Assembly (NCBI RefSeq): GCF_964199755.1
Contig: NC_133898.1
Coordinates: 29,763,985-29,827,984 of the forward strand
Source of the DNA: Larus michahellis
Lineage: Eukaryota; Chordata; Aves; Charadriiformes; Laridae
Direction of reading: 5' to 3'
DNA: 64,000 bases
Below the pieces are notes generated by a model. The model was not told the DNA's origin, made no database searches, and worked only from the letters and a program-made list of their open reading frames with translations. Both the position numbers and the translations under genes were made by a program. Shown here piece by piece: positions 1-64,000 of the stretch (within the stretch, counting starts at the first letter, position 1; every line of letters begins with the position of its first letter).

Positions 1-13
1 CCGAGAAGGATAC

Positions 14-102
14 TGCAGCATCTTCATGTAGGTCTGTATTGCCTGGAGCCATTCTGGGATTGACATGGAGAGCTTGTAGTTTGGCACTGGCGGCACTGAG
101 GG
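14..102 (-). CDS. VASH2: VASH2 coding exon 2 (left boundary uncertain)
   Basis: After a TTTTTTTCCTGTGTCCAG acceptor the exon reads P-S-V-P-P-V-P-N-Y and continues through the conserved vasohibin segment to M-K-M-L-Q. Beyond this the family reads Y-N-H-T, but here the frame continues Y-P-S-R. The exon therefore probably ends at 14, where a weak GTATCC donor would give a phase-2 junction and let the next exon restore the Tyr. The alternative is that the exon simply continues off the window. Confidence 0.8.
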
Positions 103-3100
103 CTGGACACAGGAAAAAAAAGATAAAGAGGTTAGACAGTTACCGCTCCCTGTAGCGTGGATAAGTGATTTACTTGGGCAGCGGTATGCGCTTAGTGCAA
201 TGCAACGCAGCAGCACAGATGGCTCGAGCCCCACGTGAACTCAAAGCATCAGGCAAAGTCATCCTGCTGACAATGGGGGCTGCCTGTTCACTGGAGCCAG
301 CCCCAACCCTGCTGACATAGGGAGGCCAGGGCAGGCCCCCACCACTACAGGCTGCTCATCCCAGCCACCGACATCCCTCAAACACCACCCTATGTGGGCA
401 TGCAGTCCAGTGCAGAAGGCCAACACTTCCCATTTTTCCCCTCTAGCACAGGGCAGTTTGGATGAGCAGAGCCGCAGCACTGGCTCTGCTGTCCTCCCTC
501 CCCTGAGAAGCCATTTCGAGTCTAACGTTTGGTTTCCTCTACTGCAAGAGAAACATAAAAGGAGACAAGGATCCCAAGCTGTGTAATTTCCCATCTGCTG
601 CGTATCAGTAGCACACCTGCTGGGCAGGGAGCACATGGTACCTAGAAGACCACCTGGGACCCAGATATTTAATGATATTAAGACACTTAAAGATATAGAC
701 TGGCACCATAATGGGATTTTTCCAAAATCTCATAAGACATCTGCTTGTGCCTAAGCACTTTAATAAGACAGGCCCTCAATCCACATTTAATCCCCACAGT
801 TACGTGGCTCCTGAGCCTGTAACCACGCAGGAAAAAGGCCTTGTCCCAAGTCCCCTTATTTTAAGGATGAGACTGCAAAATACGGGGTCAGCAGATGTTA
901 AAGCGGGCAGAGTGGCTTATAGAAGTTAGTACAGTTCTCACAAACATAGTTTATTTAAATATTAATACAGACCCAAATTCAGGAACCAGCAACTTGGGCA
1001 GCCGTGACAAAAGGCGCAAAGCAAAGTGTGTGGCATCTGCAGGCCCACAATGTTGTTATGATAGTTTTAAGATTATAAAGTGAAATACCACTGCTTTAAA
1101 GACACTTCAAGTCAGCAATTACCAATACGAAAAGCACATTCAGGCAGTACAGGACCTTCTCTGCCACAGACTTCCCTCTCCGGTTCCCACCTCCACTATG
1201 ATGGAGGGATTGTGTGTTTGCTTTCAGAGAGCAAGCACCAGTAGTCCCAAAACAACCAAAAGCCAATATTTACTACATGTAGCTAGTTACTACATTCAAA
1301 CAGTAAATACACCTCCGAGAAGAGAAAAACACCCAAAATAGAGATTCCTACATTACTGGCACACAGAAACGTATGTTAAGCAGCAAGGAGACAGACGGCC
1401 AGGCCCCAGCACACTGCCGCCATCCCCACACAGGGGACAACCGCATACACACGGGTTTTCTCTCCAAACAAGTGGGAGTTACAAGCAAGGTTCATTAACA
1501 CTTCTTAATCACAATTTCCACACCTAACCTCTTCATTAGAGGCAATTTTGGGGTTTCACAAGTTCCTTCCACCCCTGGCCCCTTTGGTCTGGCCGAATTA
1601 TTCGCCTGTCCCTCTCAGCACGAGGACAGGCCTGGAGTCAACGCACCAGATGGGCCTCAAGTTTCAGGAGCAGCAAGCGGCTGGAAGGGGGAATTGAAGC
1701 AGGCCTGTCAAATCCTTCCAGACGCAGTAATTCTTGCTCTGATGTAAACTCTCCTTTTCTTCAAAGACAAAAAACTCTGGGTTGCACATACACAACACAC
1801 CAAGGCCATGGGAGCAGCAAGAGGCCTGGCTGCTGCAGAGCTGCCATGGGGGTAGCACCCCTTTCCCAGCCCTCCATAAAATGGAAGCCCCTGCCTTCAT
1901 CCAGCTGGAGGACAGGATGGCACCCCATAGGGACCATACCAGTGCAGAGGGACACAGCCCTTGCTGTAGCCCACAGCAGCCACCCTCACCACAGGGGTCA
2001 GGTTTGGACCTCCAGGCAAGGTGCTTCCCCATCTCCAAGGCGGAGGATCATGGTGTCAGCCACCAGGGCATGCTCAGGTAAAGAGAACCAGGGTTTTTCC
2101 AATGGCTGACGCATATCCCGTCACTTGTCTGTGAAAGCTACCTCGGCAGGCTTGCCAAGCCAGGAGGTCCACACCCCTTCAGATCTCAGGCAACGAGGGA
2201 GAAGCAGCCATCCATCTTCCGCCGTGCAGGACGGCACACTGCTCTCCTCTTTCCAGGGCTGGGCAGGCAGTATATGGCACCATGCCCCCAGCCAGGTCAG
2301 GCGGTGGAGAGCCACCCACCTCTCCCACTCCCTCCAAGCAAAACCCATTTTTTCTCCCCCCAAATTCCTAACCCCGCTGCAGGAGCGCCAATCAGAAGCC
2401 AGGGCTGCACCACGATACCACAAGCAAAGGAAACTGCAATGTTGTGATTGAGGCTGCAGCCCGCCAGCTACCTCCAGAAGCTGGCAAAGGTTTGTAGCAG
2501 GGGCCCAGAGGCACTGAGAGGAAACACAGACAACAGCACTACAGCACCATGAATTTACAAAGCAAGTGAAATTCAGAGACCAGGCAGATGAGAGGGCCTT
2601 GACCCAGTATCAGTATTTCCAACCAGCAGCAGCTCCAGAGGCAGCAGAGATGCTGCAGTGCAAGAACTTGTGGTAGAGCTGGAGACCATCCAGCTAGAAA
2701 TGTGGCTAGAAACGCTGTGGTCTCAGTTCGCCACAGACATCCTATATGAAACTCATCTTGCTCAACTCCACTGTGTCTCATTTAATGACCAGAAAGTCAT
2801 TTTCTGTTAGCTCACCCTGCAAGTACGCTGTTACTTAGCATGGATGAAGCTGGCAGGCTAGAGCCCTCAAAGTTGATGAGAGTCTTTAAGATCTGCAAGT
2901 ATCTCCAAGATCACAGACCACGTAAAGGATTGCACAGCCCTTCCAAACCAGGGGCCTGCACCCTTCCCAGAGCTCAAGCCAAAAGCCAGAGGTGTGGGGT
3001 GTTGCAACCAAGGGACACCTCAGGTTCTGAAATTGCCCTTCCTGCAGACAAGTCAGCTTTTTATGAGGACTGTTCGTCCCAGGCGAGACGCAGCCCTGCA

Positions 3101-5552
3101 TGCCTGCAGTTTGTATTTGTTCCAGTAAGGGCAGCTTCACTGATACAGTAAGAAGCTACTTACCGCCCCGCATGTATGATAGCTGAGACTAATACCAAGA
3201 TGATTAGAGCAATCAAGTGGAGCTTCTTGGGGAGGGGATGAAAACTCTCTCCCATCACTAGGGATTAAGAACAGATCAGATGCAAAAATGGAGCAGTTGC
3301 ACACACCACTCACTCAGCCTCCACCAACTACAAAATGCAAGCAGATTACAAACCATCCTCTCAGAGGCACGAGTTTCTCTCATCACTCACAATCAGCACT
3401 ACCTGGTCTTTTGCAGGTTGCCACATACCCAGCAGCAAAAGCCAATTAAAAAAGATGTACCATCATTTAAGGAACAACTCCCCCCTCACATTCCTACTCC
3501 AACCTAGAAATTACTATCACAACTTTAGCAACTCACTACCACCTTGTAGCAAACAAACCTGCTCCCACCCTTCAGTTGCTCACCTGAGCTGTGTTGGCCT
3601 TAATAAAGACCAGGTGGTCCACACACTACCCTCTGACCCCAGAGGTCCCAGGCTTAGCCAGCAAGGGCTAATTAATCACAGGGGACACCAGGCCCTTCTG
3701 CCCTTGAAGAAGTTAATCACTGCAACAGGCAGTTTGCTGCCAGACAGTGCTGGAGGAACTCAATACAACTCTTCTACAGCACTCTCCACCAATCAGGAAC
3801 CAATAATTAAAATCAAATGATTTATCCAAGCAGATTTCAAAGCAGCACATGTCACACTGAGTCAGCCTTGTGCTTTGGTACCAAGGAAGAAGCCATGGGT
3901 GATGCTCTCTGGGGCACTCTCGCAGGCAGCACGCCGGTACATTGGAGCCACTGGCACGTCTCTCACCAGATGCTTTGTCAATCCCTCCGGGTACCACCAG
4001 TAAAACTCCCATGCTTTGGAGCTGGGAAGCAACGGAAGGAAAACAGGTCCAGCGTGTGCTTTGCCATCTCCTAACGCCAAACAGATCTGCAGGCTGTTTA
4101 GACTAGTGTAAGCTGGTCATGCTGCTGAAGCGAGAAGTTCGCCCTCTCCTTGCCCCTTCATTTCTATCTCAAGTGCTTGTGCAAGTTTGAGATGAACCAC
4201 ACCAGGGAACCACAAACACACACAGCAAAACCAGATTATTCTTTCACTGTATCTGCTCCCCCATCCAAACAAAGGCTGGTGCCAGCACAAGGGAAGCCGG
4301 GGAACAGAGATTGCCCCTTTTGCACTTACGCCGAACTAAACATTGCAGAAAAGACATTAAAGGCCCTTTCAGTTTGCATCTTACTTGACAAGAGCCTTCA
4401 CAAGGTGGCCCTACTCAATACGCTTTCAACTTCCCCATGCACAGAATTTTTCCTTTCTGCCCCACGTAAAGAACAAGCATACATATCACTGACAACCAGG
4501 GCTGTGACAACGCCAGCCCCGCTATCTCACCCCAGCGTGCAGAGGGGTACAAATCAACTCCGACTTCAGCGGTCAGCTCGGATTAATGCTGCTTGGTGGG
4601 AGGAGCGAACCAAGCTCAAAGTCTGCCAAAGCCGACGGCATTAAAGACATTGTGATCAGTAATGCAGCCCAGTGGTGAGAAGCCCTGAACATCAGCAGAC
4701 AACAACATTTTATTTGCCAGCTGGAGGAAAAAGAAACGATTTGGGTCAGGCAGAGCTGTTTGGAGCTTGTACCAAGGAATGCACAATACAATCTTGCCAC
4801 GTACTGGAAATGAAACATCTGAGTTTTAAATCCCTTATTACATTTCAGGAGCAAGGCTCCTGAAATGCTCCAAAAGGCTGAGCAAGATGTGCTTTAAATT
4901 GCACAAAGCGCTTCATTCAGTCCCGGAAGCTTTCTTTTAATTCTTGTTTTCCGCTTTTTCTTCCCCAAGATAAATCCATAATTATTTTTTTTTTCTACTT
5001 GTTTCCCAAGACACCAGCTCTTAAGCATCCCGTACCCGTCTTCTGTTATTTCCAAAGAGCGGACGCTCCACCTTTCCCCTTGCAGGGGCCGAGAGCATCC
5101 TCGGGGCCGCGGCGTGACAGCCTCCAGCCCAGCCCTCGCGCCTCCCCGTCCCCTGGACGCCCACAAACCCCGGCCGCCTACGGGCTTGACGGCACCCCCT
5201 CGGTTTTTTTCCGGGGGCGGACGGGGCGTAGGGGCAGGGGAGGGGGGGTTCACCTTACCCGAGCCAGGCGGGCGGCGCTCCGGATGGCCGCCGCCACGGC
5301 GCCGCCGTCGGGGTGCACCCGCTCCACGTGCCCCCACATCCGCTCCCAGGTCTGCCCGTCCATGGGGAAGCCGCTCTTGTTCACTAGGAAGAGGGACCCG
5401 CCGTCCCGCTGCTCCTCCTCCTCCGAGCCGCCGCCGCTGCCGCTCCCGCCGCCCGCCGCCCGCGGCTGGGCGCTCCGCGACCGGCCCCCCGCCTTGCCGA
5501 CCGCCGCACGGCGGGTGCTCCCGGGGCCGCCGCCCGCCGCCGCGCCCGTCAT
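14..5552 (-). CDS. VASH2: VASH2, 5' part (exons 1-2; gene continues beyond the left edge)
   Basis: Vasohibin-2 is a transglutaminase-like cysteine protease that, with its small partner SVBP, removes the C-terminal tyrosine of alpha-tubulin. Two coding exons are visible: 5259-5552 (98 codons) and about 14-102. The joined start has a low-complexity Gly/Ser/Glu-rich tail, then a conserved block around FLVNKSGFPMDGQTWERMW (exon 1) and VPNYKLSMSIPEWLQAIQTY (exon 2), both diagnostic of vasohibins. The catalytic Cys-His-Ser residues lie in later exons outside the window, so nothing can be said about activity. Both splice junctions of intron 1 are canonical and in phase 0. Orientation and neighbours match the human VASH2-FLVCR1 order. 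Confidence 0.93.
103..5258 (-). other. VASH2 intron 1
   Basis: This intron has a canonical GTAAGG donor at the right and a polypyrimidine-CAG acceptor at the left. I see no coding exon, RNA gene or interspersed repeat in it. A perfect 12-bp hairpin sits at 4841-4867. Confidence 0.8.
4841..4867. repeat. Perfect 12-bp inverted repeat, 3-nt loop
   Basis: The left arm CATTTCAGGAGC (4841-4852) and right arm GCTCCTGAAATG (4856-4867) are exact reverse complements around AAG. It lies in VASH2 intron 1, about 390 bp inside from the donor. The stem is too short for a typical pre-miRNA. Confidence 0.7.
5259..5552 (-). CDS. VASH2: VASH2 coding exon 1
   Basis: This exon has 98 codons from the ATG at 5552 to a GTAAGG donor directly below 5259. 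The first 45 residues are a Gly/Arg/Ser-rich, probably disordered tail ending in an acidic SEEEE run. The rest carries the vasohibin signature NKSGFPMD and ETWERMW-like residues. The start was chosen because it begins the family-typical MTG N-terminus. A five-codon upstream ORF overlaps this start. Confidence 0.93.
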
Positions 5553-5566
5553 GGCCCCGCGGCCAT
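5549..5566 (-). promoter_or_regulatory. Upstream ORF overlapping the VASH2 start
   Basis: An ATG at 5566-5564 in strong context (G at -3, G at +4) opens a five-codon ORF encoding M-A-A-G-P. Its TGA overlaps the VASH2 ATG as ATGA. If the transcript starts upstream of 5566, translation of VASH2 would require leaky scanning or reinitiation at the overlap. Confidence 0.55.
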
Positions 5567-5638
5567 GCCCGAGCCCGGGGGCGCCGCAGTGGACCGCTGC
5601 CGGGAGGTGCCCCGCGGTCTCGCTGCCGCCCGGGCCCT

Positions 5639-5672
5639 CTCTCTCTATATATAAAATATATATATGTGTGTG
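5639..5672. repeat. Short CT / TA / TG microsatellite
   Basis: A run of alternating CT, then TATA-type dinucleotides, then TGTG sits about 90-120 bp upstream of the VASH2 ATG inside otherwise GC-rich DNA. It may influence transcription start, but that is inference. Confidence 0.6.
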
Positions 5673-8600
5673 CGTATTACGTGCGTGCGGAGGAGGCTGA
5701 GCACGGGGACGGCCCCCTCCCTAGCGGCGGGCGCCCGCTCGTCCCGGGAGCCCCGGCCCTGCCCCGGCCCCGGCGGCGCTGGGGGCGCGCCCCGCGCCGC
5801 GCTCCATGCCGCCGCGTTACCACGCTACCGGCCGCCTGCCCGCCCTCGGCGCGCTCCCATTGGCGGCCGCAACAAAGAGGGGCGGAGCTCGGGGGGCGGG
5901 ATGAGCCGTGAGTGGCGGAGAAGCTGAACGGAGGCGCCCCCTGCCGGGCGGCCCGCGTCACCGGAGTAAGGGTGGCAGGGTGAGCCCCTTTGCCCGCAGC
6001 CGTCCGGCGTGGGGCTGCGGACCCCGGCCCTCGCTACGCGAAGGGCACCTGGAGATCAAACTCTTCATCGGAGAGCTGGGCTGTTCCGTTCTTCCTAAGA
6101 GAGCTGGAAAATTCCGCGTTAACCATTGAGTGTTACGGTGATGGCAGCGAGATCCCAGCCTGAAGGTGAAGGCTGCTGCTGAGCAAGGAAGGCTACAGGG
6201 CTCTTCGGTCCAGTGGGCAAAGGAGTGCCCCAGACCTGGGGGATTCCCACCCCGGGGATGAGTGGCTGTGGTCTTATCACAGCCTGGCACCCTCCCTTTG
6301 CCACGGCTGGCTCACAGTGTGGTGTGCTTGTCCTCCATGAGAGTATTTCCTGCTCTGGTACTAGGAGCACTGGGTGCCCAACCGCTGAGTAGGAGGGAGG
6401 GTAGTCCCAACACGGCCTTTGTCTGGGTGTTTTGCTGCCATACAGACTGCCAGAGGGCTGAGTGAGTGGTCCATGACAGCCCGATACTCAGGAGTACTCA
6501 CAGCAGCAATGTCCTGCCTCGATCCCCTGCAGCAGTCAGAGGTACCTGCCTCGCATGTCTGCGCGCACTGCTAACACCACAGAAACAACGGCGTCTGGTC
6601 CTCTACTTGTGCCCAGTGTGATGGAGCTGTGGATGAGAGGAACTGGGAATACATCTCTCCCACAGGGCTTTGCCCAGCCGTGTTGGTGGCCTTGCAGCAT
6701 CTTCTGTGCAAACAACTCCCTGGCTGCTGCTGCCATCTTCACCACTCGACTCGGTTCCCTGATGCTGATTTCCATGCTCAGAGGTATTTTTTTAGCATTT
6801 TATATCAAGCACAACAGTGTCAGCCTAATACAACTCCTAGAGCTAGAGGTGACCTCCCATCAGAAACAAATAATAGTCTAAGAAAGGTTGTTCCCATCCC
6901 CTGCCTATGCACTCAGATACTCCCGCCACTCTGATCTCCCCTGCTCCCAGCCAGGCTGGGTGCGTACCTGTGCATCTCCTCAGCAGCTGCAAGTACTGAT
7001 TTTCATCTCTCAGCATAAATAAACCTCTCCAGTACCCTAATCAGCTTCCTGGAGGCTCTTGGGAGCCACGGGTGTAAGTTGAGTTGCTAATCTCTCACCG
7101 CAGGAATTGACGTCTCTGTGTGTCTTACCAGTAATCTGCCCCGCCGCATCCCGGGTGCGTGGACTGCCTGAATCTCATCAGGAGCTTTAAGGTAAGGGAG
7201 GCTGGAGAAAGGCTGTTCCATCAGCTAAAGCAAACCAAGGGCTTCAGCTTACACGGCTGGCCCAGTGTCAGCTTTCAGCCCCAGGAGGCTTTGGTCTAGG
7301 GAGCACCCCGAGCTGAACATGGAGGCTCTGTGTAAATGGTGACTCAAGCTGGGGGAGAGGAGGGAAGGTCAGAATGCATTTAGAGCTGCTGTGAAGTCTT
7401 CACCCTCTCTGCTATGTCCTGCATTTCCCTAATAATCAGGCAAAAACTGCAACTGGAGGGCAAATGCGGTCCCACACTGGCCAGAGGCGATCCACACCCC
7501 CCAACTGGCTTTGGGAGCAGGATCCCAGGGCAAGCGCAATCCCTCTCTCCTTCTGGAGCGCAGATGAGGCTGTGCATCAGCAAGATGTGAGAGCACCAAG
7601 ATGAGCTCCAGATGGGAGCTGAAAAAGCACAGAGACCCAGAGAGGCTGCAGATGGCCGCAGCCATGGAGGAGCGGGCTGTAGGGGAGCAGAGGGAGGCTC
7701 AGGCAAGGCAGCACAAGGAAAAGGGGGCTGAGAAAGTCTGCAAGCTGACAGGAGCAGAGCCAGAGGAAAGCTTGAAAATGATTCAGACGTGGATCTTAGG
7801 ATCAATGGGACTATGTGGGTGGTGACAGCCATGCGTGAGCAACCCAGGGGCATGACCCCTTCCAATCAGGACCAAAAGAAAAAAAAAATTTACAAGCTCC
7901 TCCTTGATGCTCAGGCTGAAGAGGGACAAGTTGAACTCCTGGAGGCCAGCCAGTACATCCAAGGCCAGCTGTGGGCTGGACAGGCAGGGCAGAGGTTACC
8001 TGATGTCCTGAAGCTAACAGCAACTTTGAAACAACAGCCTAAGGGGATAAAAGCAGAGTCCCCAAGTCCCTGCAGCTAAGAGAGTCTTAATTACCTTCTT
8101 CCCAGCTACAAATTAAGAGTAAAAATAGAGGAATGCTGTCTTGCTTTAGCCCAAGCCCTCCCCGGTATTAGACATTCAAGATGAGTAAGAGCAGGGTGGG
8201 ATATTCAGCGTGCCCCTCTGCATTCCCCCAGCATCCAACGGCTTTCACCTTGTGGGACTACCTAATTTTGATATCGTAACTCTCAGCAGAGCAGCCTTGT
8301 TCCCCGCTCTGTTCGCAGCTCTTCCTCTACCCTGCTGGTGCTGCCCTTCCCCTCACACCCCGGCTGCTGCCCAGCCTCTGCTCCAGAGTGCCAGAGCCTT
8401 TCGATTTTGAAATCCAGTCACTTTGCATGGAGGCACCTTTCTAAAGCTAGCTCTGAATAACACCTCGCACCTATGGTCTTCTTCCTCATGCGGCGCTTGT
8501 TGCTACCACAGCTGCTTTCTGGGTCAAAGAAACTAATTTGATCATAAAATCATGTAAGAAGGTTTTAACCTTCATTATTTCCAATTGCAGACTAATTTAA

Positions 8601-10760
8601 ATGCAGCATTCAAAAGGCCCTGCAGCGCAATTACACAACCAACTGCAGGAAAATTAACAGCTCTTAATTGTACCATGGCAGCAAGGTGATGTCAGCATCA
8701 GCCTTTTTTCCCCAAGAAGATTTCTTCTCCAAAAACATTACCTCCACACCCCCCAAGGAGTCCCACTAGCCCCTTCCCCAGCAAGCATCTTCTTACACAC
8801 AGCAACAGATTCATCCTTGCTGTGTAGCAAGGCCTCACTGCCCTGGGATATTCCACACGCACAGATGCAGTTAATTTATGTATTTATTTGGGCTTATTTG
8901 GGAAAACACTTCCTCTATTACCCATTGTTTCCAAGCAGCCCTTCTTGCTGGCTCGGTGCAGGCGTGAGGAGCAAGCAGGAGGCGGCTTCCCTGGTCAGCG
9001 GCTCCAGCCCAATCCAGCCTCAGGGCAGGGAGCTCCAGCCAGACTGGGGAAGGACCTGCTGGCTTTGATGGAGAATGGACCACTGGTGTGATGAGTGCCT
9101 GTGAGGTGTCATGCACTGCCCATGTTCCTGCTCCACTGCTTTGAAATTCGATGGTTTTCTGCTCTGCAGGTCCTCTGCCAGCACGGCTCCAACCTTTTGT
9201 AAGATCTTAGTAAGGCCTTGCCCCAACTCTGCTATCAACAGACCTGTGTTAAAATACGTCTCACCATGAACAGGAATGCCGCTCTGGCTGCCAGGGCACA
9301 CAAGTGAAGCACCAAACCCAGAGGTAGAGCAAGCTCAGCAGCAAAAGATGGGCTGGTCGGCAGATTGCCCCTGCCCTGCCTGGCAATCCCTCCTTCTGCA
9401 GCCCAGCCTCCCGATCCCTCTGGCCCAGGCTGTGTGGTCGTTCCCCTGGTCCCAGCCCACACCAGCGCCCTTCTCAGTGCCACAGCCATGCCACAAAGCT
9501 CCTCCCAGTGCTTTTGCTTTGGTGCCTCTGCAGACAGGCAGTGGGGAGCTGGCCTGCCAGCCCAGCCAGCAGGGGCAGGAGACACCGCTCACCTTGTTCC
9601 AGCCCTCCTAGGAACAGCTGAGGTTTGCTTTTCTGCAAGAAGGGGTGCTCAAAGCTGCTGCTGTCCAAGGGGGGCTGGGAAACAATAGCCAAGGAACGGT
9701 CTTACAGCACCTGAGCAAAAGCTTGACAGTTTCTCTTTCCCTCTTTCCTTCCATCAGATAGATGCAAATCCGTGGCAGCATGGGAGATCTGGACCTGTGC
9801 TCTCATCCAGGTCAGACCTCCAGCTCCACACTCACTGAAGGTCCCTGTACCAGCACTGAGCATATGAGAGACAGGTTGGTTACTGGTGGAGCAGGAAATA
9901 TGCCCAGTCCCTCCGGCTGGCAGCAGTCAGTGCAAAAGCCTGAAGCCTGCATACCTTGCAAGTGTCCCCAGCTTGGGCACACTCTTCTGCTAAAGCCCGG
10001 CCAAGCAATCTTAATGGCCTTTTCTGAATTTAGGACCCACTGTATGTCCAGAAAAGCAGCAGCAGTTCAAACTTGCTACCAAGGTGCTTCAGCTTTGCAG
10101 AAGGGAAGCAGGAAAACACAGGTTGAGAAAGTTTACCTGCCATCAGTGAATTGCATTATTGCTATGCAAACATTAGCCCATTTCCTGAAAAGACCATAAC
10201 GACCTCATTTGATCCTTGAAAAGGAAAATAGAATTTGTTTGTTTGGTGCTTTTTGCTAAACTGGAAGTTATGCTGGAATGGGATTTGTTTATAATAAAAT
10301 GCAAGGTTAAACTGTGATAAGGATGTAACCATGGTAATATGGGAATGGCTGTTGATGCAAGTTTGCAGGAGTGATTTGCGTAATCACTAAGAATGACAAC
10401 TTTATGTATTCATCAATGTGATCGTTGGGAAAATAAATATGTAAAGCATACAAAAAAAAAAGCTATAAAAGGAATGCTTGAGGGTGTGCTTCTTTGGAAC
10501 TTTCCCTAAGGTATCCCTTTCTGGAAACTCTAACACACCAGTTATTTCGCAATGGTCTAGCAGAAAAAGCAGCCATCAGCTGCTTTGCCTTTAGCAATGA
10601 AGAAAATCAGCAATATCTTTTGATTTCTGCCAGAACAAGTCCAGGACCTCCTGCAGTAACTCTACTGCAACAAATCATTACAGTGTTTATTTTAGATGGG
10701 TTTGTATAACTGGGCTCCAGTTGATCTCAGCCTAATCAAACAGGCAAGATTTCCAGCATT

Positions 10761-10797
10761 AAAAAATAAATAAAAATAAATAAAAATAAAAAATCAA
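10761..10797. repeat. AT-rich (AAATA)n-like simple repeat
   Basis: Short run of AATAA/AAATA units with no higher-order structure. Confidence 0.7.
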
Positions 10798-13700
10798 AGT
10801 GGCAGGAAAAAACCTATAAATCAGGCTTCCTCCAGAACTGGTTTGCAAGTTTTCTCTTTCCACCCACACTGCAGGTCAGCATGTCCTAGTTGGCCTCAGC
10901 TTTTGCTGACAGTGAAATATCCCATCCTCTTCCATACTTATTATAGTCACCTCACTCCCATCTACAACTAATAGCATCAGATGCAGACAACACTGTTGTT
11001 TCTGAGGGCTACAACATCAGTGTCCCTATTAGCTTGCCTTACTCTTTCTGTCTTGTTCCAAAGTTTCAGTCATAAATATTGCTGTAGCTTGGGAAAATAA
11101 TTACGTCAATACAGTTTGCTGCAAAGGTCTTTCTTGCCAGCATATCACATGATTTGGTCTCTGTGCTTATAAAAACAAGGAAACACTAATGTAACCTTCC
11201 ATAAATCTCGGCAATCCATCTTTTTTGGACTCATTACTTCTTCTTTAACCTTTAGTCAGAGGGTAACCTACCCAGCACAATCACCTTTTTTTACAGGGGA
11301 ACTGCATAATAAAACTACAGGTAGCAAAGAAAGGCAGTGGCTAAAAAAAATCTGCTACTATAAATGAGATCTCTTTTCAGCAATCGTCAGCACCTGCAGC
11401 CCTTGTCACAGGGGAGCTGGCAGCAGTGGCTCCAAAGGTCCTGAGAGTCAGGACTTACCTCCACTGCCAAGTGAGCACCTGAGTCACCCCCACCTGCAAT
11501 AAAACCCCTGCGTCTGCTTAAAATCAGAAGCACAATTGTTGGTGCTGTTGTAAAAATCGATTAAGCAACATAGTTCTGTTATGGGATACCCTGTGCCCTC
11601 TGGGAATAGTATGATGCCGGTTAGGAAACACTCTGAACAAATGTCATCCCTATGTATTAGAGTTCCTCAAATGCGTTGTCTTTCCAGGCAGTACTTGAAA
11701 GTGGACTGAAAAAGTTATTAAGTTTAGCAATAGAACGTGTCACAAGCCCAAAACCCACAAGCCTTGAATTTAGGTGTTGTGTGAAGCCTGCAAAGAGAGA
11801 AATGTGTAATACATGGTTTTCAATGCCACGGTACAACAAGGTATCATCACAACACTGATGACTTCATCAAACAGTTTTTGATCTGAAGCATCACTTCAAG
11901 CATCCCCAGAAGGCAGTGCTTTGCAGATTAAGATTCCCCCTCTCTAGAGAACAATTGAACACTATTCAAAACACTGCATAAGCGCCTGAAGGTGAGTAAA
12001 GTTCAAATATTGTGGTAATTTAAAAAACTTAGAGCTCTTAAAGGAACTATAGTCATCTGGAGCAAAATGATTTTTTTTCAGCCATCTTCATTATTTGCCA
12101 TCACATAATTGATACTCATTTTCAGAGGTAACTGGCAAACTCAAGAAGCCTACAAAGCATTTTCCAACTTTGAAATCAAAACCAGGAACATCTTATGTGT
12201 TATCATGCAAACTGCAGACTTCAAGGAGGCTTCATAACGCTCTGTGTCCTCTTCATGCACACAGACATTTCAACCCTCGTGAGATTCTTACAGCTCAAGC
12301 CTGAGCAGATGGAGTAGGTCAGAGGAAAAATCACACCAAGCATAGGACACTCTGCTCCCCAAAAGCTGATGGACCTCCATGCCTCCTCTGACAACAGTCT
12401 GATTTGGGTAAATGTCAAGTTTTTGAGTCTTCCAAGGACTCCTCTACCCTTCTGAAGCTTCTGTGGAGCACCAAACAAGATGAGAAATCATAGTATTTCT
12501 AGGCTTTAGGCATTAGCTTCCAAGTAAATTTCAGGCTTTTAGCATTAGAACCCTATGTGAATTTCAGCTGTTCTCTGGGAGCAAAAGATAAACAAATTCA
12601 AGTCCCATGGAGCCAGTTAATCATCCAAGGATGAATCATTCTCACCCTAGTGGGACAACGCCTCTTCATTCAGCACAGGATGTAGGTTTTGTCTAACGCC
12701 TGTAGGGTTGTTCAGAATTAGCTGATGAATTATTCTGAACAAATCAAGTTACCTTCCAGGAATTAATGGAGAAAACAGTATGCATAAGCTTAGAATCTGC
12801 ACTGTTATATTTTAACTTCCTTTTCTCTTGGCAGCAGGCTGGACAATTTCATTTCTGAAAGGATAACTAACTATGCACTCATCTGCAGTCCCTCTTCTAC
12901 CTTATCCAAACTAGTGATCAGCATCTGAGCAACCTTAGGGCTGCCCCATTCTGAAAAAAAGAACTTGGGAAGTTTCTGGCTCAGCGTAGCACAGGCTAGG
13001 AAAACTTCTGAAGTCTTAAATACTTCCCTGGGATTTTTCCCAGCAACTTTCACAATGCTGTAAGAACCAGGGTTAGCCTCTGACATCTCCAAGTCATGCT
13101 GCTCACCAAGAGCCTGGGTTTAGTAGTTCCCTACCTAACCTTTGAAAGCCAAGCAGATGCACGACTACGAAACTAAAGTTCAATTTTGCTCCTACAAGTC
13201 AGCTGAAGAAAAAACTTTCAAAATAATTTTCTAGGGTAAAAGCCAATTTCTCCTTTAAGGAACATCTAGTCAGAGAACTAAACTATCATCCAGACATCCC
13301 ATTCTCTCTCAGTAGGTTTACTCTTCTTATTCAGCCAAAGCATTTCTTTCCAGCTGGTATGTCCAATAATGCCAACGATATTTTACTCAATGGACCGAGT
13401 CCCATCTGAGACTCTTTTTCACACGGCTTTTACAAGGTAGTTTTTCAGGATGCACACACAAGTACAGGTGAAATATAAAGAGAGACAAAACAGTAAGAAA
13501 TTGCTACTACAATGATAAAACAGACATCATAAACCAACGTCACCTAGGCATGGGAAAAGGTGGCTTCTAATTACACCTTCACGTTCACTGCCTCATCTAC
13601 AAAGCTGGTGAACTCTGACTGCAGAGCTACAGCCACAGTGACAGCACTTCCAGGCTCACATGAGGCATCTTTAACCACCTTTAACCAAAAAGCTAGTTTA

Positions 13701-14727
13701 TAGCTTTTGTAGGGTCTTGTATCTGTTTCTAGAACTCGTAATGCAAGGTCACAATGCTGACAATGCCGTTTAGATAATATTTACAACCTTTTTCAACAGC
13801 CTAAGCGTTGTTACAAGCAGAAGCAGTCTATTGAGAAAACACCAGAAATCAGCATCCTAGAGGCTGAATTTTGACTACATCTGATATTAAGCAGGTATTA
13901 GCCAGTTACTCACAAATACACATATAGTTACTCACAAATCAGTAACTATGCCTAACCATTGCCAGTATTTAGCCTTTTTTTTACTGCACCATATCTGCTT
14001 AAGTCCTTTCTACAAAGTTCAGGATATTATTATTTTGTCTTCTGAAAGATGTTGTTTAATTGAAGATACAAATATTGATTTAGAACATGGTCAGATAAGG
14101 TTAGCTCATTGTGAAGCACAGCAAGAAGGAAATCCAGCAGGCTTCTAAGAAACCTTTCCAGTCTAGCAGGCAGTGGGACTGTTAGGCAACTGCCTATTTT
14201 ATCCATGCACAAAACACATCACTTTCTGGAAGGGCTAACACTTGTTAGCTTTGGATACATGGGGCCTCCTCCCAACTATAGAAATGGTTATCCGACTAAC
14301 CATTGTCAGGAAGGCTTCACATCTCCCACTTACCTGAAAAGGCTTCTGGTGTTTTCTTTCAGGAAAGACTAAGCATCTGCCAAAAAAAAAAAAAGAAAAA
14401 GGAACCTTAAGGCAATAATAATTTGCCGTGATTGTTCCTTTGTTCCTTCACAGCTGTGGGAATGTTTAAATTGCAATGCTAAATGAGGCTATAACCTGCA
14501 GCTTTCACAGAGATACTATAAGGGGAATACAACCTTATAGTCCTGGTTGTAAAATGAAGAGCCTGTCTGAAAGTTCAACCCATCGTTGAACTGGATGTTA
14601 GCATTGCTTTATGACAAAAGGCTTGTGTTTTCTGTGCTCTGCAGCACCTGCAACCTCCTTCTGTGAAGAACCTCTTACATAAAAAAAGCTTAGAGATAGT
14701 CCCAGTTTTGTGAAGGAGGGAGATTAA

Positions 14728-14791
14728 AAAAAACAAACCAAAACAAAACCCAAACAAACAAAAAAACCCGAAACAAACAAAAAAAAAACCT
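14728..14791. repeat. A-rich (CAAA)n-like simple repeat
   Basis: Alternating A runs and CAAA/CCAAA units on the plus strand. No recognisable retroelement body is attached. Confidence 0.65.
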
Positions 14792-15477
14792 CAAACATTT
14801 TCTAGTTTCTTTGAAGTAGGTTCCTCAAACTTACCTGGCTCACAGCTGACGTGCTGGGCTAAACACGATAAGTGACAGAACCCTTGCAGAGTGCTCACAA
14901 GGGTCCTGCTGTGCTCCCGTTGAAGACAACTCTGGTTTTAGAAACAAAAGTTGGGCCATAACTGAAAGTAATGTCTCACTCCATCCACTCTAAGAAGTTG
15001 TTCTACTCTCTCTCCCCATCTAATCTCTCTAAAGCTGGGTGCTTTGTTAAAATAATATTTGCACTACCCTTAAGGAGCCGCCTTTGGATTGCTTTTAGCA
15101 ATCCCCTTAGATTAGGGGTTAACTGCACTTTCTTTTCCTCGCAGAACACTTCCAAAGCAAATGAGAATAAATCACTGTGCTACAGCAGTCCAACGCAACT
15201 ACTGATGCTAATACTTTTATTCCACGCCCCGAGAAAATTTCTCTGTAAGCCAATACTCTTGTGTGGAATACATTTACATACCCTGCATACATGCACACTG
15301 TATATACGTGTGCATGCATATTTGTTAATGACACAGTAATATCATTCACTTACAACATTTTCCTACATTAAATGGCAGCTTCTAAGGAAAAAAAAATGAA
15401 TCATTTTTAGACCATCAGCTGTATCAGCAGCTGTCAAAAATGTAATCTTAGCTCCAATCAAGTTACACATTATACAT

Positions 15478-18400
15478 TTTATTAGTAACATATAATGGTA
15501 AGGAATGATGCCACCCACATATACACATACGTACAATATTGCAATAAGAGAATATTCATAAGGAATTTTTAATTTTTTCTTGAAATAAAGAATGAGACAC
15601 TAACAGAACAGAAATATTGCAGCAAAAATATTTTCTATCTTCATGATAACAAAGACACGAGCAGTAAATTACACAGGTCTTGCATGGAAATACTTTTCTC
15701 TTAGGAATATTTTTTGCTTAATTCATTCTAGTTCATGCATTAACATCACTTCTCCCTCTTCACAGACTTCAGATCGAATGGTGGTGGTGGGGAAATCACA
15801 AGGGGTACAATAACTTAGCTTGTGGTTTATGAATCATTAGTAGCCTATAACACTTAAGAACGTGCTACATACACATATTGAAAGACGGCAAACGAAAAGG
15901 TCACACATTCCCATTCACACAGGAAAACTCAAGAGTTCACAGAATGGGAAAATGAAAGCAATAAACACTTATAGCTTAACCCAATTTCACTTGGTTGTAG
16001 ATGCACAAGATATTCCAGAGATTTCTCAAAAAGCATTTTTTCATTAGGCAACATGGTCTGGCAGCTCTAATTACACACTCCAGTGACTGTCTCTGAAACA
16101 ACAGACTGCCTTGAACAAAAGAGATGACCAAGAGGATGAAGCTAGAAAAGCCCTATTAACCTGAAATGATTTGTATGTATTGTCCCACTTTTCCCTTGTT
16201 CTTTCTTCCTCATAAAACATGAGCATTCAGCAACAGAAAGAGATGTTATTGCAGACAAGCACTCATCTACAAAATAACTGCTCTGAAGGGCTTATCTACC
16301 AAGCTGAAGAAGAGAGCTCCCAATTGCAGCAATTTCAGATTATGCCTTACAGGTTTTCACACCCAGCCAACAGAAATGAGGGTTTTAAGGCCATGTTAGG
16401 AATCCTAAATAAAAATGGGTCAATGTTGTCTGGGTCTCTCCCACTGAAGTTAGCAAAAGTTTAACAAGGTCTGGAAGAAACAAAGAAAGACAGAGTTATT
16501 TTAAAGGCTAATCTCTGAATCTTGTAGCTGAAAGTTAGCAATTACACACCCTGGTGGGAACCTGGGGGCAGCCCTGTTGCTTATGCTCACCATTACATGA
16601 GTTCTCTTGCATCTTCTAGGGTTCTCTTGAAGCACTTAAAAGAAAAGCATATTGAAAAGCAAAGGCTGATGCATGGGACTGGGATGTCTCTCCTCACTTG
16701 GTTTCCTACTACATCCTCTAACAGTTGACACTAAATGATTACCTCTTTAAGCAGTTAAGCTTTTTAGATCCCACTTCTACTCTTACTGGAGGGCTGAGCC
16801 AGAATCTCAAGGCTAGGAGAGCCAGAAACCCTATTTCCAATTCCAGATGGATGTTTGATTGAGTGGATGTTGTTTGTCTAAAAACAAAAGTTAAAAGCAA
16901 AAAAAAAAAAAACGCAAAGCCCCAACTACCCCAAATTTATTTTTGCCATGAGCTAGAACCTCAGGCTCTTGACAGACAGACAATAAGATTATTACATAAA
17001 ATACTGGTTTGTTCTTTATTTTGCTGCTGAGCCTTTTATCTAAATACTTTATCGTTGCCTGGAAATAGCTCACAGGTTTCCAACTTTCAAGCTCCTTTTA
17101 GAGGAGGAGTATTAAATCCAGGATGTAATTAAGCCTTCATTATTAGGAATATTTTCTTTTTAGGGACGCAGCAGGGTTTCCAGTATGCCAAAATCTTGTT
17201 TGGACTTTTCAGAGGGTAGCTGAGTAAGTTGGCAGAAGATAAAAAAACACGAGGAGCCAGAAGGGCTAGAATATATTTTTCAATAATCAGCTGAACATAA
17301 CTAAAGAAACTGGAAGCCAGTAGTGAAGAAAAGAATTAAAAAATAAGTTTTAAAAAGAAAGAAAAAAAAACCTCAATCTTTGAATTTGAACAGTGTGTAC
17401 TGAACATCTCAGGAAGCATTCTGGATATTGCCAAAGACTTTATATTGGACATTTGAAAACACTTCCGACAAACTGCAAAAATACTATCTTGTTAAGATTT
17501 TGCAACAGCAGAAGTGCAAAGCAACCAAAGGCCATGAACACAAATGTTTACTGAATCTGTATCTTGCCGAAGAACATATATATTTTGGCACACATTATTA
17601 TCATTTTTCCAAAGGGAAAAGCCACACACAGATACCAAAAGGCAGGAACTTTGCTCACTTGGGCTGAAAACATGTACATCCCTTGATGAGGCAGCTTCTA
17701 TCACAGCAAGTCATTAAATGTAAAGAACTGACATAATGAAACCATCTCTACTTCCACTCCTGTACTCTTGCCTGCTGTTTGAATAACTGAGAGTCACTTT
17801 TCCTATATTCAGCTACCTCACCAGAGGCCTCTTCTCGCAGGGCTCACCCCTCCAGGAGCAGCAAGATGTGCCCATTTTCTCTCTAGCGCTGGACTGGGCA
17901 GAGACATGGACCCTTTTTGGAAAGGCGAGTGTTCCAAGCATGCTTAGCTTATTCTGATATGTCTATCGCCATTCAGTCTTCCCATGTCTGAAGCATTTAC
18001 CATACAAAATGTTAAATCGAGATCATCAAGTTCAGAGGCTAAGATTAGACAGCTAAGTTTATAGGGTTTTTTATACAAAAGGATTCTCTAAATTTACAGT
18101 GAAACAAGGAAAAGAAAAGCATTTAGTGATACTTATCATACTGAAAGACTATCTTGGGGTTAAAAAGTTCCCCATTGCAACAATCCATGGAAAACTTCAA
18201 GTAGGATTCCACCTTCCGGATGGCACTAAGCCACAGGAACTCAAAGAGATGTTATCATTCATGGTACTGCACCTGCAGGCTCAGCTTAAAGACTGCTAAA
18301 GCTTAAATGTTTGCAAAAAGTCCGGTCACTCAGTTCTGACTTTTTCAGTAATAGTAGGGCCTCAGTATTATTGTAGTGCTGTCAATTCTTTAGGTGTGCA

Positions 18401-19668
18401 AACAGAGCACAGGGTCAAGGAGAATATTTTCAGAAGCACTACAGTGAGAAAACCACATCCCAAATTCAGATGAATGTAATAACACAAGATCAATATTAAT
18501 GAAGTCTGCTGCTTTTGTAGCTAAGATGCATGACATAAACAGCAAATATTTCATCAGACGAAGTGAAATATCACTATTTTCCTTTCAGTCATCCTTACAG
18601 CTTTTAAGAAACTGCGAAAGACATGATTTAAGTTATACGAGCATAAAAATTTCACAAGACAAATGATACAATTCATAACGCAGAGAAATAAATGCAAAAA
18701 AAAGGATAGAACACATTTTTTGATACTCCACAAGTATTCAGAGGAGGTTTAACAAACAAAATGGAATTTCTTCAGCAGCACTGATTAAACTCAAGATGAG
18801 GCAAGGATCTTTACAAAGTAAAGGCACCAGCTCTTTGTAAACACATACTCCTCTCACTTTAACTGAGAAAGCACTCAAAATATTCCATGGAGGCAACCTG
18901 TGTGGTAGTGTTCCGTCACCTGTAAATACTTCCCAGTAGAGGTATCAAAGGCCTTTCTCCTTTTTACTGTATTTAATAAGAAGTGTTGGGTTTTTTCAAT
19001 TTATCTAGTGGGAAACTCTTTAAATCTCCCTGGAAATGTTACAATGAATCTGTAAGACAGTGTTTTCTCTTATCTGCCTTCTGATATCTACCACGAAGTT
19101 TCAAGGCAAAAGAAATGTCAGATGCCAGTATGAAACGCACACGTTTGCAGTCATCTCTTGTTTTCAGTATTGTGCTATAGACAGCTTCCCAGAAGGAACT
19201 ATTGGCTTATATTAAAAATACAGATACATTTTAAAAAAAGGAACTTCTGAACAACCTCCAGCGGTGCAGCTACCTACGTTCTGACTTCTCAAATGCACTA
19301 GCAAAGACTGAACACGAAAAGAAGATTAGATACTTCTGATCATGACGACTGTACTTCAGGATTCCAGATTTTTTCAAGTATGCATCCTGAATGCACATGT
19401 CTCTCTAGCATGGAGAGTATTCACACAGTTCTTTACTAATGAAACTGTAAAACTTGAAAACTGTTAAAATAAATATTCCATACAAAGGTGAACTGTTTGC
19501 GCCTTGGGCAAAATGAACGGAGCATCTTCATAGTTTCCACTGCACAACTATCACCTATATCACCAAACACATTTTACTACTCATACACACAAATCCAGTG
19601 ATTACACTAATTGATATTGTTCAGTATACAACCAAACTTGTGCTTTGCTAAGTCACCTTCTCCCAGCT
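15478..19668 (-). other. FLVCR1: Probable FLVCR1 3' UTR and downstream region (end uncertain)
   Basis: AT-rich sequence follows the FLVCR1 stop codon on the minus strand and holds no coding signal I recognise. Candidate AATAAA poly(A) signals, read on the minus strand, are at 17015-17020, 16936-16941 and 15478-15483. Which one is used cannot be told from sequence alone. Confidence 0.35.
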
Positions 19669-30465
<10,797 letters not shown>

Positions 30466-31150
30466 CTCGGCCGTCTCCCCACCCAGCTTCCCCGGCGGTA
30501 GCGGCGGCGGGCACAGCCCGGCTCTTCCCTGCCAAGGTCAGCAGCCTCCGGCTCCGCTACCGAACACACGCCGCCGTCGCCAGCGCCCCGCCCCGGCCCG
30601 GCCGCCCACCCGCGGGGCCGCGCCCCGGAGGCCCAGCCCGCCAGGGCGGAGCGGGAGGCGGCACCGGAGAGCGGGGGGAGGTTCTCGCCGGGCGGGGCGG
30701 TGCTGGAACGGGCGGTGTGTTCCACGCAGGCGAGGTCGGGTGGCTGCAGGCCGGTCCTCGGCGGGTCAGGGCTTGGTTTTCGCCTCCCTCCCGCTGGGCG
30801 CGGCGCGGGCTGGAGGGGCTGCTGCGCTGCGGACACACAGGCCGCGCCGCTCCCGGCACGTTCAGGGGAAATCATGGGGCTTCCCAAGCCGTCCTGGGCT
30901 TGTCCCTTCGCCGCGGCGGTGCAGAGAAGTGTGCCGAAGTGAGGGATGGGCAGAGATGGAGGCCCAAACGGCAGCGGAGGTTTGGCCAGGGCGGGTGCCT
31001 CGCCCAGGGCGTGTGCCTCCAACCATCCGCAGCCGCGGGCAAAGCATTCCTTGTTTCCACTCGGCCTCTGAAATCGGATTTGAGCATATCCCGAGAACTG
31101 TCCCTCCGGCTGCCCTGCGGAGGCGGTGAGGTGTCACCGCAGTGAGCAGT

Positions 31151-34100
31151 CCTCCCTCAGACCTTGCTGGCCGCCCGTCCGCACCTTCTCACCGCTTCTA
31201 ATCCTGCTGCTGCGGACACCCCACCCCAATAAAAGGTCGCATTGTTCTCCAGAGAGCATTAGGAAAATATTTAAAGTTTGTTAACGATGTCAGAAGTATT
31301 TTACTGGCCTCTGTGGGAAACCATTTTGCGGGGGGGGAGGCAGTTCAGCAAACACCATACTGCACGTTGCTCACGGATATATCAGAGCCTAATCAGATCT
31401 GTGTCTGGGTGGTAGATGTGCTCAGCCACCAGCCTTAAGTTCCCTCAGTAATTATGAATTGGTATTTTACTCAAGATCAGGCGATCTATGTAAGACACAG
31501 CTCCTGATCTTATTACAGTATGAATAATAATATGAACACATGCTTCAAAATATTAATTTGGCTGTGTTCTGAGCACTTAGCTGAGTGGATGGTTGCAAGG
31601 GTAGTGATTGCAGGCACCGTGGATTCTTACAGACTGCTGGAAGTGAATCCTGAATTTGCAGATCACAGGTGTATGTTAGAAACTGGCTTTTTCAAAAGAA
31701 AGTTACCTATGTCAGGTTCAAGCTCTTCTTGCCTCTTTTATTCATGCCAAGGCAAAGCCTGATTTATTTTTACTTTTCCTGTGTAAGATCAGACGTTGGG
31801 TAAATTCTTCTGAATTCCTCTGCCTGATTTCACAGTTCAAGTGCTGTGTGCTGTAGCAACAAAGCCTTTTTTAAAACAGGACTTCAATAGGAAGAAGTGC
31901 AGTGGGAACTGTAACAAACATTATCAAAACAGGACAGCTCGCTTTCACTTTAGAAACATATGTCCGTGTTACGCATTGGTAGAAATATGTTGAAAACACA
32001 CCTGAGATTATATCCACACCAGTACTTCCAGCAGCGCTCGTTCATGGTCACTGGGACCCAGTCATCCCCACTGCTGAACTGCTACAGCAATCCCTGACAC
32101 AGGCTGTGGGTTGGCCTTGGGGCCGGGGAAAGAGCCATGACATTTTGGTCATATAGATGTAGCATTAGCGTCCTAAACAACTCTTGGAAGAAGGTGTAAA
32201 CGTTGATCTACAGCTGATTCCATGTAACATTTTTGCCCCATTGAGTTCTGGATGACCTTAAAGTCCATCCAAAGATAACATTTCCTTCTTTAAAGACAGA
32301 GGAAAATAGGCTTTGTTCTTCTCTCATTCTTCCTTTTCCTACTCTTACACCCTTGGTAGGTGGAGCTGCTGCCAGCTAATACCCTCAGTGAAATGTCCGA
32401 ACTCAGCCTGTTCTAGAATGGCCGCACGCTTTGGGTTTCACTGCCACAGCGCCTGCGGAGCATCGTCTCCTCTGTCCGCCTGACAGACAGTTCAGCGCAC
32501 AAAGTGTCATCTGCTTCCCCCACAGAAGAAATAACTAAATATCAGGGAACTGCAGAGAAAAAGAGACAAAGCCTGGACGTGGAAGGGGCGCGTGGATGAA
32601 AACTACCTCCCATACGGGAGAGTAGACTCCTTCCAGAAAGAATTTTATTTACAACATATCAACACGAAGCCAAATCCACCTCTGCCACAGCTGCACTGAC
32701 CTTGGTGAAGTAAAGCCAGGCTGGCTTTGAAGAGGTACCGTCAATGCAATTCCATCTTTGGGGACATATATCTCCAGAAGTAACCTCCTAAACAAGAAAG
32801 GAAAAGACAAACCAAATTGACAGCACCAAGGTGAAACTTTGATGCTTATCTCCTGACTTTTTACACTGCTGTATTTCATAGGCTTCACAACCATTACTTC
32901 TGATTTACACCCATTCGTATGAGAAGCAGGGCCAAGGACGTAGTTGCTCGGCAAGAGAAGTTATCCCAAGAGAAACATCCATTGCAGGAGTTCACTTAAA
33001 ACGCGCGTCCTTGCATTCCTGCATTTCATGGACAATTTATTAAGCTAAAAACAGGACACTAATGTCAAGGTTTACAGCACACGTTTAGCTTAAAACTGCT
33101 GCTATTCTTTTTCAATCTACCCTCTCTAACTGAAAATTTAGTCTCTCATGAATATTCCTATTAGTGATACAGCCAGAAATTGCTCATGTATACCCAAACA
33201 TCATCAAAGTTGTTTTCCTGAATGCTGTGAAAAGGCTAAAATATGTCTTATGTATCAGGCAGTCACTGGGAAGTAGCTTATACTAATTTACTCCACAGCA
33301 ATTATTTTCTTCTGCGCAAATTCCAGAAGTCAGGCAGAGGCCAAGCACTCAAATTTTCAGGCTGGAGAAAGTTAAAAAGCAATTAGAAATGCAGTATCCT
33401 TATTTGGAGTGGTGTTACTGTTCCTCTGGCACCATATGTTCCATTGAAAGAACAATGTATTTTCCTAATGGTTTCTAAACTTTTTATCTAGCAGATAATG
33501 CCACCTTTGTACAAGAAATGGCTCCGACGGTGCCTTTTTGTTTCAGTCCAGGGCATTTCACAAAATAAAGGAAACCCAGCTATAGAGAGCTGCTTTCAGG
33601 GTGTGATTAGCTTTCTGACATTCCTAGATGGATTATTTCAGTGATATCAATTCCTAGTTATATCCTTCCAAACCTCAAAATGCTAGCTAAGCCACCCCCC
33701 AAAAAAAACCCCACAAGTCAGTCCATCTTTGTAAAACTTGAGCCCAAGATTAGGAGTCTGAAGTAAACAATGTAGAATGTTGCCAAAGTATCAACACTTC
33801 TAAAATAAAACTAGAATTTTTATGTACAGCAGGCACACAGCTAAGACTTCTAGATTGTCTTTTTTAATGTTTCAAACCATGTATTTCAGTCTCTAAAGGG
33901 AAAAAACCCAAGCCCATACTGTTTTATAATGCATTTAATTCTTGGTTATGATTTTCAATGCAAAAGTTGATCTCTTGATGCAGAGAAAACCTACATGGCA
34001 GGAGTGCAGTAGGTACTTGTCTTCCAGGCAAGTTGTTTAAACGAAAAAACTACAACAGCTTAAGAAAGAGATTTCAGAACAAAAGATCTGAAGTTCCAAC

Positions 34101-36320
34101 TGAGCTAGAAATGAACTATTTCAGCAGGATATTAAACAAACCTCAATAAACTGGACTTGAAAGAAAATGAGAGTCACATGTTTGAATTTCTTGATTGAAA
34201 GCTATTAGCGAATACAGGGGAAAATGTAAACATCCTCTTCCTCCTATGCAGTCTTCCAGCAACATTTGCCCACTCTTCCCACAAGAAAAAGCCATAATCC
34301 CAGCCAGAGAATGACTGCTTGCAACACAAGGTGCTTAACTGAAATTTATTTCTAGCTGCAGGTGTTTGTCTGGCCACATCAATTTTGGAATATGACTGCC
34401 CACAGTAGGCATATTTGTCAATGACCTGGATTCAATTTTTGATGTACTGACAGAGATATAGAAGTATACTCTTAAGTATCTAAGAAAAGTTATGAATTTT
34501 AAAATATGGGTGATAAACTCTACTATAAACAGTAGAAATTTGTGTTTCTGGGTGTCTCAATCCGTATAAAAGATGCAGAAACGTACATCTGCTACTTCTG
34601 TCAGGCTGCCATCTGGTTTTCCTTTTGTAGTTAGCTATCAATTTCATATACGTAATGGAATTTTACCCTTGAGTTTCCTATCAAAGCAAGCAGGGGAAAA
34701 AAATTATGTACACAAAATAAGTTCTGTGTACAAAAAAATAAGCATATTTATTGGGAAAGTTTATTGGGTTCTTATTCACTGAGATTAACAGGCTCTTCTT
34801 GTATCACAAAAAGTGTAACCTCCATCTGAATCCTTTATACATAGTAGGAAAAGTGTATATGCCCACAAAAAAATTAATAAAAAGCATGATCTGGAGAAGG
34901 GTTATCTTGGATGAACATTCTAATTTTTGACAAGCACTCACTCACTCAAACATTGGTTAACTTTGGGGAAAACCTTCAAGGCATTTTTTGTTGTTACTTG
35001 ACAAATCCTTTGCACAGATACTTGCCTTTCACCGCAGGAATGTGCTGGCAGACAATTCAGATTTCTCTGGTTCATTTCTTTCCTAAGAGATAATCAACTG
35101 AGCTCTTCTGTGAGAGAGATCAAGTGACATCAATCTGACCCATCAAAGGACCAGGGGACAGAAGTGATTAAGAGGCCACGCAGATGCAGCCAGCTGCACC
35201 TGACTGGGTTGGCTCCGTTCACCTGTAGCCAGAGGTGCAGCAGTTCATCCCATCCTAAATAGCACACTGGAGAGATATTGCAGGTTTCCACCAACGCAAC
35301 CCATTTATCAACTCAACGTAGAAGAATTCAGTAACGTTAGAGGAATTGCTCCCTAAGAGTTTTCTCTACTGGCTATAGCGGGATCCCAAGTGACTAACTC
35401 GGGTGCAGCCATCCGTGGATGCAAAATATCCACTGAGAGCTTACGCTCCCTGCCCCATCTATGTAGGAATATATAGCAACGTTGAAGGAATTAGTTGGTG
35501 AACCACCATTTAGAGCAACAAGGATAAAATAGCCTCTCCACTTCTAGGAGGTCTCAGATAACTTAAGAGTTACAACAATTTAAAGCGCTATACTAATGAA
35601 AAAACACCATAAAGTAACTTAAATTTTCCAACTCTCTTTCACTACCTGCCTGGTCCATGTACGCATATCCTTTGAAAATTAAATGGAAGGGACATGTGAA
35701 TTTGGAGCCATTAAGAGCCTAGTATGGAAATGTGCTTGTATTTTAAGGACAGATTGCTCACCCACGCTTGAGAACTGTTGCTACTTTTAACTCTTGAGGA
35801 AAACCAAATATTTAGTAACAGCTTGAAGTTCCCAATTTCTCTCTGAAGAGGTTATCAGCAGGAAGAGAGCAATGTTCTTTAATGGTCTACATCTATTCGA
35901 TAGGGAAGATGCTGGCTGATGTCAGCTTAACTAAAAATCAGCAGGGATTTTTTTTGTTTAGACTGACTAACAATAAAAGATGCCTGCCCAAGCCTCTGGC
36001 TGCAACAGTACATTATAGAAAAGGCATTAACATTCCAGTAGCGTTAATCATTTTAACAGGAACTCAGACAGACAGACACCAAGAGGGACTCTCCCTGTTG
36101 GAGCTCCTGTGTTGGGAAAGCACTCCCAGTGTTCTCCAATGACCCTTTCAAACAGTTATATTTTGCCGCACACCTAGCCTGATATAAACTATTTCAGACT
36201 AGCTGAAAAGCCAGAATGTCTCTCAGAAAAGTCCCTCCCTTTTATTATCAGGGGAGACAAGCCTAGTGCCCCTGTCAGCCACGCCGTTACTGCCACAGCC
36301 ACCAGCCACTGGGCACCTCC
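31151..36320. other. Intergenic interval upstream of FLVCR1
   Basis: AT-richer DNA without a coding region, RNA gene or interspersed repeat that I can support. In mammals SPATA45 lies between TATDN3 and FLVCR1; I could not recognise it here on either strand. Confidence 0.55.
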
Positions 36321-36329
36321 TCTGCTAGG

Positions 36330-36450
36330 ACAACCCCAGAGCATCCAGAGATTTTAGCATGTGAGTGACAGCATCTACATCATCCAGATGTTTAGAGAGC
36401 AGGGGAGAGCCTGGCCTTCTGCTTCCACCTCCTGCCTGCACACTGACCTG
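36330..36450 (-). pseudogene. Tentative decayed copy of TATDN3 exon 10
   Basis: One minus-strand frame reads L-D-D-V-D-A-V-T then M-L-K, resembling V-E-E-V-I-E-V-T and A-L-K of TATDN3 exon 10. It lies about 0.7 kb downstream of the clear exon 9 copy, where exon 10 should be. No intact acceptor or continuous frame is visible, and chance similarity cannot be excluded. Confidence 0.25.
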
Positions 36451-36668
36451 CTCAACACGGGGCCCAGCTCCCGATGGCACTGCTGGGAACGGAGGGCACT
36501 CAGCACCTCCGGCATGCACCCAGCACCTAACATCCCTGAGGTGTCCACAAATACATTCATCAGCGTGTTTTACTGGAACATGTCATGTAATGTCAGCCCA
36601 ACAGCCGAAGTGTTGACTTACAATTTGTTTCTCTATCTTGTGAGATCCCTGTGGTTCTTACATATATA

Positions 36669-36945
36669 TAGAATCATAGAATCATTTAGGTTGGAAAAGA
36701 CCTTTAAGATCATCGAGTCCAACTGTTAATGTAACACTGCCAAGGCCACCACTAAACCATGTCCCTGCGTGCCACATCTACACTTTAAATACCTCCAGGG
36801 ATGGTGACTCCATCACTTCCCCGGGCAGCCTATTGCAATTTTTCCTAATATCCAATCTAAACCTGTTCTGGCACAATTAGAGGCCATTTATTCTTGTCCT
36901 ATCACTTGTTACTTGGAAAAGAGACCGACACCTATGACATGCAGC
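36669..36945 (-). mobile_element. CR1 LINE 3' fragment, minus orientation
   Basis: The plus strand begins ATAGAATCATAGAATCAT and continues GGTTGGAAAAGACC...ATCGAGTCCAACTG, the reverse complement of a CR1 3' end. Its position would be inside the last intron of the dead TATDN3 copy. An (AT)n stretch follows at 36946-36967. Confidence 0.92.
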
Positions 36946-37128
36946 CATATATATATATGCATATATTATTTTTTTTAAAAGTAACAAGACCAGGCCAGTA
37001 AAAAAGAACATATGTAAATGTTACATAGCACTAAGGCTCTCAAAGTGCATGAACGTTAGAGAGAATATAGGAAAAGGATTTTAAAGGAGCTTAAACGTAG
37101 GGACTAATCCACATGCTTTTGACTATAC

Positions 37129-37209
37129 CTCTTTTTTTGGAGCAAGGGAAGGGCACTAAGTCTCCAAGCAAATGTTCTCCAGTGGAATCTGTTTAATTAA
37201 ACTTCTCTC
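37129..37209 (-). pseudogene. TATDN3 paralogue, exon 9 copy with nonsense codon
   Basis: The 81-nt block reads LIKQIPLENICLET, then TAG at 37156-37158, then CPSLAPKKE. The parent reads [14 protein letters not shown], Asp, SPALGPEKQ. The stop therefore replaces the metal-binding Asp precisely, and homology continues after it up to a GTATAG donor. The parental acceptor position lost its AG, but a GAG three bases inside could serve in frame. Confidence 0.88.
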
Positions 37210-38483
37210 ACTGGTGCAGACAGGAAAATAAACAAGACAGACTAGCCCATGAGAAGGTCAGTCTCACTACAGTAATCAATATACAAAATAACTACTGTCT
37301 CTGCCAGAATGGCATTCAGACTGTTTAAGCCTTTGGAGATAATCCTGTATTTCCAATGAACTGCAAACACAGGCTGAACAGAGTATTTATGTCCCTTAAG
37401 ACCTCAAACAATACCAAAAGCTTATAGCTTTTAGAAACCTTAGGAGGGGAATGAAAAGGAAATAACTTGAGTCCTGAGGATAACTCTGCTTTGGGTACTT
37501 CCCTCTGCTGTCTGTGCAACAACCTAGGGCTCCTAGGAGCTGTGCATAGGACAAAAGTGATGCCGGATGCCAGAAAGCGGACTCACAGAGCTGCTGAAAA
37601 GGTACGGGTCAGTTTAACGCACTGGTGAAAGAACAGCACAGCCACGACTCGGCTGGCAGCTCGGGGGCACCGTGCTCAGAAACGTGCCAGCATCCCTCCT
37701 CTGAGCCTAAGTGAACGGACAGGGAGAGCTCATTATTGCCTCCGTTTAGCTAGGCAGATTTAGCACTCTCGGTGGCTCTCCTGTCAGCTCAGCTCTTGCC
37801 AAGGTAAATGTCTGAGTGCTGGAAGCAAAAGACTGTGCCTCCATCAGGCCAGAGGGAGGTGATGGAGCAGCCAGAGCCTGGGGCAAGAGCAGAGCTGGGC
37901 AACGTGTGGATGGATGGTGGTGAAGGTGAAGCTCCCACCACTCCCTGACAGGGGGTTGGCTTGGGAGAGGCTGCGTTTTTGAGGGACCAAAGTTACTTAC
38001 ATGTCTGGGAAACTTTCTTTCATTTGCAAACACCAAACCATTTCACTGTGGATTTCATACTGAGCTTTCAGTTAAAAAGTGTTGAAATGCTTGGTTTTAC
38101 GTGGGAAATACTGAAAAAAAATCAGCCTCTCATTTCAAAATGAGAAGTTTTGTTTGAAAACAACAGCCTGTGGGAGGCTTAGCTTCAAACTGCTATGCAA
38201 GGTCTCTTTCTCATATTTTTTTCCAAAATCCAAAAAATCCCAGTGTCTTACTTTCATTCCAAATGAAAACAAGTTTACAGGGGCATTAGCATTTTTCATG
38301 GTGTGGAAGTCGCCCTCCAGCCAGCCACAGCCAACCCCCCTATCCCTGCTAGTATCGCTTTTCCTTCTGCATTGATTCAGGTACTGGAAAATGATAGCTG
38401 GAAGAGAAGGCAAAAGGCCAAGGCTCGTGCAATCCAATTATAACCCTGCTGAAATGGCTTCCAGGAACTCCGCAAGGACTAAC

Positions 38484-38596
38484 CTGATCATGCCTTGTAA
38501 CGGCCGGAGGAAAAGAAAAATAATAGCCAGCTTGTGCCCCTTCCAGAGTGACAGACTGTCTCCCAGCAAAGTTACGGAGCAGTACGTCCTGAACAC
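38484..38596 (-). pseudogene. TATDN3 paralogue, exon 8 copy
   Basis: The 113-nt block carries [20 protein letters not shown] then YYFSFPP, matching 18 of 37 TATDN3 codons without gaps. The TatD His of L-L-H-A-F-D is Arg and the following Asp is Ala. The TTGTAG acceptor and CAG|GTTAGT donor are intact. Confidence 0.9.
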
Positions 38597-39555
38597 CTAC
38601 AATCTACGTAAGAAACCCAGGGAGCTGGGATCAGGGGGCAGAGTTGAGCAACTCAAACACCGTGTATCAGGTTTTCTTGTGGTAGGACAAGAAGACTCCA
38701 AGATGATAGTCAGTACTACGGTCACTGAAAAATGCAAAGCTTGGATTTGTTAACCCTGCCCTCCATATGGTGACATGGCTACTGAGACTCCCTCAGCCCG
38801 CTGGTGGTTAGGCAGGTACCACCAAATTAACTTCTTATCAGACACCAGAGGACTGGTAACGCGCACATTTTTCAGTTAGCACTTGCCTGGTCCCTTTTGG
38901 GACTTGCAAATATAGGAAAAACTTTTTGCTGTAATTGCTTATCTACCTCTCTTCCAGGTCCACAGCCCATTTTTTCTGTCCTGTTGTCTTCTGCCATGCT
39001 TATATTTTAAGTTATGCATAAACCTAATTGTTTTTAAATGAGTGGAAAGGATATACAGTTTTTTCCCCATTAGGTAAGTAAAAATTGGAACATATACATC
39101 TGCTTAAAATAGTCCACAGGGAGAAAAAAATCTCATGAAATCATACTTTCTTACCCTAATTCAAAAAACCCCACTGTACTGGGGAATGCTGAGGCAGCAG
39201 CTGTTTTGCTCCACTGCCTTCACCATTCCCCCCAAAGTTACAGTACTTCCCTTGGTCTCTGTTTCACTAATTTTCCATCTGATGTACTTGTTCAGGTGTA
39301 CTTTGGGATTACATATGTTACTAGGTCAGTACTAAGTAGTACTCCTGTGCTTTCCACCCAGGTCTCAGTAGACATTACTGAGTCTTGAGACGTACATTCC
39401 AGGCAGAGATGCATTACCATCACCTCTGTGTAAGCAGAGGCAATGGGTGCGGTTCTTCTATGTGAGCAGAGTCATCTCACAGATCACTTCCAAAACAGAT
39501 TATTTCTAAGCCCGGGTGCCGTACTCACTGTAAAAAAGACAGGAGCAATGCCTAC

Positions 39556-39611
39556 CTATCTCCTTCAGGAAAGCAATTGCTTGTCTGCCAGCTAAGCAAG
39601 GATGCACATTT
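39556..39611 (-). pseudogene. TATDN3 paralogue, exon 7 copy
   Basis: The 56-nt block reads NVHPCLAGRQAIAFLKEI against [18 protein letters not shown] (10 of 18 identical). The metal-binding His of N-V-H is kept. The GAGCAG acceptor and GTAGGC donor are both canonical and in the parent phase. Confidence 0.88.
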
Positions 39612-41424
39612 CTGCTCAATGCAAACATATGCCTTAGAAAAGCAGAGTGACACTGAGTGAGTTCATCATTTTTATCTTAAATATTAGTTTGTTTATTTTT
39701 AGAAAGCAATAGCCTCCCATTAGCAACAAAAGCAGCCATGGAGATGAGCAGAGCACTTGGCACTTGGAGCACAGTGGAAAGACAGGAGCACAGGTCACTC
39801 GGGAAGACAGCCGCGTGCGGTTCGGAGGAAGGCTTTGCACCTGCTCACTGCACACAGCCATGACAGCTGTGGAAAAGCAAGGCAGACCTGTTCTTTTTCC
39901 TTCCAGTTTTCCTTCTATTTCATCAGTTTTGGTGGTGGTGCACGTCCATCAAACACATTCTAAGATGATGGCACTGAACACCTACCATGGAGGGCACTGC
40001 TTGATCTGCATCCTTTTGCTATTGGAAACGTGAGGGAAAGGACCTCACCAGGGCAGGCAGTCTGGGGGAAGGATGCTGTCCTACAATGATTTTCCAGACC
40101 AAACACAGGCAGATGTCCCTTTCCATGGATCCAGATCCCTAATATCTATGATTCTATTTTTTGTGGATGTAGCAGCATAAGACATGTCAGAAGTCACATG
40201 CAAAGGTAGTTTCGAATCCCCCTTTACACTGACTCTCTCCTGATGCTGTTTTGAGCAGGCTCTTACAGCTGGAGGGCACAGAGTGAGGAGGGGCTGCTCT
40301 GACTCACCCTGGAGTGGACAGAGAGGAGAAGCAGCAGGCTGGGATAAGCAGTCCTTTTTTCCAGCCCCACCTTTGTATCTGCTATGCTAGTTCCAAAGGG
40401 TTTAAGTGGAATAGCTTGCAACGGGCTATACCCAAAACACCCTCTCCTGATCGCTCGAATTGCCTTATGGCCAGATTGCATGGAGGGTGCACAGCAAAGC
40501 AGTAGTGCTCCAGAAAATCTGATCGTTGATTTCCTCCAAATATTTGTTTTCCAGCAATCACCGCTGGCCATGTGTTATTTAATTTTTGTTGCCATTTGCA
40601 TCCATCTGAAGTTTAAGAGAGGCTTTCACAAGTGTTGGATCAAATTTAACTTGTTTTTAATCTGTCAGTGCCCTTGCCACCTATGCGAATACAGCTATGA
40701 CCCTTCCCCGTGTATGTAAACTGCATGCAGCATGCTTATTTATGTTAATAAGAAGATAAGGTTCTTTGGCCCGTCCTCCCTCCTCCAATGCAAGTTACAC
40801 ATATGAAGTGCTGAAACCTGAACTTGAGTCAAGAAGCAGTTTTTGAGAGTAACTGGACAGGAGGCACATCTGCTCCTGGGCGTCATGGACAAATCACCAG
40901 CCAAGTTCCCTGGAGGTGAAAGCAGGCCCTCTTTTCGTTTTTCTCCCCTTGTTCTGATGAGAACCTTTCCTCTGCTGCATCATGTAGCCTGGGAGAGAAA
41001 ACAAAGCCTTGAGAGTAATTATCAGAAGTCTAAATCCTGAGTGGTCCTTTTAGAGAAGCATAACCCAGCTACCACTGAAAGGATGGTGTGGGTATTAACA
41101 GAAAAACATGAAGAACACTAAAAAGAAGTCTCCTCTGGGAGAAAGGCTAGGAAGTCTCCCACATCCTTAGCAGAAGCACAGCTGGAAAGGAACATTTTTC
41201 TAGTTCGCGTTTGGCAAAGACGCCATGCTCCTAAATGTAAGTGCTCGCAAGTATTGTTATTTTTTCATCTCAAGCCATTGAACACTTGGATAAACTCAAA
41301 CTTCAAAACAACCCCTGGTGTTCTTTAGAGGATGCCTGTGGAGCTGTGATGCAGGAAACAGGTGTCGAGCCTAGTTAAAGTCCAAGGTATGAAGGAGACA
41401 CTGTGTGAAAGATTTCTGGCTCAC

Positions 41425-41534
41425 ACCAGCAAGTCCAGTTGTTTTGCCATGGCCAGCTGCAGCACAAGAACTGTCTGCTGCTCCTCGCGTTGCTGAGGCA
41501 TGGACACGAGCCATGGAGTGAAGTCCAGCCCAGC
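41425..41534 (-). pseudogene. TATDN3 paralogue, exon 6 copy
   Basis: The 110-nt block opens with A-GLDFTP, keeps the QREEQ-TVL and A-K-x-L-D-L pattern, and matches TATDN3 exon 6 at 17 of 36 codons without a gap. The GTGAGC donor is in the same phase. The acceptor position reads GG instead of AG, and no in-phase substitute is obvious. Confidence 0.88.
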
Positions 41535-42043
41535 CCACACAAAGAGCCAGTTAAGACTTCACAAAATGCGATGGACTTCAAACTGTGGGGATCTAATGCC
41601 TCTGCTAGCTTAATTTCCTCAGGAGAGTGACAGAAGCTCTCAGCAATGAAGAAACAGCACCCTCCAAAAGGCAACATACGTGGAAATGTAGTAACATATG
41701 AATAATAAAAATCAAGAAAATGTGACATCAGCTATGAAAATACTCTTGGTAAAGAGCTAACATAGCTTCTCTAGCTTCCCTACAACGTCTTCATTGCAGG
41801 AAACCAGCATTTCAGACATCTATCAATACACCTCCTTGTGGAATTTTGCAATTTTCATTTTACTCCTGCACGAAAATAGCCAGGAAAATAAAGTTTGGGG
41901 ATTTAGTCCCAACTCATTTCATATCTATCCATGCAGAGGAACTTAAGCAGCCAGAGATTGCAATGAGTTACAGGCACCTTAAGGCAGTTTGCATATAGTC
42001 AAATCAAGCAAACTCTGGTTGAGCAAAAATCAGAGCATATTAC

Positions 42044-42106
42044 CTTGCTAGTGGCCACCAGTTTATCTTTGTATTTCTCAAAGAGCAGGAGGACAGATTC
42101 CACATG
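42044..42106 (-). pseudogene. TATDN3 paralogue, exon 5 copy
   Basis: The 63-nt block reads HVESVLLLFEKYKDKLVATS-K against [21 protein letters not shown] in TATDN3 (9 of 21 identical). The active-site Glu at the exon end is Lys. The GTAATA donor is kept, but the acceptor dinucleotide is TG instead of AG. An in-frame AG lies 15 nt further upstream, so an extended exon is possible. Confidence 0.8.
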
Positions 42107-42399
42107 CATGTAATAAACCCGCTCATGTGCTTTGTAAAGACTGCTGGCTGCTAAGCTCAGCCACAGCAAACAAAACCACATGCAACTGTATTATTGTGCA
42201 TCTCGAAATGCAAATCATTAAAATGACAGTCTGGGACAGAGAGGATCAGTCTACTGTGTTACTAACAGCTTCTGAACAGCGTAATTACTCAGCCCTTGAA
42301 GAAGAAAATAAAAGATAGATTCAAAGAGGCCTGGAGGGATGCTAGTCCAGGTAACTGTGATAATGAGCAGAGGAAGAAAGACCCCATTCTTCCTAATTT

Positions 42400-45300
42400 G
42401 GCTGAGCTGAGTCTCATCTTCTAAGAGCTGGGAAACCTCCGAGAAAGGCATCTTGGCAACTTAATAGGTCCCTGGCAGCCTGCTCCTGGGTGGTGTCCTT
42501 CCCAGAGAAAAGGCAGTTGTCAGTGGCAGAGAACAGGTTTCATTGAACCAACCTACCAGACCAGTCCCACGAATCGCTACCTTTTCAGCTGAACCCTTCA
42601 TCACTCTGGGCTATTCAAGAGCACAGGGTCATGCTGCACCAGCAAACAGCACATGGACACAACAATTTCCCACGGACCCTGTCCTCAGCTTTGGTAAAAC
42701 TTCACTGTGGGCTTCCAGCAATGAGGCCCCCATCCAGTGCCGTGTGGGACAGAGGTGAGGAGGGAAGGAGATTTCTCCCCATCCCTGGAAGATGGGAGCA
42801 AGACAGCCTCTACCAGCAGGACTCCCACTGAACCTCAACTCTATCTGCCACTGGTGGCAACAGGCTCAGCACTGACCCTCCTCAAGTTATGCCCCAGCAT
42901 TCACCCTCCTCTGCCACAATCTGCATCCACTAGGACAGCAGGGATGAAACAAGACCACTGCATGTAGCTGCACCTCTCCAAAAATGGGCAACCCAAGGAC
43001 TCCAAGAGGGAGCTCTGATCATCCTGATACCACAGCAGCTTCCACGTGCTGGTCAAGAAACAATCTCTTTGGATAGATGGTCCCCCCACAGACACATAGA
43101 TTGTCAATGGATGTGCTGCACTCACTGGGGGCGCGGAAGGGATTATTTTGGAGCGTGCTGCCATCTGCTCATTCATATTATATACCACATTAGCCCACTG
43201 CTATTGCCTCAACCCAGCACAGAGGTCCTGTGTAGTACAGAGTTGAGTTTCCACCCTGACTTTTCCAGACAGGAATAATGACCCCTAAAGAGAAGGGAAG
43301 TTATCCAGTGATGCTTTGATTGGAGCTCCCCACATAGTGCTCCATTTAACTTCTTCCCACAGCGCTCCATTTGTTCGCTTCCTCCCGCTTTGTTGTGTGT
43401 CCAGAAATGTTCTGAGCACAAAAGTACTCTCTCTATATATTTATAGCAATAAGCCAGTGCCAATCAGGACTTCAAAGCTGCCCTCTCCAGGCAGTGCACT
43501 TCACAAAGAAAGACCTTCCTGCTAGATAATCCCAAGTCCTTTCCATTTCATGGGTTCACCAGTGGTCAAGTGCTGTGCAGACCTAGGAGGTCTCAGGCAG
43601 CGGGTCCAATTCTACTTGGGAGTGGCAGCGTCCAACACACATTCCTATGGAAATCAGTTAACATGGTCATGCTGTCTCCTAGTCCACATCCACGACTCAC
43701 AGTTTTTGACAACAGTCAACAAATTTTGGCAGACAGATAGAGCTCTTGGAGATACAAAGCTCCTACAAGGTTTGTGAGAGCTGGTGACCATGTGAATGAC
43801 ACCGACCCTCTCTCCATTCCCTGTCGAGGCTACCAAGAGGAGGCACTCACCCAGCTGCTGAGGCTGACGCCGGCAGCTGTCCAAACATGACCTACCCAGC
43901 TCTGGACTAATCTCAGCATGTGCTATTTCTTGCCTAAATGGCAATCCAACAAGTGCAGGTAGGCAACATGGAAGAGAGCTGCAGAATTACAGGGAAGTCA
44001 CAGGGACACAGAAGAAAGCCAAAGCCCTGTGGTGGGCAGAGCCCAGAGGGTACACGGAGGGACTGGTGGTACCGTGGGAGGGATCAGGGAGACACACAGG
44101 GAGCTGGGAATGCGGCACTGGGAGTGCTGGACCGTAATGAGAGCGTCACAAGACATGGATAGGAGACTGGGATTGCTGTGGTGAGGAGGTCATAAATCCC
44201 TGGGGAAAAAAAACTACATTGGTTGTGCTGTTTGCGAGATAACATGTCTTCTATCAATGTGGGACACGTACTTTATGTAAGCTGCAGTTGGGCGCTGATA
44301 AGGACCCAAGTGTCTGTTTGTACTCTTTGGTGACAGAGCATACAGCCCTGGCACAGACAAAATAGCGGATGCAAAATCTGAATGTGCGTATTAAAGAAGT
44401 CAAACGCAGTCTCCACACCCTGTCACAGAAATACAAAATACACATGGGAAGGAGCCAGGCACCTCAGCTGGACCGTGGCGCTGCCCTGCTCGTCTGCTCT
44501 GCTCTGAATTGGAGGAACCCCAAAGCACACGGTGACGGAGTCGGGATGCCTTTGGGGGGTGGGAGGAGGCAGGGACATGTGAGCTGTTATTCCCGGGCAG
44601 CAAGCGTGGCCCAGGTGCTGTAAGTGCCAGCAGCCGCGGGGACCTTGCAGCAGATGGGGAGGACACTCGGTGCCACGGGGCAGAGCTCTGCTGCTGTTTT
44701 ACGCCTACAGGCTGTGTTGATAGGGACTAAGGAGGGTGAGTAGCACAAACAGCTCTCCCGCCTCTGCAGGCAGGCTTTGACAGCCAGCCCCAGCCCCAGC
44801 CCATGCGCTGGTCCAACCTTCCTGCCAGGTGATACCTATGAGGCATCACGGGTTCAATCACACTGATGATGGTGTGATTTTCCATGTCTCACCCCCTGTA
44901 CTTCCAAAACAGGGGGATGTGGCCCTGCTCCTCCCCATGCCAGTGTTGCTTTGTGGTCCTTCAGGCTGGTGTACTCATTCCCATGCTGGGAAGCTGAAGG
45001 TTTGCCCAGCCATGCCGCGGTGCCGGTGCTCTGCCGTGGCAGGCTGGGCTCATCTGTATGCAGCCACCAACCATGGACACCATGCAGCCGCCTCACCTGC
45101 CCTTGGAGGCAGCATTCATAGACATATTACCTCACCCAGGAACTGCAGACAAAATCCATATATTTTGATGTTGCCTGTCACTTTGGTAGGACATCAGATA
45201 TGTCCCCAAGCATTGTGGCAGAAGTTGCTTGCTCTTCAGACCACAGCCCTTTGAAAACAGGCCAGATCTTCCTGTCCTGCGCACATGGCATTTCTCTACA

Positions 45301-48300
45301 CTTTTTTTCAGCTTTGCCTTAAGTTCCTTGGTGGCACCTGCGCAACTCACTACATGACAAGCATGACAAGTATGACAAGCATTCCATGCACCAGCAGCTC
45401 TGTGCACCAAAGCCCTCTGCGGCAGCCAAACCAAACGCCGGCACCACTTGTTATGCTGTTTTCTAGGGCAGAGAGGGGCTACACCTTGCTCCTACGGACT
45501 CCTTGATGCAGTGCTTCCTTGTTTCTGCTTTTTCAGGTCAACCACATCACCATTTTCATCAGCAGACCCGGGTGTAGTAGTGGTCTCCTGTGTCTGCATT
45601 AAGTACCCCGTTGGCAGCATCTCTCTGTGTGCAGCACTGAGCATTTGGGGAGACAAGTGCCTGCCCCAGGCACAGGCTCATCATGGCCACAATCCTCATT
45701 ATGTTTTCTCACCCAAGGAGGGGCATAAAAATTTGCCAGGCCCTGGAGGGGGTACTTTGTACTCACTGCACGGTGAGGCCACCACGCAGGGCAGTGCGGG
45801 TTATCATACCCCAACCAGTTCACACCGATAGAAAAGCCAACCCCAGCAGGGGAAATGAACGGATGGATAACCACCTGCTGAAGAGGAAAATGCTGAGACA
45901 ACTAGGTCCTATGGCAATTCGTATCCTTCCTTTGATCTCAGCTGCATCTTTTTATCGCGTATAGAAAGCAAAGAGAAGAACAATAAACCTTTCTGCTAAG
46001 CCAGTGGCTCTCTCAAATTAATTTTCCTGCTCTGTAACAGGAACAGAGGATCGAACCCCTGCCTGTATCAATGAAAAAACAAACAAAAGCAGAAGTTCAT
46101 TAGTGATGAAAGTTGCATTTCCCGCCAATCATTTATTTGTTTTTGCCTCTAAAGAGGCTATCTATGCATGGCATAGATAGGCTCTTGGAAGCACCTCCAG
46201 TAAAAGTCTTTGGTCAAATTGTTTAAACTCTTGTCACAATAAACAGCAGGATTAAACAGCGTATCATCCACTTGGCCTCATCACCATCTCCTCACTTGTT
46301 CCCATGTCAAAATCTGGAGAAACTCATCACCCTCGCAGTTTGCCCCAGAGTTCAGCAGATTCAGGCCTTGTTAGTCCATGACTAAAAGCAAGTTTCAGAA
46401 GAAAGGCCCCAGGAGGACAATCGACCTGCAGCCCTCCAAAAAATATTTGAGTGAGCACAGATATAGCCCTTAGTTCAAGTGACTTATGCTGAAAACTTTC
46501 AGTTCTACAATACCCACTCCACTCTTGCAAATCACTTGGCCTTCAAGCAGAAATCTCTTAGGTCTTGTTCCATGTGAGTCCTGCGAACAGCATGACACAG
46601 GTGGCAAAAGGGCGGTGACACCAGCCAGCCGAGGAATTGCAGTTTCAGTGCCCTTCCAGCCCCTGCTACGGATTCAATGTGCTCATTGAACAAGGAAAGT
46701 GCAAAGTACCTCTGTGTGATTTGGTAGCCATCGATGACATACGCTGGTCCACTATTTTGTCTCTATCAACAGACAAATCCACTTTAGAAGCTCTCTAGAT
46801 CTACAAGCTCTGCATCTCTGCCTATGGAAAGTACCTTCATGTTATTACCGTCAGCCTGCATCCCCCTCGTTATTTATGCCTGGTGTTACGCTACGCACTT
46901 ACTATAAGCCCTTGCACGTGTGGGAGTCCCCAGCGCACCCAGTGCATCTGCGTGTATTATTTTAAGCCCGGAAAGAACCGTGCAACATGAGGCCTTTTTT
47001 TCTGGCAGAAGCTGTACCATCCAGAGCTCCATCAATAACAGAGTACTGACTAACGAGCGAGGCACTCTGAAGGCACTAATTATGCCAAAGAAATCACAAA
47101 CCTTTCTTGATTTCTATCACATTGTGTACACCCTGCAAGGCAGAGAGACATGAGGAGTCAGTCATACAAAGTGCAATCAATCAGATCTGCTGTTTGTAGA
47201 ATCGCAGGGAAAGGTGCTGGCTAAAGGTATCAGATGGATCTTGGGATCTACCGCTTTCCATACTGCTGCAGACCATCCGTGCCATTCCGCCTCTGCGAGA
47301 CAGAAGTCACCAGGGCTGTTAGTGTCCCCCAAAATCAGTGGCATGACTGAAAAGACCTGGGTCTCCACTAACTCTGTGCTTTCTCTCTCATTTCCCCACA
47401 GGTTTCCTGAAAGCTGGACAGGGCATCCAGCTAAATTTGCACTGGGTCTTTCCCTGAGTACATCTCTGGCCACTCCAGTGTCCTGTGCTACGTAGGAGGG
47501 GACATGCCTTCCCCAGACAACCTGAGAGGCTGCAGCAGGGCTCAGCACACACACTGGTGTTGCTAAGGCCAGCCTTTGTGGGAATGGAGGGTTTCATGGT
47601 GCGCAGCCACAAGGCTCCCCCACCAGCCGTCCTGCCTTCCCGAGCCCCTCCGGACCAGGCGTTAGCAGGCAGAAATGCAAACTCTCCGCTAAATTCCCTT
47701 TTCAAGGTAAAGACTCAGGATGACTGCTGAGGAATGAATGATGTTTTCCAGCTTGGAAACCACACATCCTCCCCCTGCACATTAGGGCTACCACCACTCC
47801 TGAGTGAGCACCTTAAAAAGTTCAGTTTCCTGCACAAAGAGGACTTTATTTATTGCCAGCACCTGCCATTTCCCCAGCACTGACTGCATGGGTCTGGGGC
47901 AGAGCTCACACAGCAAACCAATGGGAAGAGGGTGCTACTTCTAACCCTTGTTTGCTTTTAGGGATGCCAACGTGGGATGGGAATGGCACTGCATTTTCCT
48001 TTTCTGGAGCGCCAGGCCACCTACGCCATGACTTAGCTCAGGCGCCGCAGGTTTAAGGAGAGGACAAAGTTGGCCTGTTTCGCAGTGGGTGCCCTGCCAG
48101 GCTCACCCTACCCACGGCTGCTGCAATGCCAGGTTTTTCTCGCCCAGGGAAGGAGGGAAAAGCAGTACCATGCCACCTCTCCCAGCCCCAACCCCACTCC
48201 TGCGCCACCGCAAGCATCTCTGGGCCCTGCTGCTGCAGGGACAGGGGACACAGGCTGTGTCCCCCACGGCTGGCCACCTTCAGCGGTGCCCTGCCCAGCT

Positions 48301-50430
48301 GGGAGCCGCGGGACATGAGCGTGCCTACAGGTTTTTGCAGGGCTGCAGCAGCAAAAAGGGACTGGAGAGCTCGGGCCAGGTGTCATCTGGCTGGGAGGCT
48401 GAGCCTGAACCAGAGCAACGTTACCCCCTTGCAGAGAGAGGGAATTTGAGCACACTAATTACTTCGTATTTCCCTTTTTGCAAAACCAATGTTTTCATCC
48501 AAGGCTAAGAATTTTATAGAGAATAATAGTAATAAGGGCAAAACTCTGCAAACATTTGGACACAGCCTGACTTTTTCCCGGGAGCATCTCTACACATAAT
48601 TGCATTCCCATGCGCTACTGGGAGCCTTCCCGTCACACAGGCAGCAAGAAGCATGCGTAAGGCTGCCTGGTATCGCCTGTTTAGCATCTCTGATAACATG
48701 ATGATTATTAATCGTTAATGTCAACCGCATTAATATTCTAAGGCCTTTGCACACCTGTTCCCTAGCACCATCTGGAGGCAAACTCTGTCCTTCACCCAAT
48801 TTAGTGGAAATGGTGCCTGTAGATTCAGGATAACAAATGGCTCTAACTACTCTGGGCCAAACATTCAGCAAAGATTCAGGTGTTTGCTGTTCTGAATACA
48901 TGTTGTAAGAGAGACAAATTACTCAAGTTTGGTTGTTTGCTGCAGGCCAAAAACTGTTTAGGAACATTAACTCTAAGCAAAAAGCAGAACACCACAGCTG
49001 TTCTGCTAAAGACAGCAAAAAAAACCCTAAGAAACTCCTGACAATGTGGTTTTAAGAAATAGAGGAAGAAAATGTACAGGAAACCAAAAGTTTGAGATGG
49101 GTATCGCTTACATTACGAGCTTTTGCTCCCTCCCTTCCCCCCCGCCTTTTTTTTTCCCCTCCTGTCTGGGAGCGGATACCTTCTCCATCTACATCCTCCT
49201 CAAGACAGGAAAAAAAACCAAACCAGCCCTCGCCTTGCAGTCCTACACCCCAAAAGGCTGACATCAGATTAATTCAGAATAGGGTATTACAAATCATTTT
49301 CCAAAGGGACAATCGGTAAGATGCTTTAACCAGGAAGACAGGAAAAAGTCTAATCTGAAAAAATCACATAGGTACCTGAGACATAGAAGACGCGTGCCCA
49401 AATCTTAAAGCCAAACGCTCTCACCATGGGCTGATATCATGCATAATTTTGTACCTGTGGTGGTCATGGACTAAGTTAATACCTGTATATTTTCTTCACC
49501 AAGCTAGTAAAACTCCTTGTAAGGTGTTAAAGCCGCCACTTCCCTAGTGGCCCTCAGAACAATTGTCATAGTTCTCCGCAGTCAGCAAGGTTTTGATCAG
49601 CATTTCAACAGGCCCACGTCCACACAGGTGCTGTGAGGGAGCACGAGGTTCAGTTTTTAGGACACTGGCCAACGTAGCAGAATCCACAGCAGACAGGTAC
49701 CCCCAAGATCTCACAAAATTGGGCTTGTCTCCGTTTCACATTCCCCATCTCCTGATACTGAGCAGTCCGAAGAGGAAGTCTTTGAAGTAATACCAAACCC
49801 AGGGTTCTTCCTTTGAATAGGATTTGAAAAAAAGTCAAAGCAAACCCTTCTCAAAATAGTGAGGATCCGAGTGCTGTGAAGTTACTGTATACAAGGGGAA
49901 AGGAGAGAAGTAGAAGGGCTGTAATTCTTTCCTTCCAACTGTATTTTGAAAGAAATCAGAGTCGTTGCTTCTGCACCACTCGTTGAGCTCAGTCAACATG
50001 ACATACAGAGAACATCCATCCCGCTCAGGTATTTTAGTGGCTCAGAAAAGGATGTGCAGTCTGCAAGTCCTAACAGGAGCTCACGTTATCACGAGTGGGC
50101 CCACAACTGAGTGACTTCCACTCAGCAGAAACTAAGGAATGAGGGGGACATTAAGCACCGCACACTACCCATCTCCCGGGCTAGGAGCAGCCGAGCAAGG
50201 AGTCTGAGAAACTAAACTGACAATTTTATGGTGCTCTTCTTTACAAAGTATTCATTCAGAAACATGAGAGAGAAGCAAACGAATAACCTGTCTATCACAT
50301 CTAAGAGTTGACAATGGTATGCACTGAAGAAGGTATTTGAGAAATTCACTATATTCATCCTCTGCACCTGTATAACACTCCGCTTACTTCTTGAACTTTC
50401 CAACAGCAAAACTCCACTTTAAGACAAGAT
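42400..50430. other. Interval between the TATDN3 paralogue and the TATDN3 3' end
   Basis: No gene I can support. Copies of TATDN3 exons 1-4 would be expected around 42.3-45 kb; only a doubtful exon 4-like stretch (42308-42392, 6 of 28 residues) was seen. An imperfect hairpin lies at 46154-46184. The rest appears to be ordinary single-copy non-coding DNA. Confidence 0.5.
46154..46184. repeat. 14-bp inverted repeat with one mismatch, 3-nt loop
   Basis: The arm GAGGCTATCTATGC pairs with GCATAGATAGGCTC around ATG; only one position is mismatched. Confidence 0.65.
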
Positions 50431-50440
50431 GTGTGTTGGT

Positions 50441-50450
50441 TTTATTTATT
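50441..50450 (-). other. TATDN3: TATDN3 poly(A) signals
   Basis: Two overlapping AATAAA hexamers, read on the minus strand, lie about 50 nt past the TATDN3 stop codon, implying a very short 3' UTR. Confidence 0.65.
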
Positions 50451-50499
50451 ATGCCATAAATAATAGCTGCTACAATATTATACATTTTAGCTTCTAAGT

Positions 50500-50643
50500 C
50501 TATAGCCGTAGAAAGTTCCGAAGTTTGGGGAATACTTTAAGTGCGTTCTGTGTAGTCACTTCTATAACTTCTTCAACTGGAATTCCTTTAATTTTGGCAA
50601 TGTATTCTGCAGCAACGTAAATATTTTTTGGTTCATTTCTCAC
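50500..50643 (-). CDS. TATDN3: TATDN3 exon 10 with stop
   Basis: 47 codons plus TAG at 50500-50502, covering [20 protein letters not shown] and the C-terminal helix with [20 protein letters not shown] acceptor. Confidence 0.94.
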   Translation of the reverse strand: MRNEPKNIYVAAEYIAKIKGIPVEEVIEVTTQNALKVFPKLRNFLRL

Positions 50644-53600
50644 CTGAAAAAAAAAAAAACCAGACCCAATTGCAGATCCCTACAGATGACAAATGTTTCA
50701 GATTCAGTACACACTGACACAACTTCAGTCGGACTGTGGCATCTGTGACCGAGAAATTACATGTATCTATTCTGCTTGGTTTACAGTTAGACTCGATGAT
50801 CTTTAAAAGTCTTTTCCAACCTAAATGATGCTACGATTCTTGGATTATTCTCCCTTTTTGCCCATTCCTGGAATTTCTTCTCCTTTCCCAGCCTTGGGAA
50901 CACAGACTTGTTCATCTCAAAATTTGCACTTGGCAACCCCTTTTGTCCCTTGTCCATGCTGACACTACTCCACTCTCCCATGCCAGTAACTAACCTCCAT
51001 AAGGCCTGGGTTTGGATATACATGCATAGAAGTCCCTCCCCCCATCACTTACCTGTTTTTCAGGCCCCAGAGCAGGAGAGTCAGTTTCTAAGCACATACT
51101 TTCCAGAGGTAACAGTTTCACAAGCTTCTGCTTCTTGAAGAAAACAAGACAGCTATTAAACACTTTATGCACTTAGACCTGTGGGGAAAAAAATGCATGA
51201 AAGGAGGACACCCCCTGCATTTAAAAGCAACGTCGAAAGACGTTGGTGCCACCGTCTGCATTTTATCAACAATTTCAGAATGGAAGCAAGAATACCGAGG
51301 AGCTGCTAAAGAAGACCCTTCAAATTAAGATTATCCTGTTTTCTAAATATCTGAAGTACCATTATCTAAACACTGAACCCATTGTTATCTATGAAATCAT
51401 GTAGTTATAATTGCACAAAATACCCTTTATTTAGAGTTATCGATGTAATTTTAATTTGCTGGCTTTCTGTATATATAATATTTGTGTACCTTTTTCGCAT
51501 CTCTGCGTTTACCCCTCAACCCCAGTTTGCTTTCCTTTCTCCAAGTTCCTAACCTCATCCCCCACCTATATCCATCCCTCACACCCCCTCCACTTGAATC
51601 ATGCCTTTTCCTTTCTTACATTTCCTGGGCTGATCACAGAAAGCGATGATGGTGCAGGATGGAAACAGACCGCTACTCCAAAATAAGAAGTTAGCATAGT
51701 TTATGGCAGCCCAGAGTAGAAATTAAGAGAGCAGTCTCATCAAATCAACGGCTGAACCTGACCAATTCTGTCTTTAAAGCGACTTAGCTGCTTCTCTGCT
51801 GTGTGCACCTTGTGATAATCACAATTTTTCAAAGGTCTGTCACTTAGCCAACTGTGAGCAGATTTCCTTTTGTATAGAAAGTGCCATAGCATGGAGACAG
51901 AAACTAGTCCTTTTCCACGTGTCATGTCCCTACTCTAAAACAGTACAGTGAGAGAAGCTTCCAAAGAAGAGCTCACCAGAAATCACAATAAAATGAGAAA
52001 GAAAAAAAAAATGCCTATTTTCTTAACCCTTGTTTCTCAGGAATAGCTGAACTGTTTTAACCAATATTTCCCCCAAAAAGTCTAGCTAAGGCAAAAGCCC
52101 CAGGGAGAAATTTAACCAAAGTAAAAATGTGTAACACTATAAGGAACTGAAACTTCTATTGAGAAATGTCAGGTGACAGCAACCCTATGTGAGTACTGCT
52201 AGTCCCACTTCAAACTGTACAGACTTAAAGAACAAGCATATTCTTGAGCTGCACAGTGAAAACATTCCTGTTTGCCATCCTGGTAAGCTGTCAGCTATCA
52301 TCTGCAAGCCCCAAGAAGGAGCAAATCCCTTTAAATGTTACCTGTTCACTCCTTATAATGGAAGGAGGAATGGAGAAGAAGTATCCGGCTTTCACCCCTT
52401 CCATCGCTACAGATGGCTTCCCATCAAATGCATGAAGCAACACCTTCGTAGCACCTCAGAGAAAAGAAGCAAACCAAATCATTAGCAGTGTTTACAGTAG
52501 GTCTGTGATGTCCGCTTCCAATGAGACCTTGGTCCCATAAAGAATGAATACACAATCTCTGCACTATTCCTCCCGAGTTTCATGTGCACAAACTGGTGTG
52601 AGGACATGGCACAACTAAAGAGATTCGGCTGACAACAGCCATGACAGAGAAAATACATTAAAAACATACCTTGTTCCTTTAAAAGATTAATCGTTGGTCT
52701 TCCAGCTGAGCGGGAATGAACATTTCTGCACGGCAAGGAGAGGCCCGACATCAGGAAATTCAGCAAAATACATTTTTTTAAATAGTACAAACAAATTAAC
52801 AGCATCTTGAAGACAATAATTAATCTGCATTACATCTTTTATCAGAAAAAAAATCTAGAGACATATATATGAATCATTTTAGCTACAGTGAAGATATAGC
52901 AACAACAAAGCAAGGACAGGACACAGAAGACCACTGTATCCAAGTGCAAACATAGGGAAAATTCTATAATTAAATCTCAAACTGGAGACTGATAGGACAC
53001 TAACGCCAGTTTAATCCATGTAAGAAAAGTTCTGTGGGCTCTTAGTAACTATAAATCCTGGGAAATGTTTCCCATGTTACTGAGATCTGGCAAATTCTCC
53101 TAGTAGTATAAACAAAACGTACAAAGGCAAATCCAGGCTTCTTGCTAACTCAATCTGCTTGATCAAAACCTGTCTTTGTCCTTCCTTCTGTTCATCCGTG
53201 CTGGCAAATCTGGGAGTGAAATCTAGTCCAACCTACAATACAAGAAGAGAAGTGAAAAAATTTTACAGACCTAACGCTTGACTAAGCCACAATACCACAC
53301 ATAAAGACAAAAAATGCTTCGAAACTGCAAGGCATTCATAATATATATACTAGAGACTGCAATTAAAATGAGCTCAACCACAGCTCAACTCAGAAACAAA
53401 CCCATTCCCAACCATAAGCTATGAAAGCATTTGTGGGCAGACAGTTACTAACAAGTGTATTTAGCATTTTAATCTGTAACTGCTTTTCTGAGGTTCTAAT
53501 ATTCTACTGAATATTATTTCAGATTAAATCTTAAATCTGGATTTCCAATACAGGACCTGAACCTGTAGCTTTATCTCTACCAAAAATTACCCATTAATTC

Positions 53601-55625
53601 TATACTTTTTTTGATTTAAACACGTTCAGGCAAAATTCAAAGTTTGTCAAAGCAGCCCCATTCACAGTTACATCAAGCAAAGTCCTCGATATACAGTACA
53701 AGTACAACATGGCAAGTTTAGCTACAAAGCTCTGCTGATAACTGCTTTTTCTGCAGCCAGTGCAGAAGCAGCCGTAAGTCCCTCCAGTACCAACCCACAA
53801 AAGAGGCAGACTCTACCCTAAAGCTTTCAAGCCTCGGTTAGTTTATAAACAAATATAAGACAGGAGACAAGACATGGATACAGACAGATAAGCGATCACA
53901 AAAAAAGAACTGTACAAGCCGGTGAGGTGTACTGAAGTCACAACTTAGCCTAATTTTGTCAGGGAGGAAGGCAGGAAGGATCTGAATGAGGATAACAGTG
54001 TGACTTGACACTTCATTGTGCCAGAGAACAGGTCAAAAGACAATATAGCATAATTATGCAATTCTTCCTACTAAATCCACCAGCGTAAAAGCCATCTATT
54101 TCCTAATAACGATAATGAAGGAAAAGAGGGAATCAGGCAAATCTATGAAGGAAAGCACTTTAAGAGTTCATTAAGTTTCACTAAGTTTTTGTAGTTCTGG
54201 TGACAGATACTGCCAAAGCCATACACATTGAAACAACTTATGGAATTTTTACTTACTTCTCCGATCCCCACCAATTTATCTTTGTAGAGTTCTATAAGCG
54301 GCAACGCAGCATCCAGATCCTGCAAGAACAAACTAAAGATGCAACCCTCACTGCCCTTACAAGATGGAAGGGCTATGAGCTCAGCATTATGATTAAATTG
54401 GCATTTCCTTCATCATTCTTAAATTCTGTACCTTAAAACTTGCTATGACTGTGAGTTGTGCGGTCAGGCAGACTTTAGGAATGTGCAGAATTTCCCTTCT
54501 TTATTTAATGACCCTTCATTTCAAGTTATCTTTCCACAGGAGCATTAGAAGTAATTAAAACAAGGCCCATAAAAAGCCTGGTAACATTAAATGGCTGCAG
54601 ACAGCTCTCCAAGTTTTTGGGGCGAAGGGCACAAAGGGTCGCCTTACACTTCCCATGCTAACAAAGGGACATCTGCAGACACACACCCATGCTGTTTGCT
54701 GTAAGTAACGCACTCACTTGGGATTCCTAAAACTGTTTCGCTTCAGTAATACTGCCAGATGACTCCAGTGAACAATTCTGCTTTAGGACTAATGCGGACA
54801 AACGGATGCACTAAGAGACACAGGGATTTGGTCCGCTGGGTCTCCTGTATCACAGAAGCGCAGAAAAATCACTGGGCAAATCTGAAGTTCAATCAGGCAA
54901 AGCAGAGCATCCCATCGTCCGCCCCGAGCAGTCCCAGCAGGGTTTTATAGCTGCGCTGATCTAATGCGATGGTATTTTACCTTCAGAATAACACTGCGCT
55001 GCTCCTCCGGCGAAACCTCTTGAACCGGGTGAACTCCCAGGCAGGGCAAAACAAACCCTGGGAACCTGGGAGCGTGAAACGACAGAGAAAACAAGCTTAA
55101 AGTCAAAAAGAACGGCCGGCCCAGCCAAGCAAGACAGCGGGGCTTCCCTCCCCACGCTTGGCTCCCGCCAAGGCGCGGACCCCGCGGCCGGGACGCGGGT
55201 GGGCGCCGGGATACTCTATCCCCCTGCCGTCCTCGTACCTCTCGGAGAGCGCCACGACACTGCGGAACTCCTCCGCCCGCTCGGACACCACCACCAGCGC
55301 CGACACCGCCGCCTGCGACAGACACAAACCCCCAGCCCACTGAGGCCAGGCCAGGCCAGGCCAGGCCAGGCCAGGCCGGGCGGTGGGGCCGAGGAGGAGC
55401 GGGGGAGAGGGTTGTTGCCGGCTGCCTCACCTGCTCCGCCTCCCGCACTACAGCCGCCACGTCCTGCAAGAGACAAGCACCGCCTTAGCACCGAGGCGAG
55501 GCGAGGCGAGGCGAGGCCAGGCTAGGCCGGGCCAGGCCCCCGGCCCCTCCGCGCCTCACCGTCTGGAAGCAGGGCGCCGCGAGGTGGCAGTGACAGTCCA
55601 CCGGCCCCACCACCGCTGCCGCCAT
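50500..55625 (-). CDS. TATDN3: TATDN3, TatD-family metal-dependent nuclease, complete (10 exons)
   Basis: TATDN3 is a putative metal-dependent deoxyribonuclease of the TatD TIM-barrel family. Joining 55560-55625, 55431-55463, 55239-55312, 54981-55065, 54257-54319, 53123-53232, 52670-52725, 52342-52454, 51053-51133 and 50500-50643 gives 825 nt: 274 residues plus TAG, the same length as human TATDN3, with all junctions in phase. All expected metal ligands are present: H12 and H14 (DCHCH), E107 (IGE-VGLD), H147 (NVHSR), H170 (LLHAFDG) and D218 (CLETDSPA). The gene is divergent from NSL1 with 85 bp between start codons, and is followed by a decayed tandem paralogue on the same strand. Confidence 0.96.
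50778..50840 (+). mobile_element. Short CR1 3' tail fragment
   Basis: The sequence GACTCGATGATC...TTTTCCAACCTAAATGATG and a terminal ACGATTCT are the last ~60 bp of a CR1 element, antisense to TATDN3 in its last intron. Confidence 0.8.
51053..51133 (-). CDS. TATDN3: TATDN3 exon 9
   Basis: 27 codons, [20 protein letters not shown] then ALGPEKQ, holding the last metal ligand D218. CAAG acceptor, GTAAGT donor. Confidence 0.95.
52342..52454 (-). CDS. TATDN3: TATDN3 exon 8
   Basis: 113 nt with [17 protein letters not shown] and [10 protein letters not shown]; ligand H170. CTGAG acceptor, GTAACA donor, phase 0 out. Confidence 0.94.
52670..52725 (-). CDS. TATDN3: TATDN3 exon 7
   Basis: 56 nt encoding [18 protein letters not shown] with ligand H147. 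GTGCAG acceptor, GTATGT donor, phase 1. Confidence 0.94.
53123..53232 (-). CDS. TATDN3: TATDN3 exon 6
   Basis: 110 nt starting [10 protein letters not shown] and running through the [16 protein letters not shown] helix. TTGTAG acceptor, GTACGT donor, phase 2. Confidence 0.94.
54257..54319 (-). CDS. TATDN3: TATDN3 exon 5
   Basis: 21 codons, [20 protein letters not shown] plus the active-site Glu E107 as last codon. TTGCAG acceptor, GTAAGT donor. Confidence 0.94.
54981..55065 (-). CDS. TATDN3: TATDN3 exon 4
   Basis: 85 nt encoding [20 protein letters not shown] and the following R-S-V-I-L-K. CCCAG acceptor, GTAAAA donor, phase 0 out. Confidence 0.93.
55239..55312 (-). CDS. TATDN3: TATDN3 exon 3
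   Basis: 74 nt encoding [16 protein letters not shown] and the helix to ALSE. TCGCAG acceptor, GTACGA donor, phase 2 out. Confidence 0.92.
55344..55378. repeat. (GGCCA)n tandem repeat
   Basis: Six perfect GGCCA units and one GGCCG unit, in TATDN3 intron 2. Confidence 0.9.
55431..55463 (-). CDS. TATDN3: TATDN3 exon 2
   Basis: A very short 11-codon exon, [11 protein letters not shown], with TTGCAG acceptor and GTGAGG donor, phase 0. Confidence 0.92.
55493..55517. repeat. (GAGGC)5 tandem repeat
   Basis: Five perfect GAGGC units in TATDN3 intron 1, followed by diverged GGCCA-like units. Confidence 0.9.
55560..55625 (-). CDS. TATDN3: TATDN3 exon 1
   Basis: 22 codons, [15 protein letters not shown] onward, containing the two metal-binding histidines H12 and H14. 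GTGAGG donor, phase 0. Confidence 0.94.
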
Positions 55626-55710
55626 GCTGCGCCCGGGTCTGAGGGGAAGAGGCGGGAAGGCGGCGGGTTCTGCTTCCGGGCCGGCATTTTCCCTGCGTCC
55701 GAGGCGGGAA

Positions 55711-55935
55711 ATGGCTGCCGGCCCAGCGTCGCCGTTGTTGCCGCCGCCGCCTCCGCAGGAGGCGGACGCGGGGCAGCCGCCGCCCAGCCCGGCCGCCGCC
55801 GTCTGGCGGGACCCGCGAGTGCGGTGCTGCTCCCGGCGCGGCCTGGGCGAGGTGATGGCGCTCTGCGCCCCGTTCGTGCGGGCCCTGGCCCAGGGGCAGC
55901 CGGGCGGGTCCGCCGCCGCGGGAGACGCGCTATGG
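55711..55935 (+). CDS. NSL1: NSL1 exon 1
   Basis: 75 codons, Pro/Ala-rich first third, then DPRVRCCSRRGLGEVMALCA and an R-A-L-A-Q helix, ending D-A-L-W at a GTGAGG donor, phase 0. Confidence 0.88.
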
Positions 55936-58900
55936 GTGAGGCTGAGGCGGGGAGCGGGGAGGCCCGGTGCTGCCGGGACTCGTCTCTGGGCGCTTGTGCC
56001 CGCTTCTGCCAGGGGCCCGGCACAAAGCTGAGCCGACCCGTGGTGTCAGCCCAATTTTCCCCGAGGTAGTCAGTTTCGTGCGGCAGGAGGGGCTTTTCCA
56101 GGTGTACTTGTGTTGTAGCCGTGCCTGAAGGATGGCTTCTGAAGCTCTCCCATCTCTTGCAGAACTTTGAAACAGCGGTGCGGGAGAATGTTACGATTAA
56201 CGGGCAGCCCTGGGAGGAGACTTCGGAGGACTGCAAGCTGCAGAGCGGTATGTGTTGGTTTTCATTCATTTCCCGCTGGATGGTTTTGTTTTGGTTTCTG
56301 CGTGTGGTATTCTTAATTGGGCGGGTTTTCCCCCAGCTGTCTGCGGCAGTAAGGATGTTCACGGAGAAGGTAAGGTCAAACACCAGCTCAGATGTGCCCA
56401 CGAGAAGATCTGAAGTGCTGCACTGCAGGACCACGATTCTTACAGAGCAGTGTTTGTAAAGGAAAAGAAGGGTAACCAATACGCGTAGGGATCTGTATCC
56501 AAGAGAAAAGTGAAGGGGAGGTGCTTTATCTGAAGGACCATTGCTTGTTTGACATTTCTGTCAAGATCCTTACAGATCTCAATGCACGAGTTCCATCTAT
56601 CACTAATATGGTGCCTGCCTGACTTAAAGGATCTGTCCTTGACTACCAGAGAAATGTCGCTTAGAGACACCCGAAGTATCTGATATTAGCACGGGAAAAA
56701 TAAAGGTTTCACTAGGTTTAGTAGCAGCTGTCTTGCCGAAAAGTCTACAGCAACCTTTTAGAAAGGTGGTATTTCAAAGCAAGATTTTTTCATTTGGGTG
56801 GTTACAAAAAAAAGGTGTTCTATTTAATCGTCTCCTTTTATTAGAATAAAGAGAGTATTCAAAATTTAATTGAATAGGGTAAGTTGATCTATTTTTAAAG
56901 CTAGAACAGTGCAACAGGATCCATATTTGGAGGCTTCGCATCCTCTCTGGGCAGCCGTTTTCTGTGTTTGACTGCCGTGTTGGTGATAATTTTCTTCCCT
57001 GTGGCCTGTTGAAATGTGGCATCCAAGCTAGGGTGGTATGGTCCAGGTAGATGAGAATCCTGTCTGCATCATTGAGCTCAGAGAGTAGCATTCAACGGTT
57101 CATACCTTTTACAAGCAGAGTTCCTCAGGTGTCTGTTCTGGGACACGTTCTTTTTAATGTGTTTGTTTATCCATGACCCGGGAGGAGATGGAAGATGCTT
57201 TCACCCAATGTGCAGCTAACATCAACCAGGTTGGTGTGCAGTGAATGTGCCCATTCAGGGGAATGTAAACAGGCTGGAGAAACGCATCTATGGGAATCTC
57301 ATTAAATTCAACAAGGACAAAAAGCAAAGCCCTAAATCCGGGAACGGGTAACCCCCTGCAGAGGTACAGGATGAAAAGGACCTAGGGGTCCTGGCAGGCT
57401 TACTCTGAGCCAGCCTAATACGCTGTGTTAACGGAGTGTAGTCAGTAGATCCAAGGAAGTGATTATTTACAGCACTTACTAGAGCACATCTGGAGTAGTG
57501 CGTGCGTTTTTGGACTCCCCCAGTATTGGGACATTGTTGATAAACTGGAGTGAGTTCATCACAGGCTGCCAAGATGGTCAGGGGAGTGGAGCACTTGCTT
57601 TATGGGCTGAGACTGAAGAAACTGGGCTTGTTTAGCCCAGAGAAGACAAGCCAGCCTTCCAGTACCTACAAGGATGTTACTGAGAATATGGAGCCAGGCT
57701 GTTTGTTGAGATGCACAGAGGCAAGGGTTGTAAATAAAAAGGGGAGGTTCTGATTTGATTTAAGAACATAATAATTCACTGTTGGGATAACTTAGCATTG
57801 GAAAAGGTTGCCCAGAGAGCTTGTGTAGTCTCCAGTGCTAGAGGCTTCCAAGAACCAACTGGATGAAAGCCCTGAGCAACCTGGTTTGGACTGTGTGTTG
57901 GCCGAGCTGTGAGCAGGAGGCTTGAGTCAGGAGAGACCTCCTGAGGGCCCTCCCAGCCTGACTGATTTTGTGCTGGGGACATTGGCCAAGGTCTGTTCCT
58001 ATCAAGAGACCCTAGTGGTATGTCTGTTTCTACTATTTAATATAGAAATCAAGTATATGTTTATAATTATTGATATATAGTCATATGTAATATATACAAT
58101 ATTTTTATAATTATTTTTTATAATTGTTTTTTGAATAATAGTAGTGGGGACTCTTGTTAGTCTGGTGTCCAAAGAAAATTTCAGTGCAATTCATTTCCTT
58201 GCCTGTGTTAGTGTTAGATGCTCCTTGCCTTTAACTTAATGCTTTTTACAGTTGCACAAAGCCAAAAATACAAGTATATTAAGCTAGCTATGGAGAAGGA
58301 GCTCCTTGAACTGTTTTTTGGTCAGGAGGTTTCTGCAGTTGTTCTAAAATGATAAAACTCAACTCCTTTGACTGCAAAGTCAAAAATGCACTACAAAGTC
58401 TTGCAGTGCAAAATGCTGAACCAATTGGGGCTCACTTCACTAATTCCAGTTTGCTCAAAAATTCTTGAGAGGATTTTCTTAACAGGAAAACTTTGACCAG
58501 ATGGATAGTATTTTCAGTAAGCTAGCCTTTGTCTATACAAGTCTAACATTGTGCCAGCTGAGATGCTGTCATCTTCCAGCAGGTGTAAGGACTGTATTGT
58601 ACTTTTTAATTTGATGTAAATTTACTCATTTGCCTATCTCTGATCCAGTTTGAGTCACCAAATGATCTGGCATTTTGTGCCTTTGGTGTTTAGGTTGACC
58701 AGTGGCTCGAGTCTTTCCTCTCTATACTTAAATGATTTCATAAAACAAACAAACCAAACAAACCCACAGGCTCCTAAAAACCTTGATTTTGCCTTTCTGA
58801 GGTTTACAATCACCTGATTGTACACAGATTGACCGAGAGAGGGTGCTCAAAATCCATTCTTTACCACTAGTTTTCTTCTACAACTCTCAGTTTTTGTAGT

Positions 58901-61900
58901 TTGTAATGATGGCATGTGATGTCGGGACAGTGCAGGCATTTACTTGTCTAAATTTTGAAACCAGTTTTAAATTATTATTTCAGGCTTTTAAAATTGTTAA
59001 GTTTGATTGCAATCTCGGAGAAGCTATGTACCTGTAGTAGGGTAGCAGTAGTCAAAACACTTCAGTCAAGAGCTGAAAATATGTTCTAGGTATTTAGTCT
59101 AATCTTATAATTGGAAAAGCAAGCTATGAAAGTTAGCTCCTACCACATACAGTCTCTGGGGCCTGAGGTGTTGAAAGCAGACATGTTTTGGTTTTTTTGC
59201 AAACTCCATGTGACTAATAGTTACAGATGTCCTCAGGATGCAATGTAGTTCAAGGAACTGGATTTCATTAAGGTTATATGTTTAACCTTATATAACATAT
59301 CTATATAACCTTATATATGATATAAGGTTATATCATCATATATTCTCAAAAATTCATAGATGGATTTTAAAATTAATCTGTATATCTGTGCTCTACGTGA
59401 TATAAGATCAGTTAGGCTTCAAATTACTGTTTGGACAGTTGGTGTTTGTTGAAGGGTTGTGAATGACACAGATTAAGCTGCTTCTTGCACTGCTTCCCGT
59501 CCGTTGAAAAACAAATTATCTCAAAAGATAACCATTTATTTGTGAGACTTTCTTCGTAGATTCAGAGTTCATAGAGAAATATTTTGGATTTTTTTCCCCA
59601 GATGGTTCCCCTCTTTGCCCACCCTACCACTAGCTCATTTACTTCAAAAGTAACTGGCCATTATTGTGTTGTGTTCCAGTTTCTATGTTGCCTTAATTAA
59701 GAGATCCAAGACAGATATATTTATCTTTTCATTGATAATCAAGCACGATTTCTTATTTCAGATCTAAAGCTGTCTTTTTCCTTATACCTTTGTCTCAAAT
59801 TAAAAAAAAGAAGTACAAGAATCCTACAATAACTTTGTGTATTCGTCATTTTTAGGTTCCAGCATCAAAATTCTTGAAGATCAATTTGATGAACTAATAG
59901 TAGAGACAACAACAAAACGTAAACAGTGGCCTAAAAAAATACTGATGCATGCTATCCAAACCATGAAAGCAGAGCAAGAGATGCTGGTAAGTAACCTAAG
60001 ATTTTCAGTAAACCTTTGCATATAGTAGCTGCTGACCACATGTAACTTGAAGAAATAAATCATCAAACGTTGACCTTTAAGCTCCTTCCCATAGTTGCTT
60101 TTGATTCTTTGTCATATAATGAAACTGTTTCTTTGCATTAATTTGCTCTGCAGTAAAATGAGAGTTACTACAAAGTGTTGTGACTATTGAGTGAATTGGA
60201 CCTGCAGCACAGTTCAGCAAGTCACTTAAGCAGATTGCTTCAACATGATGACTCGTCATTTACAAGCCAGGATACACCTATTTACCTTGTCAAATCCGGG
60301 TTTCTGAAATCCTTGGCTGAAGGCTGGTTGACATACTAAATGTTATGATACATACAGAGAGATGTTATCATGTGCAGTAGATGACTGTTAAAAAGATGTC
60401 TGTTTTCCTAAGCACTTTTGTTGAGCTAATGACTACATTGAGTAAGTACTTTCAGTAATGAAAGAAAAAAAAGAGTGAATTAATGAATAGGTGCAGTAAT
60501 TTCTCTGTTTTTTTGACACTGAATGTAAAGTAATTACTGACATTAAACAACCCAGTCATGTCCTTCATTGCTAAATTTCTTTCCTGTGGTTACATTAGGC
60601 CTGCTTTTTGCTTACCTGCTGATTAACTATGAGTCAATTTTCTTTGGTAAAAGAAAAAAGGACAAGAGGCAATGGGCACAAGTGGAAATACAGGAAATTA
60701 CATTTAACCATTGAAAAAAACATAAAAAGAACTGTGAGGGTAGTCAAACACTGGCACAGGGTGCCCAGTTTCCATCCTTGGAGATACTGATGGAGATATT
60801 CAAAACCTGATGAGGCCCCGAGCAACCTGCTGTAGTTGGCCCTGGTTTCAGCAGGGGCTTGGACTAGACCGTCTTGAGAGGCCCTTTCCAGCTTCAGCTA
60901 TTCTATGATTCTATATTAAAGAAGACAGGGATTTTTTTAGAAAGTTGTTTAAGAGCTTGCATTGCATTTCTGAGGACTAAAATTGACAAAAGTAACTCTA
61001 GGCAGGCATAGATGATTTACAGTAAGTAAAAGTGCATGGGTGTATATTTGTCTTAAACCTGAGATATTTTCTAACATATATTGCCTTTTGTGATCTCTCT
61101 GTTTTGTCAATATATCAAGTATGTGAAACAAACCCAAAAAAACAACTAAAATAAAATATGTTATTGCGTAACACCAAGATTTAACAAGACCTTTTAATCT
61201 TTCTGCAAAAGGAAAACTACGTTCTACCTGAGTCACAAAGTGGATTAGTTATTTAGAATGCGCCTCTCACTACCATTTTTCTGTTGCTGATCTCTCCAAA
61301 TCTTACACTGCCACAGCTAGATGATTATTTCAATTGAAAGTGTCTGCAAAATATAGAAAGGTTTTACTTTACCTCTGTAAATGAAGTGGCTTATTTACAG
61401 AGCTACTCAGCTACTTCTGCAAAGGTACTAGTGGTTTTTCTACTTTTGGTTGAGGAATTTTTATGTTCTTTTTGGACCCTAGCTACTCCTGTGATGCATG
61501 TTTTCTGAGGCATAAAGAGCAGCTATGAAGACGCGGTAATTAACTGCAGTTTATCTGGAGACAACCACTCATTTAGTGTGGTGATCTCCCTAAAGAGATC
61601 ATCCTGTAGGTTTTCAGTCAAAACATTCTGTTATGTTTGAGGATAATGTTTGTTGTTCTGCTTGGAGCTGAAGTCACTGTAAACTTGCTAAGAAGATGTG
61701 TGAACTGTGAAAAATTTGCTCTGGTAAAAACTACAGAGAGGAATAATTAACTTTCTTCCTACTTGTTTTTGGTTGAAGTAGGTTGAGGCTCCTGAAGTGG
61801 AGAAAATACTAACTTGCAGATGATAAAACTTAGGTTTCCATGTCTTTGCTTTGTTTCCTTCTTCCCCAGTAGTTACTTCTGTTTCCACTTTTAATATAAC

Positions 61901-62557
61901 TAAATATTAGTTATATTCAGTATTTATTATTAGTTAACTTCATGTCACAATAATTAACTGATGTCAAGTCACAAGACTCACAGTAGGACCAAAGAGCCAG
62001 AGGCTGGTCCATGAAGGAGACTGTTATTATTCATGCATAAGTAATTACAGGGCTAGAATGTAGTCATTTAAATAGTTTTCTTTTTCTTAGCTTTTTGTCT
62101 TAATGTACCCTTTGTTCGACTTTGGTCCTCTGTGAAAGCGTACTGTTTTTGTGAATGGCTCCTTAGAAGCCAGAGCAGCTCTGTTTCCTCTGTGGTGCAG
62201 CAGATGGCAATGCTTCTTCCAAAATGCCTGGATTTCAATTTAGTTCTCATGCTTTAATAACCAGAATCCTGCAAACTAAAGCTGATTTTGGAGACATGTT
62301 TGCAGTGAACTTAAACTGTGTTAAGCAGAACACTGTTCCCAGTAACTGAGTATCTGTAACTGTACCTCTAATACATTCCTTATCTAAATTATTCCACCGC
62401 CAACTCACTGTATTAGCCTCTCTCCATTGTTCTGACTGCTATGTGTATATTAGATATTAAACTAAGAGGGTATTTCAGAACTTTTCTTTTTTTAATATGC
62501 AGAAGCTCTACCAGCCTTTTGTAACACCAGAAGAGATAAGATTGCAGCCTTCTCAAG
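55711..62557 (+). CDS. NSL1: NSL1, MIS12 kinetochore complex subunit, 5' part (exons 1-4)
   Basis: NSL1, with MIS12, DSN1 and PMF1, forms the complex that links the inner kinetochore to KNL1 and NDC80. Four exons are visible: 55711-55935, 56163-56247, 59856-59986 and 62503-62557, giving the first 165 residues in phase (human protein 281). The Pro/Ala-rich N-tail is diverged; the conserved core is V-R-C-C-S, ENVTINGQPWEE, ILEDQFDELIVETTTKRKQW and P-K-K-I-L. The remaining exons lie beyond the right edge. Start choice: the ATG at 55711 gives an N-tail of family-like length, but an in-frame ATG at 55624 would add 29 residues. Confidence 0.92.
56163..56247 (+). CDS. NSL1: NSL1 exon 2
   Basis: 85 nt, NFETAVRENVTINGQPWEET then S-E-D-C-K-L-Q-S. 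CTTGCAG acceptor, GTATGT donor, phase 1. Confidence 0.92.
57110..57975 (+). mobile_element. Old, decayed CR1 LINE fragment
   Basis: It retains the order of CR1: the CCTCAGGTGTCTGTTCTGGG block of the reverse-transcriptase end, the GGACCTAGGGGTCCTGGCAG block, the GGTTGCCCAGAGAGC block and the GAGAGACCTCCTGAGGGCCC end. Many substitutions and indels remove any long frame. It is in sense with NSL1. Confidence 0.85.
59303..59333. repeat. Perfect 13-bp inverted repeat, 5-nt loop
   Basis: ATATAACCTTATA and TATAAGGTTATAT are exact complements around TATGA. Related AAGGTTATAT and AACCTTATATAAC words just upstream (59271-59295) extend an AT-rich palindromic cluster in NSL1 intron 2. Confidence 0.75.
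59856..59986 (+). CDS. NSL1: NSL1 exon 3
   Basis: 131 nt, SSIKILEDQFDELIVETTTK onward to AEQEML; the best-conserved part of the family. TTTTAG acceptor, GTAAGT donor, phase 0 out. Confidence 0.93.
60685..60917 (+). mobile_element. CR1 LINE 3' fragment
   Basis: It contains GGCACAGGGTGCCCAG, TGGACTAGACCGTCTTGAGAG and the tail TTCTATGATTCTAT. It lies in NSL1 intron 3. Confidence 0.9.
62503..62557 (+). CDS. NSL1: NSL1 exon 4
   Basis: 55 nt, KLYQPFVTPEEIRLQPSQ, aligning with the family segment K-Q-Y-H-P-V-V. ATGCAG acceptor, GTAAAG donor, phase 1. Confidence 0.85.
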
Positions 62558-64000
62558 GTAAAGATTTTGCGGGGAGGGGAACTGTACTGAGGAAACACTG
62601 CCTACCTTACTGGCTAGCTGTAAACGCTTAAGAAGCTTTCTTTAAACTTGTTTAAAATTATTGACTGTTGAAATAATTAAATAAAGCAGCTAGAAATTTG
62701 TCATAACTGAATGTGTTGGAGCATCAGTTTGTTGTACCCGTTTCTCCTCTTCTGAGTGCTGTCTGCTGTTAGGTGCTGTACTTAAAAGCAAAAGCTGGCC
62801 ACTGTGTGGGTGTTGGGTAGAAATTGTCCCAGAGCTACCTTCAATAGGTTTTCTTACTTCTTTAATCACCGCTAGTGGAGGCCAGATAGGGAACTAGATG
62901 GATCGCTGACATTATACTTTGACCGTTCTTGTGTTTCCTTTTACACGAATACTAGAAATTCTTCAGTCTCTCTTCCTAATCAGTCAGTTTCTTCAGGGAA
63001 TTGAAAGCAGTTGTGTAGTACTCAGTGATGGCAGTGTTGACTCTCCTAACTTCCAAAGTAGGCATCAAATTTTGTCCTGCCTGCGTCATTTGTAAGTGTT
63101 GATGAAAAAGAAAACCACAAACAACATCCTAAGTTTGCGACATGCTTCTGAAAGATTCCTTGTACAAACTCCTTGGAAGAGGGTGGTGTATTTTGTAGTT
63201 GGTGATTGGAATGTGCTTTTTTGAGGCTGGCCTTAAGAAATTGAAAGTTTTGTCTTGCCTGTTTTTAAGTATTGAAAGATGACAAAATTTACCAATGCTG
63301 TTCTGAGTTGAGAAGCGTGGTTGCGGAGCCCTCACGATGGGTTACTGCACATGATATAAAGCTGGTGTAACAAGCAGTGGTGTTAACGTTTGAGAAGCTG
63401 AGCTTAGTCTTCCAGTTCTCACCCTGCTGATCTGACTTCACTCTAGGCATCATTTCCTCTTTGTAAACAGGAGACATTGCTTCCAGAAATGCCAGCCTGT
63501 GCAGCAAAGCAGCTAAAAGGGGCAGTAAACAGTGTCACTTCATAGCTGCGTTTCTTTTGGTTTCTGGTGTCCAGATCTGTGTTTTTCTGATGTGAATTAA
63601 CTACTTCTTGTAAGTTAGTAACAGCTTACACTATGGTATTGCCTTTTTAGGTTTGGTAACAGCGAAGTCCTAGACAATATAGCATAGAGTTTGTGCTGAA
63701 TTTTAGTATTATGTAGTCTTTGGGAAGCTTATGTATCCCAGTTTAGCAAGCACAGTGGCCAGAAACCAAAAATGTTTAGATTACTCAATACCTTTCATTT
63801 CCTTTTTTCATTTCCCTATGTTTTGGAAAGCCTTCAACACTGAGGAATATAATGCTGTCCATGTCAAGCTGAACTCCTGCAGGCAAATTTCATTTAACTG
63901 TGTGTCAGTCTTTCTGTATAACTGGAGTAATCCAAGTAATTATTTTTACTTTTACTAAACTCCCTCCCTGCTATTTCATAGGGTCACCAGTCTTTTAATC

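Follow-up and report, generated by a model that had tools for sequence, protein, structure and literature searches.

The vertebrate TatD genes are counted as three in the available portions of two papers (PMC10085689, PMC12709183), the first of which names TATDN1 and TATDN2 among them and gives TATDN2 as missing from birds. TATDN3 is a Group II TatD nuclease, represented in the PDB by the human protein (2y1h). Among the titles, abstract openings and passages of the TATDN3 literature found, including the accessible parts of PMC10085689, PMC12709183 and PMC13418713, none reports a second TATDN3. The locus described here lies in a 64,000-nucleotide stretch of Larus michahellis DNA (the window) and resembles TATDN3 in the order and phases of its exons and in 107/240 identical residues; it differs in that its frame is broken, five of six tested active-site residues are changed, and the exons that would bear the HxH motif, exons 1-2, were not found. 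With TATDN1 and TATDN2, named as vertebrate TatD genes in the portion of PMC10085689 available, the copy shares the superfamily fold as judged by sequence (Pfam PF01026), but it is far nearer to TATDN3 than to TATDN1 (E=2.6e-62, a value favored by TATDN3-guided exon placement, vs 0.24).

A parallel of a different kind is STK33, described in the accessible text of PMC4509753 as a unitary pseudogene in neognath birds. There, too, what is left of an old gene in birds is a set of exon remnants bearing stops and indels. STK33, however, is one gene whose orthologues are known, whereas the TATDN3 copy is the remnant of a paralogue beside its living sister gene.

Location and Structure of the Copy

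On the minus strand, the copy runs from 46,062 to 34,938, between TATDN3 and FLVCR1. It is arranged head-to-tail with TATDN3, downstream and on the same strand, with a gap of ~4.4 kb from the last TATDN3 exon. Eight exons are recognizable, the counterparts of TATDN3 exons 3-10.

50500..55625, minus strand: TATDN3, upstream of the copy; 10 exons, intact 274-codon frame; PDB 2y1h (human TATDN3) E=7.9e-131
45989..46062, minus strand: copy exon 3; same length as in TATDN3 (74 nt); acceptor AG and donor GT present; one in-frame TAA; 8/24 whole codons give the bird TATDN3 residue
44465..44549, minus strand: copy exon 4; AG acceptor present; one codon shorter than in TATDN3; donor off the homologous position, with a GT 2 nt downstream; 10/27 codons the same
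42044..42106, minus strand: copy exon 5; 63 nt; GT donor kept, AG acceptor lost; E107 equivalent is K; 9/21 codons the same
41425..41534, minus strand: copy exon 6; 110 nt; donor GTGAGC kept, AG acceptor lost; tblastn E=1.9e-5; 17/36 codons the same
39556..39611, minus strand: copy exon 7; 56 nt; acceptor and donor intact; H147 equivalent retained, C in place of R149; 10/18 codons the same
38484..38596, minus strand: copy exon 8; 113 nt; acceptor and donor intact, frame open; H170 equivalent is R; tblastn E=2.8e-8; 18/37 codons the same
37129..37209, minus strand: copy exon 9; 81 nt; donor intact, acceptor displaced from the homologous position; in-frame TAG at the position of catalytic D218; tblastn E=1.9e-5; 13/27 codons the same
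34938..35082, minus strand: copy exon 10; acceptor AG intact; frameshift from one extra base; closing TGA aligned with the TATDN3 stop; tblastn E=3.0e-4; 20/47 codons the same
29794..30537, minus strand: first coding exon of FLVCR1, in an open frame, downstream neighbor of the copy; PDB FLVCR1 E=1e-72; Pfam MFS_1

Introns are present between all copy exons found, and the parental order and phase are kept. Six of the eight exons have exactly the TATDN3 length, the copy ends at the same residue as TATDN3, and splice dinucleotides are in place at 11/15 sites, being lost or shifted at 4/15. The initial annotation had described five minus-strand blocks matching TATDN3 exons 5-9 in order and phase, and these proved exact (42106-42044, 41534-41425, 39611-39556, 38596-38484 and 37209-37129). 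TATDN3 exons 5-9, when re-measured, have lengths of 63, 110, 56, 113 and 81 nt, identical to those of the copy blocks as claimed, and a recount again gave the same residue at 67/139 whole codons. All five blocks are present, but the extent assigned to the copy was too small, as exons 3, 4 and 10 can also be recognized. The reading of the locus as an old, broken tandem paralogue between TATDN3 and FLVCR1 is likewise supported; the paralogue bears introns.

Age of the Duplication

Comparison of the copy with bird and human TATDN3 indicates that the duplication is probably older than the split between birds and mammals, with a later date allowed by tree tests. The copy matches the bird and the human protein at the same number of codons (107/240 in each case). 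At the 54 sites where the two differ, it has the bird residue at 11 and the human residue at 11, which suggests a duplication probably older than their separation. DNA similarity between the copy and TATDN3 is limited to the exons and a few bases beside them, the only exceptions being one repeat present in both and matches with E no better than 0.07.

The best tree places the copy outside bird and human TATDN3; in the AU test of two later-duplication trees, neither was rejected (p=0.155 for the copy grouped with bird, and 0.355). As searches of bacterial and viral collections with a bird and human alignment as query confirmed no relatives, the outgroup for these trees consisted of three bacterial PDB sequences only, which may pull a fast copy outward. 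Such attraction, together with the p of 0.155, lends some credit to a sauropsid-only or bird-only duplication whose rapid evolution makes it seem older than the bird-mammal split. The 11:11 division is nevertheless improbable on that account: had the copy arisen within the last 60% of the bird lineage, equal rates would yield 11 or fewer matches to bird with a p no higher than 0.04. Also against it are the 5 informative sites whose human state alone occurs in bacteria: the copy agrees with bird at 2 of them and with human at 3. A late duplication is considered rather unlikely, and the older date is preferred.

Probable Selection on the Copy as a Protein

Two simulation tests bear on whether the copy was ever maintained as a protein. 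Bird and human TATDN3 agree at 186 sites; there, the mean BLOSUM62 score of the replacements in the copy is 0.00 vs -0.55 to -0.72 in neutral simulations, and a mean of 0.00 was reached in at most 2/1000 neutral runs in each of 12 settings. Residues common to at least two of three bacterial homologues are kept at 42/60 sites vs 54/126 for other sites; none of 4 neutral settings, each of 2000 runs, produced so large a gap in more than 0.05% of runs. The over-conservative replacements and the retention of bacterial-shared residues argue that the copy was probably not dead from birth, and long selection as a protein is supported. The neutral distance estimated from stops, splice changes and indels is ~0.06-0.09 per site vs the 0.30-0.36 at which neutral drift would account for the residue changes in the copy, which points to a late break.

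An ancient duplication with the frame long maintained, as proposed in the initial annotation, gains support from both simulations, the count of stops alone being insufficient. Death at birth is compatible with the stop codons taken by themselves, three or fewer being found in 12-28% of runs at d=0.30-0.36, and the same test on bird=human sites gave 13-29% of runs at d=0.30-0.35. Conservation between bird and human does not significantly raise the share of residues kept (96/186 vs 22/54, p=0.17).

It is improbable, on this combined evidence, that the tandem duplicate was inactive at birth or died shortly afterwards and drifted without function for some 150-250 million years. The ~45% residue identity equals that of neutral drift at d ~0.36-0.42, with three stops within reach, and the failure of bird-human conservation to predict retention and the loss of catalytic residues are both in keeping with early death. 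Against this stand replacements that are too conservative, retention that tracks conservation across the family, the exact lengths of most exons and the preponderance of splice dinucleotides still present, as well as the lesion counts, which speak against d=0.30 by 4.3 log units when indels are ignored and by 8.3-16.5 when they are included at assumed rates.

A raw count, left out of the argument here, has the copy sharing its residue with bacteria at 14/48 sites where TATDN3 differs, an apparent excess.

Loss of the Active Site

The active-site set tested comprises H70, E107, H147, R149, H170 and D218. PMC10085689, in the part available, assigns E107 and D218 to TATDN3; H70, H147, R149 and H170 were mapped from TATDN1 residues named in the same portion and are identical in three bacterial homologues. 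In a set picked after the alignment had been viewed, the copy keeps 1/6 of these residues (H147 only) vs 41/54 other deep sites (Fisher p=0.008). Addition of E216 gives 2/7 (p=0.021) and omission of D218 gives 1/5 (p=0.021). The HxH motif of Group II TatD proteins is N-terminal, in exon 1, and copy exons 1 and 2 were not located in 46.07-50.5 kb, where scans with four queries scored no better than shuffles (P 0.14 to 0.85). Judged by its active-site residues, the copy would not qualify as a TATDN3-type nuclease, and the contrast between these and the other deep sites suggests that a non-catalytic phase preceded the frame break.

Proposed History of the Locus

The history proposed here, in which an old tandem duplication was followed by long selection, loss of catalysis and a late break of the frame, is held as a whole to be fairly probable. 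Head-to-tail duplication of TATDN3 produced a second gene between TATDN3 and FLVCR1, as shown by homology, order, strand, phases and introns. This event is old, probably older than the bird-mammal split, and the two simulation tests support long selection of its product as a protein. Most metal-binding and DNA-binding residues would have been lost from the copy, so that in its last phase it probably acted as a folded TatD-like barrel devoid of nuclease activity, binding, for example, a partner or DNA. Lesion counts and assumed mutation rates would place the breaking of the frame later, roughly tens of millions of years ago.

A bolder version can be offered only tentatively. It holds that the bird-mammal ancestor had a fourth TatD-family gene, long catalytically dead beside an active TATDN3, which may be intact today, annotated as TATDN3 or not at all, in some birds, crocodilians, turtles or lizards; we know of no intact orthologue of the copy. 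Beside the three vertebrate TatD genes counted in the papers above, the copy would be a fourth, lost in this genome, and an old fourth TatD protein lacking catalytic residues would imply a non-nuclease role of the family in land vertebrates. More broadly, relics of long-lived lost paralogues can be recognized in raw sequence where gene finders skip them.

Present State of the Copy

The lesions of the copy include two clear in-frame stops (exons 3 and 9), a one-base frameshift in exon 10 and loss of the acceptors of exons 5 and 6. With parental introns kept in a genomic duplicate whose frame is disabled, it has the character of an unprocessed (duplicated) pseudogene. A processed pseudogene, or retrocopy, is ruled out by the introns between all exons found. 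As far as its frame can tell, the copy should make no TatD protein in this genome now. No stop interrupts exons 7 and 8, whose four splice sites are all in place, so that a truncated or differently spliced protein from these exons, or a non-coding transcript upstream of FLVCR1, can be conceived; this is most unlikely given the lesions in exons 3, 5, 6, 9 and 10, and there is no CpG island between 43.5 and 50.5 kb.

Strength of the Homology

Translated search of the window with human TATDN3 (tblastn) gave matches at copy exons 6, 8, 9 and 10, and weak ones at exon 7 (E=3.8) and exons 3 and 4 (E=5.0 each), with exon 5 absent from the list. In an ungapped scan of the 30.6-50.5 kb interval, with each TATDN3 exon taken at its own length and phase and compared with 40 shuffles, the best places for exons 3-10 fall in TATDN3 order (8/8), and seven of the eight exons score above all 40 shuffles. 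The exception is exon 4 (31.0 vs a shuffle maximum of 35.5), to which a one-codon gap gives 15 further points (94 vs 62, doubled scale).

The ordered-chain score for exons 3-10 is 463.5 in the interval vs 95.0 on the opposite strand, far from the chance level represented by nine control stretches of ~20 kb from the same genome, taken on both strands (18 scans; mean 110.4, maximum 135.0). Exons 3-5 upstream of exon 6 score 100.5 vs a maximum of 54.5 in 36 controls, and the 37.0 of exon 7 between exons 6 and 8 was attained by 0/108 controls. Genome-wide, TATDN3 matches at E<=1 number 12, with 13 candidates scored; all lie in the window, nine being TATDN3 and three the copy. Chance resemblance or a reader's artefact, which the individually weak tblastn scores of exons 3, 4, 5 and 7 might suggest, is refuted by the chain-score controls and the genome-wide distribution of matches and has a negligible probability.

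The Pfam TatD_DNase profile, searched against the same genome, gave one match, on another contig, presumably a TATDN1 exon; as this search overlooked TATDN3 itself, it is uninformative on further copies. The joined copy exons have human TATDN3 as their best PDB match (E=2.6e-62), ahead of the next TatD (4e-14) and of TATDN1, which does no better than 0.24; the TatD_DNase profile (PF01026) is matched at E=3.5e-33, with 115.5 bits vs a cut-off of 27. The E-values for human TATDN3 and for the profile are both favored by TATDN3-guided exon placement. By these sequence matches the copy would be classed as a member of the TatD_DNase family, in the TATDN3 branch.

A Second, Disabled TATDN3 between TATDN3 and FLVCR1

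Searched by tblastn with human TATDN3, the window, which is placed on contig C3 of this 1.4-Gb genome, yields the exons of the living gene together with a second, weaker set downstream. FLVCR1 lies downstream of TATDN3 on the same strand, and the second set, hereafter the copy, sits between both genes, its exons numbered after those of TATDN3.

Features of the locus (window positions)
55,625-50,500, minus strand: TATDN3, an intact frame of 274 codons in ten exons, matching human TATDN3 (PDB 2y1h) at E=7.9e-131
46,062-34,938, minus strand: the copy, exons 3-10
30,537-29,794, minus strand: open frame of the first coding exon of FLVCR1, matching FLVCR1 structures at E=1e-72

Matches of human TATDN3 to the copy (tblastn)
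Exon 8: E=2.8e-8
Exons 6 and 9: E=1.9e-5 each
Exon 10: E=3.0e-4
Exon 7: E=3.8
Exons 3 and 4: E=5.0 each

The initial annotation had claimed a paralogue of TATDN3 exons 5-9 here, and the comparison bears it out: tblastn supports exons 6, 8, and 9 by itself, matches exon 7 weakly, and does not list exon 5, and an exon-by-exon scan places all five. When each exon was sought across the interval 30.6-50.5 kb with its length and phase fixed, the top places of exons 3-10 fell in TATDN3 order in all eight cases, and seven of the eight beat 40 of 40 shuffles, the exception being exon 4, whose match is improved by a one-codon gap. Chained in order, exons 3-10 reach a score of 463.5; the opposite strand gives 95.0, and 18 control scans elsewhere in this genome average 110.4 and peak at 135.0.

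Exact TATDN3 exon length is retained in six of the eight copy exons (74, 63, 110, 56, 113, and 81 nt), the last five being the minus-strand blocks for exons 5-9 that had been described in this order and at these lengths. Exon 4 is one codon short and exon 10 carries one extra base. GT/AG stands at the homologous position in 11 of 15 splice boundaries; exons 5 and 6 have lost their acceptors, and the exon 4 donor and exon 9 acceptor are shifted. Stops occur in exon 3 (TAA) and exon 9 (TAG), with a third in exon 10 that hinges on placement of the extra base, and the final TGA occupies the same residue position as the TATDN3 stop. From this anatomy and these lesions, the copy is an unprocessed tandem duplicate, disabled in this genome. 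Exons 7-8 (39556-38484) are best preserved: they are free of stops and keep all four of their splice sites, whereas damage is seen in most of the other exons. The exon scans found no exons 1 and 2, and 43.5-50.5 kb, where the promoter would be looked for, has no CpG island.

No intact copy was seen elsewhere in the genome, because all matches of both queries fall in the window: with bird TATDN3, 12 of 12 at E≤1 (nine to TATDN3, three to the copy) in a search that scored 13 candidates and could miss weak matches elsewhere, and with the copy, again 12 of 12 (nine to itself, three to TATDN3). The only Pfam TatD_DNase match reported genome-wide, locus L001 (G000:C2:157113540-157113710), is on another contig and is possibly a TATDN1 exon.

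Age of the Duplication

Outside the exons and the few bases next to them, DNA similarity between the copy and TATDN3 amounts to one shared 61-bp repeat and some short matches at E≥0.07. The pieces of this repeat (36670-36729, in copy intron 9-10, and 50780-50840, in the last intron of TATDN3) are inverted and 90% identical over 61 bp; we take the repeat to be the end of a bird CR1. Codon matches of the copy number 107/240 to bird and 107/240 to human TATDN3, and of the 54 sites where these differ, it has the bird residue at 11, the human residue at 11, and neither of the two at 32. Assuming equal rates, a duplication within the most recent 60% of the bird lineage would leave so few bird matches with p≤0.04. 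The best tree places the copy outside bird plus human (support 69, RELL 0.68), and the ancient duplication claimed initially accords with all three patterns. AU tests reject neither copy plus bird (0.155) nor copy plus human (0.355), and the distant outgroup of three bacterial TatD proteins may attract the copy. Birds and mammals split about 320 million years ago; on balance, these comparisons favor a duplication older than that.

Probable Past Selection and Loss of Catalysis

Neutral drift alone would require a distance of about 0.30-0.36 per site to account for the residue changes, and the few stops are compatible with such drift. Two tests speak against it. Bird and human agree at 186 sites, and the replacements found there in the copy are conservative, with a mean BLOSUM62 of 0.00 versus -0.55 to -0.72 under neutrality. 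In each of 12 settings, no more than 2 of 1000 neutral runs attain this value, and with the exon-10 junction excluded none of the 1000 does in any of the 12. Deep sites, those with residues common to at least two of the three bacterial homologues, are retained at 42/60 versus 54/126 for the others (Fisher p=0.0004), a gap attained in at most 0.05% of neutral runs. Sites where bird and human agree are not significantly better kept than the rest (96/186 versus 22/54, p=0.17). The long upkeep of frame proposed initially thus draws on these two tests, the stop count being compatible with drift.

PMC10085689 shows that E107 and D218 of TATDN3 matter for activity and names the remaining active-site residues in TATDN1. 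At these positions the copy has H70 as P, E107 as K, H147 as H, R149 as C, H170 as R, and D218 as a stop. Retention is 1/6 versus 41/54 at other deep sites (p=0.008; p=0.021 with E216 added or D218 omitted), the residue set having been picked after the alignment was viewed. Lesion counts date the broken frame to a neutral distance of 0.06-0.09 (95% limits together 0.03-0.22), or roughly 30-60 million years ago (wide limits 12-125) at bird mutation rates. If this dating is right, the chance that four of the five non-stop residues were lost only once the frame had broken is about 0.003 at a distance of 0.08 and 0.05 at 0.2, low odds which argue that catalysis went first. The copy probably lost its nuclease chemistry while the barrel was still under selection, would have acted by binding in this non-catalytic phase, and would have had its frame broken later.

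Relation to Known Systems

The copy is a TATDN3 paralogue by descent but, as an enzyme, falls outside TATDN3. In kind, its nearest parallel is STK33 of neognath birds (PMC4509753). Vertebrates have three TatD genes according to PMC10085689 and PMC12709183, and a second TATDN3 is not reported in the largely open-access literature searched; a "TATDN3-like" annotation quite possibly exists already in other species.

Elsewhere in the window, positions 5001-6250 form a strong CpG island (CpG ratio up to 1.04, GC up to 0.77). Its long GC-rich open frames match no Pfam family, and it is a candidate promoter or first exon.
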